In this document: positions 1-64,000 of the stretch, piece after piece
Layout: each line of letters begins with the position of its first letter
Numbering within the stretch: the stretch's first letter is position 1
IMG/VR virus record: IMGVR_UViG_3300029908_000016
Coordinates: 17,006 to 81,005 of that record
Strand: one strand, 5' to 3'
Source: a virus
Length of the DNA: 64,000 nucleotides
The notes under the pieces: generated by a model
Database searches by the model: none
Seen by the model: only the letters and a program-made list of their open reading frames with translations
What the model was told of the DNA's origin: nothing
Position numbers and translations under genes: made by a program

Positions 1-2
1 CT

Positions 3-491
3 CGTCCAGATTATCGATTAGAAGATTTTATTGATGATACAGCAGAATTTATGTGTGCAGTCGATCATCATCAAGTATTTGGTGATTGTTTCATTATTAA
101 GAATTGTCCAAATTCTATCAGATTGATTCGTGAAGTATTGGCAAGGCGTAATGAATTTCCAAATGAACAATGGGCATTTTCTACAATATTATCCAAATCA
201 CAAACATTTGGTCATTATTGTGAGAAAGCTGGTTATTCGAACGGTACAACAGAATTTTATAAACGTAGTGAGGATATACTAAACAGTAACTATGTTAAAG
301 TAAAAGTATGGGATGTCTCACAACCTAAAAAAATCAGTGGAGATATTCCTTGGTTACATGATGACCCAAATGTAGTTCCTCCTTGTCATGCTTGGTATGA
401 AGATACCTTTTCTTTACATGTTGGAGGCAAGTCCTTAAAATTTCGATTGGGGTTTATTCCATTGATGACCGAAAATCTAAAGTTTGACTAA
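3..491 (+). CDS. Partial protein, possibly glycosyltransferase-like
   Basis: The reading frame is open to the left edge of the window, so the start codon is not seen and the ATG at 51 is probably internal. The visible 160 or so residues have a DD pair (FIDDTAEF), then a segment reading GDCFIIKNCPNS, an EQWAF motif and a C-terminal WLHDDPNVVPP stretch. The order of a DD pair, a G-x-x-x-I-(R/K)-N segment and an E-Q pair resembles the acceptor half of GT34-type or other nucleotide-sugar glycosyltransferases. This is a weak, pattern-level resemblance and the catalytic N-terminus is missing. It is followed by a small hydrophobic ORF and two tRNAs. Confidence 0.5.
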   Translation, partial: RPDYRLEDFIDDTAEFMCAVDHHQVFGDCFIIKNCPNSIRLIREVLARRNEFPNEQWAFSTILSKSQTFGHYCEKAGYSNGTTEFYKRSEDILNSNYVKVKVWDVSQPKKISGDIPWLHDDPNVVPPCHAWYEDTFSLHVGGKSLKFRLGFIPLMTENLKFD

Positions 492-533
492 TCAGTTTTA
501 GGTTTTATATTATATTCCCTTATTGGAGTGTTT

Positions 534-617
534 GTGATTGAAGAAATAGTAATCGTAAGCTTTCTTTTAGCTATTCCGATTACTTTTGTAATTTTATATT
601 ATTTTGACAAGGAATAA
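534..617 (+). CDS. Possible 27-residue membrane peptide
   Basis: A GTG-started ORF (VIEEIVIVSFLLAIPITFVI and so on, ending YYFDKE) encodes one hydrophobic helix with charged ends. GGAG lies about five bases upstream. It fills the gap between the first gene and the tRNAs. Single-helix phage peptides of this size are common, but a short AT-rich ORF can arise by chance, so the call is tentative. Confidence 0.3.
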   Translation: MIEEIVIVSFLLAIPITFVILYYFDKE

Positions 618-638
618 TAAATATACTAAATTAAATAC

Positions 639-713
639 TGCGCGGTAGAGAAGTAGTAACTCATTTGGCTCATAACCAAAAGATCGTCGGTGCAAATCCG
701 ACCTGCGCTACCA
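639..713 (+). tRNA. tRNA-Met(CAU), initiator-like
   Basis: Cloverleaf found by eye: acceptor 639-645 with 703-709, D stem GAG/CTC, anticodon stem TTTGG/CCAAA around loop CTCATAA (anticodon CAT), T stem GTCGG/CCGAC, then A710 and an encoded CCA at 711-713. The whole resembles bacterial tRNA-fMet. The first pair is a T:T mismatch, and an unpaired 1:72 position is a hallmark of initiator tRNAs. Oddities: the D loop lacks the usual GG, the T loop is TGCAAAT rather than TTCAAAT, and only two G:C pairs (initiators have three) close the anticodon stem. It could be a diverged initiator or an elongator with a defective first pair. Confidence 0.85.
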
Positions 714-721
714 CTTTATAT

Positions 722-754
722 AAAAAACTCTGGAATAAAAATCCAGAGTTTTTT
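722..754 (+). terminator. Rho-independent terminator after tRNA-Met
   Basis: A perfect 13-bp stem (722-734 with 742-754) closes a 7-base loop and includes ACTCTGGA/TCCAGAGT. A-rich and T-rich ends make it usable in both directions. It lies 8 bases downstream of the tRNA CCA end and separates the two tRNAs. Confidence 0.85.
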
Positions 755-761
755 ATCATTT

Positions 762-833
762 TATGAGATATCTTAATTGGTAAAGAATCACAATGTACAT
801 GTGAATATAAGGGTTCAAGCCCCTTTCTCATAT
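762..833 (+). tRNA. tRNA-Tyr(GUA), short variable loop
   Basis: All stems pair perfectly: acceptor TATGAGA (762-768) with TCTCATA (826-832), D stem TCTT/AAGA with GG in the loop, anticodon stem TCACA/TGTGA, T stem AAGGG/CCCTT with loop TTCAAGC. The anticodon loop ATGTACA gives anticodon GTA (Tyr). CCA is not encoded. The variable loop is only four bases (ATAT), whereas bacterial tRNA-Tyr normally has a long variable arm. Base 37 is C (normally a purine) and the discriminator is T (normally A for Tyr). Folding support is strong; decoding identity is by anticodon only. Confidence 0.8.
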
Positions 834-849
834 TTTATATACCACATAA

Positions 850-885
850 CCCCCCTCTGTAGAGTGAATCGAATTTTGGTATAAT
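850..885 (+). promoter_or_regulatory. Phage promoter, C-box plus TATAAT (copy 1)
   Basis: CCCCCCTCTG begins at 850 and TTGGTATAAT ends at 885. The first C is exactly 30 bases before the first T of TATAAT, as in three other copies in this window. No TTGACA-like -35 lies 16-18 bases upstream of TATAAT. It sits directly before the small membrane gene at 891 and the macro-domain gene. Confidence 0.75.
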
Positions 886-890
886 ACTTT

Positions 891-998
891 ATGGATAATG
901 CATATAAAGAGACATTAGTTTTTGGCGCAATCGTTGTTGCAATGATGGTGATTATAACAATATTGTTTCTATCCCTAATTCGTATATTTGGTAACTAG
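891..998 (+). CDS. Small single-helix membrane protein (35 aa)
   Basis: The ORF starts MDNAYKETLVFGAIVV and consists of a short polar N-terminus followed by one strongly hydrophobic helix ending in LIRIFGN. The ATG lies 11 bases after the first base of the TATAAT box of the promoter before it, so the transcript would be nearly leaderless. No family is recognised. It ends 6 bases before the macro-domain gene and is probably co-transcribed. Confidence 0.5.
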   Translation: MDNAYKETLVFGAIVVAMMVIITILFLSLIRIFGN

Positions 999-1004
999 AA
1001 AATT

Positions 1005-1445
1005 ATGAAAACAATTGAAGGAAATATTTTGGATATACCTCGGGGTATAATCTGTCATCAAGTCAATCTACTGGGAATTATGGGTGGAGGATTGGCATTA
1101 CAAATTAAAAACAAATGGCCTAGAGTCTATGAATATTATGCTAGATACTGTCAACTTAGTCCAGAACTGGGTGACGTGTGTTATGCTGATGCGAACAAAA
1201 ACATAATGGTAGCAAACTTGTTTGGTCAATGCCGCATTGGTGGAAATAAGAATAACACTGTTTATGGTGTATACCCAAAGATGTTAGAAGATGTGGTTTC
1301 TGCAAGTTTAGCAGCTGAACTCCCAATCTATATTCCTTATGGTATTGGTTGTGGATTGGCAGGTGGTGATTGGAATATCATGCTTCCTATTTTGGAAAAA
1401 CATCTTCTTGAGAGTGCAACAATTGTTAAATATAACGGAGTATAA
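1005..1445 (+). CDS. Macro-domain protein (ADP-ribose binding or hydrolysing)
   Basis: The 146-residue protein is a single macro domain. It starts with beta-strand EGNILD, then has the ribose-binding stretch HQVNLLGIMGGGLALQIK, the GDVCYA and NLFGQ strands, and a late glycine loop IPYGIGCGLAGGDW. Length and order fit the Poa1p/ALC1-like ADP-ribose-1''-phosphatase or ADP-ribosyl-hydrolase branch. Macro domains of this type remove ADP-ribose from nucleic acids or proteins. In a phage, a plausible role is reversal of DarT-type DNA ADP-ribosylation; this is inference. It has no SD but an AAAATT-ATG start, and follows promoter copy 1. Confidence 0.88.
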   Translation: MKTIEGNILDIPRGIICHQVNLLGIMGGGLALQIKNKWPRVYEYYARYCQLSPELGDVCYADANKNIMVANLFGQCRIGGNKNNTVYGVYPKMLEDVVSASLAAELPIYIPYGIGCGLAGGDWNIMLPILEKHLLESATIVKYNGV

Positions 1446-1450
1446 AAATT

Positions 1451-1945
1451 ATGCTACTAGAATGGACAACTTGTATAGGTGGTGAAATGGCAGAGACCAG
1501 AAATGTGACTTATAAGATTACAAAATATTTGCCCAACTACAATATTTTTAACCTTGCCGTAATTAAAAACAATCAAATTGTAAGCGAACACCACTTTTAT
1601 TCGATAAATGAAGCCAAAGATAAAGCGGAAGGACATCATCTTCATGAATTAACTTCAACCAATATTGATGTTACAGAGCTTGCTCAACAACCAAAGTGTT
1701 TATCTGACTACGATAAAGGTTATAACGAAGGTTATAACAATAGTTTGAAAGACTTAACCGCACTAGTAAAGCGTTTAGCTGAAAAAAATAGAATTCTTGA
1801 GGATGATCATTTGAGTTTATCGCAGGACAAGGCTAAGCAAATAGAGGAGATTGAAAGATTAAATGCCATTAATCTTAAATTAGTAACTACTCTTGATAAA
1901 ATAGTTGAGTCAGTAGAAAAAGTGTTACCTGATCTTCAGAAATAA
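1451..1945 (+). CDS. Hypothetical protein with C-terminal coiled coil
   Basis: The 164-residue protein is not recognised. The N-terminal half is mixed alpha/beta. The second half (about residue 95 onward: KDLTALVKRLAEKNRILEDD, later IEEIERLNAINLKL) has heptad-like spacing of Leu/Ile and is probably a coiled coil. An internal ATG at 1487 (MAETRNVTY) is a possible alternative start. It follows the macro-domain gene by 5 bases, starts in the AAAATTATG context, and ends at a weak terminator shared with the convergent gene. Confidence 0.7.
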   Translation: MLLEWTTCIGGEMAETRNVTYKITKYLPNYNIFNLAVIKNNQIVSEHHFYSINEAKDKAEGHHLHELTSTNIDVTELAQQPKCLSDYDKGYNEGYNNSLKDLTALVKRLAEKNRILEDDHLSLSQDKAKQIEEIERLNAINLKLVTTLDKIVESVEKVLPDLQK

Positions 1946-1946
1946 T

Positions 1947-1973
1947 AAAAAAGGGAAGTAACTAACCTTTTTT
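1947..1973. terminator. Weak bidirectional terminator
   Basis: AAAAAAGG (1947-1954) pairs with CCTTTTTT (1966-1973) around an 11-base loop. Only two G:C pairs hold the stem. It lies exactly between two converging genes. Confidence 0.45.
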
Positions 1974-2218
1974 TATATGTTAATATCATTGTTCTCAAAG
2001 TCACCATGATAAGCTGTGGCTACTTCAAATTCTTGTTTTATGATGTCTGTCAGTTCTTCGTATTTTTCCATACTTAGATAAAATGACTTACCACGAGGTA
2101 CAATGAATCCTTCATTCAAAGCTTCAAAGAAACGATCTTCAATTGTTCGATTATTCGCGTAATATCGATCCAAAAATAACTTTAATTTATCTGATAAGGA
2201 TATCGTTATATTAATCAT
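1973..2218 (-). CDS. Hypothetical protein (81 aa)
   Basis: The protein starts MINITISLSDKLKLFLDRYY and ends acidic. No family is recognised. Its start overlaps the end of the AAA+ ATPase gene by four bases, so the pair is likely translationally coupled. It could be a partner or substrate adaptor of the ATPase, from position only. Confidence 0.7.
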   Translation of the reverse strand: MINITISLSDKLKLFLDRYYANNRTIEDRFFEALNEGFIVPRGKSFYLSMEKYEELTDIIKQEFEVATAYHGDFENNDINI

Positions 2219-3381
2219 GGTTTATAGCCAAAACCAATTGGATTTAGATTTTTGGTATTGAAGCTTTCTTTCACTTGATTAACAGCTTCTGCGAAATTGT
2301 CATTTAACGACTTTTTATTGACTAAAGATAGTATCTCACATGTTCGTTTGATTTCTTTGATATGTGAGCCTGTAAATCGAGAATGGTAGCATAAAGCCTT
2401 TAATTCGTTGTTTAATGATTTTTTAAAAAAGAAATCTAATATTGCATCGATTTCAGTAGGAGCCGGATAATCAAATAAAAACTTACGATTAAATCTCATT
2501 GGTCGGGATTTGATAGCATCGTCAAGATTCTTTAAAAAATTGGTTGTAGCTATGAATATAATTTTATTTTCATCATCAGACAATCCACTTATTAATTGTA
2601 GGAAGTTACTTAATTCAGGATTGTCTTTGTCTTCTCGACTGCCTGCATAGCTATCGATATCTTCAAAAACAACCAAACAAGGTGATAAGTATTTCCTTAA
2701 AAATAATCCAAATTGTGTAAAATCAATTAATGAAGACACATAACAAGAGCTATATCCTTTCGTAATTGCTTCATAAATTAAACTCTTACAAGTTAGGCTC
2801 TTACCACTACCAGGTATACCATGAAATATCAGCCCGTTATTCAAATCCAGATTTTCCATCTGGAATATGGTATTTTCCCATATTTGATTTTTAATTGCGG
2901 GGTCAATAATCAATGTTTCCCATTTGACAGGTGTAATTGGATGATAAGCAATAGTGATATCCCCACCTTTTGCGTAAACTTGTAAATTTTTTCTTTTTAA
3001 AGGATTATTGAACTTTATGTAATTTTCAAAATAATCCTTCATTTTACTTACATCTTTTTTGGTAGATAGTGTAATGGTACTTACCTTATGATCAAAAACT
3101 AAGGTATAATTTTTTGATTTTTGATGAAACACAATCATTCCACTAATGATGATTGTTGCATTTTTATCTACATCGATTTCAAAATCAGCGGAATTGTCAT
3201 CATCGTATACAAAGTAATGTTTGTCGATTTCTTTAATGGCTTGTTGAATACAATAACAATTCATTCGATATTCAAAACCAAAATCATCAAAACTCCAGGT
3301 AAAATCATTTTCTCCTGTGGGTGAGTTATAATTGTCCACGTTCTCTACTTCAACAAGGAGTTCTTCAAAGCCCATACTCAA
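2215..3381 (-). CDS. AAA+ ATPase
   Basis: The 388-residue protein has an unrecognised N-terminal domain (about 1-150) and a C-terminal AAA+ module. Visible motifs are Walker A GIPGSGKS (188-195), Walker B LVVFEDID (236-243), a sensor-1 strand ending ATTN (about 278-281) and an arginine-finger-like SRPMRFNRK (about 292-300). The module order resembles the BCS1/proteasomal-ATPase branch rather than clamp loaders. The substrate is unknown. It is transcribed with the 81-residue gene downstream and is divergent from the gene at 3521; promoter copy 2 between them points away from it. Confidence 0.85.
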   Translation of the reverse strand: MSMGFEELLVEVENVDNYNSPTGENDFTWSFDDFGFEYRMNCYCIQQAIKEIDKHYFVYDDDNSADFEIDVDKNATIIISGMIVFHQKSKNYTLVFDHKVSTITLSTKKDVSKMKDYFENYIKFNNPLKRKNLQVYAKGGDITIAYHPITPVKWETLIIDPAIKNQIWENTIFQMENLDLNNGLIFHGIPGSGKSLTCKSLIYEAITKGYSSCYVSSLIDFTQFGLFLRKYLSPCLVVFEDIDSYAGSREDKDNPELSNFLQLISGLSDDENKIIFIATTNFLKNLDDAIKSRPMRFNRKFLFDYPAPTEIDAILDFFFKKSLNNELKALCYHSRFTGSHIKEIKRTCEILSLVNKKSLNDNFAEAVNQVKESFNTKNLNPIGFGYKP

Positions 3382-3422
3382 AGTTAAGCTGATTGATCAT
3401 TAATGTCAAAAATGATTATTCA

Positions 3423-3458
3423 CCCCCCTCTGAAAAAAGATATAAATATTGGTATAAT
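3423..3458 (+). promoter_or_regulatory. Phage promoter, C-box plus TATAAT (copy 2)
   Basis: CCCCCCTCTG begins at 3423 and ATTGGTATAAT ends at 3458, with 30 bases from first C to first T of TATAAT. This copy is nearly identical to copy 1 in the C-box (CCCCCCTCTG). It drives the gene at 3521 with a leader of about 55 bases. Confidence 0.75.
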
Positions 3459-3520
3459 ACTAAGTAGTAGAATTTACTAATCAGTAAATTCATTTTTAAA
3501 TAATAAATAAATCAGTAGTC

Positions 3521-4468
3521 ATGAATAATGTAACCACAAAACAAAAACGTTGGAAAAGCGGTACAAAAGAAATTCTATTAAAGGAGATTATTCGCCTTTA
3601 TAAAGATAACGCTTTTGGTCTGTCTGCTGATCATGGACTGATTGTGCGGAAAGCAATGGAGATACTCTCTCCAGAAGAGCGCAGAGATCCTGAATATGTG
3701 TCTCGTAGAAGTAATTTCTGCAAATCGTATATTCGTAGTTTATATACTTTGGAATTGCAGAAAGATAATCTGGAATTAGTAAAAAAGAATTATCAATCTG
3801 AACCTATGTGTGGGATTCCCTCGCATACACCCACACAAAAGATAGATGAAATTGATAATGATCTGGTTCTTGGTTTATTGAAAGATGGTATTGATAGTCG
3901 TTTAAATAAATTATTTGAGTCTATCACACCGAAAATTGAAAGTTCGGTTGATAACTTTATTACCAATAGTCTGACTAACTTTGAGAATCGTTTACAGCTT
4001 ATTCTTACCAATGTTGCGGATTTATCATCTTTGGTAAATGTCAGTCTTAAGCCAAATATCATTAAGCTTAGCGAAAAGCCTTCAGTCATCAACACAACGA
4101 CTGAAGATGATTATGATAACGCAATTGAAGAACCCTCCGTATTTGTTAATAAAATCAAAATTGGTGTGTTTGGTGTAAGGAAAGAACAGCATTCTGAAAT
4201 TGAAAAACGAATGCTCATTCACAAACATATCAAAATATTGTTTTATAACGAAGACATTGGGCATAAACCTGTTGCACCATCTGCGTATCTTCGTAAAATA
4301 TTTATTTACTTGGCTAACGGAAATGGTCATAACGAACGACAGACCATTCTTAGTAATGGATATACAGGTAAAGATATTGTATTAATCAATAAAGGAGGAT
4401 TATGCAAGATTATCGATGCACTGGAAGAGTATGCTCAAGAAACATATCGGGAACTACAAACAGCATAA
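3521..4468 (+). CDS. Hypothetical protein (315 aa), possibly DNA-associated
   Basis: No family is recognised. The N-terminal 100 residues are basic and helical (KQKRWKSGTKEILLKEIIRL; later RRDPEYVSRRSNFCKSYIR), suggesting nucleic-acid binding. A polar middle follows, and then a C-terminal domain beginning KIKIGVFGVRKEQ and ending in a helix. It is the first gene after promoter copy 2, so an early function is likely. Confidence 0.7.
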   Translation: MNNVTTKQKRWKSGTKEILLKEIIRLYKDNAFGLSADHGLIVRKAMEILSPEERRDPEYVSRRSNFCKSYIRSLYTLELQKDNLELVKKNYQSEPMCGIPSHTPTQKIDEIDNDLVLGLLKDGIDSRLNKLFESITPKIESSVDNFITNSLTNFENRLQLILTNVADLSSLVNVSLKPNIIKLSEKPSVINTTTEDDYDNAIEEPSVFVNKIKIGVFGVRKEQHSEIEKRMLIHKHIKILFYNEDIGHKPVAPSAYLRKIFIYLANGNGHNERQTILSNGYTGKDIVLINKGGLCKIIDALEEYAQETYRELQTA

Positions 4469-4477
4469 GGAACATGA

Positions 4478-4549
4478 ATGATTTATTTGATCATCTTTAC
4501 ATTAACAGTCATTGTACTGACCAACACTAACATGACTCCAAAATCATAA
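4478..4549 (+). CDS. Possible 23-residue hydrophobic peptide
   Basis: MIYLIIFTLTVIVLTNTNMT and so on: one hydrophobic helix with a polar tail. AAGGA lies six bases before the ATG. It fits the gap between two genes, but its length makes it uncertain. Confidence 0.3.
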   Translation: MIYLIIFTLTVIVLTNTNMTPKS

Positions 4550-4557
4550 ATTTTAAC

Positions 4558-4749
4558 ATGATAAAATTAACATTAACCGATAATTCTACGGTAGTTATAG
4601 CAACATCTTATATTATCAGTCTTCGAAGTTTAAAATCTGTGTCAACAAGCTATACTCAAGGTGGGCGTACTATAATAAATTGTATGGAAGATAACCAATA
4701 TATTGTAAAAGAAAGTGTTACTGCGATATGGGAAACCCTCGGTAACTGA
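4558..4749 (+). CDS. Hypothetical small beta-rich protein (63 aa)
   Basis: The sequence alternates short strands (MIKLTLTDNSTVVI, YIISLRSL, RTIINCMEDNQYIVKES). The layout resembles small FlbD-like or phage SH3-like barrels, but no family is assigned. It starts 8 bases after the preceding hydrophobic peptide. Confidence 0.55.
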   Translation: MIKLTLTDNSTVVIATSYIISLRSLKSVSTSYTQGGRTIINCMEDNQYIVKESVTAIWETLGN

Positions 4750-4759
4750 TATTAATTAT

Positions 4760-4927
4760 ATGTACAATGAAGATATAGTTAAAGAGTTATTGGAAATCAT
4801 AGAGCTACGTACAAAAGGATTAACCGCTGAGAATATGATACACAGCTATTATTACTTAATCGATGAATTGACGAATAAAATTGAGTTGCTGGAGCACCAT
4901 ATTGAAAACACTAGAAACGGATTTTAA
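4760..4927 (+). CDS. Hypothetical helical protein (55 aa)
   Basis: Start chosen at 4760 (MYNEDIVKELLEIIELR) because it does not overlap the previous gene and has the AATTAT-ATG context common here; an upstream ATG at 4715 would overlap. The peptide is almost entirely helical and acidic, probably a short coiled coil. Function unknown. Confidence 0.55.
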   Translation: MYNEDIVKELLEIIELRTKGLTAENMIHSYYYLIDELTNKIELLEHHIENTRNGF

Positions 4928-4932
4928 TAAAC

Positions 4933-5307
4933 ATGTATAAAGAATCATTTGATAATAAACAAGATAGGGAAACAACTGAAAAAACAACAGAACTAAACAA
5001 AAGTATGTCTAATTCTGCTGCACATAAATCTGTTAACTCTCCGCCCTTTCCAAGATTACCTGTACGAGAATATAAAGATGATAATGGCAAAACATTGTTT
5101 ATCTATGTATTCAATGAGGACATTGTAAAGTTTCATGGTGAGGAATGGGCAAAGAAATATTTTGATGTAGCGGGTGTCAATACCTGTCCGGTAATTGATA
5201 AGAATATTCCTGAAGGATATACCGCGAATAGTTTTGCAATGTATTACTGGGATTACTCAAGATTTGCAGATGTTGTAGATAAAGGTATAACCACTTACTG
5301 GGACTAA
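4933..5307 (+). CDS. Hypothetical protein (124 aa)
   Basis: A polar, low-complexity N-terminus (about 40 residues, Thr/Glu/Lys/Ser rich) precedes a compact domain with YVFNEDIVKFHGEEWAKKYF and many aromatic residues (AMYYWDYSRF). No family is recognised. It begins 5 bases after the preceding gene and ends 3 bases before the next. Confidence 0.65.
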   Translation: MYKESFDNKQDRETTEKTTELNKSMSNSAAHKSVNSPPFPRLPVREYKDDNGKTLFIYVFNEDIVKFHGEEWAKKYFDVAGVNTCPVIDKNIPEGYTANSFAMYYWDYSRFADVVDKGITTYWD

Positions 5308-5310
5308 ATT

Positions 5311-5745
5311 ATGAAAATTAAAACAATTAGAAAATCGATATTTGAAACTAATAGTAGTTCTACTCATTCAATTTCCGTAGCAGATTTAACACCTGAAGAC
5401 ATTAATAGAAAGAGTTATGGTTTTAGGAAAGGAACAACATTAAAAATTCATGGAGGTCAGTTTGGTTGGGAGATTGAAGAATATCGTGATTGGGAAACCA
5501 AAGCTTCGTATTGTGCGGTTGATAACTGGTGTGATCAAAAACGAATTGCGTTATTGACCGAAGTATTAAAAGAAGTTACTGGTGCTTCAGATGTAGAATA
5601 TTTGATTACCACAGAGTTAGAAGTTTCATATATTGATCATCAAAGCAGTGGAGTATCTTCCATACTCTTCGAAAACAAAGAAACATTAAAAAAGTTTATT
5701 TTTGGGAGTAATTCCGTATTATACACTGATAATGACAATCATTAA
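5311..5745 (+). CDS. Conserved phage protein with FETNSSSTHS motif
   Basis: The 144-residue protein begins MKIKTIRKSIFETNSSSTHS. This signature (I-R-x-x-(I/V)-F-E-T-N-S-S-S-x-H-S) is shared by many large-phage proteins of unknown role. The Ser/Thr/His cluster looks like a catalytic or ligand-binding site, but no activity is established to my knowledge. It starts in the TAAATT-ATG context. Confidence 0.7.
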   Translation: MKIKTIRKSIFETNSSSTHSISVADLTPEDINRKSYGFRKGTTLKIHGGQFGWEIEEYRDWETKASYCAVDNWCDQKRIALLTEVLKEVTGASDVEYLITTELEVSYIDHQSSGVSSILFENKETLKKFIFGSNSVLYTDNDNH

Positions 5746-5983
5746 GATTAAGGAAGCTTCTGGAAACAAAACCAATATGACAACCTGCAAGGGCACGCTA
5801 ATCATACCCATGAAATCTTTAGGTCACATTTTATGTGACGAACTCTACCATGATAACCCCGATTACACACCCGATTTTTATTCTAAGCTCGACTCGGAAG
5901 CTAGATCGGAATTGGATCGCATCGCCAATGGCATCGGAACCGAAGCCATTCAGCGGAGCAATGCCGAAGGGAGGACACTATGA
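5732..5983 (+). CDS. Hypothetical protein (about 83 aa)
   Basis: Start placed at 5732 (MTIIKIKEASGNK), overlapping the previous gene by 14 bases; 5777 (MTTCKGTLIIPMKSLG) is an alternative and gives a neater fold. The second half (DPDFYSKL-like, SEARSELDRIANGIG) is helical. The DNA from about 5830 on is clearly more GC-rich than the surroundings, like the following NADAR gene, so the two may have been acquired together. Confidence 0.55.
   Translation: MTIIKIKEASGNKTNMTTCKGTLIIPMKSLGHILCDELYHDNPDYTPDFYSKLDSEARSELDRIANGIGTEAIQRSNAEGRTL
5967..5975 (+). promoter_or_regulatory. Strong Shine-Dalgarno before the NADAR gene
   Basis: AAGGGAGGA ends four bases before the ATG at 5980. Such a strong SD is rare in this window, where most genes start without one. 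Confidence 0.7.
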
Positions 5984-6498
5984 GCTGGAGCAACGAACTT
6001 CACAAGTTAGATACTGATTCTCAGGTATTTTTTTATGAACAGGACTTCTACTGTTTATCAAACTTTTCGTCATTCTCCCTTCTTTGGGAAGGATTAAGAT
6101 TTGATACCTCAGAAGCTGCTTACCACTGGGAAAAATTCAGACACCATGATCCCGTCGTAGCAGCTCAAATTCATCAAGCTATTTCCGCTCATGATGCATT
6201 TAAAATTGCCCAAGCAAATAAGGCACGGCAATTGACCAACTGGGATGAACTCAAGTTGGTCGTCATGCGTCGAATACTACAAGCGAAAACAGATCAGCAC
6301 GAATACGTTAGACGGAAGCTCTTTGCTACTGGGGAACGTGAATTGATCGAAGACTCGTGGCGCGATGCCTATTGGGGATGGGGGCCAAACCGAGACGGGA
6401 AAAACCATCTAGGCAAGCTATGGATGGAGATTCGGTCAGAACTTTGTTTTAAAATTTATTTCTTACGTAACTTAGGAGTAACTACTTACAATCATTAA
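5980..6498 (+). CDS. NADAR/YbiA-family protein
   Basis: The 172-residue protein matches the NADAR (DUF1768, YbiA-like) fold. It has FYEQDFYCLSNFSSF, then F-x-T-S-E-A-A-Y-H-W-E-K-F, R-x-(L/x)-x-x-W (RQLTNWDELK), VMRRILQAK, a C-terminal YWGWGPNRDGKNHLGKLWM and IRSEL. NADAR proteins act as N-glycosidases on riboflavin intermediates or remove ADP-ribose from guanine bases. Here a role in reversing guanosine ADP-ribosylation (DarT1-type) is plausible, as the window also has a macro-domain protein. The gene is GC-richer than its neighbours and has a strong SD, both signs of transfer. Confidence 0.85.
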   Translation: MSWSNELHKLDTDSQVFFYEQDFYCLSNFSSFSLLWEGLRFDTSEAAYHWEKFRHHDPVVAAQIHQAISAHDAFKIAQANKARQLTNWDELKLVVMRRILQAKTDQHEYVRRKLFATGERELIEDSWRDAYWGWGPNRDGKNHLGKLWMEIRSELCFKIYFLRNLGVTTYNH

Positions 6499-6500
6499 TT

Positions 6501-7517
6501 ATGACGTACGTTAATGGAGATTATAAGATTGAAATTCAAGACGATGGTACGTTAATTAGAACAGTTGATTCCAATATCAAAAATCCAAAAGTTGATTATC
6601 CATGTAGTATTGATGTAAAGATTACTAATCATTGCGATCAAGCGGATATCTGTACCTACTGCCATGAACGTAGCAATAAATCTGGTAAGCATGGTGATCT
6701 GGATTTAGGGTTGAAATTATTTGCTTCGTTACCTTCAGGTACAGAAATAGCTATTGGTGGAGGTAATCCACTGGATCATCCAAATCTTGTTAACTTCTTA
6801 TGGCATTTAAAGAATAAAAAATTAATAAGTAATCTAACCATTAATTCCAGGCATTTAACTGCTTACTCACGATTCATCAATAAACTGTTGGACGAAAAAT
6901 TAATTAAAGGATTAGGTGTAAGCTGGACAGCTAATACCAACGACGATCCACGTTATTGCATTTATAACCGTAAGAATATTGTTTATCATCTAATCATCGG
7001 TGTTGATACTCCTTATGATTACGAATTATTAGTAAATGCTTCAAAATCAAGAGTAGGTAAGCCTGAGCAAATAAAGGTACTATTACTGGGGTTTAAAAAC
7101 TTTGGTAATGGTGCTAAATATTTGAATCGATTAGGTAAGAAGGTTCAAAATAACATTGATTTATGGAAAAGTAGATTACCTAACTATCTGTTGAGGGAAG
7201 ATGGAAATGTTATATCTTTTGATAATCTTGCAATCCTTCAACTTGAAATTCAAGAATTATTAAAGCCAGAAGTTTATAATAAATTCTACATGGGAGACGA
7301 CGGTAAATTTTCCATGTACGTAGATTTGGTAAATAAGCAATATGCCAAAACATCAACAAGTGGTGAACGATTCGATATTGGTGAACTTGAGTTTATTAAC
7401 ATTAAAAATTGGAAAAGAAGTATCTCAATGAATAACTTTAATAATTTTGACCTTCCTAAAAATGATAAAAATGAACCTCGTATGCATGAAATCTTTCAAA
7501 ACATAAGGAGCTTATGA
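6501..7517 (+). CDS. Radical-SAM-like protein
   Basis: The 338-residue protein has a three-Cys cluster C45-x5-C51-x2-C54 in NHCDQADICTYCHE, followed by a glycine strand AIGGGNPLDHPNL that fits the GGE-type SAM-binding motif. The spacing CX5CX2C is non-canonical (CX3CX2C is usual) but occurs in some radical-SAM groups. Later segments look like a degenerating TIM-type barrel. Substrate unknown; the C-terminal 120 residues hold no recognised second cluster. It begins in the TTAATT-ATG context 3 bases after the NADAR gene and overlaps the next gene by 4 bases. Confidence 0.7.
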   Translation: MTYVNGDYKIEIQDDGTLIRTVDSNIKNPKVDYPCSIDVKITNHCDQADICTYCHERSNKSGKHGDLDLGLKLFASLPSGTEIAIGGGNPLDHPNLVNFLWHLKNKKLISNLTINSRHLTAYSRFINKLLDEKLIKGLGVSWTANTNDDPRYCIYNRKNIVYHLIIGVDTPYDYELLVNASKSRVGKPEQIKVLLLGFKNFGNGAKYLNRLGKKVQNNIDLWKSRLPNYLLREDGNVISFDNLAILQLEIQELLKPEVYNKFYMGDDGKFSMYVDLVNKQYAKTSTSGERFDIGELEFINIKNWKRSISMNNFNNFDLPKNDKNEPRMHEIFQNIRSL

Positions 7518-7732
7518 CCAGGTACTCTAACGATCCTGACGCTCCTGCTTTCCCAACAGACAGTGAACACCAATCGGGTAAAAATACATATCATATGACA
7601 GGGATGACTATACGACAATATGCAGCTATTCATTTACGAGTAGCTGATAGTGGTGAAAAATGGTTGAATGATATGATTTGTAAAAGTTTAGAAAACGAAA
7701 ATACGCTTAAAGAACTAAATCAATCCCCCTAA
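7514..7732 (+). CDS. Conserved small phage protein (GMTxRxYxA type)
   Basis: The 72-residue protein has PDAPAFPTDSEHQSG and MTGMTIRQYAAIH. Proteins with A-F-P followed by G-M-T-L-R-(D/Q)-Y-x-A are very common in phages and of unknown role. Four-base overlap with the radical-SAM gene suggests coupling. Confidence 0.7.
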   Translation: MTRYSNDPDAPAFPTDSEHQSGKNTYHMTGMTIRQYAAIHLRVADSGEKWLNDMICKSLENENTLKELNQSP

Positions 7733-7909
7733 ATGAAATATAAAATACAGGTAGAAGGAATAATTCATTGGGAAGATTTGGTTGATTCTGAGAATAAGGT
7801 TTTAGTGGTATACAATACTTATGATGAAGCTTTAGAGGACTATAACGATATTGTAAAGTTATTATTTAAGTCAGATGGTCGTTTTCGAATTGTTGCAATT
7901 GAGAATTAA
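7733..7909 (+). CDS. Hypothetical small protein (58 aa)
   Basis: MKYKIQVEGIIHWEDLVDSE at the start, with two beta-like strands and a central helix, ending VAIEN. It starts directly after the previous stop. No family is recognised. Confidence 0.55.
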   Translation: MKYKIQVEGIIHWEDLVDSENKVLVVYNTYDEALEDYNDIVKLLFKSDGRFRIVAIEN

Positions 7910-7915
7910 TAAATT

Positions 7916-8077
7916 ATGCGTTCGCTGTTGTACTTTAGTGGATTATGTTTTCTGCTTTTTGTAATTATTCCTTATTATATTGTTATTGGAATATTCATCA
8001 AACAGCGTTCTTCAAGGATACATGAATGGAGTAACGACCAGTTGAATAGATTTTACTGGTTTTTCATTCGTGAATAA
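7916..8077 (+). CDS. Small membrane protein (53 aa)
   Basis: One long hydrophobic segment (SGLCFLLFVIIPYYIVIGIF) is followed by a basic cytoplasmic-type tail. The start has the AATAAATT-ATG context. Function unknown. It directly precedes the structured RNA candidate. Confidence 0.5.
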   Translation: MRSLLYFSGLCFLLFVIIPYYIVIGIFIKQRSSRIHEWSNDQLNRFYWFFIRE

Positions 8078-8081
8078 ATTT

Positions 8082-8286
8082 TGGGCAGTCTACGATGAAC
8101 AACGGAAAGCCGTTCTTATCGAAAGACACAAGCTTTAAAAATGTGAAATAACAAAGCTATGTGTATCAAGGATCGTTTCGACAGTCGTAGGTACCAACTC
8201 AAAAATACAATTATTAAAATAAAATAATTATTTATGCGTATCGGTGAATACGCAGGAACAGGGAGGTTAAATCCTCCCTGTTTTTT
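8082..8286 (+). ncRNA. Candidate structured small RNA ending in a terminator
   Basis: The gene-free stretch folds by eye into nested stems. CTACGA (8090-8095, extendable by two G:U pairs) pairs with TCGTAG (8185-8190). TCGAAA (8119-8124) pairs with TTTCGA (8176-8181). ACACAAGCTTT (8126-8136) pairs with AAAGCT-A-TGTGT (8153-8164) with one bulge. A local hairpin AACGG-AAAG-CCGTT (8101-8114) can extend with CGAT/ATCG (8093-8096/8118-8121), competing with the outer stems. Two more hairpins follow: TGCGTAT/ATACGCA (8235-8254) and the terminator. No known class (tRNA, tmRNA, RNase P, 6S, known riboswitch) is recognised. Direction is inferred from the terminator. Confidence 0.6.
8257..8286 (+). terminator. 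Rho-independent terminator
   Basis: AACAGGGAGG (8257-8266) pairs with CCTCCCTGTT (8273-8282) around a 6-base loop, followed by T residues to 8286. It ends + strand transcription just before the convergent GMP-reductase gene. Confidence 0.85.
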
Positions 8287-8288
8287 AG

Positions 8289-9248
8289 CTATTGGAAAGC
8301 ATGATAATCAACCGTCAATAAATCTTGGAGCTTATTACCACCAGCATACGATATGCTGCTCTGTAAATGCTCTTCAAAGTATTTCATTTTCTCAAGGTAG
8401 GTAGAGTTATTCAAAGGTACCATTGTCGATTTACCTTCAATATGGGTTAATGATTTTTTTCCATTTGAAGAAGCAGAACCATAATAATGTTTACTATCTC
8501 CAGTATAGCTGTCCAACCTAGCAGGTGAATCATTACAAGCAGCAAACAAACTACCTATCATAATCATTGTATAACCAGCTACCAGCCCTTTTGTAATATC
8601 ACCTGGACATTGTACTCCCCCATCACCAATTAATGGTACTACGGAAGCATTGGAAGCTTCTACCCCTGCACTAAACATTGGGCTAGTAAATCCTGTGCAA
8701 TCATAAGTTGTACAAGCCAACCCCATACCTATTCCAACTTTGATGGCATGAACACCCCAGTACTGTAAATTGATAATTGAGTCATAATCACCTGCTACAT
8801 TACCAGCAATAATCTTAACTTCAGGTAAATTATGTCGAATGAACTCAATCATTTCATTCATTAAACGACAATAACCATGAGCAATATCAATAGTAATGAT
8901 TAGAGAATGTTGATTATAAGGTGTTAAAATATTCCTTAATTTGGTAAGAAAATCTCGATCTTTATCATTTACACCAACGGATAAGGAAAATATAAACTTT
9001 GAATATTTATTAGCCATTTGGTTTACCCATTGAAGAATATCATGTGGTTCGTAAAAACGATGGAGTATGTAGAAATATCCATTATTATACAATTCTTCAG
9101 CCAAACGAAAGTCTATAACACATTCCATATTTGCAGGAATGATAGGAGCTTTAAAGGTATGCCCTAAAAATGAGACAGAAGTATCAGCCAATGATCTACT
9201 CGATAATTGGCTATATTTTGGAGTTAGGTAAATATCACTATATTTCAT
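8289..9248 (-). CDS. guaC: GMP reductase (IMPDH/GMPR family)
   Basis: The 319-residue TIM-barrel protein matches the IMPDH/GMPR family without CBS domains, as in GMP reductase. Visible are PIIPANMECVID near the N-terminus, the catalytic loop GIGMGLACTTYDCTG with Cys179, the GDGGVQCPGDITKGL phosphate-binding loop (about 208-222), MIMIGSLFAA, and a mobile flap region YYGSASSNGKK. GMPR reduces GMP to IMP with NADPH and releases ammonia. The loop has M where GMPRs usually have P (G-I-G-P-G-x-x-C-T-T), a minor oddity. It lies 13 bases after the DUF550 gene in the same - strand run. IMPDH is less likely given length and the CTT signature. Confidence 0.85.
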   Translation of the reverse strand: MKYSDIYLTPKYSQLSSRSLADTSVSFLGHTFKAPIIPANMECVIDFRLAEELYNNGYFYILHRFYEPHDILQWVNQMANKYSKFIFSLSVGVNDKDRDFLTKLRNILTPYNQHSLIITIDIAHGYCRLMNEMIEFIRHNLPEVKIIAGNVAGDYDSIINLQYWGVHAIKVGIGMGLACTTYDCTGFTSPMFSAGVEASNASVVPLIGDGGVQCPGDITKGLVAGYTMIMIGSLFAACNDSPARLDSYTGDSKHYYGSASSNGKKSLTHIEGKSTMVPLNNSTYLEKMKYFEEHLQSSISYAGGNKLQDLLTVDYHAFQ

Positions 9249-9261
9249 TTTATGATATTTA

Positions 9262-9855
9262 TTAATTATTGTCTTTTACATGGTGGCAAACACCGTGTTC
9301 ATCTGGAGCTTTCCATTTACGTGATTTATTCTTCTCCAGCTTTGATTTACAAGAGGCTAATATGCTTTCAGGTGTTAATCCCATTTTATTGGCATAATGT
9401 AATAGCAACATGAAACAATCAGCATATTCTTCTGCATCGTTATCGGAATTTTCAAGTTCTATCAATTCTCTACGTAAATGAGTGAGTATGGAATGTTTAT
9501 TAGCTTTAGTGAATGTAGCATTAGCCCATTCCATTTGCTCGTTAAAGTAGTTTTCAAATTTCGTAAGTGACTTATTTTCTATTTCTTCCGCAATTTTAAA
9601 ACAAAGATTAACGGCCACCTTAGATGCTTGCTCAGCGTTAAATACTTTGTTTCCTGTCCCCTCATGCCAACACATAGAAGCTGAGCCTATAGACTCAAAA
9701 ACGGTGTGGTATAAATCACTTGAAATACGATAATTAAGAGGTCTTTCCTTGATTGGAAGATTCATCGCTTCTTCCTTAGATAGTATTGTTTCAGTAAAGA
9801 AGCCCGATCCATCTGGTAAAACATGAATATTGTTGTTACAGGTTGTTGAATTCAT
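9262..9855 (-). CDS. dATP/dGTP pyrophosphohydrolase (DUF550, MazG-like)
   Basis: The C-terminal 95 residues match DUF550: QMEWANATF, HSILTHLRRELIELE, EEYADCFMLLLHYA, GLTPESILASCKSKLEKNK, then SRKWKAPDEHGVCHHV. The EExE-type acidic residues of all-alpha MazG-like NTP pyrophosphatases are visible (E-L-I-E-L-E and E-E-Y-A-D). The N-terminal 100 residues are an extra helical domain of unknown role. The family hydrolyses dATP or dGTP to the monophosphate. Next to GMP reductase it suggests shaping of the purine pool. Confidence 0.85.
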   Translation of the reverse strand: MNSTTCNNNIHVLPDGSGFFTETILSKEEAMNLPIKERPLNYRISSDLYHTVFESIGSASMCWHEGTGNKVFNAEQASKVAVNLCFKIAEEIENKSLTKFENYFNEQMEWANATFTKANKHSILTHLRRELIELENSDNDAEEYADCFMLLLHYANKMGLTPESILASCKSKLEKNKSRKWKAPDEHGVCHHVKDNN

Positions 9856-9864
9856 ATAATTTTG

Positions 9865-10143
9865 TTATAATTTATAATTGTGTAGGTCTTCGGGGCTTCT
9901 TTCAATAGCTCCATGCCGTTCCATAGCCGCTACACCTAAAGCAGTAATCTTTGTAATCATTTCCCTAGTGGTATAATGTGAATTACTTTTCAATAATGAT
10001 TGTTTAGCTTTCAAAAGATACAATTCCATATAAACCAAAAAATCACCAATTGATGTATTCTCGTCATCTCCATGTTGGGCTATCTGGTATTCTCTTTCCT
10101 TACGAAGAACAGCAAATACTTTTTCAATATCCGATCTATTCAT
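9865..10143 (-). CDS. Conserved small phage protein (MEQHG-like type)
   Basis: The 92-residue protein has ERKEREYQI-type N-terminus (VLRKEREYQIAQHGDDEN), a helix LVYMELYLLKAKQSLL and a C-terminal KITALGVAAMERHGAIER. This arrangement, with A-(L/V)-x-x-(A/C)-M-E-x-H-G near the end, is common in phage proteins found beside nucleotide-metabolism genes and probably forms an all-alpha MazG-like fold. Role unknown. It overlaps the DUF3310 gene by 8 bases. Confidence 0.7.
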   Translation of the reverse strand: MNRSDIEKVFAVLRKEREYQIAQHGDDENTSIGDFLVYMELYLLKAKQSLLKSNSHYTTREMITKITALGVAAMERHGAIERSPEDLHNYKL

Positions 10144-10447
10144 TGTCTACCTTCTTGTTCTTATATTCTTTGATAAGTTCTTTTAGATACCATTCTGCCT
10201 TTTCTAAATCTTGTAACCCGTTTTTTGATTTGTATCTCCAAAGATACTTTCGAACATTATTAATCAAAAAGCCTTCAAACTCTTCAGGTGTCGATAAGTC
10301 TCTCAATACGTCAATGCATTCATATTTAGAAGAATTATAATGGGAAGGATGATTAACGGCATCTGATTTTGTGAGGAGTTTAGGTGATTCGTTAGTATGT
10401 TCGTTGATATTCATGCCACTTACCTTTTTATAATATTTATTATTCAT
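10136..10447 (-). CDS. DUF3310 protein (SaV-like)
   Basis: Residues 30-100 carry the DUF3310 signature: AVNHPSHYNSSKYECIDVL, then NNVRKYLWRYKSKNGLQDLEKAEWYL. The family is frequent in phage nucleotide-metabolism cassettes and has been called a nucleotide-kinase-like protein, with no firm activity. The start at 10447 shares ATGA with the upstream gene; ATG at 10414 (MNINEHTN) is an alternative with AAGG upstream. Confidence 0.85.
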   Translation of the reverse strand: MNNKYYKKVSGMNINEHTNESPKLLTKSDAVNHPSHYNSSKYECIDVLRDLSTPEEFEGFLINNVRKYLWRYKSKNGLQDLEKAEWYLKELIKEYKNKKVDNE

Positions 10448-10677
10448 AAAAATTTTGGTTTATTTATTTCTAGCAACTGTGGTTGTAATTTTTGGTTAAA
10501 GGTTAAAATTCGGTGCCAGATGATTCCGGTGAATAATACTTTTATTCTTTCTAACCAAGACAGCTTCCAGCAAGCAATCAACTCACCATCAATATTTCTA
10601 AAACAAGGAAATGGTAAATAAGGCTGTTGATTTTTAGCAATCACAGTATTCATTTCTTTAAATTCAATAATTTTCAT
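10444..10677 (-). CDS. Conserved hypothetical protein (77 aa)
   Basis: Features are LPFPCFRNIDGELIACWKLS, then WLERIKVLFTGIIWHRILTF and a C-terminal LQPQLL. The pattern W-x-E-R-x-x-x-(L/I)-(L/F)-x-G-x-(I/L)-W with a late L-Q-P is seen in many bacterial and phage small proteins of unknown role. Four-base overlaps at both ends place it in a tight operon. Confidence 0.65.
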   Translation of the reverse strand: MKIIEFKEMNTVIAKNQQPYLPFPCFRNIDGELIACWKLSWLERIKVLFTGIIWHRILTFNQKLQPQLLEINKPKFL

Positions 10678-10961
10678 AATTCTTTATTCTCATCATCATT
10701 GTTATTCAATTCAAGCATATTTGAGCATTCTTCAAATTCACAGTAATCTAATCCTAATTGATAGGTTAAGGGTAACAAGTTCAGACATATTAGCGAAATG
10801 ATAAATCCCAACACATTACTATAGGCAAGAAGAGATATAACAAACAGCCCTACAGAAAAGATGAAATAAGTCATCCACAGCAAATATAACAATCTGAACA
10901 ATAATTTTTTCACATAACCTTTGATTGAACTACAAAGTAATCCAATCAGGTTTCTTTGCAA
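10674..10961 (-). CDS. Small membrane protein (95 aa)
   Basis: Two or three hydrophobic segments are visible (FRLLYLLWMTYFIFSVGLFV, ISLLAYSNVLGFIISLICLN), followed by an acidic, Asn-rich tail (LELNNNDDENKEL). It overlaps the end of thyX by 32 bases and its end overlaps the next gene by 4. Function unknown. Confidence 0.6.
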   Translation of the reverse strand: MQRNLIGLLCSSIKGYVKKLLFRLLYLLWMTYFIFSVGLFVISLLAYSNVLGFIISLICLNLLPLTYQLGLDYCEFEECSNMLELNNNDDENKEL

Positions 10962-11832
10962 GTACTTCTTTCAAATTTATGGTAGTAATATTTTCCTGAG
11001 GATGATCTTTACGTAATTGCCTCCAACTAGAATGGAAATTGGATTCCACGATTTTCGGATTATCATAATCGTAAATATTGAATGCTTGAGCTACATGTTC
11101 TAAAGCTGAAGCATGTAAAGGTGTTTGACCAACCAAACGATTATATAGTTCTAAGTCTTTATCCACATTTCTTTTACCGTCATGCGTAAGGTAAGATACT
11201 CTAGCACATCTAGCAGCACTGATTTTTGATAAATTTGAAAAATCAGGATTATCCTTAGTATTCAATACGTCTGATAATTCGTCATTTTGTATATACGGTA
11301 AATGCCATTCTTTCCATTTTAATTGTTTAGGGATTGAATTCAAATAAGAATTTAACATTCGATAAGCTAGTACCTGAAATTCAGGTTGAGCCATTGGATG
11401 CGCCCGCAAGGAGAAGAAGTTGTTAAAGTATGTACCTGTGCAAACAACTGTGATATGTGACCATGGTTCAAGTACACGATTGGCGATTTGTTTATGGACA
11501 TCGAGTTTATTTAAAGTCCAGGCAATAGCCACTCCAAACCACCTTGATTCTTTCCAAACGAATTGAGCTATTTTTTTAGCTAATCCCGTTAATTCTGAAT
11601 TAGCCTGCATACCCTTCTCATTAGCCCCCCAGAATTCTGGAACAGCTGGTTCATTGATTACAGCTTTAATCATCTTATGAATTGGTATTGCTCTACTGCT
11701 AGCAGCATTACGTGACAATGCTCGATGGGTCATTATTTCACTATGAATATAACGAGGGTAGGTAATTTCAAAAGTAGTTAACCTTACACCAATTGGATTA
11801 ATTGAATCACAGATTATTTTTGCTTTGATCAT
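10930..11832 (-). CDS. thyX: FAD-dependent thymidylate synthase
   Basis: The 300-residue protein has the ThyX motif at residues 35-47, THRALSRNAASSR, matching RHRxxSxNxxSxR except for Thr in place of the first Arg. A second conserved region, YFNNFFSLRAHPMAQPEFQV, also fits. ThyX makes dTMP from dUMP with FAD, NADPH and methylene-tetrahydrofolate. It works with the dCTP deaminase at 21998 and the ribonucleotide reductase. A 50-residue C-terminal extension is present compared with typical bacterial ThyX. It starts 3 bases after the gene upstream. Confidence 0.92.
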   Translation of the reverse strand: MIKAKIICDSINPIGVRLTTFEITYPRYIHSEIMTHRALSRNAASSRAIPIHKMIKAVINEPAVPEFWGANEKGMQANSELTGLAKKIAQFVWKESRWFGVAIAWTLNKLDVHKQIANRVLEPWSHITVVCTGTYFNNFFSLRAHPMAQPEFQVLAYRMLNSYLNSIPKQLKWKEWHLPYIQNDELSDVLNTKDNPDFSNLSKISAARCARVSYLTHDGKRNVDKDLELYNRLVGQTPLHASALEHVAQAFNIYDYDNPKIVESNFHSSWRQLRKDHPQENITTINLKEVLAKKPDWITL

Positions 11833-11835
11833 ATT

Positions 11836-12048
11836 TTATAGTTTTATGGAAGGAGTTAAATAGGCTATCTCTTCTTTTGTACTTGTAAGTCTAATGCGGT
11901 TGTAGTATCTGGTTATTAATTCGGTTTCTGCCTTGAACCAATCATTCCAGTCGTCACCATCTGGTTTATTGCGTTCTTCCCATAGCTTATGAGCGTAATG
12001 TTTAATATCGTGATGCTTTGGATAATGATTGTTTAGTATTTTTAGCAT
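11836..12048 (-). CDS. DUF2934-like small protein (70 aa)
   Basis: A helix-rich protein with HYAHKLWEERNKPDGDDWND and WFKAETELI. The spacing of A-x-x-L-W-E-x-R-x-x-P-x-G and W-x-x-A-E matches the DUF2934 pattern. The role of that family is unknown. First gene of this - strand run after a 96-base gap that holds a TATAGTT-C-AACTATA inverted repeat (12112-12126), a possible operator. Confidence 0.5.
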   Translation of the reverse strand: MLKILNNHYPKHHDIKHYAHKLWEERNKPDGDDWNDWFKAETELITRYYNRIRLTSTKEEIAYLTPSIKL

Positions 12049-12144
12049 AAATTGTATGTCTGTATAAAAAGATATATTTGATCATTTGAATAAAATAATA
12101 GTATAGTTCAACTATAAAAAATTTTATCAGCTTAATATTTCTAT

Positions 12145-12411
12145 TCATATATCCCCGTTTTCCATCATTTTATTTGTTTCGTAAATATTTACTTTACGGC
12201 GAATGAATTCCTGTTTTACGCATTCCAATACACCTACCAATGTATTTGCTTTAGTGTAAGATTGATTGTTATCAAAGATTGTCCAAATGATTTTTGAAAT
12301 GAAATAATTAAGTTCTCCAGGTGTAAAGTCCATTCCATCATTTAATCCCGCAATAATAGGGTCTAGAATTGGGCTTAATTTGTCTCGTTCTTCTTTTTTA
12401 ATGTAAGGCAT
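12145..12411 (-). CDS. Hypothetical helical protein (88 aa)
   Basis: Start placed at 12411 (MPYIKKEERDKLSPILDPII), which overlaps the upstream membrane gene by 14 bases; an ATG at 12453 would overlap it by 56. The sequence is mostly helical with ELNYFISKIIWTIF. No family is recognised. Confidence 0.6.
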   Translation of the reverse strand: MPYIKKEERDKLSPILDPIIAGLNDGMDFTPGELNYFISKIIWTIFDNNQSYTKANTLVGVLECVKQEFIRRKVNIYETNKMMENGDI

Positions 12412-12559
12412 AAGTAATGTGTATGTGAGTTGATAACCAGATGATAATATCAATAAGCTTCCAAATACCTAGCGGTATGAATATTAATAATAGTATAGCC
12501 ATTAAGAAAAATAGTGATATAGCTACACTAATAAAATCGGATAATGATCGAAAATCCAT
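12398..12559 (-). CDS. Small membrane protein (53 aa)
   Basis: MDFRSLSDFISVAISLFFLM continues into a long hydrophobic stretch LLLIFIPLGIW and LIDIIIWL: one or two helices. It is too short for many ORF finders but lies cleanly between neighbours, one base after the basic gene upstream. Function unknown. Confidence 0.5.
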   Translation of the reverse strand: MDFRSLSDFISVAISLFFLMAILLLIFIPLGIWKLIDIIIWLSTHIHITYALH

Positions 12560-12560
12560 A

Positions 12561-12737
12561 TTAATTTTTAAAGAAGTATTGACGATTTAAACAATTCCTA
12601 CGTAATGTCTTTCGTTTACGAGGAGGTAATATTGGCGATTCATCCAATATGGATTTACGTTTACCAAATATATCCTCGTAATTGTCTCTGTATTTTTCTA
12701 AGTCGATTGCTCGTGCTGCGTCTCTTGATCCTGCCAT
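12561..12737 (-). CDS. Small basic protein (58 aa)
   Basis: Begins MAGSRDAARAIDLEKYRDNY and has a basic C-terminal half, PPRKRKTLRRNCLNRQYFFK. The basic cluster suggests nucleic-acid contact. No family is recognised. It fits exactly between two neighbours (gaps of 1 and 4 bases). Confidence 0.5.
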   Translation of the reverse strand: MAGSRDAARAIDLEKYRDNYEDIFGKRKSILDESPILPPRKRKTLRRNCLNRQYFFKN

Positions 12738-12741
12738 ATAT

Positions 12742-12951
12742 TTATTTTGTTGATTGATAAATTGTTAATACTATAAAAAAAGGCCAAAATACCCAAATAA
12801 TCAAAAATGCTGAAATCACAACAAAATTGGTTATCAATTCATAAAAGCTCGTAAACCCTAATTCTTCAGTAAAATAACCTCTTTCGACTTCTGCGTTAAT
12901 AAACAGAAAAATAGTTATTATCACCCCAATTAGGAAATACAGTTCTATCAT
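12742..12951 (-). CDS. Small membrane protein (69 aa)
   Basis: Two transmembrane segments are visible: LYFLIGVIITIFLFINA near the N-terminus and FVVISAFLIIWVFWPFFIVL near the C-terminus, joined by an acidic loop. The ATG shares ATGA with the upstream gene. Function unknown; a holin-like role is possible but not supported by position. Confidence 0.6.
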   Translation of the reverse strand: MIELYFLIGVIITIFLFINAEVERGYFTEELGFTSFYELITNFVVISAFLIIWVFWPFFIVLTIYQSTK

Positions 12952-13127
12952 GAGTATTGTTCTTTGAACCTTTTGATCTCTCTTCCAAACTGTCCAATAC
13001 GCTTTTCTAATTCTGCCAATAAATTAGTATTTTTTGGACGTTCTGTTTTTGCTTTCTTTAATTCGTCTTCCAGCCATTGACGTACTTTTTGGAACATTTC
13101 CTTTTGGAATTTAATATCTTTTGTCAT
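12948..13127 (-). CDS. Small coiled-coil protein (59 aa)
   Basis: MTKDIKFQKEMFQKVRQWLE followed by ELKKAKTERPKN and LLAELEKRIGQFGREIKRF: highly charged and helical throughout. It overlaps the next gene start by four bases (ATGA). It was found by reading the gap and is plausible from spacing. Confidence 0.5.
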   Translation of the reverse strand: MTKDIKFQKEMFQKVRQWLEDELKKAKTERPKNTNLLAELEKRIGQFGREIKRFKEQYS

Positions 13128-13166
13128 GCTGTAAAGTATATCCGATTAGTAAATTGTCAAATGAGA

Positions 13167-16100
13167 TTACGAGCATTTTGTCCAACCACATTCTTTACAT
13201 TTAACACACCCACTTTCTCGTACAAGCGTACCAGATTCTTCACAAGAAGGACATTCCTCTCCCTTTACCAAAGTTCCATCCTTGATATATTTTTTTAGAT
13301 TACGGGCAACGACCTTAGCAAAGCTTTGCATGTCTCCCTTTGTCTTTTCTAATTGATGTACGATAAACGATACGTCAGAGCCATGTCTGAGAGCGGTGGA
13401 AAGTATACGTGTCAATGCGTCTATATCCTCGTGCTTGGCTATATCGTTAAGTTGTACTTCTAATTCGTTAACTACTAAGAAGTATTGCCCTCTAGCTTTT
13501 TTGACTGTTTTCCCTTCTTTAATATCGGAGGGTATAACATCGTTTAAATTTCTACCCGTAAAGACTTCATAAGGCTTGTTGTGCATTAATCCCACTACTA
13601 CGTAAAACTGCTCACCTTTTATTCTAGAATGATAAACATCACAAGATAGCTCTTTTGGTCGTTTAATTACATTAGAGGGTTTAATTTCTTCAGTTTTGTT
13701 TTGGACTAAAACACCCGTTCTACAACCGTCACGATAAACAGTAACACCTTTCAAACCATGCTCCCAAGCGGCTGTATATATTTCGGAAATTTTAGACTCC
13801 TCTACATCGTTTGGTAAATTTAATGTACTGGAAATGGCATGGTCGATGTTCTGTTGGGCAACTGCTTGTAGTTTTACACGTTTAATCCAGTCGATGTCTT
13901 CAGCACAATTGCCAAACCAAGGAGATTTTTTCCAATCGGTTTCTCCAGTCACCTCCATCCACAGTTTTAATTTAGGATGGTAGACCTCAAATTCTTGCCA
14001 GCAGTCACCATTCTGATCGATGAAATCTACTTTGCCGTGTTTATCGCTTGGGTTGATTTTCTTGCGACGGGTATAAGGCTTAATTGTGTACACTGGTTCA
14101 ATGCCTGAAGATGTTTGTGTAAGTATGCTTACCGACCCAGCAGGTGCGATAGTTAAGTTGGCTATATTCCTACGACCATACTTTGAAATATTATTGTATA
14201 ATTCAATGTTTTCTTCTTTGATCTTTAGTAGGAACGCCGAGTTCTTTTCTTTTTCCCAATTCCAAATTGGAAATGCTCCAATCTCCTTCGCCATTTCCAT
14301 AGATGATTGAAACGAAGCGAGTTTCATTGCCTTATGAATGTCTCCTACGTGTTTAATTGCTTCTTCACTACTATAAGGAATATTTAAGGCCGCTAACGCA
14401 TCTCCCTCTGCTGTAATGCCCAATCCTGTTCTACGACCTTTCAAGCATTTATCTTTAACTTTAGTCCACACGTATAACTCTTCTGCTTTTACCGTATCAC
14501 TTTCAGGGTCATCTTTAATTTTGTTGATGATTGCTTCGATCTTTTCAAGTTCTAGGTCTACCAAGTCATCCATTAAACGTTGAGCAACCTTGGTATATTC
14601 TATAAACTTTTCAAAATCAAAACTGGCTTCTTTAGTGAATGGATTGGTTATAAAGCTAAAAAGATTAATTAGCAGTAATCGACAGCTATCGAATTCACAT
14701 AACCCAATCTCTGAACAATTACTAATATTAAACCCTTCGCACCAAAAGGTATGTGAGTCGTTATCTACCGTAATATCCCATACTTCTTCTGTTGCAACAA
14801 ATTGTTTAGATATAATTTCCTTATTAATAACCTCGGGTTTATCACACAAAACCTTAGATAGATTGTTCATTCTTTCTTGTTTATCTAATTGAATAAATCC
14901 AACCATTTGTGCAAATAACCATTTGTCTCTTGTGATATTCAGGTCATAACTCTGTTTGCATAGATATGTGCCGTTTGTAAACGTAACATTCTTTTGTTTA
15001 TTAACAGTATAATAAGACGCAATACCTAAAGAATTAAGCATGAGTTGTACAGTCTGTATTACTTCAAATGAAGCAGCTTTTAAAGTAATTCTCCCCCCTG
15101 CGATACTTCCGTTTGCTGAATAAAGCCCACGTAAAAATCCACATTTCTTACTCCTACTTCCATAAATAAATCTATCAGGAATTATTCTTTTAAATGTGAG
15201 AGGTATTTCTAAATCCGTAATAGTTGTAGTTATATGCCAAGCGCAATCTTGTATAGTGTAGGCATCCTCATGAATTAAATGACTTATTTCACTTTGAAAA
15301 TAGTCTTTATCTTTTTCTCCAATACATAATAGTTTATTTTTAGAAGCTTTATGATATGTACCGTCTCCTATAACTAGTCCGTCCATAATATCTTGAGGGT
15401 CTAATATAATTTCTTTTTCATAAGAAACACCTCGCAGGATATCTATACCTTCGGCGTCTTTGGCTTGTACCTTCTTACCTTTAAATACAAGTTCGTGATT
15501 TTCCGTACAAGTAATGGACCCATGAGTCGTGCTATATTTATAAGTATCTTTAATGCCTGTTTTGAATTTATTTATAACATTCGTCCAACCTTCCGAAGAC
15601 CAAATTTTATCCCCTATTTTGATATCTCTTAGTTGTTTTATTCCTTCTTTTGTTAGAAGATGTGTGCTTAAAGGCAGGCAAGGATTCGTAGACACTGTTT
15701 TGAACCCTTCGTCAGCATAACAATCGACAGCATTATAGTTAGTAATTCTATCCCAGAATAGAATTCCTGGCTCTGCCCGTAACCAAGCGGAGTTAATAAT
15801 CAATTTCCAGATATGAGAAGCTCTTACTTTTTTACTAATTAAAGGAGTTATACCCTTTTCTTTATAGTCTACTGGAAAACATTGTTCGTACTCTTCATCA
15901 TTCTTTAAAGCATTTAAAAAGTCGTCGGTTAATCTCACCGATATATTAGCCCCTGTTACTTCCTTATCGTCATTTTTTATAGTTATAAATTGTTCTATAT
16001 CAGGATGATGAACAGACAGTGTAAGCATTAAGGCCCCTCGTCTACCATCTTGACAGACTTCACGAATACTATTAGAATACCTACGCATCCAACTTACAAT

Positions 16101-16577
16101 CCCTGTGGAAGTCCTGGCTGCATTGCTGGTTAGTGTACCACTTGGGCGTAAGTTACTTAAATCCGTACCGTTACCCCCTCTTCTCTTACTTATTTGTACT
16201 AGCTGCTGGTCGGTCTTCATGATTCCTCCATAGGAGTCAGTTGGAGATTCCACAACAAAACAATTGCTAAGAGAAACAATTTGATGGTTGTTTCCAATTC
16301 CGTTCATTGGGCTACCTTGAGGCACTAAATATTTAAACTTATCAAAATAACTAAATATTTCTTCTTCTGTGTAAGGAGCTTTAAATTTAGTCTTTTCTAT
16401 TCTTGCGAATTCTTTAGCCAGTCTCCAATGCATGTCTGTAGGCGATTGTTCTAATAACTCTTGGTTGTTATTTCTTAAAGCGTACTTATCAATAAATACT
16501 TTGGCTGCTAATTCATCTCCTTTGAAATACTCAAGAGATTTTTCAAAAGCTTCCTGATAACTAAAAACTGTTGCCAT
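13167..16577 (-). CDS. nrdJ: Class II (B12-dependent) ribonucleotide reductase with intein
   Basis: Visible reductase motifs are VSLSNCFVVESPTDSYGGIM, the interrupted NPC-SEIGLCEFDSCRLL active-site segment, ANLTIAPAGSVSILTQTSSG, HAISSTLNLPNDV and a C-terminal Cys-rich tail (CPSCEESGTL, CVKCKECGW) that would recycle electrons. These fit the adenosylcobalamin-dependent NrdJ type, which makes deoxynucleotides aerobically or anaerobically. Without the 321-residue intein (14718-15680) the enzyme has about 815 residues. The start at 16577 (MATVFSYQEAF) is preferred because AAAAGG lies six bases before it; ATG at 16583 would lie inside that SD region. It is transcribed away from the papain-like protease. 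Confidence 0.93.
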   Translation of the reverse strand: MATVFSYQEAFEKSLEYFKGDELAAKVFIDKYALRNNNQELLEQSPTDMHWRLAKEFARIEKTKFKAPYTEEEIFSYFDKFKYLVPQGSPMNGIGNNHQIVSLSNCFVVESPTDSYGGIMKTDQQLVQISKRRGGNGTDLSNLRPSGTLTSNAARTSTGIVSWMRRYSNSIREVCQDGRRGALMLTLSVHHPDIEQFITIKNDDKEVTGANISVRLTDDFLNALKNDEEYEQCFPVDYKEKGITPLISKKVRASHIWKLIINSAWLRAEPGILFWDRITNYNAVDCYADEGFKTVSTNPCLPLSTHLLTKEGIKQLRDIKIGDKIWSSEGWTNVINKFKTGIKDTYKYSTTHGSITCTENHELVFKGKKVQAKDAEGIDILRGVSYEKEIILDPQDIMDGLVIGDGTYHKASKNKLLCIGEKDKDYFQSEISHLIHEDAYTIQDCAWHITTTITDLEIPLTFKRIIPDRFIYGSRSKKCGFLRGLYSANGSIAGGRITLKAASFEVIQTVQLMLNSLGIASYYTVNKQKNVTFTNGTYLCKQSYDLNITRDKWLFAQMVGFIQLDKQERMNNLSKVLCDKPEVINKEIISKQFVATEEVWDITVDNDSHTFWCEGFNISNCSEIGLCEFDSCRLLLINLFSFITNPFTKEASFDFEKFIEYTKVAQRLMDDLVDLELEKIEAIINKIKDDPESDTVKAEELYVWTKVKDKCLKGRRTGLGITAEGDALAALNIPYSSEEAIKHVGDIHKAMKLASFQSSMEMAKEIGAFPIWNWEKEKNSAFLLKIKEENIELYNNISKYGRRNIANLTIAPAGSVSILTQTSSGIEPVYTIKPYTRRKKINPSDKHGKVDFIDQNGDCWQEFEVYHPKLKLWMEVTGETDWKKSPWFGNCAEDIDWIKRVKLQAVAQQNIDHAISSTLNLPNDVEESKISEIYTAAWEHGLKGVTVYRDGCRTGVLVQNKTEEIKPSNVIKRPKELSCDVYHSRIKGEQFYVVVGLMHNKPYEVFTGRNLNDVIPSDIKEGKTVKKARGQYFLVVNELEVQLNDIAKHEDIDALTRILSTALRHGSDVSFIVHQLEKTKGDMQSFAKVVARNLKKYIKDGTLVKGEECPSCEESGTLVRESGCVKCKECGWTKCS
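14718..15680 (-). other. Intein with degenerate LAGLIDADG endonuclease
   Basis: The insertion interrupts the reductase motif NPC-SEI. It starts with Cys (CLPLSTHLLTKEG), has a block-B motif CTENHELV with T-x-x-H, and ends FNISN followed by extein Cys. The penultimate residue is Ser rather than the usual His. Two LAGLIDADG motifs are visible: GLVIGDGTY (intact Asp) and FLRGLYSANGS, where Asn replaces the usual Asp. Splicing residues are therefore present, while endonuclease cutting is probably weak or lost. Removal restores a continuous reductase active-site segment. Confidence 0.9.
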
Positions 16578-16724
16578 GCACATCCTTTTCTTGATTGTTG
16601 TGAACCCTTATTCTTACTGAACTTTCATTTAAAATCCAGCCTTTTAAAGGAAAACAATCTACTTCTTCTTGTTCTTTACGCAACTGATTTTTTCAACTAA
16701 GATTAGATAAGGAGAACTGTATTC

Positions 16725-17477
16725 ATGGCTCGAAAATTAAAGAATGGCTGGCTTCCTGACCTACCGGACCACAGGGACTATTCTGTAGACTATGAGAGAA
16801 TAGTCGATCTACCCTCTGTCATAGATTTACGAGCATCTATGCCTCCTGTCTATGATCAACAAGACAGTTCAAGTTGTACAGCTAACGCTATAGCGGGAGC
16901 AATTGAACATCAATTGATTACGCAAAAGTTAGAAGAGTTTACACCCTCTCGCTTGTTTATTTATTACAACGAAAGAGCTTTAGAAAATAGTGTTACTTCC
17001 GATAGTGGGGCACAAATCAGAGATGGTATCAAAACTGTAGTTTCTGCAGGTGTTTGTGCTGAAAAAGAGTGGCCTTTTGATTTGACTAATTTATTTACCA
17101 AACCGAATGATAATTGTTATGTAGAGGCTAAAAAGAATATTGTAGAAAGTTATACTCGATTAGGACAAAATTTACCCACATTAAAATCAGCATTAATTAA
17201 AGGTTATCCTATTGTTTGCGGTATAACTTTGTATAACTCATTTGAATCCGATGATGTAGCTAAGTCCGGTATTGTACCTCTCCCTTCTAAAAAGGAAGAA
17301 TGTCTAGGAGGTCATGCTGTTTTGATTTGTGGTTATAACGATGCGAATCATTCTTTTATAGTAAGAAATAGCTGGGGAGCAGATTGGGGTATGGGGGGTT
17401 ATTTTTCTCTTCCTTACGATTACATATTGAATAATGACCTAGCTTCGGATTTCTGGGTTATTAAGCTTGTTTCTTAA
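16725..17477 (+). CDS. Papain-like cysteine peptidase (C1A)
   Basis: The 250-residue protein has the C1A layout without a pre-peptide: PPVYDQQDSSSCTANAIAGA with catalytic Cys51, then a late LGGHAVLICGYND (His near 197) and VRNSWGADWGMGGYF (Asn near 215). The Gln of the oxyanion hole is in YDQQDSSSC. There is no signal peptide. The SD AAGGAG precedes the ATG by about 10 bases. Its stop is 2 bases before the helicase gene, so the two are probably made together. It could be a virion maturation protease, an injected host-take-over protease, or a polyprotein processor; the sequence does not decide. Confidence 0.88.
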   Translation: MARKLKNGWLPDLPDHRDYSVDYERIVDLPSVIDLRASMPPVYDQQDSSSCTANAIAGAIEHQLITQKLEEFTPSRLFIYYNERALENSVTSDSGAQIRDGIKTVVSAGVCAEKEWPFDLTNLFTKPNDNCYVEAKKNIVESYTRLGQNLPTLKSALIKGYPIVCGITLYNSFESDDVAKSGIVPLPSKKEECLGGHAVLICGYNDANHSFIVRNSWGADWGMGGYFSLPYDYILNNDLASDFWVIKLVS

Positions 17478-17479
17478 GC

Positions 17480-19942
17480 ATGAAACCTATTCCTCCATAT
17501 GGTGAAGGCTTTGGTAAATGGAAGCCCAACAGTAGACAAGAATTACATTTATCATTATTGAAAAGTTTCAAGAAGCATATGAATAGTCCTGATGTTCAAC
17601 ATGTACAAAGTTGGCATGAAAAAGATTTAAGTAAGCTAAAAAAAGAATCTATTGATTTAGCTAAAGAAGAAATGTTTTCAAAAAAAGAATTGGGTGATGT
17701 AAATACCTATATTCTTGGTAAAGATGAATTAGAGAAACCTAGAGAATTATCAGAAGAAGAGAAGAATAGAATAAATCTTCGTAAACGAATAGGGTGGACT
17801 TTGTTTGATCCATTGGTGACCAATCAAAAGATGGACGCTACTCAGATTATTCAAAATCCTATTTATCGAGGGGCTTTAAATACTGTAGGAACAGCTACTC
17901 CTGCTTTTATAACTGGAACGATGATGGGTGCAGGGCTAGTGTCCTTGCTAGCTAAGAAGCCTAGCCTTTTAAAAACTTTAGGAACGGGGTTAGCCACAGG
18001 TACGTTAGCCGCCTTACCTTCTACTTTAAACATTCACGACAACTACAAAAAGCAAAAACTGTATAACGATATAACTGAAGAGTTCATTAAACACCATCCA
18101 GAAGGACAGATAACGACAATGCCAACAATTCTAAAAGATATGTTGGATAAACCAAGATCGGTTAGTAAACTAAAATTAGATAATAAGAAAATTGTTAAAA
18201 AATCGGATGATCAATGGGAACACGTTTATCATTCTAGAGAAAAAGGCTTTGAAAAAATGCCTTGGCAACACCGAGTAGGGTTAAGGATAGGTGAAAATCC
18301 GTATAGGATGGTATCTGCGATTTCAGGTGGTCTGAACCTTCCGTTATCATTATATGAAGGGTTTAAAACACATGCGAGTAAGAAACAAGAATATAATGAT
18401 CTAAAAGACAGATTTGAGCAGAGAATGAAAAAGAAACGGGAAGCTGAAGTATTTCTTACAAAAGTCAAAACACCAATTTATAAAAAACATCATGGTCAGA
18501 AAGAAAAGATTAAAGATTTTGATAATTTGTTTAAGACTTCGGTAGATAAAGAGCCACTGTTAGAACATCAGAAACGAGTTGTAGAACGGTTATCTAAATC
18601 TGATCAACCAGGCTTAATATTGATGCATGGTTTGGGGTCAGGAAAAACGAGATCTAGTATTGAAGCCTACAAATCATTAGGATTACCTACCGAAGCAATT
18701 GTACCCGCTGCTCTAAAAGGTAATTTCGAAAAGGAATTACATAAATGGGTAGGTAAACATCCAAAAGACTTGGATATTACTTCTCAGCAAGAAATAGCAC
18801 GTAATGGTCTACCCGAACATGCGTTAGATGGTAAATTGATGATTGTTGACGAAGCTCATCGTTTGCGTAATGAAGATACCAAACTTTATAAAAATCTCAA
18901 GACACAGAATCCTGCTAAGCGTTTATTGTTATCTGGAACTCCAATTTATAATAACCCATCGGATATATCAAAATTAATTAATTTAGCAGCTGGTAAAGAT
19001 ATTCTTCCAGAACGTAAGCCGGAATTTGAACAGGAATATATTGGTCAACGGACAGTATTTCCTACTCTAGTGCATCGCATGTTAGGTGTAAGTCCAGGGC
19101 AGGAACAGTATGTTAAAAATCCTGAATATCTAAAAAAAGTATTTCATAAGTTAATTGATTATCACGCTGGTAATTCTGAAGGATTCCCTGATGTTAAGGA
19201 AGAACGTATCAATGTACCAATGGGTAAAGATCAACAGCATATATACAAAGCTTTGATGAAAGATTTACCATGGTATTTAAGATTAAAAGTATCTGCTGGA
19301 TTACCTCCTGATAAGAAAGAGTTGGATAAACTGATACCATTCCTATCAGGTGCAAGAATGATTTCAAATTCAACTTCAGGATTCAAGAAAGATAATACGG
19401 AAATTGAATCTCCAAAAATTGATAAAGCTGTAGAATATCTAAAGCAGAAAATGCAGGAAGATCCTGAATATAAAGGTGTAGTTTATTCAAATTACTTAAA
19501 TAATGGTGTAAATGAATATAAACATAAGTTAGATGAAGCAAAGATACCTTACGGGGAATTTACTGGTGAGATTAATGAAAAGAAAAGAAATCAGTTAGTC
19601 AAAGATTACAATGCTAATAAAATAAAAGCGTTATTACTATCATCGGCTGGAGGAGAAGGTTTGGATTTGCGCGGGACAAGATTAATCCAAATTTTAGAAC
19701 CACATTTTAATAATCCTAAAGTTGATCAAGTAATTGGTAGAGCAGCTAGATATAAATCACATGAAGGATTAGCTAAGGACAAACAAAATGTGTTAGTACA
19801 ACGATATTTTTCTACATTAAATCCTGGTATGCTTGATAAGTTAAGAGGCAAGAAACCTACAAGTTCCGATGAATATCTTCAAAATCTAGCCGATCAAAAA
19901 ACTCAATTGAATAATGAGTTTATCAATCTAATAAAAAATTAA
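17480..19942 (+). CDS. SNF2-type helicase with N-terminal hydrophobic domain
   Basis: The 820-residue protein has a superfamily II helicase core in the second half: Walker A HGLGSGKT (about 384-391), VDEAHRLRN (about 456), LLLSGTP, SSAGGEGLDLRGT and QVIGRAARYKSH (about 750). These fit SNF2 or the related virion D6/D11-type helicases. The first 350 residues are unusual for a helicase: a Gly/Ala/Leu-rich stretch at about 134-187 (ITGTMMGAGLVSLLAKKPSL) looks like the membrane-type segments of the structural proteins in this window. This suggests a virion-packaged enzyme, perhaps acting with the phage RNA polymerase. DNA translocase activity is inferred from motifs. Confidence 0.87.
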   Translation: MKPIPPYGEGFGKWKPNSRQELHLSLLKSFKKHMNSPDVQHVQSWHEKDLSKLKKESIDLAKEEMFSKKELGDVNTYILGKDELEKPRELSEEEKNRINLRKRIGWTLFDPLVTNQKMDATQIIQNPIYRGALNTVGTATPAFITGTMMGAGLVSLLAKKPSLLKTLGTGLATGTLAALPSTLNIHDNYKKQKLYNDITEEFIKHHPEGQITTMPTILKDMLDKPRSVSKLKLDNKKIVKKSDDQWEHVYHSREKGFEKMPWQHRVGLRIGENPYRMVSAISGGLNLPLSLYEGFKTHASKKQEYNDLKDRFEQRMKKKREAEVFLTKVKTPIYKKHHGQKEKIKDFDNLFKTSVDKEPLLEHQKRVVERLSKSDQPGLILMHGLGSGKTRSSIEAYKSLGLPTEAIVPAALKGNFEKELHKWVGKHPKDLDITSQQEIARNGLPEHALDGKLMIVDEAHRLRNEDTKLYKNLKTQNPAKRLLLSGTPIYNNPSDISKLINLAAGKDILPERKPEFEQEYIGQRTVFPTLVHRMLGVSPGQEQYVKNPEYLKKVFHKLIDYHAGNSEGFPDVKEERINVPMGKDQQHIYKALMKDLPWYLRLKVSAGLPPDKKELDKLIPFLSGARMISNSTSGFKKDNTEIESPKIDKAVEYLKQKMQEDPEYKGVVYSNYLNNGVNEYKHKLDEAKIPYGEFTGEINEKKRNQLVKDYNANKIKALLLSSAGGEGLDLRGTRLIQILEPHFNNPKVDQVIGRAARYKSHEGLAKDKQNVLVQRYFSTLNPGMLDKLRGKKPTSSDEYLQNLADQKTQLNNEFINLIKN

Positions 19943-19944
19943 TT

Positions 19945-20523
19945 ATGAAAAAGGAAGCAATCAATCCAGGAGCGATTTATGGTGAAGTAGTAGAAACACT
20001 GGCCAATATGTTACGAACGCCTCCTACCCCACCCCCTGCTCCAACAACAACATCGAACGATAAGAATACTAATCCTACATCTGGAGACAGCTTATTGATC
20101 AATAATAAAACAGCTGAAGAAAATGGTTTGTCATTTATGGGTGAAGCGTTTGAAAACGCAAAACCTTTAAATAAAGAAAAGAAGCCAATCACAAAAAAGG
20201 AAAAACCAGCTGTTGATCCCAATTGGCGTAAAAATATGAATAGTATGCATACGCCTGTTGATGAACCAAAAAACTTTAAACAGGAAGTTTTGGAAAGATT
20301 AAAGATCAATCCAAAGAAACATATGCCTGTAAAGAATCTTCAAAAGAATCATAAGCCATTTATGGATTTATCGAAAGCCAAGCATAATAAACTATTGGCT
20401 CATTTAACAAAACATAAGTTACCTTACGGTGTGGCAGCTATTGGATTGGGTGCATTGGGTACAAAAGCAGTGTTCGATCATTTGAATAAAGAAGAACAAA
20501 CAGATAGTCATGCAAAAGTTTAG
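19945..20523 (+). CDS. Virion-type protein with KHKLPYG module
   Basis: The 192-residue protein has a Pro/Thr/Asn-rich linker (PPTPPPAPTTTSNDKNT), a basic middle, then HLTKHKLPYGVAAIGLGALG near residue 150-170 and a charged tail. The HL-x-KHKLPYGVAA-Gly/Ala segment recurs almost identically in the protein at 56829. It follows the helicase by 2 bases and starts in the TTAATT-ATG context. Function unknown; virion protein inferred from the shared module. Confidence 0.65.
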   Translation: MKKEAINPGAIYGEVVETLANMLRTPPTPPPAPTTTSNDKNTNPTSGDSLLINNKTAEENGLSFMGEAFENAKPLNKEKKPITKKEKPAVDPNWRKNMNSMHTPVDEPKNFKQEVLERLKINPKKHMPVKNLQKNHKPFMDLSKAKHNKLLAHLTKHKLPYGVAAIGLGALGTKAVFDHLNKEEQTDSHAKV

Positions 20524-20797
20524 TAGTCTACCAATGGATTTCAATACACGTATTATACAACAATTGCGTACTTTACGCAGACCAAAAGGTAATACGTATA
20601 ATCTACTATCGAGTATTACTCAAGACCCTGCAGGTAGTGGATATATCAAAGATTTGAATGATAAGCCCCTATTGGCTACATTCCGTGATAATAAAACGAA
20701 TGGCAACTTTTCAATCAACCCAGATTTTCAGCCTATTGATATTGCTTTAAAATTACGTAAACTTCGAAATGCTTTTCGTAATTCTCAAATACAGTAG
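20510..20797 (+). CDS. Hypothetical protein (95 aa)
   Basis: A basic protein beginning MQKFSSLPMDFNTRIIQQLR. It overlaps the previous gene by 14 bases; ATG at 20534 (MDFNTRIIQ) is an alternative start. The end LRKLRNAFRNSQIQ is basic and helical. It converges with the nuclease gene, overlapping it by 13 bases. No family is recognised. Confidence 0.6.
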   Translation: MQKFSSLPMDFNTRIIQQLRTLRRPKGNTYNLLSSITQDPAGSGYIKDLNDKPLLATFRDNKTNGNFSINPDFQPIDIALKLRKLRNAFRNSQIQ

Positions 20798-21282
20798 TCT
20801 TCAAAATCTTCGAAGCTAACTGTTGCTCTACATTTATCATTGTCGTTATGCGTATAGACCTTGATATTTACACCATTTGGTCTATTAAAACCAATTCTAC
20901 GTAAAATTGAGATTAATTGACTCATTTCTCGTTTACGATTGTATTTGGTAAAGAATGTAGGTTCTTTGATTTTATGCACTTTTGATCCCCAGCATTCTAA
21001 TAATCCCCATTGTTTGGGAATAAGAAAAGGATTCAATAATCCTTTAGGAGTAAGGTAATAACGTGTATACCCCATACCCGCCTCAACATCAGTACGGAAC
21101 GACTTATTACTATCCGCACGAAAATCAGAAACAGAGGTTTTACATTCAATCAAAGTGGATAATCCATTAGCTCGATAGCCTATGGCGTCTGCTGATTCGT
21201 AATCTGTAAGTTCTGTAACAACAATACAATGATCTCGTTTTAACCATTTTGCAGCCCGTTGTACTAGATCATCGTGTGTCAT
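20785..21282 (-). CDS. PDDEXK-like nuclease
   Basis: The 165-residue protein (start at MTHDDLVQRA, 21282, just after the amidase stop) has AAKWLKRDHCIVVTELTDYE, then ADAIGYRANGLSTLIECKTS, in which D-A-I-G and E-C-K form a PDDEXK-type active site. It continues VSDFRADSNKSFR and GMGYTRYYLTPKGLL, features of a widespread phage/bacterial MmcB-like family. The activity is inferred DNA cleavage; the partner is unknown. Confidence 0.75.
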   Translation of the reverse strand: MTHDDLVQRAAKWLKRDHCIVVTELTDYESADAIGYRANGLSTLIECKTSVSDFRADSNKSFRTDVEAGMGYTRYYLTPKGLLNPFLIPKQWGLLECWGSKVHKIKEPTFFTKYNRKREMSQLISILRRIGFNRPNGVNIKVYTHNDNDKCRATVSFEDFEDYCI

Positions 21283-21283
21283 G

Positions 21284-21931
21284 TTATAGACTTGGAAATT
21301 CTTTAGCAAATATAGCATTAATTGAATCATTCAATGGAATGTCTCGTACTTTATCGTTCACTACTGAATGAGTAAATATACTATACTTGTCCCAGACTTT
21401 TTTATTGAATTCATATTTATCATACCAGATTGGAAAGATATTATGTTTAGAAGATAAGTGTTTAATCAAGTCTAGTAGACTGGCCATCTGTGTCTTATTC
21501 AGATCAGCATAATGATAGTAACCTCGAAATTCTTTTTCGATTACCGGGCCAGTATAAATATTTTGATGATGAACATAACCATTGATGTAGTAGTTACCAT
21601 TTTCTTTGATTAAATTATTTTCATTGAGTAGTTCAATCCCGATACTCATTTTATCATATACACCATAACGATCATTGATATTTAGATGATAGCTCCAGTA
21701 TTGATCATCATATGTTTGAACTATGTTACCATTACGTTCAATGATGTAGGGAGATGAGAATTTATCAGAATTATCATTCCAGCGATCAATTAGATTTTGT
21801 GCATTGCCTCTTACACCTTTTAATGGAGAGAATTCTGTACGAGTATTACTACCGTGAATAACAATATATTTCTTTTCTGTAATCGTAGAAATATATGCTT
21901 TAGGGGATAATTCTTTTTTAATATGTGGCAT
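21284..21931 (-). CDS. N-acetylmuramoyl-L-alanine amidase (endolysin)
   Basis: The 215-residue protein matches Amidase_2. It has KKYIVIHGSNT (first zinc His), a SSPYIIERNGNIVQTYDDQY segment, WSYHL, MSIGIELLN and a late HSVVNDKVRDIPL carrying the second zinc ligand region and the basic catalytic residue. It cleaves the MurNAc-L-Ala bond of peptidoglycan. No signal peptide or cell-wall-binding domain is visible. It lies next to the nuclease, 2 bases apart, and 66 bases downstream of dcd. Confidence 0.82.
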   Translation of the reverse strand: MPHIKKELSPKAYISTITEKKYIVIHGSNTRTEFSPLKGVRGNAQNLIDRWNDNSDKFSSPYIIERNGNIVQTYDDQYWSYHLNINDRYGVYDKMSIGIELLNENNLIKENGNYYINGYVHHQNIYTGPVIEKEFRGYYHYADLNKTQMASLLDLIKHLSSKHNIFPIWYDKYEFNKKVWDKYSIFTHSVVNDKVRDIPLNDSINAIFAKEFPSL

Positions 21932-21997
21932 AGAGTATATTGATTAATGTTAAGTAAAAGATGGCTCTAACTTGACATTATCGGGAGGTAATAGTTA

Positions 21998-22495
21998 TTA
22001 TTTCGTCCATGCCAAGGTTGCTCCTCGTTGATGATTATAATGTCCAACTTCTTGATATTTCTTGATTTCTGGAGCATCATTTTCAAAAAACATAATCTGA
22101 CATATCGGTTCACCGACCCTTAGACTCACTGGCCAACAGATTAGATTCTTAATTTCCAAAGTAATATTACCTTCAAAACCTGGGTCGATCAATCCAGCAA
22201 ATTCTACAGAAATTCCAGTTCTTGCTTTCGAAGATTTTCCACAAACAATACCTGTTAAATTATCAGGTATTTTGACAATCTCCTTTGTACCTCCTAATAC
22301 AAATTGATTAGCTTCTAATGTAAACCAACTACTATTATTGGTCATGTCAAAGTAACCAACGATTCTTGGGTCAGGTATTCGAAATTCAGAACATAAGGTC
22401 AGATCATAACTTACAGGGTTCAATAACCGTTCATCATAAGGAGTAATGAGATCACTAGACAATGCGAGTTCTTTGATTTTTTTATCATTTAACAT
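21998..22495 (-). CDS. dcd: dCTP deaminase
   Basis: The 165-residue protein has NPVSYDLTL, GKSSKARTGISVEFAG and LIDPGFEGNITLEIKN with the catalytic Glu (about 114) of dCTP deaminases, and ends in a trimer-type tail (QRGATLAWTK). It converts dCTP to dUTP, supplying dUMP for ThyX. Some family members also hydrolyse dUTP; no separate dUTPase is seen in this window. A preceding small acidic gene lies 21 bases upstream on the same strand. Confidence 0.9.
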   Translation of the reverse strand: MLNDKKIKELALSSDLITPYDERLLNPVSYDLTLCSEFRIPDPRIVGYFDMTNNSSWFTLEANQFVLGGTKEIVKIPDNLTGIVCGKSSKARTGISVEFAGLIDPGFEGNITLEIKNLICWPVSLRVGEPICQIMFFENDAPEIKKYQEVGHYNHQRGATLAWTK

Positions 22496-22516
22496 AAATA
22501 TTATTGTGAGGTTTGT

Positions 22517-22711
22517 TTAGATGATGTTTAAAAGAGCTTTAGCAAATTTTTTAATTTCTTCAGATAGCTCTTCACCTTCATCTTCAATCTTATGAAAGTT
22601 ACTGTATTTATAAGTATCATTTTCTAACTTGGATACTTTCAATAAAGTAGTATTATCGAAAATAATCATAATCTCTTCGGCTTCAGGATCTACAGTAATA
22701 TCAAAATTCAT
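22517..22711 (-). CDS. Hypothetical small acidic protein (64 aa)
   Basis: MNFDITVDPEAEEIMIIFDN and on to a Glu-rich helix (DEGEELSEEIKKF). No family is recognised. It precedes dcd in the same orientation and may be co-transcribed. Confidence 0.55.
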   Translation of the reverse strand: MNFDITVDPEAEEIMIIFDNTTLLKVSKLENDTYKYSNFHKIEDEGEELSEEIKKFAKALLNII

Positions 22712-22786
22712 AAGCTTGGTTTATGCATCAAAAATAAGGTAGAATTGATCCTTTGTCAAAGATTATTTTTATGTTAAGTTATTAAT

Positions 22787-23482
22787 ATGAACGATGTTCT
22801 GACTCGCCAGGAAAAGATACAACAAATACGTGACTTCTTTAATAAAACAAAAATCGATAAATCAGTTACGCAGCATACGTTGAATAAAGAATATAGTAAT
22901 GTTAATCCTGAATTATTAACTACTACTTCTGGTAAATTACTAAGAATTCATAAAAATGAAGTAGATCCCGATGATCGAGATAATCTGCTGTTCTCAAAGT
23001 TTCATGGACTAGAAGATCATCTAGTACAACATGTACAAAAAGATGCCGGAAAGCTTAATGCTAAAGCTAGAATGAAGATGGAGCAGAAGAAAAATTTAAG
23101 TTGGTTAGACGCTGGGTTTTGGAGTCCTCAACTACGCAGTGTACTGGTATCTAATAGTTTAACCCAACCAATTGACGGTATAAATCCAATAGAATTTTTA
23201 TCGTTGTCGCATAAAGTAACCAAAATGGGAGAAGGTGGGATTTTTTCTTCAGAATCCGTGCCTCAAGAAAGCCATCAAATCAGTGACTCATCCTTTGGTT
23301 GGATCGACCCTATGCAAGTTCCAGAATCTTTAGATATTGGAGTTACAAGTTATTTTACTCAAGGTACAAGAAAAGGTTTTGATAATAAACTTTATAAATT
23401 AGTGAAAGATAAAAATGGTAATAAAGTTTGGAAGGACCACGAGACTTTATTGAACAGTGTGGTGGATATCCCGGAATACTAA
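22787..23482 (+). CDS. RNA polymerase beta subunit, middle fragment
   Basis: The 231-residue protein matches the central part of bacterial RpoB. DPDDRDNLLFSKFHGLEDH aligns with the conserved D-x-D-H-L-G-N-(K/R)-R-(I/V) region. Then PIDGINPIEFLSLSHKVTKM and GEGGI align with D-Q-x-N-P-L-x-E-x-T-H-K-R-R-x-S-A-L-G-P-G-G. VPQESHQISDSSFGWIDPMQ aligns with V-H-P-T-H-Y-G-R-x-C-P-(I/V)-E-T-P. It ends near E. coli residue 590 by eye. It is the only + strand gene between two - strand blocks and its last bases overlap the convergent gene at 23479. It must assemble with the other three RNA polymerase fragments. Confidence 0.85.
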   Translation: MNDVLTRQEKIQQIRDFFNKTKIDKSVTQHTLNKEYSNVNPELLTTTSGKLLRIHKNEVDPDDRDNLLFSKFHGLEDHLVQHVQKDAGKLNAKARMKMEQKKNLSWLDAGFWSPQLRSVLVSNSLTQPIDGINPIEFLSLSHKVTKMGEGGIFSSESVPQESHQISDSSFGWIDPMQVPESLDIGVTSYFTQGTRKGFDNKLYKLVKDKNGNKVWKDHETLLNSVVDIPEY

Positions 23483-24117
23483 CTCCAATAACTTGAACTT
23501 ATAATCGTAGTGTTACCTGTTTTTGTTCCTCCATCAATACCAGTAGTATCATCATACATTGGAGATACTGTTTTACCAAATACTGAACAAGTATAACCAG
23601 GGCACACAACAGAACCTATATTTGTAACGTTGTTAGCCCCCGTACCTCCAACAGATATAAGCAGTCGAGGATAATATAACCCAGTTCCTAACTTATCCCA
23701 GTAGGTACCACCCCAAATGATAGCAAGCCCAAAGTTTGCTTCTTCTGCTTCACTGCCTGTAGAATATGCATTATAATTTAAACTAAGTCCATTACCTAGT
23801 CCAATTAAATTATTATTCGTTCTTATCGCCGGTGACCATGGAGTAGAAGGAATTGATGTAGGTGCTCCAGTTAAAGGCTGATTATATAGCCCTAAACTTG
23901 GACCGGCGGCACTACCATTAAAATAAATAGTTTCTGTAGGATCAATGTTTGGTATGTAAGTCCATGTCCAAGTGCATTCAATATTTTTGGATAGCCAATA
24001 TTCTTTAACAATCTCCTGAGTGGTTAATCCAATATTATAACCATAATTTGCAGGAGGAACTCCTATAATAGGAGTAAAGGGTAAGAATCCTTGATTATAA
24101 TATAATGCTACACTCAT
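23479..24117 (-). CDS. Probable virion/tail protein (212 aa)
   Basis: Start placed at 24117 (MSVALYYNQGFLPF), one base after the stop of the upstream fiber-like gene. The sequence is rich in Gly, Thr, Ser, Asn and Tyr with beta-type alternation (FGLAIIWGGTYW, YYPRLLISVGGTG) and has two Cys near the end. No family is recognised. Composition and its neighbour suggest a receptor-binding or fiber-tip protein. Confidence 0.6.
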   Translation of the reverse strand: MSVALYYNQGFLPFTPIIGVPPANYGYNIGLTTQEIVKEYWLSKNIECTWTWTYIPNIDPTETIYFNGSAAGPSLGLYNQPLTGAPTSIPSTPWSPAIRTNNNLIGLGNGLSLNYNAYSTGSEAEEANFGLAIIWGGTYWDKLGTGLYYPRLLISVGGTGANNVTNIGSVVCPGYTCSVFGKTVSPMYDDTTGIDGGTKTGNTTIISSSYWS

Positions 24118-24118
24118 T

Positions 24119-25321
24119 CTATACTGGTTCAGGATAAATAGCCGCGTTACCACCAATAGCTGTATTTACGATATTCAAATTATTGAAGCAGCTTTGTAAT
24201 GATATGGAAGATGTGATTGTTGCAATAGGATATTGTGCGTATGTTTGATTAGGTGGTGTAGAGCCATCAAATTGTGCAATTGTAGGAGACGAGAACACAA
24301 TTCCACTTGGGCCTAGATTATTTGTTGTACATATTTTTGCAGCGGTAGGTGATAATCCCGAAACTGTTAATTCCAACCAAACCAAGTCATTAGAATTTAT
24401 CGAAGAAATCGAAGTGTTTAAACTTGTAATTGATATTGAAGAGGATGTTGGAAATTGCGAAAGATTTCCAGGTAATACGGTTAATGATGCACCACTTGGA
24501 GACAAAACTACATAGAACGGTGTTTTTGGGCAGTTATTACTAATTTGTCGGGCGTAGTAAGTTATTTCCTCTACTGTGAAATCAATGACTTGTGTTGTCG
24601 AAGCCAAGGGGCAACTACCATCACATGTAGAAGTTGGGCTAGGACTACCAACTACTTCATAGACAAAGTTACATAGACTAATAATATCCCCTTGTTTAGG
24701 GGTTGTACCCAACGTAGAGTACCTACTTTGTATATTTGTGCGAACTTGACAACAAGTAGCAGTACAATCCAGACAAGTAGCTGCCACGTCATTGCCCCCA
24801 CCTCCTCCCCCAATATTACCAACCAAAGCAAAATTACAAGGACCACCAACAACGTTTAAACTATTTGGCTGGGTTGGATCATTACTCACACTACTTGAAA
24901 AATTGGTACCCGATGAACAGGGTATGGTAGGTACGTTGATATCGATAATTCCACCAATTACAAAATTACAAGGACCACCCACTACACTGATACTACCAGT
25001 TGTACTTGCTGAACCACTACCCACAATCGTAATTGCGGATTCAAAAGTAACACCCTGAGGGCAAGGTATGTTGATATTGATCTTCGGTATGTGTATTGGA
25101 GGAATGGGAAAAACATTATTGAACGTATATTTGCATCCTCCTTGTGGAGTAGTCAGCACACCACTGACATTCAAATCATTAGTGATTAGTGCAGGGAGAT
25201 TACATTCAGCAGGCTGGCAGGAAGGATCAGGTGTAATATAAGCAGCCTGATAACCTGTATTACCTGCGTTAAAATCAATACTACTGACATTAACGCTTAG
25301 AGGAGGGTAACAGGTAGCCAT
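24119..25321 (-). CDS. Cys-rich repeat fiber-like protein (400 aa)
   Basis: The protein has three related blocks in the first 170 residues, each with GG(P/C)C-(N/K)-x-x-(F/V) followed by a strand such as GGIIDINVPTIPC; VVGGPCNF occurs twice exactly. Next come a Gly6 run, a Cys cluster (CLDCTATCCQVR) and a Ser/Thr-rich C-terminal beta region. About 16 Cys is high for a tail fiber. Low-complexity, beta-rich composition fits an appendage. No enzyme motif is visible. Confidence 0.65.
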   Translation of the reverse strand: MATCYPPLSVNVSSIDFNAGNTGYQAAYITPDPSCQPAECNLPALITNDLNVSGVLTTPQGGCKYTFNNVFPIPPIHIPKININIPCPQGVTFESAITIVGSGSASTTGSISVVGGPCNFVIGGIIDINVPTIPCSSGTNFSSSVSNDPTQPNSLNVVGGPCNFALVGNIGGGGGGNDVAATCLDCTATCCQVRTNIQSRYSTLGTTPKQGDIISLCNFVYEVVGSPSPTSTCDGSCPLASTTQVIDFTVEEITYYARQISNNCPKTPFYVVLSPSGASLTVLPGNLSQFPTSSSISITSLNTSISSINSNDLVWLELTVSGLSPTAAKICTTNNLGPSGIVFSSPTIAQFDGSTPPNQTYAQYPIATITSSISLQSCFNNLNIVNTAIGGNAAIYPEPV

Positions 25322-25698
25322 TAATCGAGTTTATGAATAACTCGATATAAAAACAAGTTCAAAAAAGCCAAAGGAAAAACACTGACCAATGTTGATAAAT
25401 CGATATCTGAATAAGTGTCAAATAATGAATAGACTACAAATATATTAAATACCGCGAACCAGAATGATAGGCATGTAGCACATATTAGTAATCTAACAAT
25501 AAAACAATCATGATACTCAGAAAGATACCCTACATAATTATGAGGGTACCCTTCTTTTTTTAATTTGAAGTACTCGTCTAATCGAAAAAAATACCGAAAG
25601 CCAAATAAACACATATACTCAATAAATGCATTTGTATTCAACCAAACTTCTATTACATAAGCAGAAGATAGTGTATTGATTAGGAGTAATTCAAGCAT
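25321..25698 (-). CDS. Membrane protein (125 aa)
   Basis: Two or three hydrophobic segments are visible: an N-terminal LLLINTLSSAYVIEVWL, then VRLLICATCLSFWFAVFNIF and LVSVFPLAFLNLFLY. The C-T-C-x-S-F-W segment is reminiscent of the DUF1360-type small membrane proteins. One-base overlap with the fiber-like gene. Function unknown. Confidence 0.6.
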   Translation of the reverse strand: MLELLLINTLSSAYVIEVWLNTNAFIEYMCLFGFRYFFRLDEYFKLKKEGYPHNYVGYLSEYHDCFIVRLLICATCLSFWFAVFNIFVVYSLFDTYSDIDLSTLVSVFPLAFLNLFLYRVIHKLD

Positions 25699-25702
25699 TT
25701 TA

Positions 25703-26002
25703 TTAACCGGTTGCAGGTGGAGTATCTGTTACTTTTGAATAACCCAAAAGGTCAGAAATTTTTGCTTTCAACTCTTCAACTAACGCTTTTTGAGCAGATA
25801 GTGCAGAATCATTAATAGTTACTTGATTTAGTTGTTTTTGAACATCGTTAAAGGTTTGTTGAAGCTGTTGCTTATAACCATTGTTCTTGGTTATACGTTC
25901 ATTGACTTGACGAAGAGCGTCGTTCAATACTTCAATAGAGATGTGAGGGGCAGGTTCATTTGAACCTACTACAGGTAGTACAATTGGAGAGGGATCAGGC
26001 AT
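25703..26002 (-). CDS. Coiled-coil protein (99 aa)
   Basis: Most of the protein after a Pro-rich start is heptad-like: DALRQVNERITKNNGYKQQL, LQQTFNDVQKQLNQV and SAQKALVEELKAKISDLLG. It is probably a short structural or chaperone-type coiled coil. The next two genes upstream are similarly polar and probably co-expressed. Confidence 0.6.
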   Translation of the reverse strand: MPDPSPIVLPVVGSNEPAPHISIEVLNDALRQVNERITKNNGYKQQLQQTFNDVQKQLNQVTINDSALSAQKALVEELKAKISDLLGYSKVTDTPPATG

Positions 26003-26010
26003 TTTTCTTT

Positions 26011-26232
26011 TTAAGTATTAGTGTTTTGGTCTTGTAGGTCTTCGCCATCAGATTTGAGAATGTCTTTAATTTCGTTTTCAATTCTTTTGATTTCATCGCG
26101 AAAACCAGCTGCGGCATCTTTCTTCTGGCTTTTAATCTGCTGCATTTCTACATAAAGATTGTACACTCGTTCTGCGTTCGTGACAACCGGTGTAGTAGAA
26201 TTGGCTGCTGTTGTTTCTGTAGTATTACTCAT
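26011..26232 (-). CDS. Small coiled-coil protein (73 aa)
   Basis: A Thr/Asn-rich N-terminus is followed by a charged helix (VEMQQIKSQKKDAAAGFRDE, IKRIENEIKDILK). No family. It lies between the 207-residue gene and the 99-residue coiled-coil gene with short gaps. Confidence 0.55.
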   Translation of the reverse strand: MSNTTETTAANSTTPVVTNAERVYNLYVEMQQIKSQKKDAAAGFRDEIKRIENEIKDILKSDGEDLQDQNTNT

Positions 26233-26233
26233 A

Positions 26234-26857
26234 TTAAATTTTGATATTCTTCTTAAAGTAGATTTCTCGGTTCTTTAACACCAAAACAAAATTTTCTTTT
26301 CCGCTCTCGTCTTTTACTACAATGTTTTGACCATTCTCGTTTCGAAGAAACACTAACGCAATATTGGTGTTACGATTAGCATAAAATACATCTTCAACAA
26401 CACGGTTGGTTTCCTTATCGTAAACCGAGTATGCTCGTGAAAGCTTGTCATCCGCCGCTAAAGTAAAGGGTGCGTCATCATCACTATATGATAGCCTTTG
26501 TCCACCTACGATTGTCAGATCCTTAGGTACTTCTTTCAAAGCAGCTTTCGGAGGTTCATCTACATTATTCTCAAATTCTGGACGAGAAGATTTGGAGATA
26601 ATAGTATTTTCATCCTTCTTAGCATTTTCAAAAATTTCATCAACCGTATTACTATCCAGAATCGTATTCAGATTCTCTACTGAATTGTTATTCTTAGAAA
26701 CTTCTGAATCATTAGTCTTTTGTGTATCTCCGTTAAAAAGCTGAACTAGTCGATCATGTTCTTTTTCAGCTACAGTCTTTTCTTTAAAAGTGTTTGTTGT
26801 TACTGGTGTAACAGGTGTTTGGTTGGTTACTTCGCGGTTTTTCTTGGGTCGTCCCAT
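26234..26857 (-). CDS. Hypothetical polar protein (207 aa)
   Basis: The first 110 residues are disordered-looking (Asn/Thr/Lys/Glu rich, beginning MGRPKKNREVTNQTPVTPV). The remainder forms a beta-rich domain with YDKETNRVVEDVFYANRNTN, VFLRNENGQNIVVK and VLVLKNREIYF. No family is recognised. The basic GRPKK at the N-terminus looks AT-hook-like but is a single copy. Confidence 0.6.
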   Translation of the reverse strand: MGRPKKNREVTNQTPVTPVTTNTFKEKTVAEKEHDRLVQLFNGDTQKTNDSEVSKNNNSVENLNTILDSNTVDEIFENAKKDENTIISKSSRPEFENNVDEPPKAALKEVPKDLTIVGGQRLSYSDDDAPFTLAADDKLSRAYSVYDKETNRVVEDVFYANRNTNIALVFLRNENGQNIVVKDESGKENFVLVLKNREIYFKKNIKI

Positions 26858-26861
26858 ATGT

Positions 26862-27860
26862 TTAATTTCCTTTGTTTGAGTTAAATCCTTCTTCCAAATA
26901 TACGGGTTTTCTTAAAGGTGTCAACAGACTGTTCAATTCTTTTTTTGTTATTGTTAGTAATTTTAAGCTTTTGTCCATCCACCCATAAGACAGTTTAAAT
27001 TGCTTTTCTTCATAAACCACTCCACAAGGGAATACTGAAGCATTACCCCATAATACAACTTCTTCCGTATAATCTCCCATAACTAATGGAATACGAGTTT
27101 GGCTTAGAAGTTCAAATTTTTCTGCATTTCTTTTAAAGGTATAACATCCTAGATAATAAACCCTGCCAATACCGTATTCTTCTGTATTACTAAAAGGATC
27201 TGCTTTTGCAGAACTATGAAAAAAATGATAAAAGATACCATCAATTTCGATAGCGGAAGCTCCTCCTCTTATTTCACCAAAAGGCCAATTGAATAATCGG
27301 CTATCACCTTGTTCTTTAATTAGTATATCATTTTCAAATTCAGCGATAATTGTAACAGGTTGCGTTTTATAAATGAATGTAGGATTTTTTTGATTATTTA
27401 GAAAGCACCAGTTCTTCTCAAAAGTCATGGGTGTCTGAAAATTAAAAAAATGTTCATTAGCTTTCTTGGTAGCATTCTGACGTTCTTCAATTGTCCAATT
27501 ATCTTGATAGTTTAATTTTTTATATCCTTTATAATGCAGGTTTTCTGTTAATTCTACCAGCCCTTGAAATTGGCAGTTTGTTTTCAGATTTATCTGACTG
27601 ACGGCTAAATAAGGTTTATCATCTATAATAATAAATCGAGGGTCTTCAAATAGATGATTAAGAATGGGTATTTTTATTTCCCAATTGGCACCTGTAGGTT
27701 GCCAATCTTTATTCATTCTAGTAATGTATAATTTACATTTCCAAGTATCCCAATTAGCCCTATAAGCCATGTAGTTCTCGACCTTATATTTAAAAATAGC
27801 TCCATTAAATAGGTAAGGAGCATTGACCAGCTTTTCCAAAGGTATATTAGTTATATCCAT
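26862..27860 (-). CDS. Beta-propeller glycosidase-like protein (GH130/GH43-like)
   Basis: The 332-residue protein has repeated beta blocks: a start region YMAYRANWDTWKCKLYITRM, an EDPRFIIIDDKPYLAVS strand pair, a FEKNWCFL strand, then GEIRGGASAIEIDGIFYHFF and a late VLWGNASVFPCGVVYEEKQF. The E-D-P-R-(F/x) and E-K-N-(W/x) order and a G-G-(A/S) turn followed by a long strand fit five-bladed propellers of the GH130 phosphorylase or GH43 type. It may act on host glycans or on phage-attached sugars. Catalytic residues are not firmly assigned. Confidence 0.55.
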   Translation of the reverse strand: MDITNIPLEKLVNAPYLFNGAIFKYKVENYMAYRANWDTWKCKLYITRMNKDWQPTGANWEIKIPILNHLFEDPRFIIIDDKPYLAVSQINLKTNCQFQGLVELTENLHYKGYKKLNYQDNWTIEERQNATKKANEHFFNFQTPMTFEKNWCFLNNQKNPTFIYKTQPVTIIAEFENDILIKEQGDSRLFNWPFGEIRGGASAIEIDGIFYHFFHSSAKADPFSNTEEYGIGRVYYLGCYTFKRNAEKFELLSQTRIPLVMGDYTEEVVLWGNASVFPCGVVYEEKQFKLSYGWMDKSLKLLTITKKELNSLLTPLRKPVYLEEGFNSNKGN

Positions 27861-27900
27861 GCGAATACAATCTAAATTACACTCAAGGAATATGCAAATG

Positions 27901-27932
27901 AAAAGACGCCAAATATTAACTTGGCGTCTTTT
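27901..27932 (-). terminator. Rho-independent terminator
   Basis: AAAAGACGCCAA (27901-27912) pairs with TTGGCGTCTTTT (27921-27932) around an 8-base loop; A-rich and T-rich ends allow both directions. It ends the transcript of the gene at 27955-28326 and insulates it from the downstream propeller gene. Confidence 0.88.
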
Positions 27933-27954
27933 TCTAATCGACTAAAATTTTATA

Positions 27955-28326
27955 CTAGTTTGCCTGTACAGTAAAAACTTTACCAGGAATTCCTGAGAAG
28001 TTGGAGTCATATTCGATGACATAATTAAACCCAATTGCCCCGCCAGCTGTAGACTGTGTAATAGATATAGGGGCAGCAGTAGAAATATTGTAATTTGGAT
28101 AAACGTCTACTTTTACAGGAGTAGCATCAAGTGTAGCAATAGTTGCTTTAATAATCTTTTTAGATGGTATAGTTCCAAAATAGAAAAAATCTCCACGAGT
28201 GTATGAACCTGCTGGTACGGTTCCGTATTCGCAGTTATAATTTCCATAACGGGTCCACGATGCTCCATTTACCTGAGTTAATGAATTAGTTACGACACCT
28301 TTGATTACTAGTCTACTATTAGCCAT
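27955..28326 (-). CDS. Probable abundant virion protein (123 aa)
   Basis: The protein begins MANSRLVIKGVVTNSLTQVN and is beta-rich with GTVPAGSYTRGDFFYFGTIP, and ends VFTVQAN. AAAGGA lies seven bases before the ATG, one of the better SDs here, and a strong terminator follows, so it looks like a separately and highly expressed gene. Size and composition fit a decoration or tail-surface protein. No family is recognised. Confidence 0.6.
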   Translation of the reverse strand: MANSRLVIKGVVTNSLTQVNGASWTRYGNYNCEYGTVPAGSYTRGDFFYFGTIPSKKIIKATIATLDATPVKVDVYPNYNISTAAPISITQSTAGGAIGFNYVIEYDSNFSGIPGKVFTVQAN

Positions 28327-28419
28327 ATTGTTGTTTCCTTTATAATTTGTTAATTGAATCAGCTATTAAAATTAGACTAACATGAAAATAAAGTGTACAC
28401 AATATTTTATTTAGACTAT

Positions 28420-28447
28420 TTGACTTATAATTACCATATAGTATAGT
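28420..28447 (+). promoter_or_regulatory. Sigma70-like promoter of a homing endonuclease gene
   Basis: TTGACT (28420-28425) and TATAGT (28442-28447) are 16 bases apart, and the ATG is at 28453. The gene faces against its - strand surroundings, so an own promoter is expected. Confidence 0.55.
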
Positions 28448-28452
28448 CAATT

Positions 28453-29796
28453 ATGTTTGTAAATTACGATGAGTTTAAAAAATACTCAAAAGGTTCTGGA
28501 AGGAAAGTTGAAATAACTTGTGAAAAGTGTAAAAAAACAAGACTTAAAACAGTTGCAGAATTATATAAATTTAATAGACATTTGCCAGACTCCACACATG
28601 GCTGCGTGCACTGTAAAAAAGATGTCGCAGAAAGAAATAATTTATTAAAATATGGTGTAAAGAATACATCGCAATTACCTGAAGTTAGAGCAAAACATAG
28701 AGCATCTTGTTTAAAAAACTTAGGTGTAGAATTCCCTATGCAAAATAAGGACGTACAATCTAAGAATAAAAAAACAAATTTAATACGTTATGGAGTAGAA
28801 TGCTCTCTTCAAAATCCTGAAATTAGAAAGAAAAGTTTAACTACATTATTTAATAATTATGGGGTAGATAGCGCAAATAAAAATGAAAGTATAAAACTAA
28901 AGGGTATAAAAACTAAATTAAGAATATATGGAACATTACATCCTAGGATTAATAAAGAGGAGAATAAATTAAAGGATTTTTTAAATTCTTTTGGGTTTAA
29001 TTTTATTTCTGATTATGACTTATTAAGTGGTAAAGAAATAGATGCTTACGACATTAATCTAAAATTGGGGATAGAGTATTGTGGGCTTTATTATCATAAT
29101 GAGCTATCTCCCAACCCGAGAGATAAAGATTATCACAATAATAAAAGATTAAAATGTGAAGCCCAGGGAGTTAGACTAATTACTATATTTGAAGATGAAT
29201 GGAGACGTAGAAACAGCCAAGTTAAAGGTTATTTAAAGGCAATTTTAAATAAAACAAATTTTAAGATATACGCTCGAAAATGTTTAGTTAAGGATATAGA
29301 TAAAAAAGAAGCTAACGCCTTTATCAATAAATACCATATACAAGGAGCAAACCTTTTAGGTATTTATTTTGCAGGATTGTATTATAAAGAAGAATTAGTT
29401 GGAGTTATGAGTTTTGGAAAACATCCTAGAAACTTTCGAAAATTAACTTTAGATCGTTTATGTTTTAGAGAAGATTATTCAATAATAGGAGGGGCTTCTA
29501 AGATGTTTGTCTATTTAACCAAAAAATTTGATATACACGAGATTATTAGTTGGTCGGATAATCGATGGTCGCAAGGTAATGTGTATAACGCTTTAGGATT
29601 TAACTTAGACGAAGAATTACCTCCAGATTATAGCTACGTATATATTAAAAATCCTGTAGAACGTTTATCTAAACATTCTCAAATGAAAAGAAATACTAAG
29701 TGTCCTATTGATAAAACAGAACTAGAGTGGGCAACTGAAAGAGGGTTAGCAAGAATTTGGGACTGTGGTAAAAAAAGATGGATATGGAAATCGTAA
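28453..29796 (+). CDS. VSR/PDDEXK-type homing endonuclease
   Basis: The 447-residue protein has an N-terminal zinc ribbon (ITCEKCKKTR with GCVHCKKD), three Y-G-V repeats of DNA-binding type (for example LLKYGVKNTSQLPEVRAK), a VSR-like nuclease core (KEIDAYDINLKLGIEYCGLY, then NNKRLKCEAQGVRLITIFED) and a C-terminal domain ending IWDCGKKRWIW. The layout matches free-standing homing endonucleases of large phages. It sits against the grain between a virion gene and the beta N-terminal gene, ending 2 bases from the latter. A relative occurs at 43471. Confidence 0.82.
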   Translation: MFVNYDEFKKYSKGSGRKVEITCEKCKKTRLKTVAELYKFNRHLPDSTHGCVHCKKDVAERNNLLKYGVKNTSQLPEVRAKHRASCLKNLGVEFPMQNKDVQSKNKKTNLIRYGVECSLQNPEIRKKSLTTLFNNYGVDSANKNESIKLKGIKTKLRIYGTLHPRINKEENKLKDFLNSFGFNFISDYDLLSGKEIDAYDINLKLGIEYCGLYYHNELSPNPRDKDYHNNKRLKCEAQGVRLITIFEDEWRRRNSQVKGYLKAILNKTNFKIYARKCLVKDIDKKEANAFINKYHIQGANLLGIYFAGLYYKEELVGVMSFGKHPRNFRKLTLDRLCFREDYSIIGGASKMFVYLTKKFDIHEIISWSDNRWSQGNVYNALGFNLDEELPPDYSYVYIKNPVERLSKHSQMKRNTKCPIDKTELEWATERGLARIWDCGKKRWIWKS

Positions 29797-29798
29797 GC

Positions 29799-30479
29799 TT
29801 ATTTATACTTCTCAAAAAGCTTTGAATGCAGCTTTTCAATTTCATTTGGATTGTAGTTTTTTCTATTTCTATCCAATAAATCTTTACCCCATTCATCAGC
29901 AATCGTTTTATCTTGAATACCAAAATCGTGTAATAATGAGTAGAGATGAAACTTACTATTAGCAATTTGGTAATGAAATTGTTGATTATCTGGAGAAAAT
30001 ATTACTTTTCCACCAATGCCCGAACCAGGTTCAACATTGATTTGTCCTTCAATCAATCCAGATTTTGCTCTTCGACAATATACACCCGATTTTAACAGCG
30101 ATTGAATTAAACTAATACTCTCAACACCATGCATGATGGTTGTATTTCGTTCAGTGACCCATGGTACTCTGGCTAATACAGTTTCTTTACTATCTATTAC
30201 CCCACCATCTTTTTTATTGATTAATTCAATTTTTGCTCTTAATGGTACGGATAAATCCTTCTTTTCAAGAATAGCGTTCTTTTGTTCTTGAATACTGAAC
30301 ACTTGATTAGGGTCTGGATACTTTAAATCACTGACCTTTAATTTAAAGTTATTTGACTCCAATCGATTCAATCGATCTTCATAAGCTTCTTTAACATTAC
30401 TAAGCACTTTATGCCTTACCGTTATAGGGTCAAAGAAACCCCGAGTATTCTCAGGAGGAGATACTTTCGCAGAAGCCAT
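29799..30479 (-). CDS. RNA polymerase beta subunit, N-terminal fragment
   Basis: The 226-residue protein matches the N-terminal part of bacterial RpoB. LSVPLRAKIELINKKDGG aligns with the Y-x-x-P-L-x-V-x-x-x-L region. VLARVPWVTERNTTIMHGVE aligns with (E)-x-P-x-M-T-x-x-G-T-F-(V/I)-(I/V)-N-G-x-E-R, and SLIQSLLKSGVYCRRA with the following (V/I)-x-Q-L-x-R-S-P-G-V-(Y/F)-(F/x). It ends with LLHDFGIQD aligned to the L-R-A-L-(G/N)-(Y/x) region. An N-terminal PPENTRGFFDPIT stretch is phage-specific. It lies inside the - strand structural block and must combine with the fragments at 22787, 40500 and 46862. Confidence 0.83.
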   Translation of the reverse strand: MASAKVSPPENTRGFFDPITVRHKVLSNVKEAYEDRLNRLESNNFKLKVSDLKYPDPNQVFSIQEQKNAILEKKDLSVPLRAKIELINKKDGGVIDSKETVLARVPWVTERNTTIMHGVESISLIQSLLKSGVYCRRAKSGLIEGQINVEPGSGIGGKVIFSPDNQQFHYQIANSKFHLYSLLHDFGIQDKTIADEWGKDLLDRNRKNYNPNEIEKLHSKLFEKYK

Positions 30480-30480
30480 A

Positions 30481-30996
30481 TTAATTATTGATTAAACTGT
30501 CTACGTATTCTTTTACAGCAGGGTGAGATAATAGTTTTTTTGTACGCTCATCTTCTGCTTGAATTGTATTTTCTTGTTTCGTCGCTACGGATACAGGTTT
30601 CTTGTTTAATTGATTATCAATGATCGCACCTGTCACTAATGAAGACAAGTTATGTTTAGCAGTTTTGGACTGCCCAAAATATTGAGGAATGATTGGTTGT
30701 CTTGGAATATAACCATTATTCATCGGGTAGCTTCCCATTGCTCCCTGAGAAGGTTGAGAAGTAGGATTATCGGTTTGGCTGTTCAATAACCCATACGCGA
30801 TGGGTAACATCAAATACGGAGCAGCTTCACCCATCAATCCTTTAACCATATTCTCACCACCTGTTAATGTATTATTAATGGTTGTGGATAAACCGTTAGG
30901 TTGCATCAATGGTTTTACGTTGTTGTAAATATTTTCGGCAGAAGACACACCTGGTATCTGTTTGAGATAATCGTTAAACCCAGAAAGCTTATTCAT
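30481..30996 (-). CDS. Virion-type protein (171 aa)
   Basis: The protein has a Leu/Gly segment GEAAPYLMLPIAYGLLN, a Pro/Gln/Gly-rich linker (QPSQGAMGSYPMNNGYIPR) and a charged C-terminal helix. KTAKHNLSSLVTGAI resembles the K-x-A plus Gly/Ala arrangement of other virion-type proteins here. It ends 1 base before the beta N-terminal gene and shares one base with the preceding gene. Function unknown. Confidence 0.6.
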   Translation of the reverse strand: MNKLSGFNDYLKQIPGVSSAENIYNNVKPLMQPNGLSTTINNTLTGGENMVKGLMGEAAPYLMLPIAYGLLNSQTDNPTSQPSQGAMGSYPMNNGYIPRQPIIPQYFGQSKTAKHNLSSLVTGAIIDNQLNKKPVSVATKQENTIQAEDERTKKLLSHPAVKEYVDSLINN

Positions 30997-31622
30997 TAAA
31001 TTGCTTCAATATTAACATTCAATGGACTATTTGAAGAACGATGTTCTTCTTTACCTATATTACTTTTTAAAATAATAGAGGCTAATGTTGTTGCTAATAA
31101 TGGTTTATCAACAAAATCTTCTCTTACTTTCTGAGAAGATGGAAAATGCTTGGTTACAGGATGTGCCAAATTCTTTAAGCTTCTACTCAGTGCACCATCA
31201 GAAATTGTTTCTTCAGCAGATTTCTCAATAGCCTTTAACATACCTATACACATTGCATCAACATGAGGAACATCCATTTCATCCAATGAAGCTTTCTTTT
31301 CTCTGGTTAACGCTTTCAAATAATCTTCATGAGCTTTTTCCAATTCTTTATGAAGATTGTTTTTCTTATAGCTATAATGTTCAGTTTCTTTTTCTTTGAA
31401 GCCTTTATAGATATGACCAATGTTATTCAAATGTTCTGTTAAGGAAGCTTTCTTGGCTTGCTGTAAGCGTTCTTTTGGAAGTTTGATTACAAATTTTTCT
31501 TCCTCTTCTTCTTTACGAGGTTCATTCAATATGTTCTTTAATTGAATACCACCATACAATCCCTTTCCTAACAAATAAGAATGTATACGTTTTTCTTCAG
31601 GTGAAAGGGGTCGTTCGGTCAT
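30996..31622 (-). CDS. Hypothetical virion-type protein (208 aa)
   Basis: Highly charged and mostly helical, with a central coiled-coil-like stretch (FKEKETEHYSYKKNNLHKEL, LEKAHEDYLKALTREKKA) and a C-terminal segment KPLLATTLASIILKS. Note the recurring K-K-A and K-S-A triplets. It belongs to the tightly packed - strand structural block. No family is recognised. Confidence 0.6.
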   Translation of the reverse strand: MTERPLSPEEKRIHSYLLGKGLYGGIQLKNILNEPRKEEEEEKFVIKLPKERLQQAKKASLTEHLNNIGHIYKGFKEKETEHYSYKKNNLHKELEKAHEDYLKALTREKKASLDEMDVPHVDAMCIGMLKAIEKSAEETISDGALSRSLKNLAHPVTKHFPSSQKVREDFVDKPLLATTLASIILKSNIGKEEHRSSNSPLNVNIEAI

Positions 31623-31626
31623 AAAA

Positions 31627-32031
31627 TTAATCTTCTGGTATTATCAAGGCAGGTTTTTCGGAATCAAGATCTTCAAGATAATGACTAACAATTACATACT
31701 TGCTGGTCACATTACTAAAATGGCTTTCCCATTTCGTTACATAATAACGAGGACTATTGATTAGTTCTTCGTAAAGCTTCTTTTCTTCAGGAATCGTAAT
31801 ATCAAATATTTGGACGTGGTTCTTGAAATTGGAAAATTTTTTCTTTTTTTGTTTGATACCCTTTTCTTCTTCAAAAGCATCAGCAATTTCTTCGTTTGAT
31901 CTTCCTCCAAAACCAACCTTCTCAAATATTTCTTTTTCAAAGTCACGGTCATTCCGACGTTTGACTTTCAAATCGGACAGTTCACCAGCGTCATAAGCAT
32001 CAACTACAAAAGATTCAGTATTAGGATTCAT
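31627..32031 (-). CDS. Hypothetical protein (134 aa)
   Basis: An acidic N-terminus, a basic KQKKKKFSNFK stretch and a C-terminal beta-rich part (YYVTKWESHFSNVTSKYVIV). Overlaps the next gene upstream by 11 bases. No family is recognised. Confidence 0.6.
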   Translation of the reverse strand: MNPNTESFVVDAYDAGELSDLKVKRRNDRDFEKEIFEKVGFGGRSNEEIADAFEEEKGIKQKKKKFSNFKNHVQIFDITIPEEKKLYEELINSPRYYVTKWESHFSNVTSKYVIVSHYLEDLDSEKPALIIPED

Positions 32032-32377
32032 GTTCTTGATTAATTTTATTTGTTAATTTCTTTAACAAATTAATCTTGTCCTGATAAGTTTTCAACTTTT
32101 TATTTTTTTCTGATATATCTTTGTCTAGATGTTCATAACCTGTAGCCATCCCATAACCACCCAAAGCAAGTGTACCCGCATACGCGCCTCCTGCCTTTGC
32201 ACCAATGTCCAGAGGATTGAGCTTATCAAGGAAAGCGAGCTTCAATAAACTAGCTGCTTTTGTAACACCTGCTTCTGTGTGCATCGCCTGCAAAGCGTTT
32301 TCAAGCTCTTCCAATGAAGAACCTTGTTTTTCGAGATTTTCCGCAAAATTGGCTTTAAGTAGATTTAGAGGGTCCAT
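32021..32377 (-). CDS. Virion-type protein with helical-hairpin module (118 aa)
   Basis: The N-terminus NLLKANFAENLEKQGSSLEE followed by LENALQAMH and a KAASLLKLAF helix resembles the helical-hairpin module repeated in proteins from 53 to 63 kb (here a diverged copy). A Gly/Ala segment follows (GAKAGGAYAGTLALGGYGMA), then a charged C-terminal coiled coil. The arrangement is the same as in the other structural-type genes. Function unknown. Confidence 0.6.
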   Translation of the reverse strand: MDPLNLLKANFAENLEKQGSSLEELENALQAMHTEAGVTKAASLLKLAFLDKLNPLDIGAKAGGAYAGTLALGGYGMATGYEHLDKDISEKNKKLKTYQDKINLLKKLTNKINQEHES

Positions 32378-32657
32378 GATTATTTAATAAACTATTACTT
32401 ATGATAACCCCAGCACCAAAGCCAGCCAAGGATAAAAGAATTTGTGTCTCTTTTTTAAATTGCAGAAATCTTGAAATTGCCAAGGCTGTCAAAGCACCAG
32501 TTGAGCCTATAAATAAATTTTCTAAGGGATGTGGATTATCAATTATGGATAATATATGATTACGAGCATGATCGTCAACATGAGGATCGAGAGCAACCAA
32601 AGTCGATAAATGTTGTCGATTGGTTGCTTCATTTAATATCTGTAAAGTATTATTCAT
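32355..32657 (-). CDS. Virion-type membrane-like protein (100 aa)
   Basis: Start placed at 32657 (MNNTLQILNEATNRQHLST), directly after the upstream gene's stop. The C-terminal half has two hydrophobic segments (ENLFIGSTGALTALAISRFL and ILLSLAGFGAGVIISNSLL) around a basic linker. No family is recognised. Confidence 0.55.
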   Translation of the reverse strand: MNNTLQILNEATNRQHLSTLVALDPHVDDHARNHILSIIDNPHPLENLFIGSTGALTALAISRFLQFKKETQILLSLAGFGAGVIISNSLLNNHGPSKST

Positions 32658-32658
32658 A

Positions 32659-33372
32659 TTAAACAGGACTAAAAGAAGCACTCGCTGCAGGTGTTAAAGC
32701 ACCTTTTCCACCATAATACAAAGCCATGATTGTTGCTAACGGAATACCATAATCCATCAATTTTGAAACTAACGGATGTTGCACATCAAATGGGTCATTG
32801 TCCTTACGATTTTTATTTAACAGATAACTAGCTCCCATTGCACCCCCTGCAACAACCGGAGCAGGTAGATTTGTAAAATTATTAAAGGTATTTACAGCCC
32901 CAGAGTATATATTAGCTGTTTTATTGATATCCACTTGTTCAGCTATTAAATCTTTAATCTGCTTATTGATTTTCTTTTTTAAAATGGCTTTCCAAACATT
33001 CTCATTTTGATGCTTTAAAGTATAAGTAGGATTACGTTTACCTTCGTGCAGCGTAATATACAACTGACCAGGATGACTACGATGTACTTGCGCAGTACGT
33101 TCATGTGTAGCGATATTTGAATAATTATTATCGTTTAATCTTTTGATTTCGAAAGAATGATTGTCTTCTTCTTTGTCGGGTACCAATTTATCAGGGAATG
33201 AAAAACTATAAATTGTCTCTCCATTCTTTAAAGATAGTTTACCATCCTTATGCTTATATTTCCAATTTTGCTGATTATTGGAGAATGGAAAATGGGATGT
33301 TACTTCATGACTGGGTGGAAAGTCGAGGACTTCAGCCAATTTATAAAGTAATATCGCTTTTCCAAAATTCAT
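32659..33372 (-). CDS. Virion-type protein (237 aa)
   Basis: The N-terminus reads MNFGKAILLYKLAEVLDF, then a beta-rich domain with KHKDGKLSLKNGETIYSFSF and GQLYITLHEGKRNPTY, then a KTA triplet followed by a Gly/Ala segment (VVAGGAMGASYLL) and a second one (IPLATIMALYYGGKGAL). Domain order (globular part, K-x-A, hydrophobic Gly/Ala helix) is typical of this block. Function unknown. Confidence 0.6.
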   Translation of the reverse strand: MNFGKAILLYKLAEVLDFPPSHEVTSHFPFSNNQQNWKYKHKDGKLSLKNGETIYSFSFPDKLVPDKEEDNHSFEIKRLNDNNYSNIATHERTAQVHRSHPGQLYITLHEGKRNPTYTLKHQNENVWKAILKKKINKQIKDLIAEQVDINKTANIYSGAVNTFNNFTNLPAPVVAGGAMGASYLLNKNRKDNDPFDVQHPLVSKLMDYGIPLATIMALYYGGKGALTPAASASFSPV

Positions 33373-33377
33373 GATTA

Positions 33378-34688
33378 TTAAGGATAGGAATGTTCACCCG
33401 ATAAAGCAGCTATTGAATCAGGTGTGATTGTACCTGACTGTGGATAACCTGCTCCATATCCCGGATTTAACATTCCTCCAAAATTACCTTCGTTATTTTT
33501 AATATTTGATAACAATGAAGGAAGATACTTATCACCACCATAAGCCCCTAATAATGTGGTAGCTAATCCAGGTAAACCAGATAGACCATAATGTTTCGCT
33601 AACAACATCGCTCCCAATCCACCTGCCAATGTTCCTGTCCAACCATTGTCCAATCCAGGAATTAAATCATTTTGTTTTGATATAGGATCTGCAGGATTAG
33701 TATTCGTACCACTGATGTTATCTTTAATCCCCTGTTCCACCCCACCGGTAATACCTGAATAATCCAATAACTTTTTACCCCCATATAATGCACCTGCCCC
33801 AATAGCTCCTGCTGTACCAAGTTGTCGAGCACCGTATCGAGCTAATAAAGCTGCTGGAGCAGCAGCGGCTGTACCAATTGGTCCAAACATTGCACCAGTT
33901 CCAAGTATTGAAGCAGGTGCCATATTACGTTCAATGAATCCTCGATTACCTTCTCGGTTCGTACCGTTCCATAACAAATCAGTTAATGAGTTATCTAACG
34001 GAGCTTTACCAATTAGTTTATTAAATAATGTTGGATCGGATGGTTGTGGAGTGGACTCTGGTGTTGATGTATTTACAGGATTGGATTTTCCTTTATTGGA
34101 ATAAGCTTCTTCTGCTGCATTTCGAGCATCAATACCTACAGGTGCTTGTAATCCTGGTTCTTTGTTTTGTGGGGCATAAGAGGTATTATCAATATCTGTG
34201 GATGCTGCGTTAGATTGTGCCCTTGCTCTTGCTCGGTCATAAGTTGGATTTACCGATGTAGGTTGTTTCACAACCTTTGCTGGGTTTACGATTGGGTCAG
34301 GGCGTAAATATTTTCCAAATGATCGTTCAATTTGTGTCATTCTTGGCAATGCTTGTTCAATCGCAGGTAAAGCTGCATCACCCAATTCTCCAAGACCTGC
34401 TGCGTTTTTAAATAACTTTTCTGCTGTATCGAATACACCTTGAATATATTCTTTTGAATAGCCGGATTGTATAGCAGCTATCTTAAATTGTTTCTGAAAA
34501 TGCATTGAAGCTTTTTTTAGCTCTTCAATTGGATTTTCAATTTCTCCAATCTCATAAGATATCTTTGTAAACAATGCATTATCAGATAGTTGGCTATCAA
34601 TATACTCTTCTGCCTTTTTTTGAATGGAGGATAGAGAATGTAATAAAGGATAAATAAAGGGAGGAAGAGTTTCCATATACTTAATCAA
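33378..34688 (-). CDS. Virion-type Gly/Ala-rich membrane protein (436 aa)
   Basis: Residues about 40-75 (MHFQKQFKIAAIQSGYSKEY, then FDTAEKLFKNAAG) are a copy of the repeated helical-hairpin module. A long polar, Pro/Asn-rich linker follows (about 110-230). The C-terminal half is strongly Gly/Ala/Leu rich (APASILGTGAMFGPIGTAAA, GTAGAIGAGALYGGKKLLDY, GLPGLATTLLGAYGG), with several potential membrane helices. First gene of the - strand structural block. It could be an injected or inner-capsid protein; this is inference. Confidence 0.65.
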   Translation of the reverse strand: MIKYMETLPPFIYPLLHSLSSIQKKAEEYIDSQLSDNALFTKISYEIGEIENPIEELKKASMHFQKQFKIAAIQSGYSKEYIQGVFDTAEKLFKNAAGLGELGDAALPAIEQALPRMTQIERSFGKYLRPDPIVNPAKVVKQPTSVNPTYDRARARAQSNAASTDIDNTSYAPQNKEPGLQAPVGIDARNAAEEAYSNKGKSNPVNTSTPESTPQPSDPTLFNKLIGKAPLDNSLTDLLWNGTNREGNRGFIERNMAPASILGTGAMFGPIGTAAAAPAALLARYGARQLGTAGAIGAGALYGGKKLLDYSGITGGVEQGIKDNISGTNTNPADPISKQNDLIPGLDNGWTGTLAGGLGAMLLAKHYGLSGLPGLATTLLGAYGGDKYLPSLLSNIKNNEGNFGGMLNPGYGAGYPQSGTITPDSIAALSGEHSYP

Positions 34689-34731
34689 TACTAGCAGAAT
34701 TTTGATATCGTCTACAAGTCATTAGATTTGA

Positions 34732-34767
34732 CCCCCTCCCAGAATATTCATTATAAATTGGTATAAT
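34732..34767 (+). promoter_or_regulatory. Phage promoter, C-box plus TATAAT (copy 3)
   Basis: CCCCCTCCC begins at 34732 and AAATTGGTATAAT ends at 34767, with 30 bases from first C to first T of TATAAT. It drives the + strand gene at 34811 and points away from the - strand structural block. Confidence 0.75.
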
Positions 34768-34810
34768 AAGTTGTGAAGGATTTTACTTACTCAATTAATA
34801 TACAAAAATT

Positions 34811-35029
34811 ATGAAAAACAATACAAATAATGAACTAGATGTTTACTACACAATACGGTTATTAACTATAACATGGTTATTATTTCTTACAATTATACCA
34901 GCTATTATGTTGCTTCTTGATGGAACAATTGATGTTTCAGTAGCTAAAGATGTTGAGTCAGCGTGCTTGTCAATGTGCATGATTCTAATGGCTTTGGAAT
35001 GCATTCTCAAATTAATAATCTCAGAATAA
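34811..35029 (+). CDS. Small membrane protein (72 aa)
   Basis: Two hydrophobic segments: LLTITWLLFLTIIPAIMLLL and a C-terminal one around CLSMCMILMALECILKLII, joined by a short acidic loop. AAAAATT-ATG start without SD. First gene after promoter copy 3. Function unknown. Confidence 0.6.
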   Translation: MKNNTNNELDVYYTIRLLTITWLLFLTIIPAIMLLLDGTIDVSVAKDVESACLSMCMILMALECILKLIISE

Positions 35030-35041
35030 TCAAATAAATAT

Positions 35042-35479
35042 ATGTTAACCGAACAACAAAAACAAGAAACCATCGAAGCGATTACACATTTCATCAAAAC
35101 AGGAAGTACAAAAGGTATTGAAGTTTTTTATGAGAACAAATGGAATGCATTGGAAAACTATGTAGTGCCTCAAGTAAATTTTTTTAACAGCTATTTACCT
35201 CATCGATTAATCAAAAAAAAAGTTAAGGTAATTAATCGTTATCAACTTCCAAGTGTTATTTGGGTGTCTTCCAATGATTTTATTAAAAGTGCAATGGTTG
35301 ATCGTATTTTTGATAACAGCTTGCAATTGACTTTCTCTATTCATATCGACAATGACTATGTATCTGTAATACATCTTACAGACAAAGAGGAAGACCTTCG
35401 AGTGTTAAGGCAGTTAAAATATTCATCTACGCATACTCCAAGTCCCTGTGATATACACTCCTTCATAATTGAAGAATAA
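35042..35479 (+). CDS. Hypothetical protein (145 aa)
   Basis: Begins MLTEQQKQETIEAITHFIKT, continues with a basic beta region (LPHRLIKKKVKVINRYQLPS) and a C-terminal segment ending in Ser/Thr/His-rich STHTPSPCDIHSF. No family is recognised. It probably shares the transcript of the previous gene. Confidence 0.6.
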   Translation: MLTEQQKQETIEAITHFIKTGSTKGIEVFYENKWNALENYVVPQVNFFNSYLPHRLIKKKVKVINRYQLPSVIWVSSNDFIKSAMVDRIFDNSLQLTFSIHIDNDYVSVIHLTDKEEDLRVLRQLKYSSTHTPSPCDIHSFIIEE

Positions 35480-35482
35480 TTT

Positions 35483-35503
35483 GGAACGACATAACGTTGT
35501 TCC
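35483..35503. repeat. Inverted repeat (hairpin)
   Basis: GGAACGAC (35483-35490) pairs with GTTGTTCC (35496-35503), with one G:U pair, around ATAAC. No T run follows, so it is more likely an RNA structure or protein site than a terminator. It precedes the 20-residue ORF. Confidence 0.5.
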
Positions 35504-35534
35504 GTTAACCAACAACACAACAACAAAGGACGAT

Positions 35535-35597
35535 ATGTTCATTCGTGGTGTCTACTGGACTCGCAGTGAATGGTTGGATTATATTCATAATCGATGA
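35535..35597 (+). CDS. Possible 20-residue peptide
   Basis: The short ORF encodes MFIRGVYWTRSEWLDYIHNR and has a good SD (AAAGGA, five bases before the ATG). It lies between two hairpins. It may be a leader peptide or a micro-protein; evidence is limited to the SD and the clean ORF. Confidence 0.35.
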   Translation: MFIRGVYWTRSEWLDYIHNR

Positions 35598-35617
35598 CCG
35601 ATTGTGAATCAACACAT

Positions 35618-35642
35618 CCCACTACGGTCATTCCGTAGTGGG
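35618..35642. repeat. Perfect 10-bp inverted repeat
   Basis: CCCACTACGG (35618-35627) and CCGTAGTGGG (35633-35642) flank TCATT. No T run follows, so not a typical terminator; it may be a terminator remnant, an RNA hairpin protecting the upstream message, or a binding site. Confidence 0.65.
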
Positions 35643-35659
35643 TAATATTACAACACTTT

Positions 35660-35815
35660 ATGGAAGATATAAATAATTACGAATTCTACAGCTATTCATT
35701 AGATGCGTTGAAAATGTTGGTGGATTTACGTTGGATACGTATCTTTGAAAGAGATAGCCTATATGATTGGAAAACCGAAATAAAACATTATGAAAATTGT
35801 AATATCATCGAATAA
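35660..35815 (+). CDS. Hypothetical small protein (51 aa)
   Basis: The peptide MEDINNYEFYSYSLDALKML and on is acidic and aromatic-rich with a central helix (VDLRWIRIFERDSL). No SD. It lies 8 bases before the next gene. No family is recognised. Confidence 0.5.
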   Translation: MEDINNYEFYSYSLDALKMLVDLRWIRIFERDSLYDWKTEIKHYENCNIIE

Positions 35816-35823
35816 TCAACATT

Positions 35824-36258
35824 ATGGGTACAAATTATTATAGCATTGTAAAGGAATCAGAAGAATGTCCTCACTGTAATCACAGTACTCCTCGAACGGA
35901 AAAACATATTGGAAAATCCTCTTTTGGATGGTGTTTTCAATTACATGTTTATCCCGAAGAATCCATCAATAGTCTGAATGATTGGCTACCATATTTTGAC
36001 AAATACATCATTGAAGATGAGTATGGAAAAACAGTTTCCAAAGAAGATATTCTGAGAATTATTACCGAACCTAAACGGTCGAATAATCGAAATAATTCTT
36101 CATCACAAATAGGATCATCATTAATTCGAAGCCAATTTCTAGACCACTATCAGGCTGTCGAAGGGCCATATAATCTATTGAGATCAAGAATCGATAATAC
36201 TCATTGTATTGGGCATGGAGAAGGTACTTACGATTATATCGTAGGAGAATTTAGTTAA
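35824..36258 (+). CDS. Conserved phage protein with zinc-finger-like start
   Basis: The 144-residue protein begins MGTNYYSIVKESEECPHCNH and continues HIGKSSFGWCFQLHVYPE. The signature M-G-T-N-Y-Y, a C-x2-C pair and H-I-G-K-S-S-x-G-W-x-F is widespread in phage proteins of unknown role and probably binds zinc with nearby His/Cys. The C-terminal part (GHGEGTYDYIVGEF) is also typical. CATT-ATG start without SD. Confidence 0.75.
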   Translation: MGTNYYSIVKESEECPHCNHSTPRTEKHIGKSSFGWCFQLHVYPEESINSLNDWLPYFDKYIIEDEYGKTVSKEDILRIITEPKRSNNRNNSSSQIGSSLIRSQFLDHYQAVEGPYNLLRSRIDNTHCIGHGEGTYDYIVGEFS

Positions 36259-36268
36259 CCCCTCCCCA

Positions 36269-36304
36269 CCCCCCTTGGAGGATTAGGCTACAAATTGGTA
36301 TACT
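36269..36304 (+). promoter_or_regulatory. Phage promoter, C-box plus TATACT (copy 4)
   Basis: CCCCCCTTGG begins at 36269 and AAATTGGTATACT ends at 36304, again 30 bases from first C to first T. The C-box overlaps a CCTCC/GGAGG inverted repeat (36261-36265/36277-36281). It drives the DUF6948-like gene and the Gly-rich gene. Confidence 0.72.
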
Positions 36305-36372
36305 AGTATATCAGGAAAGGATTTATCTCTTGTGAGGTGAATTCTGGAAAACAAAAACAACGAAAGGATCAT

Positions 36373-36759
36373 ATGATTAATATCGACGAACTCACATTAA
36401 AAGATATCAAAGCAATTCAACAAATTGTTGTTCCAACGATTGGAACACCTAACCATAATACTAATCCAGATCAACCGTATCACCCAATGTTGGGTAAACG
36501 TTGTTTGGTACGTACTTACAGTGCAGGTGTACACATTGGGGATATCTCTTATGTGAACGGTATGGAAGTGAAATTGACAAATGCACTGCGCCTGTGGAAA
36601 TGGGAAGGCGGCGGTTTGTCGTTGTCGGCAATTGCCAATGTTGGAATGAAAGGTGGACGTATCGACGTAACCAATGAAGTATACCTCACCAATGTAATCG
36701 AAATTATCCCCACAACCAAGGAAGCAGAAAAAACCTATGTCAAATTCATTGAAAAATAA
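36373..36759 (+). CDS. DUF6948-like phage protein
   Basis: Start at 36373 (MINIDELTLKDIKAI) because GAAAGGA lies 4-5 bases before it; an ATG-less extension to 36337 lacks support. The domain shows GKRCLVRTYSAGVHIGDISY, VEVKL-like MEVKLTNALRLWKWEGGG, then LSLSAIANVG. This pattern (V-R-(T/S)-Y-S-A-G-V, then W-x-W-x-G) matches the DUF6948 family of phage proteins of unknown function. It is the first gene after promoter copy 4 and overlaps the Gly-rich gene by 23 bases. Confidence 0.72.
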   Translation: MINIDELTLKDIKAIQQIVVPTIGTPNHNTNPDQPYHPMLGKRCLVRTYSAGVHIGDISYVNGMEVKLTNALRLWKWEGGGLSLSAIANVGMKGGRIDVTNEVYLTNVIEIIPTTKEAEKTYVKFIEK

Positions 36760-37060
36760 ACATCATGGCCACGATTTACATCATGGCCACGATTTAAAAG
36801 ATGGCTCTGATGGCTCTGATGGCTCTGGCTCTGGCGATGGCTCTGGCTCTGGCTCTGGCGATGGCTCTGGCTCTGGCTATGGCTATGGCGAGGGCGAGGG
36901 CTCTGGCTATGGCTCTGGCTATGGCGATGGCTATGGCTATGGCGATGGCTATGGCTATGGCTCTGGCTATGGCTCTGGCTATGGCTCTGGCTCTGGCGAT
37001 GGCTATGGCTATGGCTATGGCGATGGCTATGGCGATGGCGATGGCTCTGGCGGAGGTTAA
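36737..37060 (+). CDS. Gly-X repeat protein (107 aa)
   Basis: After MSNSLKNK and two HHGHDL units, the rest is a strict alternation of Gly with Ser, Asp, Tyr or Glu (GSGDGSGSGYGYGEGEGSGY is typical). Every repeat Gly is GGC, a codon otherwise little used in this AT-rich genome, so the hexamer (GGC-NNN) seems to have expanded recently. Reasons to take this frame as coding: coupling to the upstream gene, a clean TAA, and a terminator 4 bases later. Other frames are also open because the repeat contains no stops. A flexible, perhaps metal-binding or adhesive, surface protein is possible. No family is recognised. Confidence 0.55.
   Translation: MSNSLKNKHHGHDLHHGHDLKDGSDGSDGSGSGDGSGSGSGDGSGSGYGYGEGEGSGYGSGYGDGYGYGDGYGYGSGYGSGYGSGSGDGYGYGYGDGYGDGDGSGGG
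36761..37056 (+). repeat. 18-bp direct repeat and GGCNNN hexamer array
   Basis: CATCATGGCCACGATTTA occurs twice in tandem (36761-36778, 36779-36796). It is followed from about 36800 by about 40 hexamers GGC-TCT, GGC-GAT, GGC-TAT or GGC-GAG. Variation is confined to the last three positions of the hexamer. This is a low-complexity array prone to slippage. Confidence 0.9.
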
Positions 37061-37064
37061 TGGC

Positions 37065-37091
37065 AAAATGAGGTTCCACCCCTCATTTTTT
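37065..37091 (+). terminator. Rho-independent terminator
   Basis: AAAATGAGG (37065-37073) pairs with CCTCATTTT (37081-37089) around TTCCACC and runs into Ts. It ends the promoter-copy-4 transcript and overlaps the last codon of the convergent Rep gene. Confidence 0.82.
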
Positions 37092-38049
37092 AGCTATCAG
37101 ACAGCGGATTACGAAAATAACCCAAAGCATCCTTTCTCCGTTTATTATATAATAATTGGAGTATCTCCATATCGTTTCTGACCCTTCGATATAACATCGA
37201 TGAACGCTCGGGTGTCCAGTGTACCCTGTACTGGTCTTTCAGAGTACCTGTCATCGGTTTACATAAATACCGTAAACAATTATCAAAATAACTCTTCGTC
37301 AATATCGGCTTACTTAAATTGTCCATACCCAAATCGTCAAAGTAGGATAAATCGAGCACAGACCCTTTTGGACAGGCGATTATACAATGAAGGTGTGAGG
37401 ACCAGGTATTGTGCAGAAGATTCAAGCAGGAGGCTTCCTCGCTCCAAAGAGCACCCAGTAGATAACGATAACGAGTACGGGAATGTAGAAGATTACTCAG
37501 TTTTACATGAATACGACGATTCTTGGAATGAAAATTCAATAATAAAGAATCAATATTCTGTAAATCAAAAACATGAAAATCGGATGGCTCACCAAATGTT
37601 ATATGATAAAAGTCCAATCCACTAGTCCAGTAACCAGAATATTTTCTCCAAAAAGATTGTTCAGCCCGAAAAGCACAACGAGGACAGTAACGAGATTTAC
37701 CACATGGACGATTAGGAGTAGTGTATCGATCAGGATATAAAGGATTAGTTCTCATCTCACAGCAAATACAACAGTCCCAAGTATAAGAATCCAGTAGATT
37801 AAAAGCTTGGTCTTCCAGTTTACCCACTTGATACCTTTTGGAATATCCTTTGTCCAATTGGATTAGATTACCGTTAACAATAGAATCAAGTATGCGATCA
37901 TGGATTACAGGATCACGTTCGGACAGAAGATTCCAGCTATCACGTAGAGACTGGAAGTTTAGAAAGTTGAGATTTTCATACCCCCTAATATGTTCCGACG
38001 ACGTATGTAGCTGTAAAGGCACTACAGGAGGTACAGTAAGAGAGGACAT
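37090..38049 (-). CDS. HUH-type rolling-circle replication initiator (Rep)
   Basis: The 319-residue protein has a Cys cluster (WDCCICCE, then C116, C122 and C125 in RPCGKSRYCPRCAF) like the zinc part of plasmid Rep proteins. An HUH motif follows in SSHLHCIIACP (His219, His221) and a motif 3 SYFDNCLRYLCKP with Tyr254, Tyr261 and Lys264 (Y-x2-K). HUH endonucleases nick a double-strand origin and start rolling-circle replication or single-strand transposition. No helicase domain is visible. Next to it is the only long gene-free stretch of the window, consistent with an origin. A plasmid-type Rep is foreign to a jumbo phage, so a captured replicon is likely. Confidence 0.75.
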   Translation of the reverse strand: MSSLTVPPVVPLQLHTSSEHIRGYENLNFLNFQSLRDSWNLLSERDPVIHDRILDSIVNGNLIQLDKGYSKRYQVGKLEDQAFNLLDSYTWDCCICCEMRTNPLYPDRYTTPNRPCGKSRYCPRCAFRAEQSFWRKYSGYWTSGLDFYHITFGEPSDFHVFDLQNIDSLLLNFHSKNRRIHVKLSNLLHSRTRYRYLLGALWSEEASCLNLLHNTWSSHLHCIIACPKGSVLDLSYFDDLGMDNLSKPILTKSYFDNCLRYLCKPMTGTLKDQYRVHWTPERSSMLYRRVRNDMEILQLLYNKRRKDALGYFRNPLSDS

Positions 38050-38458
38050 ACGAAGTCGAGCAATATAATGGGGAAACGGCTGTTAAGCAAGATAGAGGTA
38101 TAGAAAGAGTAAGAATAGCTATTCGACAGAGAGGTAAGCTGGAACTATTCGATTAACCAAGTAAACGGCAGGCCTGCGAAAAGTAGAGAATGGAAAATAA
38201 AGTTTAGCTTAGAAAGAGCTATAAAATAGGGGCTGAGACTAATCATTGGCCAACTAATCTAGTACTACATATATAAGGTATATAATATTCTATAAAGACA
38301 GGTATACCGAATTGCTTGAAAAACATTCGTTAGATATAGTTTTATTGAGTTTATTTAATGTAAATAAGGCAGTTGACAACATATGTATTCAGATTTACGT
38401 TAATGTAAAAACACTAATTCAGTGGATGGTTAATACAAGTTAAGTATATACATAAAAT
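38050..38458. other. Gene-free region beside Rep; candidate origin
   Basis: No credible ORF is seen in about 410 bases. Visible elements are the palindromes GCAGGCCTGC (38168-38177) and TTGGCCAA (38246-38253), an AT-rich patch near 38265-38300, and AGCTATTCGACAG (38117-38129), which matches AGCTATCAGACAG at 37092-37104 at 11 of 13 bases. The region contains the presumed promoter of the Rep gene. An origin or integration boundary is inference from context. Confidence 0.4.
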
Positions 38459-38800
38459 TTGACTGTGGTGCCTTTATACGTATATTCAACAATGCATAAA
38501 TCTTATATCGTACTTCCAGATATCGTAGAATTGACTAGGGATAATTTAGCAGAGTTTTATAAAACATTTGTCAAAGTTACACGTATCCCATTATTTAAAT
38601 CGTCAATAACAGATCACCTAATAACTGTACAATTTTCGGATAAACATATTTTGGATATGTTGAGCTTTTGTCCTATTGAGGACATTTCAAAAGTAGACCC
38701 ACTTAGGCAAGAATTTCAAAAATGTAATCCTACAGTATTTGGTGTACCTGTTTCTGTGGAGGGTAATTATACAGCTATTATTTTCCAATATGGCATTTGA
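38459..38800 (+). CDS. Hypothetical protein (about 113 aa)
   Basis: The frame opens at a TTG (38459) and the next ATG (MHKSYIVLPD) lies 11 codons later, so the start is unsure. The sequence is beta-rich with LFKSSITDHLITVQFSDKHI and a Phe/Cys-containing middle. No family is recognised. It is followed by a TTGACA-containing gap before the next gene. Confidence 0.5.
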   Translation: MTVVPLYVYSTMHKSYIVLPDIVELTRDNLAEFYKTFVKVTRIPLFKSSITDHLITVQFSDKHILDMLSFCPIEDISKVDPLRQEFQKCNPTVFGVPVSVEGNYTAIIFQYGI

Positions 38801-38833
38801 CAGCTATAAATATAAGGTTAGATTGTAGAACTT

Positions 38834-39898
38834 ATGAAATTTGCTTTTAAAGAACAGCGGTCGATTGTTGAAAAGTCTATAGAACGAGTATTCGCATTAT
38901 TGTCAAACAATCCTTATAGTAAACCTACACTTTATCTATCTGGCCCAATGTCTGGTAAGCCTGACCATAACTTTCCAGAGTTTAATCGGTTGGCTAAACA
39001 TTTCCGTGAGCAAGGGTTTTTCGTATTAAACCCAGCCGAGAATTTTGATGGTGTAACCAATCTTCCTTACGAAACACATTTTCTGGAAGATGTTGTATTG
39101 TTATTGTTTGCTACTCACATTTATATGCTGGATGGTTGGGAGACATCAAGAGGAGCTTATTGTGAATATCTGTTATCTCGTAGATTAAATCATATATTTG
39201 TTGATGTTAATGGATTACGCATTGACCCACCACCAGCTAGGGAAACCGCAAAGGATATTGCTACAACAGGATTTATTAATGTTTTAGAACCAAGTACCGA
39301 CAAGTTGACTAAGGATATAGCTGATGCAGTCAATAAACGTTTACGGGAATACGCCTTTCAAGAAAAGAAAAATGAACATGTTGAGAATACAATAACAACA
39401 GCTAATAAACAGTTTTTTAAGAATTGTAGTATTGAAGATTATGAAGTTTTCAATGCTAGGTTAAATAATCGGGTCAAAGAGTTATTGGTTGAAAACGAAA
39501 AGCTAAAAAAGGAAAGAGATGAATTTAAGAAGGCATTAGATGTAGCATTATTGGAAAATGTAGGTAATGCTTTATTGGAGATATCTGCTGTTTCTAAAGA
39601 GGAAGAGAAATCATTAGCTCAACAATCAATAGATATTGTTAATAAAGCTCGCTCTGCTCAATATGGTAATCCTAAAGATGATTTCTTAAGAACGGTAGGA
39701 ATGTTAAATTCATTAGGTTATCGTTTTGAGACACCTACAGGAGAGATTAAGAACTTAGATTGTTATGATTTTCCAATAATTATGAACGTTGTAAAATTAT
39801 CTAGATTGGTTCATACCATTAATAAAGAAACATTTCATAAGGATTCGGTATTAGATATTCATGGTTATATGAATACATTAGAAATGTTGTATAAGTAG
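38834..39898 (+). CDS. DUF4406 / DUF6378 fusion, nucleotide-metabolism type
   Basis: Residues about 30-125 match DUF4406, a nucleoside 2-deoxyribosyltransferase-like fold: TLYLSGPMSGKPDHNFPEFN, then GFFVLNPAENF and MLDGWETSRGAYCEY. A coiled linker (about 170-250) follows. The C-terminal 100 residues match DUF6378: NKARSAQYGNPKDDFLRTVG, MNVVKLSRLVH and KDSVLDIHGYMNTLEML. Both domains occur separately in phages near nucleotide genes. The fusion in one chain suggests joint handling of a (deoxy)nucleotide. The reaction is not established. Confidence 0.78.
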   Translation: MKFAFKEQRSIVEKSIERVFALLSNNPYSKPTLYLSGPMSGKPDHNFPEFNRLAKHFREQGFFVLNPAENFDGVTNLPYETHFLEDVVLLLFATHIYMLDGWETSRGAYCEYLLSRRLNHIFVDVNGLRIDPPPARETAKDIATTGFINVLEPSTDKLTKDIADAVNKRLREYAFQEKKNEHVENTITTANKQFFKNCSIEDYEVFNARLNNRVKELLVENEKLKKERDEFKKALDVALLENVGNALLEISAVSKEEEKSLAQQSIDIVNKARSAQYGNPKDDFLRTVGMLNSLGYRFETPTGEIKNLDCYDFPIIMNVVKLSRLVHTINKETFHKDSVLDIHGYMNTLEMLYK

Positions 39899-39944
39899 TA
39901 AATAACCTTGATTTCTACCCTTATGGTTAAGTTATAATTTGAGC

Positions 39945-40247
39945 ATGGCCAAATTGGACTTAACCAAGCTAAAGAAAATCAAGTCACATACTTTTGCAGG
40001 TAAAAAGTATAAGGTAAAAGTCAAATACCTTCCACCTGACCGGATGGCTCAATGTGATCATCCGGAAACAAAAGAAAAAGCCATTATTATCGATCCCCGA
40101 CATCACGAAGAAAGGGATTTACTAAAATCCCTTTTGGATGAATCTCTACATTGTTTTGATTTTCGAATTGAAAATGATGTTGTCGATAAATTTGCTTTGG
40201 ATATAGCAAATTTTTTAATTAGAGCAGGATTTGGATTAAAGAATTAA
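39945..40247 (+). CDS. Small protein with ExLHC motif (100 aa)
   Basis: Start taken at ATG 39945 (MAKLDLTKLKKIKSH). The sequence has PPDRMAQCDHPETKEKAIII and LLKSLLDESLHCFDF. The D-E-S-L-H stretch recalls H-E-x-x-H metallopeptidase-like phage proteins but lacks the first His, so zinc peptidase activity is doubtful. A TATAAT at 39934-39939 is so close that the message would be nearly leaderless. Confidence 0.6.
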   Translation: MAKLDLTKLKKIKSHTFAGKKYKVKVKYLPPDRMAQCDHPETKEKAIIIDPRHHEERDLLKSLLDESLHCFDFRIENDVVDKFALDIANFLIRAGFGLKN

Positions 40248-40474
40248 GCTTCTTCAAAAAACCGATTAACAGATTCAAGTTTTGAGTTTTCCAGAGATTC
40301 AAGCATTTCCATAATCTTATAATCTTCGGTATTGGATTTTTTACAAAGTTCAACAAACGATTGAATGAGTTCTTCGTCAGCAAATTTATAAAGACTACCG
40401 TTTGCTTTTTTCGTTAAATCCATAAATGAATGATAACATTGTTTTTTGTAAACACAACACAGACTTGTGGACAT
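40244..40474 (-). CDS. Hypothetical protein (up to 76 aa)
   Basis: It lies between + strand genes and converges on the gene at 39945 with a 4-base overlap. The second ATG (MDLTKKANGSLYKFADEELI, start 40423) is a likelier start than 40474, since the upstream part is Cys-rich and unlike a protein N-terminus. The rest is helical and acidic (VELCKKSNTEDYKIMEMLES). No family is recognised. Confidence 0.5.
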   Translation of the reverse strand: MSTSLCCVYKKQCYHSFMDLTKKANGSLYKFADEELIQSFVELCKKSNTEDYKIMEMLESLENSKLESVNRFFEEA

Positions 40475-40499
40475 TGCTAAAATACGCTAACTTTAAATA

Positions 40500-43466
40500 A
40501 TGTCCGATACTCATAAAGTTGTTCTCGATCATGGCAAGTTGGCAAAATCTCCAATTGATAAAAAATCCGATTATAGTTTTTTATCCCCTTCTTCGTTTTT
40601 CTCACCAACTACCAATTTGATTCCTCAGTTGTCAGGTATATCCGGTGGTCGTGTATTATTGGGGGACAAAGCTAGCCTACAGGCAATATCGTTAGTGCAC
40701 CGTGAAGCCCCTTTAGTCAAATCACGTAATGAAGAAACTGACGAATCATTTGTAAAAGAATATGCCAAACCAATGGCAGCTGTTTTTTCGAAAGTTAAGG
40801 GAAAGGTAAACAGTATAAAAGATAACATAATTATGGTTGGTGACACTCCACACCATATTTACGACAATTTCCTGACGGGACATAAAAGCTTCATTCATCA
40901 TGAGCCGATTGTAAAAGTTGGAGATGAGGTTAAAGAAGGTGATTTATTAGCCAAAAGTAACTTTACAGATTCCCACGGTAATTTGGCGTTGGGAGTCAAT
41001 TTAACAACTGCTGTCATGCCTTATCGTTCTTCGAATTACGAAGATGCGTATGTTATTACCGAGGCAGGTGCTAAGAAACTGGCAGGTGAGCAAATGATTC
41101 CCCTGACGGTTGAAAAGGAAAGAGGGCTGGATTTCAATAAGAATAAATATATTTCGTTGTTCCCCAATAAATACGTCAATTCTCAACTTGAAAATGTTGA
41201 TTCTGATGGTGTGATTAAAAAGGGTACAACGGTAAAGAACGGTGACCCGTTGCTTTTGAGCTTCGAACCCAGAACATTGAGAACGACCGATGCGCAGCTT
41301 GGTAATATTTCAGGTATATTAAAGAACGCATTTTCTGATCGTTCACAAAAATGGGAATATGATTCTCCGGGTGAAGTAATGGATGTGGCAAAGACTAATA
41401 AATTGGTCACGATTACTATAAAAACGAGAAGACCGATATCAGTGGCAGACAAGCTATCCGTAAGTGCTGGTGCAAAAGGTGTGGTTGGCGCGATACTATC
41501 GGATAGTCAATCCCCAGTAACGAAAGATGGAAAACCAGTAGATATTATCTTGAATTCCATGTCCGTTGTTTCGCGGGTAGCTCCAGGGTTGTTAACATCG
41601 ATAGCTTTAGGTAAAGTTGCTCAAAAAACTGGTAGAGCACTATCTATTAATGGCTTTGATGAAAAGTCGAATATTGATAATGCACAAAAGATATTAAAAG
41701 AAAACGGCTTGCATGAAATGGAGGATATTTATGATCCACTATCAAACAAGCATTTGAACGTAATGGTGGGACCAATGTACGTTACTCGCCTACATCATAT
41801 ATCGGAAGATAAAGCCTCAAGTAGAGGGCAGGGAGGCAGTTACGATATCAATATGCAACCTGCAAAAGTATCAGGAGGTGATAAGAGTAAACGACTAGGT
41901 AATCTAGGTACGAATATTTTAATATCTAGAAACATGCGTCATGTTCTCGAAGACGCAGGAACAATACGGGGAACAAAAAATGATGAATATTGGCGTAAAT
42001 TGAAATTAGGTGAAGATTTACCAAATCCAGAAGTTCCATTTATTTTCAATAAATTTATTTCTCATCTTGAAGGAGCAGGTATAAAAGTACAACGGGATGG
42101 TACTCGGTTTAATGTACTACCTCAAACAAATAAGGATGTTGAAAATTTATCAAAAGCAGAGATTGAAAATGCTAATATATATAAATTAAAAGCTGGTGAA
42201 TTGATACCTGAGGAGGGAGGTTTATTTGATGTTAATAAAGTAGGTATTGGAGGAGATAACTATACACATATTAATTTGAAGTACCCGGTTATTAATCCAA
42301 TTACTGAGGATTATATTCGTAAGACCTTAAATATCACAAAAGATAAATTTAATGATCTGGTAGGCAAAGGACAATTGATCGATTTATTAAAGTCAATCAA
42401 CTTAGATAGTAAAATCAAAGAATTAGAAAAAGATATTAAATCGGCTAGAAAATCAGACAGGGATAATAAACTAAAGGTCTTGGCTTTTCTTAAAAATCTA
42501 AAGAACAATAACATTGATCTTAAAGATTTGATCATCAATAAAATACCGGTAATACCTGCAAAATTTCGTCCACTGGTTGTACAAGGAGGAAGAGTAATAT
42601 CATCTGGTGTTAATGAGTTATACAGAGATTTAATGTTAGTGAATCAAAGCACTGACGGATTGCCAGAAGATATAGCTGAAGGAGTCAGGCGCAAACAATA
42701 CGATGGAGTAAAAGCTGTTTATGGATTAGGTAGCCCAATTTCTACAAGAAATGAAAAAAAGAATTTTAAAGGATTATTGGCATCTGCTTTAGGCTTACAA
42801 GGAGGCTCAGCTAAAGGTAGTATGTTCCAATCAAAGGTTGTCAATAAACCTTTGGATCTAACTGGTAGGGCAGTCTTAACTACGGATTCAAATTTGGATA
42901 TTGATGAAGTATCTTTACCTCATGAAGCTGTTTGGAAAAGTTATAGCCCTTTTGTAATTCGTCGATTAGTACAATCAGGGTTACCCGCTGTACATGCAAA
43001 AGAATATGTTGAAAATAAACATCCTATTGCAAGGGAGCATTTATTGGATGAATTAAAGGATCGACCGATTAATGTTATTCGTGATCCTCAAATTGCCTTA
43101 CATTCAAGTCAGGGGTTTTTTGTTAAGATGAATTCCGATCCAAAAGATACGTCGATTAAGTTGAATCCCCTTCTTAGTAAAGGATTCGCATACGATCTTG
43201 ATGGAGATGCGTTAACATACTTCGTACCTTCTAGTGAGAAAGCCAAGGATGAAATTAAGAACAAAATGCTACCATCCAAAAATCTACTTTTTCCTAGAAA
43301 TTTTGGGCCTGCCTATATACCTTCCAATGAATCCGCTTTAGGTTTATATCAGGCTTCTACACTGAATAATAAGAATAATCCCAGAAAATTTAATAACGTA
43401 GACGAAGTGAGGAAGGCTTATGAAAAAGGAGAGTTGCATCTAGGCGATAATGTATTATTGTCTTAG
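40500..43466 (+). CDS. RNA polymerase beta (C-terminal)-beta' (N-terminal) fusion
   Basis: The 988-residue protein holds two polymerase halves. Residues 1-380 match RpoB: TNLIPQLSGISGGRVLLGDK (S-L-I-P-F-L-x-H-x-D-A-N-R-A-L-M-G), APLV, SNYEDAYVITE (N-F-E-D-(S/A)-I-L-(V/I)-S-E), ADKLSVSAGAKG with Lys318 and Lys326 at the 8-residue spacing of the two active-site lysines, and DGKPVDIILNSMSVVSR. The second half matches RpoC: LQGGSAKGSMFQSKVVNKPL, LTGRAVL (G-R-S-V-I), and YDLDGDALTYFVP with DLDGD at 899-903 (catalytic DFDGD). It ends where E. coli beta' is near residue 550. The beta' clamp/zinc N-terminus is much reduced. A homing endonuclease gene follows at once. Confidence 0.9.
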   Translation: MSDTHKVVLDHGKLAKSPIDKKSDYSFLSPSSFFSPTTNLIPQLSGISGGRVLLGDKASLQAISLVHREAPLVKSRNEETDESFVKEYAKPMAAVFSKVKGKVNSIKDNIIMVGDTPHHIYDNFLTGHKSFIHHEPIVKVGDEVKEGDLLAKSNFTDSHGNLALGVNLTTAVMPYRSSNYEDAYVITEAGAKKLAGEQMIPLTVEKERGLDFNKNKYISLFPNKYVNSQLENVDSDGVIKKGTTVKNGDPLLLSFEPRTLRTTDAQLGNISGILKNAFSDRSQKWEYDSPGEVMDVAKTNKLVTITIKTRRPISVADKLSVSAGAKGVVGAILSDSQSPVTKDGKPVDIILNSMSVVSRVAPGLLTSIALGKVAQKTGRALSINGFDEKSNIDNAQKILKENGLHEMEDIYDPLSNKHLNVMVGPMYVTRLHHISEDKASSRGQGGSYDINMQPAKVSGGDKSKRLGNLGTNILISRNMRHVLEDAGTIRGTKNDEYWRKLKLGEDLPNPEVPFIFNKFISHLEGAGIKVQRDGTRFNVLPQTNKDVENLSKAEIENANIYKLKAGELIPEEGGLFDVNKVGIGGDNYTHINLKYPVINPITEDYIRKTLNITKDKFNDLVGKGQLIDLLKSINLDSKIKELEKDIKSARKSDRDNKLKVLAFLKNLKNNNIDLKDLIINKIPVIPAKFRPLVVQGGRVISSGVNELYRDLMLVNQSTDGLPEDIAEGVRRKQYDGVKAVYGLGSPISTRNEKKNFKGLLASALGLQGGSAKGSMFQSKVVNKPLDLTGRAVLTTDSNLDIDEVSLPHEAVWKSYSPFVIRRLVQSGLPAVHAKEYVENKHPIAREHLLDELKDRPINVIRDPQIALHSSQGFFVKMNSDPKDTSIKLNPLLSKGFAYDLDGDALTYFVPSSEKAKDEIKNKMLPSKNLLFPRNFGPAYIPSNESALGLYQASTLNNKNNPRKFNNVDEVRKAYEKGELHLGDNVLLS

Positions 43467-43470
43467 TTAT

Positions 43471-45108
43471 ATGATTAGAAACGATTTAACAAAAGAAAAA
43501 TATGGTTATGTTTTTTCTGATCTAGGTAAATATTCAAGAAATTTTTTAATTTTCCAATGCGACTCTTGTGGGGAAATTATCGAAAAAATTCGAAAAAATT
43601 TTAGAAAGTGGTTTACACTTGAAGATAAGGCTTTCTGTACTAAATGTATGGCAGCGGCCAGAGAGTATGGAATAGCTAAAAAATATACTTCTTACGAAGA
43701 ATACTTAAATACAAGACATCAAAATTTAAAAAAGAATAATTTAGCTAAATATGGAGTAGAAAATGTTTCCCAGTTATCGGAAATTAAGGAAAAAAAGGTA
43801 AATACTTTTTTAAAAAATTATAATCATACCTCCTATATACAATCCGAAGAAGGCAAAAAACATAGAGAAGCAAGACTTTTGGAAGTTTACGGGGTTAAAA
43901 ATTGCTCTCAAAGTGATGTGATAAAAGACAAAAAAGAAAAAACTTTTCTAAATAGATACAACGTTAAAAATATTTTTCAAGATGAGGCGATCAAACAAAA
44001 TATACAAAAATATTTTTTAGATAATTATAATGTCGTAAATCCTAGTCAAATACCTGAAGTACAGAATAAAAAAGAAATATCCTGTTTAAAGAGTACGGGT
44101 TATAAACATAATTTCATAAATCCTGTTATAAGAGAAAAGTCTAGAAAAGGTTGTCTGGCTACAGGTCGTTGGAAATTTCCTGAAGAAGGTTATGTTAAGA
44201 AAATTGCCGAGGAAAAAGGTATAAGTACTGAGACTTTTTATAGTTTTGTCAGAAGATTCGGTGTCGAGCAATTCGAGGAAAGTTTTCGACTGCGAATGAC
44301 AAAAATCGAATTTGTCGTTAAGCAATTTTTAGAGAGTCTCAAGATGCCTTATATATTTAATAAGAGAATAACTACAGATTGCAACCCTAACAAAAATAAG
44401 AAATTTAGTAGACCTGATTTTATCGTACCTAGTAACAGGGTAATTATAGAATGTGATGGTTTATTTTGGCATTGTGATAAATTTAGAGATAAAGATTATC
44501 ATGTTGATCGCAGAAAATATTTTGTTGATAATAATTATTTTCCGTTATTCTTTAGAGAACATGAAATTTTACATCATCAAAAAATTGTCGAATCCATCAT
44601 TAAAAATAGATTAAATTTAATTACAAATAGAATATTTGCCCGAAAGACTACTTTAAAGGTAGTTGAATTCGAAGAAGCAAAATTGTTTTTTACAAATAAT
44701 CATTTGATGGGTAAGGGGTTGGGTGAAACATTGGGCCTTTATTCTAACGACCGCCTAGTGTTAGCCATGCAATATAGATGGAAAAATAAACAAGATAGGT
44801 TGCTAGAGATATCGAGGCTTTGCCCTCTGATAGACCATTCGATTATAGGCGGATATTCCAAATTATTAAAATTTCTGATAAAGTTAGAACACCCCAAACA
44901 AGTTGTTAATTTTATAGATAAAAGATATGGTGATGGTAATTACTTATCGCAATTCGGGTTTGTAAAGGAGTCAGAGTTCATCAGTTTTCAATGGACTGAT
45001 TTTATACATACTTTTCATCGTATGAAGTATCCTTCTAATTCCGGTTATGATAACGGGTTGTATAAGATTTGGGATTGTGGTCAAGCCAAATATGTACTAA
45101 CGTTGTAA
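43471..45108 (+). CDS. VSR/PDDEXK-type homing endonuclease
   Basis: Start placed at 43471 (MIRNDLTKEKYGYVF), just after the polymerase stop; an ATG at 43450 would overlap it. The 545-residue protein has a zinc ribbon (FQCDSCGEII, FCTKCMAAA), several Y-G-V or Y-N-V repeats (AKYGVENVSQLSEIKEK), a nuclease core (FSRPDFIVPSNRVIIECDGL, FWHCDKF, then DNNYFPLFFREHEI) and a C-terminal domain ending YKIWDCGQAKYV. It is clearly a relative of the endonuclease at 28453. It lies exactly between the two coding parts of beta'. Confidence 0.85.
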   Translation: MIRNDLTKEKYGYVFSDLGKYSRNFLIFQCDSCGEIIEKIRKNFRKWFTLEDKAFCTKCMAAAREYGIAKKYTSYEEYLNTRHQNLKKNNLAKYGVENVSQLSEIKEKKVNTFLKNYNHTSYIQSEEGKKHREARLLEVYGVKNCSQSDVIKDKKEKTFLNRYNVKNIFQDEAIKQNIQKYFLDNYNVVNPSQIPEVQNKKEISCLKSTGYKHNFINPVIREKSRKGCLATGRWKFPEEGYVKKIAEEKGISTETFYSFVRRFGVEQFEESFRLRMTKIEFVVKQFLESLKMPYIFNKRITTDCNPNKNKKFSRPDFIVPSNRVIIECDGLFWHCDKFRDKDYHVDRRKYFVDNNYFPLFFREHEILHHQKIVESIIKNRLNLITNRIFARKTTLKVVEFEEAKLFFTNNHLMGKGLGETLGLYSNDRLVLAMQYRWKNKQDRLLEISRLCPLIDHSIIGGYSKLLKFLIKLEHPKQVVNFIDKRYGDGNYLSQFGFVKESEFISFQWTDFIHTFHRMKYPSNSGYDNGLYKIWDCGQAKYVLTL

Positions 45109-45113
45109 GAGAT

Positions 45114-45392
45114 ATGCTTTATTCAGAATGGAACGAAAAGACGATTGAGGAGCGCACGACGCTTCTTCGTTCTTGGTTACATGAACTGATTGAGTTGAAT
45201 AAAAATATCGCTAATCCCATATCTGAATATTATACTAAACATAGGCGTCGAACTGTTTTGCGAAAGAATATTCGCGAGGTTTCCAGCTATATGAGATTGA
45301 ATTACAGACCCGAAGAAATTATTTACGAAGAAGAGCAAGAAGACAATTCACGAAAAAAAGAATATGCAAAAAATATCCCAAATTTTAGATGA
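45114..45392 (+). CDS. Hypothetical helical protein (92 aa)
   Basis: Start placed at 45114 (MLYSEWNEKTIEERTTLLRS), 5 bases after the endonuclease. It is basic and helical with YTKHRRRTVLRKNIREVSSY and an acidic tail region (IIYEEEQEDNS). It overlaps the next gene by 29 bases. No family is recognised. Confidence 0.6.
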   Translation: MLYSEWNEKTIEERTTLLRSWLHELIELNKNIANPISEYYTKHRRRTVLRKNIREVSSYMRLNYRPEEIIYEEEQEDNSRKKEYAKNIPNFR

Positions 45393-46056
45393 GATCGATA
45401 ACCTAAAAAAGGTTGCGTTCATTCCTAATCCCCAGATATCAAATCCTCAAGCAAACCCTGAATTAGGACAAGCTTATCAACAAGTTGAACAGATGGCGCA
45501 AGGATTGCCTCCTCAAGCGCAACAGCAATTGCAGCAACAGTTACAACAGCTTCAACAATTACCACCTGACCAACAGCAGCAGGCTTTACAGCAATTAGCT
45601 CAACAAGTGCAGCAAGCGACTGCCCAATCGCAAGGTGGGAGTCAGGGAGCACCAGGTCAAGGTCAATCACAAGCTGGCGATCCAAGTACTCCACCTCAAG
45701 AAAGTGGGCAACCTAGTTCTGGTGGAGGTAATGATCCTGGAGCTTCTAATCTTTCTTCTTTAGATAGCCAGCAAATTACTTTGACTTTATCTGATTTGTT
45801 AAACCTGGTTTCAGGCGGAAAACATTCGAAAACGACCGCCGCCATTCATGGTTCTAAACGTGATGCGGAATTACAATCTCAAATGCTTGAATTAAAGCAT
45901 AAAGAGAAGGTGGAAGATTATAATAAGAAACAGCAAGAAAAAGAATTACAGGAACAGCAGCAACAAGCCATGGCTCAACAACAGGCTTCCGCTGGTAATG
46001 TTGGAGGAGGCGGAATTTATCCTGGTGGTATGAACGGTCAAACACCTCAGCCATGA
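45364..46056 (+). CDS. Gln/Pro-rich virion-type protein (230 aa)
   Basis: The N-terminus MQKISQILDEIDNLKKVAF is followed by a long Gln/Pro/Leu region (QQQLQQLQQLPPDQQQQALQ), a Gly/Ser/Pro linker, a short folded part (DSQQITLTLSDLLNLVSGG) and a charged helix with a Gln-rich, Gly-rich end. Such composition is typical of scaffold-like or internal virion proteins. Located between the two beta' coding parts. Confidence 0.6.
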   Translation: MQKISQILDEIDNLKKVAFIPNPQISNPQANPELGQAYQQVEQMAQGLPPQAQQQLQQQLQQLQQLPPDQQQQALQQLAQQVQQATAQSQGGSQGAPGQGQSQAGDPSTPPQESGQPSSGGGNDPGASNLSSLDSQQITLTLSDLLNLVSGGKHSKTTAAIHGSKRDAELQSQMLELKHKEKVEDYNKKQQEKELQEQQQQAMAQQQASAGNVGGGGIYPGGMNGQTPQP

Positions 46057-46862
46057 CAATAATGAATCTCGATCCTCTATCTACATTCCTTGAGAAAGAA
46101 GGGAGTGATAAAGCTTTGGCTTTGAAAGAGGATATAGATAACTTACCCATTAAAGTCTACCACGGTTCTCCTAAGCCTCATTTAAAAGAATTGTATAAAG
46201 GTAGTTATGTAACAACAGATCCTTCCATTGCTCATAAGATGGGAAGGTTCTACAAATCAACAGGTAAAACTTGGAAAGATGATGATTTAGCAGAACGTTA
46301 TGGTTTTACACCAGACATTAAGTTTAAAGAAGGAAGAGAACCTGACGGTGAACCTACTGTATATGAGGGAGAAATTCATAAAAAAGATATTGATTTTTTA
46401 AACAATCCACACGAGCATAAGACTCTAATTCCTATCCCTATTAAAATATATAAGATGAATAAGACTTCTTCTGCTCATTTTGCCGATGTGAAATTTTCCA
46501 GTTTACCTTCCAAGACTCAGGAAGATATTAAAAGATTTGCTAGTGATATTACCGACGATACATTATTGATTCATGCAGGTTATGTGATTAAAGAATTACT
46601 CCCGATGGTAGATAAACATAACTTCGATCAAGCTGAGAAACATATTAAGGATACTAAGATTGATGAGAAAGAATTTTATAAATTACTTCCTTCTAAGTAT
46701 ATTTTGATTAAAGATAATAAGATAATTGATGGCCACCATTACGTGGCAAAGGCTCGTAAACTTGGCGTTACATGTTCCTTAAATGTACTGGATTTAACAC
46801 CTATACGTTTTCAGAAAAAAGCTGCGAATCTATGGGAAGTATTAAAGAATAGGATTTCTTAA
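46053..46862 (+). CDS. ADP-ribosyltransferase-like and ParB-like two-domain protein
   Basis: Residues about 30-135 show IKVYHGSPKPHLKELYKGSY, then VTTDPSIAHKMGRFY and TVYEGEIHKKDIDF. An H-G-S strand, a (Y/F)-x-T-x-D strand with following A-x-x, and a late E resemble the ART fold of phage polyvalent proteins. The C-terminal half has SKYILIKDNKIIDGHHYVAK and ARKLGVTCSLNVL, the ParB-like nuclease/CTPase N-terminal core (G-H-H-R-x-x-A). Both calls are from short motifs. Its neighbours are RNA polymerase fragments, so a role in modifying polymerase is possible. Its last base is the first base of the next gene. Confidence 0.5.
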   Translation: MTIMNLDPLSTFLEKEGSDKALALKEDIDNLPIKVYHGSPKPHLKELYKGSYVTTDPSIAHKMGRFYKSTGKTWKDDDLAERYGFTPDIKFKEGREPDGEPTVYEGEIHKKDIDFLNNPHEHKTLIPIPIKIYKMNKTSSAHFADVKFSSLPSKTQEDIKRFASDITDDTLLIHAGYVIKELLPMVDKHNFDQAEKHIKDTKIDEKEFYKLLPSKYILIKDNKIIDGHHYVAKARKLGVTCSLNVLDLTPIRFQKKAANLWEVLKNRIS

Positions 46863-48715
46863 TGGAAACTACCGTAGGTCACATACTTTTAAAAAATTTG
46901 TTACCTAAAGACTTACAGCATTATGCGAGTAAAACATTAGATAAGAAAAACATCGAAGCACTGTTCAAGGATATTACTGTTCATCATCCTGAACAGTTTA
47001 ATCATTTAGCTTCTGAAATTGCGAGATTCGGGTTTGAAACTAGTACTAGGCAAGGTTCTTCAGTTTCTTTAGAAGATTTAAAATCTCCAATTGATAAGAA
47101 TAAACGATTTGATGAATTAGAAGCTGAAATAGCAAAGATTCGAAAAAAGGGGTTATCCAAGGAAAAAGAGAATGAAGAAATATTAGAAAAATATTTTGAA
47201 TTCACTTCAACAATGGATAAAGACATTATTGAAGAAGGCTTAAAAAAAGACAATACATTAGCCAAGATTATTAAAGCAGGTGCCAGAGGTTCAGTGGCTC
47301 AATATCGTTCAACCGTAGCTTCTCCTGGGTTGGTCTTGGATTCTAAAGAAAATCCGTTAGTAAATTTTCCAGTTAAGCACTCGTTTAGTGAAGGATTATC
47401 TTTACCGGAATACCTAATTACTTCATATGGAGCACGTTCTGGAGAATTGAGCAAGAAGGTAGGTACTGCGAAAGGAGGCTATTACGCAAAACAGACGAGT
47501 AGATCTTCATTAACCATACAAGTTGTTGAACATGATTGTGGGACAGCTAATGGTGTACCTTTTCCAGTTAGTGATAGAGACTCGATAGGCTCTTTTTTAG
47601 CACATCCAATTCAAGGTTACAAAAAAAATAATGAGATTACTGCTGAAGTATTAGCCGACTTACAAAATAAAAAAGTATTCCAAATCGTCGTAAGATCACC
47701 TTTAACATGTCAATCATCCAAACAATTTCATAATGGTGCAGTTTGTCAGTTATGTACAGGTATACGAGAAAATGGATTACCTGAGATTGGCAGTTATGTT
47801 GGTGTTATTGCAGCGGGGTCTATTTCTGAACCGTTATCCCAGAGTCTACTAAATCGGAAGCATACAAGCGGAACTGCTTCTGGTACAAGTACTTCTGTTG
47901 GTTTTGACCTCATCAATCAATTGGCAAATATACCTAAAAATTTTCCCGAAGGAGCAACAATAGCTAGTCATGCTGGAAAAATTACTTCGATCAAAAAAGC
48001 AGATGCAGGTGGTCATTATATTAACGTGGATAAGACAGAACACTATGTTCAACCGGGATTTAATATGCATGTTAATCTTGGGGATGAAGTAGAGGCTGGT
48101 GATGTTCTTTCTGAGGGGGTTATTGACCCCAGTGAAATTGTTAAACATAAAGGTATTGGAGCAGGAAGAAAGCATTATGTAGAGGCCATGCACAAAGCTT
48201 TTAAAGAATCAGGAATTGGAGTCAATCGTCGTAATTTTGAATTAGTAGCTAAAAATGCGATTGATCATGTAAAGATTATTGATCCATCTGGCTTAGGAGA
48301 TTATTTACCCGATCAGATTGTTAGTTATCAAGGTTTGGAAAAAAGTTATCATCCTAGAGAGAATAGTAAATTAATGAGGATCGATGTAGCTAAAGGCCAT
48401 TATTTGGAAGAACCTGTGTTACATTTTACAATTGGTACATTGATTACAAAATCTGTTATCGAGGAATTGAAACGTAATGGTGTTGAATCGATAAATGTTA
48501 ATGAGCATAAACCAGGTTTTGAGCCTGTAATGCAACGTCTTCTTGATGTTCCGGAATATGAACCGGATTTATTTCACCAACTGTATTCTACATATTTAAA
48601 TAAACGATTGTCTACTGCTGTTAATACGGGTGTTGGTGCGAGTAGTGATTTAAAAGGACCATCTCCAATATTAGGGCTTGCGTATAGTAAAGGTTTCGGT
48701 TCAGGCCAATATTAG
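46862..48715 (+). CDS. RNA polymerase beta' subunit, C-terminal fragment
   Basis: The 617-residue protein begins METTVGHILLKNLLPKDL, matching T-T-V-G-R-x-(I/L)-(L/x) that in E. coli follows residue 600 of beta'. AGARGSVAQYRSTVASPGLV matches G-A-R-G-S-x-x-Q-(I/x)-(R/x)-Q-(L/x). SFSEGLSLPEYLITSYGARS and GTAKGGYYAKQ match the bridge-helix/trigger-loop stretch. Cys226, Cys283, Cys295 and Cys298 (LTCQSSKQFH, AVCQLCTG) form the C-terminal zinc site. VGVIAAGSISEPLSQSLLNR matches the I-G-(V/I)-I-A-A-Q-S-I-G-E-P-(G/x)-T-Q-L region; Gln is replaced by Gly. It completes the beta' chain begun in the 40500 gene. Confidence 0.9.
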   Translation: METTVGHILLKNLLPKDLQHYASKTLDKKNIEALFKDITVHHPEQFNHLASEIARFGFETSTRQGSSVSLEDLKSPIDKNKRFDELEAEIAKIRKKGLSKEKENEEILEKYFEFTSTMDKDIIEEGLKKDNTLAKIIKAGARGSVAQYRSTVASPGLVLDSKENPLVNFPVKHSFSEGLSLPEYLITSYGARSGELSKKVGTAKGGYYAKQTSRSSLTIQVVEHDCGTANGVPFPVSDRDSIGSFLAHPIQGYKKNNEITAEVLADLQNKKVFQIVVRSPLTCQSSKQFHNGAVCQLCTGIRENGLPEIGSYVGVIAAGSISEPLSQSLLNRKHTSGTASGTSTSVGFDLINQLANIPKNFPEGATIASHAGKITSIKKADAGGHYINVDKTEHYVQPGFNMHVNLGDEVEAGDVLSEGVIDPSEIVKHKGIGAGRKHYVEAMHKAFKESGIGVNRRNFELVAKNAIDHVKIIDPSGLGDYLPDQIVSYQGLEKSYHPRENSKLMRIDVAKGHYLEEPVLHFTIGTLITKSVIEELKRNGVESINVNEHKPGFEPVMQRLLDVPEYEPDLFHQLYSTYLNKRLSTAVNTGVGASSDLKGPSPILGLAYSKGFGSGQY

Positions 48716-48762
48716 AAATAAAAAGCTTTAATCCTTAGAATATAGGTTGTAATATAATAATT

Positions 48763-51018
48763 ATGGCATTTAAAAAGCATTCTGCACCTACAAAGGGTGA
48801 TGAATTAGAATCCTCTTTCTTTCAATTGAGTTACAACCTACTTCAAGACAAGTGTAAGGCTTTGCTGCCATATTTAATAGGCTTTGAAATAAAGGACAAA
48901 ACTGATGATGGTACGAAAGCTTTGGGAATGTTTGGTTTTCGCGGAGATGAAGGACAAATATTATTTGTTCCTGTATTCTTTGTCAACGGTTCGGTAAAGG
49001 GTCTGGATATTTTATATTCTCGTGATTCCGAGCAGTTTTATCCTTTGAATGAGGATTTCGTAGAAATGTTGATCGGCAAAGACAATCAGCAAGCAGGTGC
49101 AAAGTCAAACGAGTCTCGTCAAAGTGTCATGGCTGACAATTCGACGAACGGTATTCTCGATATGGTGCGTCCTCCTCGTACTGGAAAATATACGTATGCC
49201 AGCAGTGATGAGTTTCCTACACTTTTGGAAATGATTGAAAAACATGATCGTAACATCAAATACTCATGTTTGGACTTTATCAAGAATTCCGATAATTTTG
49301 TTAAGAAATCGTTCGATTCCCTCTTGAGCAGGAATTCAGATTTTCTAGAAACATTGTTGAGATATCATTCAGTTGAAAAGATCGCTGAGGCTTTGGTGCC
49401 TAAGGTATTACCTCCTAAAGACAAACCTGGAAAAGAGTATCGGGATGCTGATCAAGTAAAATTGATTAATGAAGGTGAAACAGACAAGGCAAAGGTATTG
49501 GACGAGGCAGAGAAACAGGAATTGGCTACCAAGGGTTTTGTTATAGTCGATAAACGACCAGAGGAAAAGAAATCGAAATTTGCACCTGTAAATCTAGCTT
49601 TAAGTTTTGCCAATCCTTCGGTTTCTGGATTTTACCCTTATCTTACACAATCTGGTGAAATACGTTATGGTCTGGTTCTGGTTAAACCTGAGCAACTGAA
49701 TTTACATTTTACTTTAGATGACTCAATAGTTGTCGATTTGGACGCAGATAAAAAGGGTAAGGCATATATCGTCGATACCAAGAAATTGTTTGTTAAGAAT
49801 CTTATCGTTGTTCAAGATTATAAAGACGTTTATCGTGGGTTTGAAAATCCTTCCGATGTTAAACCTGGATTTTCAGAAATTTATGTTTTAATTAATGAGA
49901 ATTTGAAAGCTACCCAACCCTTTCGAATAATCGCTAATTTTAAAGACTCCTCAGGTATTCGGCGTTTGAATGTAGAACCCTGGCAATCTTACGAACGTAC
50001 AACATTGGATAATTACGGTACAAAGCCGTTAAAAACTGGAGAACGTCCGGGTAGTGTGCACAGCTTACCAGATGGTAATTATTATAATAATCCAAAGAAG
50101 GTTTCTAAACAATTTTTGGTAATGACCAAGAATGTTGGTGATAAATTTACTATCAAAGGTGAAACGACTTACGTTCCTGCAGGCTATAAGCTTTTAAAAC
50201 TTGATCTGACCAATGTATATGACTCGAATGGTGGAGTAGATGAGGATTATGTAAGAGGTAAGCCAGGTGGTCTGGATGCTTTGAATGTTGCATTGGGCGA
50301 ACGCCAAGTATATCCGATGACTATTCATAATAATGGTAGTGAATATTTTGTTAGCGTAAAGGATGTACAAAAACGGTTCAAAAATGATCGTATGGCCAAG
50401 ATCGGTATGGTTATGGATTTTGGATTGGGTTATAAAGAAGCTTGTGAAGTGATTGATAATATTCGGCCTACTTACAAAGTTAAGGGTTATCTAAAGGTTG
50501 CGGATACAGGAGCTTATCCTGCACAGCCAATTGAAGAAGTACCTTATATTAATGAATTTGGTACGCCTACTTATCAGGGATATGGTACGGAAAATGTGGC
50601 ACCCATCGATAATTATTACGACAAAGATCCTACGAGAATGGGGTTGGGTGTAAAACCAGATGTCGAGGGTATCGATACTGAAATCAATAAAGCTATTCAA
50701 ATGGCTCAAAGTGGGCAGAAAGAAGTCTTTGATTCTCATACAATTGCTACAATGGCTAAGTACGTTAATCCTTCAGACAAGATCACGGAATATACTCCTA
50801 AACTTTTAGACGCTCTTGATAAGCTGGGTAGACTATTATTCCTTACTCATTGGGAAGTCGATAAATTCACACAGATGTATGGTCGTGATGACATGCCCAA
50901 GTTCATTGAATTATTGACAGATGTATTCCGTAATCTTGGTGATACAATTATTTTTCTTAAACGTAAATCTCCGGATTTGACTATTAATATGGGTCAACAG
51001 GATGCATTGGATGTTTAA
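48763..51018 (+). CDS. Large hypothetical virion-type protein (751 aa)
   Basis: The protein begins MAFKKHSAPTKGDELESSFF and has a long beta-rich first half (GQILFVPVFFVNGSVKGLDI), an acidic linker with KDNQQ and Lys/Glu stretches, and a C-terminal helical part (VDKFTQMYGRDDMPKFIELL). No family is recognised. Position among structural genes, size and lack of enzyme motifs suggest a major capsid-associated or portal/neck-type protein. A TATAAT at 48753 lies 10 bases before the ATG. Confidence 0.65.
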   Translation: MAFKKHSAPTKGDELESSFFQLSYNLLQDKCKALLPYLIGFEIKDKTDDGTKALGMFGFRGDEGQILFVPVFFVNGSVKGLDILYSRDSEQFYPLNEDFVEMLIGKDNQQAGAKSNESRQSVMADNSTNGILDMVRPPRTGKYTYASSDEFPTLLEMIEKHDRNIKYSCLDFIKNSDNFVKKSFDSLLSRNSDFLETLLRYHSVEKIAEALVPKVLPPKDKPGKEYRDADQVKLINEGETDKAKVLDEAEKQELATKGFVIVDKRPEEKKSKFAPVNLALSFANPSVSGFYPYLTQSGEIRYGLVLVKPEQLNLHFTLDDSIVVDLDADKKGKAYIVDTKKLFVKNLIVVQDYKDVYRGFENPSDVKPGFSEIYVLINENLKATQPFRIIANFKDSSGIRRLNVEPWQSYERTTLDNYGTKPLKTGERPGSVHSLPDGNYYNNPKKVSKQFLVMTKNVGDKFTIKGETTYVPAGYKLLKLDLTNVYDSNGGVDEDYVRGKPGGLDALNVALGERQVYPMTIHNNGSEYFVSVKDVQKRFKNDRMAKIGMVMDFGLGYKEACEVIDNIRPTYKVKGYLKVADTGAYPAQPIEEVPYINEFGTPTYQGYGTENVAPIDNYYDKDPTRMGLGVKPDVEGIDTEINKAIQMAQSGQKEVFDSHTIATMAKYVNPSDKITEYTPKLLDALDKLGRLLFLTHWEVDKFTQMYGRDDMPKFIELLTDVFRNLGDTIIFLKRKSPDLTINMGQQDALDV

Positions 51019-51030
51019 CATGGTTGACCA

Positions 51031-52152
51031 ATGGCAAATGAAAAACCACAAAACAGTCCTTCCGATATCGCTAAAAGTTATGTTGCCCTCCATACTTTAA
51101 GAGATTATTTATATCAGCAAAAGCCAAAGAGTTTATTAGCAACTGATTTCGTTGAAGATATTCCTTCGTTAAGACCGTTTGGTTCTGCGTTTTCAAACAT
51201 ACTGCCGTCTGCAGCAATCATTTCCAAAGATCCTGCTGAACGGCATAAGCAAATCAATCAAGCGTTACACAGCATACGTCAGGCTTCAAAGAAAGACCAT
51301 CCTGTAGCACAGGAAGCATTAGCATCGGCAGCAAAGTTTGGCTTGGGCAGTATTCCATTATCATTGGCTTTTGGATTGGCTGAAAAGTCGTTACATATTC
51401 CCAAGTTGCATGAAATGCTTAGAGGGCAAAGACCTAGAGTGACACTCAAAGAAAATTTTGCTACTCCAGAAAAACGTAAGGAGTTACGTAAGTATCTGGG
51501 CGACTCGGTAAAAGCAGGAGTTGTACAGGGAGCCGTTTTTGGGGCAACACCTGTATTATTAAGTAATTCTTCAAAGTTTGATAAAAAACATTTGGATTCC
51601 GCCGCAAAGGTATTGAATGAACATCCAAATATCTCTGCTTTACCGGGAGCGGATTTAGCTGCTTTAAATAATCAGAATAAAAATAAAAAGGACAATCCAA
51701 CTTTTGATCATTTGAAGAATATGACTTACGGGGGGTTGGCAGGAGGAGGGGGAGCATTAGCCGTTCAAGGAAGTGCAATGGCTAGTAAATATCTAAGTAA
51801 TCAAATTGCACCAACTCTCACAAAGATACATAATTCCAGAAATCATGGATTATTGAATTTCAATAGATGGTTGACCCCACGAGGTAAATCATCTATTGAA
51901 TTGAAAGGTACAGGACTCAGAGGGTCAAAAGAATTAAATAGAAAAGATCCTACACATTTTAAACAAATTCATAACACGTTAAAGAAGCATTTCCCTACCA
52001 ATTTTAAACCTCATTTATATAATAAATCGGAGATTCTGGAGCCTTTGACTTGGAAATCGATGAAAAAACCTGTTTTAGGTTTAGCTGCTTTAGGTGTAGG
52101 ATTATCAGGGTTAGGTTCTTATCTATCTCATCCTGCACATAAAAATGAATAA
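51031..52152 (+). CDS. Virion-type Gly/Ala-rich protein (373 aa)
   Basis: Several Gly/Ala/Leu stretches are visible (KFGLGSIPLSLAFGLAEKSL, GVVQGAVFGATPVLLSNSS, TYGGLAGGGGALAVQGSAMA, VLGLAALGVGLSGLGSYLS) separated by basic, helical parts. The pattern of membrane-like helices in a soluble-looking context matches the other structural-type genes. No family. It overlaps the next gene by 8 bases. Confidence 0.6.
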   Translation: MANEKPQNSPSDIAKSYVALHTLRDYLYQQKPKSLLATDFVEDIPSLRPFGSAFSNILPSAAIISKDPAERHKQINQALHSIRQASKKDHPVAQEALASAAKFGLGSIPLSLAFGLAEKSLHIPKLHEMLRGQRPRVTLKENFATPEKRKELRKYLGDSVKAGVVQGAVFGATPVLLSNSSKFDKKHLDSAAKVLNEHPNISALPGADLAALNNQNKNKKDNPTFDHLKNMTYGGLAGGGGALAVQGSAMASKYLSNQIAPTLTKIHNSRNHGLLNFNRWLTPRGKSSIELKGTGLRGSKELNRKDPTHFKQIHNTLKKHFPTNFKPHLYNKSEILEPLTWKSMKKPVLGLAALGVGLSGLGSYLSHPAHKNE

Positions 52153-53278
52153 TGTGGTGGTATTCTCAAAGATTGGCTCGTTCTTCAATCGTCCAGATTG
52201 GCGTTGGCATATCTTTTTGAATCCATTCAATAATTTTAAGCCCAATACGTTCTTACCTCATTTAAGAACAGCCAAAAGATTATCCACACAAAAGTATTGG
52301 AATACAGACCATGGTAAATATCTAAAGAGATTTGCTAAGCACACGGATAATACCATAACGTTTAATACTCGATTATCCGAAGACAGTCAGCGTATCTTTG
52401 ACGAGTTGGATGAGGAAGATCAACGAGTATTCATTGACGAACAAATATTACAATTACGATCTGAAGGGTTATCGAGATTTACCTTTAATAAACCTGAAAA
52501 ATTATCAATCAACAATTGGCAGTGGCGTTTAAAGTATATTAACCGCATCGATGATGATTACTTTCAAAGAATCATTAAGCATTTTACAAATATCGAGCAT
52601 AATGAGTATATTGAAGAAGCTATCAAATATAAGTATTCAGATGCTCACGAAACGCTTTTACGGTATATTGGTTATTTGATTTATATCGAAGAACCAGATT
52701 GGAAAATCGCTAAGGAATTAAAATTCAAGATTCAACAAATTACAGCGATTCGAAAACTATTTTTTGATTTTAGTAATGCTCCAAGAAGTACGGTTGGTAA
52801 TGCAGCCTATCTAAGGCAATTGGTAAATAATCATATTTTTAAAGAGGCGGATTTCAACACATTCAAATCAATGAATCGATTAGGTATTATTGCGTTAAAA
52901 GCTAAGGCAGACATCAAGACTTTGAACGAACCGGAACTTAAAGTATTTTGTAAGGATATGAAGCTTAGCCCGTTAGAAAAATTGGTGACTCTGGATAATT
53001 CAGTACGTTCTAGTCAGGACGCACGAGCATTTGTCAGTATATCCAATACATTTTCGAATTTACAACTTGAGCATGATCGATTGAACTTTTTGAGAGCTAG
53101 AGAAGAAAATGAACGCATGAAAACCGAAAAGCTCAGAGGAGAAATCAGTTTGAATTCCGGTAAGGATGTATCAACTGACGAAACCACTCTGTTGCTTTTG
53201 GATACGATTTATAAAGAATCAATCAAAAATAACGCACCACCAAATATCAAGTCCTTTGATGAGATCGTTAAAGATTAG
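52145..53278 (+). CDS. Hypothetical protein (377 aa)
   Basis: A mostly helical protein with many aromatic and charged residues (FNRPDWRWHIFLNPFNNFKP, LSINNWQWRLKYINRIDDDY) and a C-terminal coiled-coil-like part (LQLEHDRLNFLRAREENERM). No family is recognised. The opening VVFSKIGSFFNRPDW is not a signal peptide. Part of the + strand structural run. Confidence 0.6.
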   Translation: MNNVVVFSKIGSFFNRPDWRWHIFLNPFNNFKPNTFLPHLRTAKRLSTQKYWNTDHGKYLKRFAKHTDNTITFNTRLSEDSQRIFDELDEEDQRVFIDEQILQLRSEGLSRFTFNKPEKLSINNWQWRLKYINRIDDDYFQRIIKHFTNIEHNEYIEEAIKYKYSDAHETLLRYIGYLIYIEEPDWKIAKELKFKIQQITAIRKLFFDFSNAPRSTVGNAAYLRQLVNNHIFKEADFNTFKSMNRLGIIALKAKADIKTLNEPELKVFCKDMKLSPLEKLVTLDNSVRSSQDARAFVSISNTFSNLQLEHDRLNFLRAREENERMKTEKLRGEISLNSGKDVSTDETTLLLLDTIYKESIKNNAPPNIKSFDEIVKD

Positions 53279-53280
53279 AA

Positions 53281-53309
53281 TTGAAGTACTAACATATATA
53301 AGTCATAAT
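53281..53309 (+). promoter_or_regulatory. Sigma70-like promoter candidate
   Basis: TTGAAG (53281-53286) and CATAAT (53304-53309) are 17 bases apart, 13 bases before the ATG at 53322. It fills the 43-base gap between two virion-type genes. Confidence 0.4.
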
Positions 53310-53321
53310 TAAAAATAGTTT

Positions 53322-54590
53322 ATGGACAAGCAACCGAATATTTTAATCAAAGAAGCCTTACAACAAGCCGTCCAGGAAATTAACAACGGCATTACACCTA
53401 CGGAGGCTTTAAAAAAAGCTGCTGAATATTATGATTTGAATCATAATTTTATTCAACGTACCGGTGAAGCTTTGAATACCGCGTTGCATTATCATCATTT
53501 CAAAACGGCTAGCGATAAAGCGGCTGAATTTCCATTAGCTGATATCAATAAGGTAGTTAACGATTTATATAACGAAAACGAAAAGACGGCTAATCATCAG
53601 AAATCTGATTTTTTCCCATCTAACGAGTTGTTTAACCCAATTCCAGATTTGGATAAAATCTTTAATCGCCCTCAGTATAAGGAAGCGTATTTAAAAATTA
53701 CAAACGCTCCTAAAGATGTAAAGCCTTCATTGTCATACAAAGCGGTTTTGGAAAAATCTTCGAATTACATTCGTGATCTGGAAAAACAAGTAACGAATGC
53801 TCAGATTAAAGAATCCGAAGCAACATTGAATATTGACGCAGCTTTCTTTAATTTGGCTAACACTTTTAAAAAGGATGCAGGTTACAGAACATCGTTTGAA
53901 GAATTTGAAAGCCAGGCGTTCTCGAAGTTTGGAGAGAAATCGCTACCATATCTGGATTTGATGTACAAGCATTCGGAATTGAAAGAAGATCGTGGTGTAC
54001 ATGATTCCGGTTATATAATGTTTGAGGAATGTCCTGAATTGAAGAAGTTTAGTAAATTTTTTGAATACGTTGATCAGGTTGACGAGATCAAAAAAGAAGC
54101 TAGTGATGCTTTGGAGAATCTGACATTCGAAAAACAATATATCTCTGAAATTTATAAGAGTGCAGAGGATTTAAAAAAAAAGAATAACGAGTTGGTGGTA
54201 GAACCTGCTGTCGAGAAAGAAGCAGGAATGATGGATATCTTCAAGCACGTTCAAGAGCAGTTAAAGAACGATCAACGAAAGAGTCCTGGTACACATGTTA
54301 ATCATGATTTAGATAAGTTTGAGCAACAGGCCATACTTCAGGACATCATATTAACTGACCCGATTTTAAAACATGAAAATCCTCACAAGGTAATAGAAGC
54401 CTACGAACAGATAGCTAGATTAGCTCCTGACCTATCAAGGGAAAAACCTGTTGTAGTCTCTTTAATTCGTCAGCTTTTATCAGGGCAAGCCTTAGCTCCT
54501 CATGCCAGTAATATGTTAGTTGAGAATAACATTAATATGCTTAAACTCAAGGGGTTACAACAAGGATCTCCTCAACAACACAATAAATAA
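53322..54590 (+). CDS. Virion-type protein with helical-hairpin module (422 aa)
   Basis: The N-terminal 70 residues (LIKEALQQAVQEINNGITPT, then EALKKAAEYYDLNHNF and HYHHFKTASDKAAEF) are a diverged copy of the repeated K-x-A / G-(Y/I)-(T/x) / E-A-L module. The middle is helical and acidic, with a C-terminal domain of about 130 residues starting near KEAGMMDIFKHVQEQ (ending LQQGSPQQHNK). Repeated K-x-A triplets could be processing signals. Function unknown. Confidence 0.62.
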   Translation: MDKQPNILIKEALQQAVQEINNGITPTEALKKAAEYYDLNHNFIQRTGEALNTALHYHHFKTASDKAAEFPLADINKVVNDLYNENEKTANHQKSDFFPSNELFNPIPDLDKIFNRPQYKEAYLKITNAPKDVKPSLSYKAVLEKSSNYIRDLEKQVTNAQIKESEATLNIDAAFFNLANTFKKDAGYRTSFEEFESQAFSKFGEKSLPYLDLMYKHSELKEDRGVHDSGYIMFEECPELKKFSKFFEYVDQVDEIKKEASDALENLTFEKQYISEIYKSAEDLKKKNNELVVEPAVEKEAGMMDIFKHVQEQLKNDQRKSPGTHVNHDLDKFEQQAILQDIILTDPILKHENPHKVIEAYEQIARLAPDLSREKPVVVSLIRQLLSGQALAPHASNMLVENNINMLKLKGLQQGSPQQHNK

Positions 54591-54596
54591 AAATCT

Positions 54597-54974
54597 ATGC
54601 CTGTATTATCTGAAGTAAATTCCATCAATGATAAATTATGGACGGTTACAATCTCGATCCAACCCGGTTCATTATCTCAAGCTGATGCACAATTACTTGC
54701 TAAATTTGGTGAACCTTCAATAAATACGGGGGCGACTTTGGAGAGTGGAGGATTAGCTTATACACTTCCGAATAACTATATTCGAGTTGTTTCTGATATG
54801 CCTTATATCCAAACATTCGATTCCTCTACAGCTCCATTTAATCAAGGATTTAGTAATACAGCATTACAAGTAAATGCATTTATAACGTATTTTAATGCTA
54901 CATATCTCGCTGCTTTCGTGGCACTTAGGACGAATGTGGATACATGGTCGGGGCAGTCATTGGTAACTATTTAA
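54597..54974 (+). CDS. Hypothetical virion-type protein (125 aa)
   Basis: A beta-type protein starting MPVLSEVNSINDKLWTVTIS, with YTLPNNYIRVVSDMPYIQTF and a C-terminal hydrophobic stretch (AFITYFNATYLAAFVALRT). Little Lys/Arg. It may be a small decoration or connector protein. The next gene, an endonuclease, starts 11 bases later. Confidence 0.6.
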   Translation: MPVLSEVNSINDKLWTVTISIQPGSLSQADAQLLAKFGEPSINTGATLESGGLAYTLPNNYIRVVSDMPYIQTFDSSTAPFNQGFSNTALQVNAFITYFNATYLAAFVALRTNVDTWSGQSLVTI

Positions 54975-54985
54975 TTAATTTTTTT

Positions 54986-56020
54986 ATGAAATATCAGAGA
55001 ATTACATTAGAAAATATTTCTAAAATTAGAGATACATACCTTGAAGGTAATAGTACTCCCGAAGTAAGTGCTCTATTAGGAATTTCTGAAGGGTCTGTTC
55101 AACGTGTTGTTAAGGAGTTAGGGATTTCTCGCCCGCTTTCAGAGGCCACTAAATTGGCCTTGACTAGGGGGCGAGGCGTTCTAACAGAACAAGGTAAACG
55201 ATCTAAACAAGAAAAATTAAAAAAACGTAAATATAAAAAAGGACCTGACCACTATCTGTATAAGGCAGAGACTATTCGGGAAGGTACGTGTTTTTATTGT
55301 GAAGAATTATTTAAGTTATCAAGCCACCAAATTTTTTGCCTGAACCACAACGAAGATGGTAAATATAAAGTTTTCTGCTCTGCCAAATGTCATAATCAAT
55401 TTCAGAAAGAAGAAATAGGTTATGGTGTATTTAATTGTCTTTTTTGTAACGAAGAAGTCGAGGTTAAGAAAGGTATGTTAAAGCGGCGTAAGTTTTGTAG
55501 TGGTAAATGTGCCGCACTACATCAATTAAAATACGGGAATCGTGTTTATGGGGTTGAGACAAGTATTGAAAAGACGATGAGGGAGATGCTTGAGAAGAAT
55601 AAAATTGAATTTGAAACACAGAAGGATATAAAAGGAACCAATACTATACCTGATTTTTTTATTAAACCTGATATTTGTATTTATTGTGATGGCGATTATT
55701 ACCATTCTTCAGATAAAGCAAAGTTAAAAGATATGAAGTTATCCAACGAACTTATGGATTTAGGGTATCGTGTAATTAGGTTTCCCGGCTCTCAAATTAA
55801 TTGGAATATTGGTCGAGTAGAAGATACGCTTTTTGAATTTATAAATGAACCTAAGTATACATTTAAGAACATTCCATTAAATTTACTTAAAAAAGATAAA
55901 GATATGTTTTCTGGGTCTACAGTAATTGCTTTTCCATTCCCGAAAAATAGAGAACCTTTGTTAGTAAAAATTCAAGAACAACCAAAATCACCTATCGAAG
56001 AAGAATTAGTAACCGTATAA
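54986..56020 (+). CDS. Homing endonuclease with HTH and VSR-like nuclease
   Basis: Start placed at 54986 (MKYQRITLENISKIRDTYLE), 11 bases after the previous stop. An N-terminal HTH (STPEVSALLGISEGSVQRVV) is followed by two zinc clusters (CFYCEELF, CSAKCHNQF, CLFCNEEVE, FCSGKCAALH) and a VSR-like core (IPDFFIKPDICIYCDGDYYH, then NELMDLGYRVIRFPGSQI). It resembles phage free-standing endonucleases. A third such gene in the window, placed between two small virion-type genes. Confidence 0.8.
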   Translation: MKYQRITLENISKIRDTYLEGNSTPEVSALLGISEGSVQRVVKELGISRPLSEATKLALTRGRGVLTEQGKRSKQEKLKKRKYKKGPDHYLYKAETIREGTCFYCEELFKLSSHQIFCLNHNEDGKYKVFCSAKCHNQFQKEEIGYGVFNCLFCNEEVEVKKGMLKRRKFCSGKCAALHQLKYGNRVYGVETSIEKTMREMLEKNKIEFETQKDIKGTNTIPDFFIKPDICIYCDGDYYHSSDKAKLKDMKLSNELMDLGYRVIRFPGSQINWNIGRVEDTLFEFINEPKYTFKNIPLNLLKKDKDMFSGSTVIAFPFPKNREPLLVKIQEQPKSPIEEELVTV

Positions 56021-56024
56021 CCAT

Positions 56025-56177
56025 ATGAATATGAACGATAAAAATAAAAAATCTGATGCATTTGCCCCATTCGACAGAGCCTCCAGCGGGGCTTTAGGTT
56101 TAGGTTTCTCTGGATTATTAAATCATAACAAGCAACCCGCGCAACAAACTACTAATGTTAACGTTCCAGCACAATAA
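56025..56177 (+). CDS. Small virion-type protein (50 aa)
   Basis: MNMNDKNKKSDAFAPFDRAS is followed by a Gly/Leu stretch (SGALGLGFSGLLNH) and a polar Gln-rich tail. It fits between the endonuclease and the next gene and has the same short hydrophobic Gly/Leu composition as the structural proteins. Confidence 0.5.
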   Translation: MNMNDKNKKSDAFAPFDRASSGALGLGFSGLLNHNKQPAQQTTNVNVPAQ

Positions 56178-56201
56178 TAAATTTCCCTACATCCTAATCT
56201 T

Positions 56202-56669
56202 ATGAACAAAGAACAATCAATCATTAACGGATTCCTTAAAGCTGCAATGGCTAAAGGATATACTCAACACGAAGCACTAGAAATTTGTAAACAGGCAAAT
56301 ACTTTGGAGGCTGTCATAGAAGCTTTAAGTCGTGGGGCAGGCAAAGTTAAAGATTTTGGTATGAATCGTGTAAACGATGTTTATAATATTCCGGAGAATT
56401 TTACAAAAGCTACAGATCTCTCAAAACAGTTAAATCCACTAAGAGCAAAGAGTCCTACTCTAAAAGGAGAATCACCAGAACTTACAGCATTCTTACGAGA
56501 TAAAGCTGATGAAGAAGCTAAACACTATATGGGATTAGCTAAAGGTGTAGGTACCGTTGGTGCGGGGTTAGGTGGATTAGGACTAGCTGGTTATGGGGCC
56601 GCACGAATGATGTCTGGTAACGATCAACAACCTTCTTACAAGCAAGCAAATTTGGGGGGGGGCAGCTAA
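56202..56669 (+). CDS. Virion-type protein with helical-hairpin module, poly-G frameshift site
   Basis: The N-terminus is one of the clearest module copies: IINGFLKAAMAKGYTQHEAL, then EICKQANTLEAV. A Gly/Ala segment (GVGTVGAGLGGLGLAGYGAA) follows, then SYKQANLGGGS and a stop just after a run of nine G (56654-56662). With one G fewer the frame continues for about 54 more codons through AAKSIIGSTF and VASGTVLGTAPVLGLATVL to a TAA at 56826. The longer product has two hydrophobic helices, like its relatives. The stop may reflect homopolymer error, slippage or phase variation. Confidence 0.72.
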   Translation: MNKEQSIINGFLKAAMAKGYTQHEALEICKQANTLEAVIEALSRGAGKVKDFGMNRVNDVYNIPENFTKATDLSKQLNPLRAKSPTLKGESPELTAFLRDKADEEAKHYMGLAKGVGTVGAGLGGLGLAGYGAARMMSGNDQQPSYKQANLGGGS

Positions 56670-56697
56670 GAGTATAATAGGTAGTACGTTTAATAAA

Positions 56698-56826
56698 ATG
56701 AAAAACTTTGCTTACGACCATCCAGTAGCGAGTGGTACAGTACTAGGTACGGCACCTGTACTTGGGTTGGCCACTGTGTTAAATAGCGCAAATAAAAAGA
56801 AAACTGAAGAACCTAAGACTAGCTAA
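56698..56826 (+). CDS. Frame-shifted C-terminal part of the previous gene
   Basis: The ORF encodes MKNFAYDHPVASGTVLGTAP and VLGLATVLNSANKKK; it stands in the frame that continues the preceding gene when one base of the G run is removed. As a separate 42-residue gene it would lack an SD. Most likely it is the second half of a single gene of about 207 codons. Confidence 0.5.
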   Translation: MKNFAYDHPVASGTVLGTAPVLGLATVLNSANKKKTEEPKTS

Positions 56827-56828
56827 TC

Positions 56829-58259
56829 ATGCCTAGTTTATCTAAAAGCCAACAACGGTATATGGGTATGGTTAGAGCCTTGCAAGAAGGTAAGCTCTCT
56901 CCTAATAAGGTGTCTCCAAAATTACGTGAAACAGCCAAGGAAATTTCACCACAGGATGCTCATGATTTTGCGATTACAAAGCATAAAGGTCTACCTGAAC
57001 ATGTGAAGAAGGCTGAAGGATTTAGTGTAGGAGATTTTAATACAGGAGATTTTAATACAGGGGATTTTAATACAGGGGATTTTGCGGCTAATTTAAAAAA
57101 TACGCAGAAAGAATTTAAGCAGAAGTCAAATATTTCTGCTTCTAAAGCTAGAGAATATGAAGAACGCTCGGATGCTTTAACGCATAGTAGTAAGCTTTAT
57201 CCTAAAGGATATAAACATTGGGTAAAAAATTTTTCTAAGAAACCTGATAATCAAAATGTACCATTAAGAGATAATACCCCTGGGCATTTAAGAATTTTGG
57301 AGAAGGATCAAGATATTCCATGGCAGGCAATTCCGATTAAAGATTATAAATCTCCATTACACACCAAAATATTTTCTCATCTATCGAAGCATAAATTACC
57401 TTACGGAGTAGCTGCTGGTATAGGAGCTTTAGGAGCAGGGGCATACGGTGTACACAAATTAATGAAGAAAGAATCTGCACCTATCATTACTCCAGAGATT
57501 GCTGCAGTTATTGATAAAATATTTAATAATACTGGCTCAACATCTTTTTCTGCGCTGACAAAAAATTTAGGTAGAGCAAGAGGAACAGCTTCAAATATAG
57601 TAGAACAAGAAGGGAATGAGGCGTTTCCATTAACGCAATCACGTACTCAACCACGAAGAGAAGAATTTACGATCAAATCTGTGCAATCTCCTTCTCCGAA
57701 TAATTTTGAAGGACTGGGTAACATGAACGGATATACTTATAAACAAGCTCAAGAACAGTATATTACAGGATTTGCTAAACAAGCATTTGCACATGGGTTG
57801 AATGTAGAGGGTACAAAGGAGTTAATGATCAAAGCAGGGTTTGTTAAGGAAGCATTTTTAGTTCCACTACTAATGCGACTAGGTGCAATGATTGGAGGAG
57901 GATGGGGGGCAGAGGCACTAGGCGCAAGATTAGCCGCTAGATCGGCAATAGCAAAAAGAGAAGCGGCTGCGGCTATGGATTCTATGCCTGGTCAAGTATA
58001 TGGTCCTCCAATCGACCCTAATGTAGCAAAGAAATTTAATGTTAAATCAACGATCACACCAAAAATTAATACATGGGCAGATAGAGGAAATCAAATTTTA
58101 AATAGTGTAGGGGATTTTCATTCGAGAAATAGTTGGATAGCCCCTAATGCAGGAGGTTTAATTGCTCCTTTACTAGCAGAGCCTTTCATTAGTAAATTTG
58201 ATACATCTACGGAACAATCTGAACCTTCTCAAGCTCCTCCTGATCCTTTGAATAATTAA
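56829..58259 (+). CDS. DUF3008 protein with repeats and two virion modules (476 aa)
   Basis: Residues 1-60 match DUF3008: SKSQQRYMGMVRALQEGKLS, then DAHDFAITKHKGLPEHV. Next is a tandem GDFNT repeat. Around residue 180-205 lies HLSKHKLPYGVAAGIGALGA, nearly identical to the segment in the 19945 gene. Around residue 315-345 is a copy of the helical-hairpin module (YITGFAKQAFAHGLNVEGTK, then FVKEAF). A Gly/Ala stretch and Pro-rich end follow. The stacking of modules makes it a virion protein by analogy. It starts 2 bases after the poly-G gene's second-frame stop. Confidence 0.72.
   Translation: MPSLSKSQQRYMGMVRALQEGKLSPNKVSPKLRETAKEISPQDAHDFAITKHKGLPEHVKKAEGFSVGDFNTGDFNTGDFNTGDFAANLKNTQKEFKQKSNISASKAREYEERSDALTHSSKLYPKGYKHWVKNFSKKPDNQNVPLRDNTPGHLRILEKDQDIPWQAIPIKDYKSPLHTKIFSHLSKHKLPYGVAAGIGALGAGAYGVHKLMKKESAPIITPEIAAVIDKIFNNTGSTSFSALTKNLGRARGTASNIVEQEGNEAFPLTQSRTQPRREEFTIKSVQSPSPNNFEGLGNMNGYTYKQAQEQYITGFAKQAFAHGLNVEGTKELMIKAGFVKEAFLVPLLMRLGAMIGGGWGAEALGARLAARSAIAKREAAAAMDSMPGQVYGPPIDPNVAKKFNVKSTITPKINTWADRGNQILNSVGDFHSRNSWIAPNAGGLIAPLLAEPFISKFDTSTEQSEPSQAPPDPLNN
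57030..57083 (+). repeat. 15-bp tandem repeat inside the DUF3008 gene
   Basis: The unit GG(A/G)GATTTTAATACA occurs three times plus a partial fourth (57030-57083), coding GDFNT repeats. It varies at one purine position and stays in frame, so protein length can vary in 5-residue steps. Confidence 0.85.
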
Positions 58260-58260
58260 T

Positions 58261-59331
58261 ATGGATATACAAAAATTTAAACAAGGCTTTTTAAAATCAG
58301 CAATTGCTAAAGGTTATACCGAAGCACAGGCTTTGGAAATATATAACAAAGATTTGGAAAAGTATGCTGATAATTCGAATATTAAAGATATTAAAAGATA
58401 TAGTTATTCAGATGGTTATGACTCATATGATGTACCATTAACATCTAATTTTGTAAAAAAGCATAAATTTAAAGATAATAATATTAATGTAGGGTTTGAC
58501 CACTCTGGTAATATTGTAGGTACAGGTATGGATCATGCTTTATATGAGTTATCTAATAAACCAACTAAAAGTACATTACCCGAAACTTTAATTTCTGGAG
58601 GAGTAGGTTCGGCATTAGGTACAGGTTTATCAGGTGCTTTATCTAAAGGCCATGGCACATGGAAAGAAAGATTATTGACGGCTTTACCATCCGCACTTCT
58701 AGGAGGGTCAGTGGGAGGTTTACTAGGTAATGAAATAGGAAACGCAATACGTAATGGAGATAAAGATAGTGCTAAATACGAAATCCACGATGCTATGAGA
58801 AAAGCGTATTTTAGAAATTATGTGGATAGAGGTATGATGGATAAAAAAGCTGCCGATCAATACACGCCAGAAGACTATCAGCAAATCAAGCAACTACTTG
58901 CCTCTAAAGGCTATAATCCGCAATATAACATTGATGATACACACCCATATGCTAGAGAGTATAATCAGAAGTTAATGCAACTGAGAGATAGTAATTTCAA
59001 TGCTAATCCTGAAATACAGGGATTAAAATCTGGTGTTGGACATGCTGCTCTTGGGGGCTTAGGAGGTTATGGTCTAGGTCATGTAGCTGGTGAATTCACT
59101 AAACGATTTGCTAATCCAAGTATTGCTAAACATTTACCAAGATGGGGTAGGGCTGTTGGAGCGGCTGTAGGCGCACTAGGAAGCGGTTTATCGGGTTATC
59201 ATAATGCTAAAGCGCAAACATCTGCGGTTAAAAAATTAACAAACCCTACAGCTTTACGTCAGACTTTCGATCAATTGTCAGCCGAACGACAATATGGTAA
59301 TAATCAGATTGGTCAATATCGTGCTTTGTAG
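58261..59331 (+). CDS. Virion-type protein with helical-hairpin module (356 aa)
   Basis: The N-terminus (KFKQGFLKSAIAKGYTEAQA, then LEIYNKDLEKYA) is the best module copy. A polar part follows, then Gly/Ala-rich stretches (LISGGVGSALGTGLSGALSK, SALLGGSVGGLLGNEIGNAI, AALGGLGGYGLGHVAGEF, GAAVGALGSGLSGYHNA) and a basic C-terminus. It starts one base after the upstream stop. Function unknown, perhaps an injected or capsid-interior protein. Confidence 0.65.
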   Translation: MDIQKFKQGFLKSAIAKGYTEAQALEIYNKDLEKYADNSNIKDIKRYSYSDGYDSYDVPLTSNFVKKHKFKDNNINVGFDHSGNIVGTGMDHALYELSNKPTKSTLPETLISGGVGSALGTGLSGALSKGHGTWKERLLTALPSALLGGSVGGLLGNEIGNAIRNGDKDSAKYEIHDAMRKAYFRNYVDRGMMDKKAADQYTPEDYQQIKQLLASKGYNPQYNIDDTHPYAREYNQKLMQLRDSNFNANPEIQGLKSGVGHAALGGLGGYGLGHVAGEFTKRFANPSIAKHLPRWGRAVGAAVGALGSGLSGYHNAKAQTSAVKKLTNPTALRQTFDQLSAERQYGNNQIGQYRAL

Positions 59332-59343
59332 TATTATAAATTT

Positions 59344-60270
59344 ATGCCTTCAGAAATTAATAACGAACATATACAAAAACTACTGCACAATTATCTTTCG
59401 CAGAAGAATCCTGATTTAACAGATTTTGACAAGCAAGATATTGATGGTCTATTGCACGACGCTCTTACGGGTGTGGAGTCTGCTCAATATTTGACAGGGC
59501 ATAAAAAGAAGGAAGTTGAAACTTTTTATGATAAACATCCTGTACAAGCGACTGTTCAAGATACATTGAATAAAGCACCTGCATTAGCAGCTGGAGCAGT
59601 TGGATTACAGACTGGTCATAGTTTAATTAAAGATTTTTTATTGAAACGTAAGATTGATAAAGCAATGAAGGGGTCAGACAAGAAACCGGGAATGTCTGCT
59701 TTGACATCTGAAGACTATACAAAGAGTCCAGATTTACAACGGGTATTTCGCCATGCTACAAAGGAAGTTGATGGTAAACGTCAATTCAATCCCCAAAAAG
59801 ATCCTGGTGTTTACGCGGATACTTACCAGAAATTGAACGTTGGTAAATCAGAATTACAGAAGCCAAATGCTACTGGCCCACTAGCCGATTTACTTCAATC
59901 TTCAGGTCGTAAGGATGAACGATTGGTAAGATTGATGAGTCAACATTTTCCAAAAGATACATTGGGTAATGGAGAGGTAGCAAGAAAAGATTATTTTGGA
60001 CGAATGGCTCAAGAGCTAGGTGGTGTGAATTCTTCAAGGGCTGCAAATATTGGAAAAGAAACAGCCAAACGTATAGCAGATCCAAATATGCATTTCAAGA
60101 ATATGCTATCACATGTCAATCCAAGATTAGCTATAGGTGCGGCAGGAGTGGGTGCGGCAGGTCTTGCATTAACACCTGTTATCAGTTATCTTCAAAAACA
60201 CGTCTACGGTAAAGATAAGGTAAAAGATTGGATGAAGAACAAACGAATGACCGAAGGAAAATTCGATTAA
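59344..60270 (+). CDS. Virion-type protein (308 aa)
   Basis: Helical, with TLNKAPALAAGAVGLQTGHS and NPRLAIGAAGVGAAGLALTP as Gly/Ala segments at about residues 80-95 and 260-280, and basic, Lys-rich linkers. The N-terminal 60 residues (IQKLLHNYLSQKNPDLTDFD) do not obviously contain the module. No family is recognised. Confidence 0.6.
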   Translation: MPSEINNEHIQKLLHNYLSQKNPDLTDFDKQDIDGLLHDALTGVESAQYLTGHKKKEVETFYDKHPVQATVQDTLNKAPALAAGAVGLQTGHSLIKDFLLKRKIDKAMKGSDKKPGMSALTSEDYTKSPDLQRVFRHATKEVDGKRQFNPQKDPGVYADTYQKLNVGKSELQKPNATGPLADLLQSSGRKDERLVRLMSQHFPKDTLGNGEVARKDYFGRMAQELGGVNSSRAANIGKETAKRIADPNMHFKNMLSHVNPRLAIGAAGVGAAGLALTPVISYLQKHVYGKDKVKDWMKNKRMTEGKFD

Positions 60271-60355
60271 CATGAACACTGAAGACGATATTACAAAAAT
60301 ATGAATATACTAAAAGGTGATGAAGAAGTGGTCTAGTCACGATAAAGATATAACT

Positions 60356-60733
60356 ATGAATTCTGATTTTATTAGAGGGTTTACTAAAAAAGCTAGATCA
60401 TATAACTATGGTAGTAGAGATGTTCTAACTTTCTTATATAAGGGTAACTTAAGAAAGAAAGCTAATAAACAGGTAGTAGGTAGGTTAGATAGTAACGGTG
60501 TAAAAAATGTTATATTAAAAGATATTTCGGAACAACATGGCATACCTATTAATTCAATTAATATGCACCATAAATATGTTAAAGATTTAGGTTTTGATAG
60601 TCTTGATAGCATTGAACATGTTATGGCTATGGAAGAAAATTTACAATTAACTCATAGCTTACCTGACGATGTATTAGAAAAAGCTACAACACCTCATGAA
60701 TTTCATACTTTACTTATGAAAAATTATAAATAA
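60356..60733 (+). CDS. Acyl-carrier-protein domain with virion module (125 aa)
   Basis: Start taken at 60356 (MNSDFIRGFTKKARSYNYGS), which puts the hairpin module at the N-terminus as in the relatives; ATGs at 60317 and 60320 are alternatives. The module ends near LYKGNLRKKANKQ. The remainder matches an acyl carrier protein: LKDISEQHGIPINSINMHHK, then VKDLGFDSLDSIEHVMAMEE, with Ser82 of D-S-L as the phosphopantetheine attachment site, and a C-terminal helix (TTPHEFHTLLMK). ACPs carry acyl groups for fatty-acid or lipid A synthesis and bind many partners. An ACP linked to a virion-type module is unusual. Confidence 0.75.
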   Translation: MNSDFIRGFTKKARSYNYGSRDVLTFLYKGNLRKKANKQVVGRLDSNGVKNVILKDISEQHGIPINSINMHHKYVKDLGFDSLDSIEHVMAMEENLQLTHSLPDDVLEKATTPHEFHTLLMKNYK

Positions 60734-60970
60734 ATGAAATTATCTGGTTTAATTGACTTATTGGTAGAGCAATCTGACTTTTATTGTTTGGACCCCGAAG
60801 TAATTATCCATGAAGACAATACTATTAAATCTCCAAATTTTGAATTAAGTTATTCTACAAAATCCTATCGCGTGGAAAAAGGTGTGACGACAGATTTAAA
60901 TGCTCCTGGGCTTATAGTTTTAAAATATAAGAATAGACTTACTGAAGAAGAGTATCATAGTAACTATTAA
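60734..60970 (+). CDS. Hypothetical small protein (78 aa)
   Basis: MKLSGLIDLLVEQSDFYCLD starts the protein, which continues as a beta-rich part (ELSYSTKSYRVEKGVTTDL) and ends in LTEEEYHSNY. The ATG follows the ACP gene stop directly. No family is recognised. Confidence 0.55.
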   Translation: MKLSGLIDLLVEQSDFYCLDPEVIIHEDNTIKSPNFELSYSTKSYRVEKGVTTDLNAPGLIVLKYKNRLTEEEYHSNY

Positions 60971-60975
60971 TCGAA

Positions 60976-62385
60976 ATGCCTTTAATCAAATTTAGCACTA
61001 CTGAAGACTTTCAATCCGATGTTGAACCCGTCGCGATTGTGGAGGATAACAAACAGTTATCAAAACGTTCAGGTAGTGAAAAATTTAAAAATATAAAGGT
61101 ACCAAAGCATCAGACACCTGTGCATTTAATTGCATTAGGAAGCTATGAGGGGACAGGTTGTAATAGAAATTTTGATTATTTTCTAGAGGAGTATTGTCGG
61201 AAAAATCACTATACTTTTGTTAAGGCAGGAAGGGCTGTTCATATACAACATAAAAATAAACCTACTGACCCTAAGTATGGAAATGTTTATGGCTCGGATT
61301 ATAACGAGAAAATGAAACGTGTGGAGTTATTTATTGGTATTGATAGTAACGCTTCTCGGATGGCAAAATCATTGCAAAAACTTGCTAGTGGTAAACAAGT
61401 TTCTTATTCGATGGGTAGTAGTCAGACGTTTGATCGCTGCAGTATATGCAGACATAAAAGTTATAATGGTAAGACAGACAGATGCTCACATATTCCAAAA
61501 AGATTAGGGGAAATTACTAAAGAGGGAAAAGTTGTTGCGATGGAGAATCCAGATCCGAACTGGTTTGATATTAGCGATGTCGATTCCACGAGGGGAGCAG
61601 ACAGAATTGCATATTCCCTCAATAAACAAGCTTCTGATTCTATATTGGATACTCCCCAAGTAAGGTATGAAAATAATTTAAAGCTAGCTTCTGAAATATA
61701 CCTTCCTCCTTCGTTAGTATTATCGAAATATGCTTCCTCGAAGAGGGCATTACTCGATAAAATATCGAAGATGGAAAAACATATCGATGCGATAGCTTCT
61801 GGTAAAGTAACCAATTCAAAAGATAAATATATCAAGGAGCAGGCTTCAAAATTAAATTCGACACCTGCTATATCTGATACTACGATTTCTGAGTTACGGG
61901 CATTTACCGATCATACCAAGTTATTAAAAGCATTAGCTGACAAGGGAATAATTTTTAGCCCTGAGGAATTTTATAAATATATCTTTGATAACAAGCTTGA
62001 TGATTCTTCGTTGAAGGGTATGAAATCTCATTTACCAGATATTCATGAAGAGCTAGCAAAGGATGATCAGGAAATTAATAACGATGATATGTATCCTGAA
62101 GAGGGTAAATTACCCTTACGTTTAATTGAATTGATTCGAAGCCTTACGGACGAACATTCATTATTTGATGGTCCTGCTCATAATCGTATTATTCGTATTA
62201 CGATGATCAAGAAGGTTCCAGGGGAATTGAAAAAAGAATCTTCAGAAAAGTCGGATTCATTATTTGCAAAACAATTAGCTTTGAAGTATGCGAACTATCA
62301 ATTGAGTGCATTATCATACTTGAATGACAATGATAAACTAACAGACGATCTAATTATTAATACATTAATATTGAATAGAGGATAA
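60976..62385 (+). CDS. Possible prohead protease-like protein (469 aa)
   Basis: The N-terminal 220 residues carry a pattern seen in head-maturation proteases of large phages: GTGCNRNFDYFLEEYCRKNH, TFVKAGRAVHIQHKNKPTDP, VYGSDYNEKMKRVELFIGID, KQVSYSMGSSQTFDRCSICR, C-x-H and DPNWFDISDVD. A His in HIQHKN and a Ser in SYSMGS could be the His/Ser pair of an S78/U35-like protease; a Cys-rich insert (CSICRHK, CSHIPKR) may bind zinc. The C-terminal half is helical and acidic. Assignment is from pattern only. Confidence 0.5.
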   Translation: MPLIKFSTTEDFQSDVEPVAIVEDNKQLSKRSGSEKFKNIKVPKHQTPVHLIALGSYEGTGCNRNFDYFLEEYCRKNHYTFVKAGRAVHIQHKNKPTDPKYGNVYGSDYNEKMKRVELFIGIDSNASRMAKSLQKLASGKQVSYSMGSSQTFDRCSICRHKSYNGKTDRCSHIPKRLGEITKEGKVVAMENPDPNWFDISDVDSTRGADRIAYSLNKQASDSILDTPQVRYENNLKLASEIYLPPSLVLSKYASSKRALLDKISKMEKHIDAIASGKVTNSKDKYIKEQASKLNSTPAISDTTISELRAFTDHTKLLKALADKGIIFSPEEFYKYIFDNKLDDSSLKGMKSHLPDIHEELAKDDQEINNDDMYPEEGKLPLRLIELIRSLTDEHSLFDGPAHNRIIRITMIKKVPGELKKESSEKSDSLFAKQLALKYANYQLSALSYLNDNDKLTDDLIINTLILNRG

Positions 62386-63000
62386 ATGAATATTTTTCAT
62401 AGAAAAGGATTTATTAACGCTGCCGTTGATAGAGGCTACACAGTAGGAGAGGCAGAAGTAATTTATAAGCATGCTACTATTGACAAAGAATTACCAAACT
62501 ATAGAGACAAATATAACACAGATTTAGATGCTCCTGAACAAGCTAAGATTAGAAATTATTTAGTAGATAAATATTATAGTGATGATGCGCCAGATTTATA
62601 TTTAGATAAATCTAAAGCCTCTACGAGAAGTGGCGCAACTGCAGGAGCCGTCGCAGGGTCAGCTATAGGTTTAGGAGTAGGTGCTTTAACACATCAGCCT
62701 TTATTAGGACTTTCTGCAGGAGGCTTAACAGGCTCTTTAATTGGAGGGTTTCATGGGTATTCTGTTTCTAAAAGAGATAAAGAATTAAATAATAAATCTT
62801 TGACTAATTTGAGGGATCGTATCTTTAAAAGAAAGTTTAATGAGTTATCTGACTATAAATATGACTCACTTAATAAATTAGATGTTGACAATGATGAGTA
62901 CTTTACCAAATATAAGCCAATAGAAAATTCTGTATTTGAAGACAAAGATTACCAGAAAGATTGTGAGATGCTCCATCGTTTAAAAAAACTTTTGGCGTAA
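62386..63000 (+). CDS. Virion-type protein with helical-hairpin module (204 aa)
   Basis: The N-terminus (IFHRKGFINAAVDRGYTVGE, then AEVIYKHATIDKE) is a clear module copy. A Gly/Ala segment (TAGAVAGSAIGLGVGALT, LSAGGLTGSLIGGFHGYS) follows in the middle and a charged C-terminus. It begins at the stop of the protease-like gene. Function unknown. Confidence 0.65.
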   Translation: MNIFHRKGFINAAVDRGYTVGEAEVIYKHATIDKELPNYRDKYNTDLDAPEQAKIRNYLVDKYYSDDAPDLYLDKSKASTRSGATAGAVAGSAIGLGVGALTHQPLLGLSAGGLTGSLIGGFHGYSVSKRDKELNNKSLTNLRDRIFKRKFNELSDYKYDSLNKLDVDNDEYFTKYKPIENSVFEDKDYQKDCEMLHRLKKLLA

Positions 63001-63081
63001 AGAGCATATAGTAGATAAATTAACCTTGTATCTTTAACAATAACCACATAGAATAAAAATAATCAACGGAGCATATATTAA

Positions 63082-63732
63082 ATGAATAAAGTAGCGTTTT
63101 TCGAATTTCTCAAAGAAGCCAAACGTCAAGGAGCTTCTGGACAAGACGTAGCAAACGTCCTCAAAGAAGCTTCAGGCGAACAAATCGACCCTCATCAACT
63201 TGAAGCATTGTTATCACAATTACCTCCTGATGGTGGGGAAGGACATCCTGAACAAGAAACACACGGACATCCTGAAGCAGGTGGTGCTCCTCAGCTTTCA
63301 GAAGAAGAAATCAATCAAATCGCTCAAATCGTTTTACAGCATTTACAAGAAGCGGAATCTCAAGGTGGAGCAGGTGCAGGTATGCAAGGTCTTCCTCCTG
63401 AGCATCAAGCAGGGTTGGACGCAGCTAAAACGGCTGAATATATTGGTGAATTTATTAAACGGGCAAATGAGTATGGAATTGGGGCAGAAGCTAGTGTGAA
63501 TATGTATTGCACGTTTTTGGATAATTCTATTTCTAAATTACAAAAGATTTCCGAATATAATTTAGGAGTATCGAAAGTAGCTGCAGATGTCGATGAGTCC
63601 ACACTTTCGTATTTTCAAGGTGTTGCAGAGAAAGCAGCTAGTGAAAATTTATCATATGAACAGACTTTAGAGATACTACAGAAATCAGGTGCAGCAGAAT
63701 CTTTAAAGAATAAGTTTACTTTCAATCAATAA
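63082..63732 (+). CDS. Virion-type protein with two module copies (216 aa)
   Basis: The N-terminus (VAFFEFLKEAKRQGASGQDV, ANVLKEASGEQ) and a second stretch near residue 130 (EYIGEFIKRANEYGIGAEAS) are module-like. The middle is Glu/Gln/Gly-rich (EQETHGHPEAGGAPQLSEEE). The C-terminal part has LSYEQTLEILQKSGAAESL. Gap upstream (63001-63081) holds no ORF. Probably a scaffold-like or core virion protein. Confidence 0.65.
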   Translation: MNKVAFFEFLKEAKRQGASGQDVANVLKEASGEQIDPHQLEALLSQLPPDGGEGHPEQETHGHPEAGGAPQLSEEEINQIAQIVLQHLQEAESQGGAGAGMQGLPPEHQAGLDAAKTAEYIGEFIKRANEYGIGAEASVNMYCTFLDNSISKLQKISEYNLGVSKVAADVDESTLSYFQGVAEKAASENLSYEQTLEILQKSGAAESLKNKFTFNQ

Positions 63733-63769
63733 TTTAATAACATAATAATAATTCGGAGAATATAAGTAT

Positions 63770-64000
63770 ATGGCAAAAATCAATAAACATGCATCAGTCC
63801 TTGACCAACTTCACACACTTGTAAAAAAGCAAGCGGAGGCACAAAGCACTGTTGTAGGTCATCCTGGTGCGGACACTAATTTTAAGGGGCCTGAAAAGGC
63901 TACTGAGACAATTGATAAGAACACTGTTAAACCAGAAGATAACAAGAACGAATTTAAACAAGAAGCCTCAAAAGAAGAAGCTGGTAAAGTCGTTTCAAAA
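63770..64000 (+). CDS. Partial virion-type protein (right edge)
   Basis: The ORF MAKINKHASVLDQLHTLVKK continues to the end of the window. It is polar with Thr/Glu/Lys-rich stretches (EKATETIDKNTVKPEDNKNE, FKQEASKEEAGK). Its N-terminus resembles the helical starts of neighbours. The remaining part is outside the window. Confidence 0.55.
   Translation, partial: MAKINKHASVLDQLHTLVKKQAEAQSTVVGHPGADTNFKGPEKATETIDKNTVKPEDNKNEFKQEASKEEAGKVVSK

Follow-up and report, generated by a model that had tools for sequence, protein, structure and literature searches.

An uncultured viral record of 81,005 bases encodes an acyl carrier protein (ACP) preceded by an apparent copy of a short module that also sits on other proteins of the phage head cluster. 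The gene lies on the plus strand at positions 60356–60733 of the window, the 64,000-nucleotide stretch analyzed here, and its 125-amino-acid product was assigned through Pfam, PDB, PHROG and AlphaFold/Foldseek comparisons. In the favored reading, which is given about an even chance, this protein is internal virion cargo, i.e., an ACP brought into the particle by a head-targeting tag, loaded by host AcpS, ejected and acting early. Phage ACPs themselves are known and common, and the novelty therefore lies in the fusion of an ACP to the module and in the cargo-tag system surrounding it. Usually, the ACP of a phage is classed with the metabolic genes that are expressed once infection is under way; a virion-type tag opens another, testable idea.

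The preliminary description of this DNA had proposed a 125-residue open reading frame with a full ACP domain and a D-S-L attachment serine, and translation, Pfam, PDB and PHROG all agree with it. PF00550 passes its Pfam cutoff (24.1 bits; cutoff 20.8), acyl carrier proteins of the PDB match with an E-value of 3e-8, and PHROG 5934 (“acyl carrier protein”) with 7e-7. NCBIfam ACP models reach 5e-11, yet remain under their equivalog cutoffs; TIGR00517, the equivalog model of housekeeping AcpP, scores 36.4 bits against a cutoff of 70.45. Given these unreached cutoffs, the domain appears to be a diverged ACP. The same description had made the assignment depend on an ACP fold in structure prediction, and AlphaFold and Foldseek do return this fold. 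In the AlphaFold (AF2) model, built with 23 viral ACPs, the predicted four-helix domain spans residues 46–124 (60491–60727; helices 46–61, 82–96, 104–109, and 113–124), with a pLDDT of about 94–96 across most of the domain. Compared with solved ACPs in Foldseek, the domain model deviates by about 1.5 Å, with TM scores of 0.80–0.89 normalized to target length. D81-S82-L83 (within DLGFDSLD) occupies the canonical site at the start of helix II, and alignment to E. coli-type and viral ACPs marks Ser82 (codon 60599–60601, in GFDSLD) as the expected attachment site of 4'-phosphopantetheine. The acidic helix-II positions D81, D84, E87, E93, and E94 are the same as in E. coli AcpP in the PDB alignment, where they serve in binding AcpS.

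That the gene is instead a decaying ACP remnant, tagged by chance and devoid of modification or function, appears very improbable. Its frame is open, the motif and the acidic helix II are intact, the fold is confidently predicted and the neighboring genes are tightly spaced, although the scores under the NCBIfam equivalog cutoffs, the degenerate tag described below and the absence of a homologue that could show selection would all fit such decay. The collections searched yielded no orthologue of the tagged ACP, and single-sequence searches of viral contigs with the ACP, the RNA polymerase or the protease returned zero relatives.

Between codons 2 and 69 the frame is devoid of ATG, which makes it very probable that the ACP domain is produced together with its N-terminal extension in every case; with the other possible starts, 60317 or 60320, the protein would simply be longer. 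Within this extension, the putative module covers residues 5–31 (FIRGFTKKARSYNYGSRDVLTFLYKGN; 60368–60448), as judged by a module HMM, a ranking of N-termini and predicted helices at residues 3–15 and 20–42. The good match is limited to residues 5–16 (FIRGFTKKARSY; 60368–60403), while the remainder is degenerate and the near-invariant glycine of the module is replaced by Asn17. An HMM trained with the ACP protein excluded scores residues 5–16 at 6.0 bits, a value reached by none of 5000 shuffles. With the first 45 residues as the ranking query, 13 of the 15 top matches were module proteins (98 such proteins among 13,455 distinct ORFs), compared with 0–2 for 30 shuffled N-termini. The single E-values of these matches are weak (0.01–0.4), and the case for homology of the tag thus rests on the enrichment among the top matches. 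As far as these comparisons go, residues 5–16 appear to be a partial, degenerate copy of the 27-residue module, with a resemblance that is non-random. The earlier claim that the module is joined to the ACP therefore stands as to its presence, which the ranking and the HMM agree on, but has to be narrowed to the part that matches well; the module is also carried by other head-cluster proteins. Being degenerate and missing the near-invariant glycine, the tag of the ACP protein may have stopped working by now.

The module itself, a helix-turn-helix of 27 residues with the consensus YIxGFxKxAxxxGxxxxEAxELxKxA, occurs in five further window proteins, all on the plus strand and detected by module searches, in part together with Pfam. 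It is N-terminal in the head-cluster protein at 56202–56669, in the protein at 58261–59331, which has glycine-zipper-like segments, and in that at 62386–63000, which has one such segment. It occupies residues 310–336 of the protein at 56829–58259, which has a weak DUF3008-like start, and residues 119–145 of the protein at 63082–63732, which follows the protease in scaffold position. The profile trained on relatives, with the ACP protein excluded, finds 65 domains in 47 proteins at 30 loci, and 14 of the 16 records searched, the window's own among them, show 2–11 matches each. No full module match was obtained in Salmonella phage Arash, and none of the isolated phages in the phage collection carries the module. 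Across 55 module-protein sequences, the ACP protein included, Pfam identified DUF6321, DUF3008, EF-hand, acylphosphatase, and Gly-zipper domains as well as an R2K ATP-grasp match marginally below cutoff; PF00550 was found in the window's ACP protein alone. The scaffold-position protein contains 1–3 module copies in 13 relatives, and in contig L007 a capsid protein is encoded downstream of it. The scaffold of phage T4 occupies the corresponding place after the protease. Furthermore, several relatives exhibit runs of adjacent small genes, each of which begins with the module and continues with unrelated sequence. Due to its attachment to unrelated domains and its repetition in the scaffold-position protein, the module has the appearance of a capsid-targeting tag carried by interchangeable cargo, and its distribution is the anatomy that would be expected of a scaffold-binding loading tag.

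Gene islands were observed in contigs L217 (1–7001), L218, L219, L220, and L221 (IMG/VR records G058, G064, G056, G001, and G051, respectively), whose genes share the N-terminal module MNTEQAYIEGFVKRAxEYGFS.. and have unrelated C-termini, resembling a tagged cargo arsenal. A 702-aa protein (L219:1096–3204) combines a Pfam acylphosphatase domain at residues 242–299 with an internal module at 411–430; its RelA/SpoT-like look received no confirmation from Pfam and is not claimed. In a 417-aa protein (L217:322–1575), an R2K ATP-grasp-like domain, just below the Pfam cutoff, is accompanied by a C-terminal module. Elsewhere in the window, putative homing or HNH-type endonucleases lie between the RNA polymerase and the head genes (43450–45108, 54944–56020, and 28453–29796), a 1138-aa ribonucleotide-reductase-like protein (13167–16583) contains a putative intein (LSTHLLTKEGIKQLRDIKIGDKIWS..), and a low-complexity coding or repeat tract of the GSGDGYG type (36737–37060, about 300 bases) has several open frames on either strand.

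The head cluster agrees in gene order with Arash and Vibrio phage D69. Its homologues in Arash are gp216–218 and gp220–223, which were identified in virions by mass spectrometry (PMC10585845). The plus-strand gene at 48763–51018 encodes a structural protein homologous to the Arash virion protein gp218; its assignment as portal was dropped, as gp218 is merely annotated “structural” and the Arash portal is gp204. Further along the same strand follow a head-cluster protein (59344–60270), the ACP gene, a 78-aa ORF that starts right after the ACP stop (60734–60970), and a prohead (head maturation) protease-like protein (60976–62385), which matches phrog_18299 (1e-9) and resembles Arash gp222 and Bacillus phage G gp19. 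Only the 78-aa ORF, for which no family match was found and whose AF2 model is uninformative (pLDDT 40), hence separates the ACP gene from the downstream protease gene. A host search in genome contigs found nothing.

In the closest uncultured relatives, in which the head protein is 42–48% identical, the homologue of the 59344–60270 protein is directly adjacent to the protease in every contig in which the two were mapped, namely in 14 contigs (two near-identical here, and one being the L007 contig) and in L236, and neither an ACP nor the 78-aa ORF lies between the two genes in any of these. PF00550 was found nowhere in the 15 records scanned for it, and a scan of Arash, D69, and Bacillus phage G found no ACP. 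Whole-record scans of 50 relatives returned one free ACP, in the distant relative G047, and one sub-threshold match in G006, which was rejected as it runs antisense to a structural gene. The G047 protein, which is free, 88 aa long and encoded among small non-head genes, is not an orthologue of the tagged ACP. As the upstream gene and the protease of the relatives abut with neither ORF between them, the ACP gene and the 78-aa ORF are best read as a lineage-specific insertion, the latter probably belonging to the same inserted cassette. Their GC contents are 27.5 and 30.4%, respectively, and those of the neighbors 33–40%.

The same comparison bears on a role of the ACP domain in assembly, where it would act as a structural adaptor whose prosthetic or acyl group or helix II binds another head protein. 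Mitochondrial ACP binds LYR proteins and AcpP binds MukB, and the chains of complex I and MukBEF that Foldseek matched come from solved complexes in which ACPs are protein-binding adaptors; the position among head genes would likewise suit an adaptor, and the co-inserted 78-aa ORF could be its partner. However, all comparable relatives possess this head cluster without the ACP, so that it is no core assembly part, and no LYR-like partner was identified, rendering this role improbable.

The main rival to the cargo reading is an auxiliary metabolic (moron) ACP, derived from a host and aiding fatty-acid or lipid metabolism in the infected cell, whose tag is an idle vestige of the insertion. Phage ACPs are usually interpreted as auxiliary metabolic genes, viral contigs commonly encode free ACPs, and both the degenerate tag and the low GC content of the gene, which fits a recent gain, speak for this rival. 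Conversely, the gene lies inside the head cluster directly ahead of the protease, and it has retained an extension of about 45 residues that free ACPs of 74–85 aa lack. Moreover, no other fatty-acid genes were noticed among the window ORFs and no phosphopantetheinyl transferase was found on the contig (81 kb, probably incomplete). Taken together, a purely metabolic role is considered unlikely, though it is a serious contender.

One scan confirmed 116 ACP-encoding viral contigs, a part of which may be bacterial DNA assigned to viruses in error, and published ACPs exist for phages SH19 and R22Y, contradicting the earlier statement that phage ACP-like proteins are rare. Because the search pattern contained DSLD, serine conservation among these viral ACPs is biased and partly circular. 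As a specificity control, the module was sought in 5901 ORFs around 80 viral ACP loci and was absent (best match E 4.6). The module-tagged ACP is a rare form, with a single one found, among the 55 module-protein sequences, and none among the 80 viral ACP loci. Three phage-collection matches (H1, H3, and H4) were rejected as phage ACPs and interpreted as host DNA contained in phage records since they adjoin ordinary bacterial genes (fabD-fabG-acpP in H1). The INPHARED records CAKLQH020000007, MT837285, and MT837406, listed as phages, have ordinary bacterial genes beside an ACP and likely represent host DNA. A 452-aa viral protein (L113:5659–7017) carries its ACP domain (about residues 108–178) after a basic, lysine-rich N-terminus.

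According to the favored cargo reading, the N-terminal module would be a prohead-targeting tag working like the T4 capsid targeting sequence, and would bind the scaffold-position protein, with its copies of the same module, so as to bring the ACP protein into the head during assembly. The payload would be the C-terminal ACP domain, which would receive 4'-phosphopantetheine from host AcpS and may become acylated by enzymes of the host. Cleavage by the head protease may take place in the flexible linker, at about residues 31–45; no protease cleavage site was identified. Leaving the head together with the DNA, the ACP would be active as soon as infection begins, for example by serving as a decoy or a carrier in the acyl-ACP traffic or signaling of the host. 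In evolutionary terms, the ACP gene and the 78-aa ORF would have entered the lineage as an insertion ahead of the protease. The first step, from tag to head, is supported by the anatomy of the module proteins, whereas cleavage, ejection, modification and effect are steps that we infer, as is packaging itself; the phage may carry the ACP in its particle. Both uses suggested in the preliminary description, delivery of the ACP to the host or a part played in the particle, would fit all of the evidence. A stronger version, in which holo- or acyl-ACP enters with the injected DNA and intercepts the acyl-ACP metabolism or signaling of the host at that moment, and the module serves as the general virion-loading tag of the lineage for an exchangeable set of proteins, is put forward tentatively and is rather doubtful. 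If true, a fatty-acid carrier, perhaps one already modified in the host infected before, would reach the new cell along with the phage DNA. More generally, the module makes it possible to search by sequence for packaged cargo proteins in this uncultured lineage of phages.

With bacterial AcpP (PF00550; TIGR00517), the tagged ACP shares the four-helix fold, the DSL serine and the acidic helix II, but differs in its N-terminal extension of about 45 residues with the phage module and in two extra residues ahead of helix III. Phage free ACPs (PHROG 5934 and 4154; SH19; Alteromonas phage R22Y gp30) are similar in being phage-encoded; in contrast, the 80 viral ACP loci lack the module and most of their ACPs are 74–85 aa long, with 110 aa for that of SH19. 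Targeting propeptides and ejected head proteins are known in T4 and SPN3US (PMC5694885). The T4 capsid targeting sequence and the propeptides of T4 IPs, SPN3US and phiKZ resemble the module as short N-terminal elements on unrelated proteins, with genes near the prohead protease and a proposed route into the head. Unlike these elements, the module is about 27 residues long, can also be internal or C-terminal, and is repeated in the scaffold-position protein. T4 and SPN3US are precedents for the mechanism, to which the tagged ACP is related by analogy.
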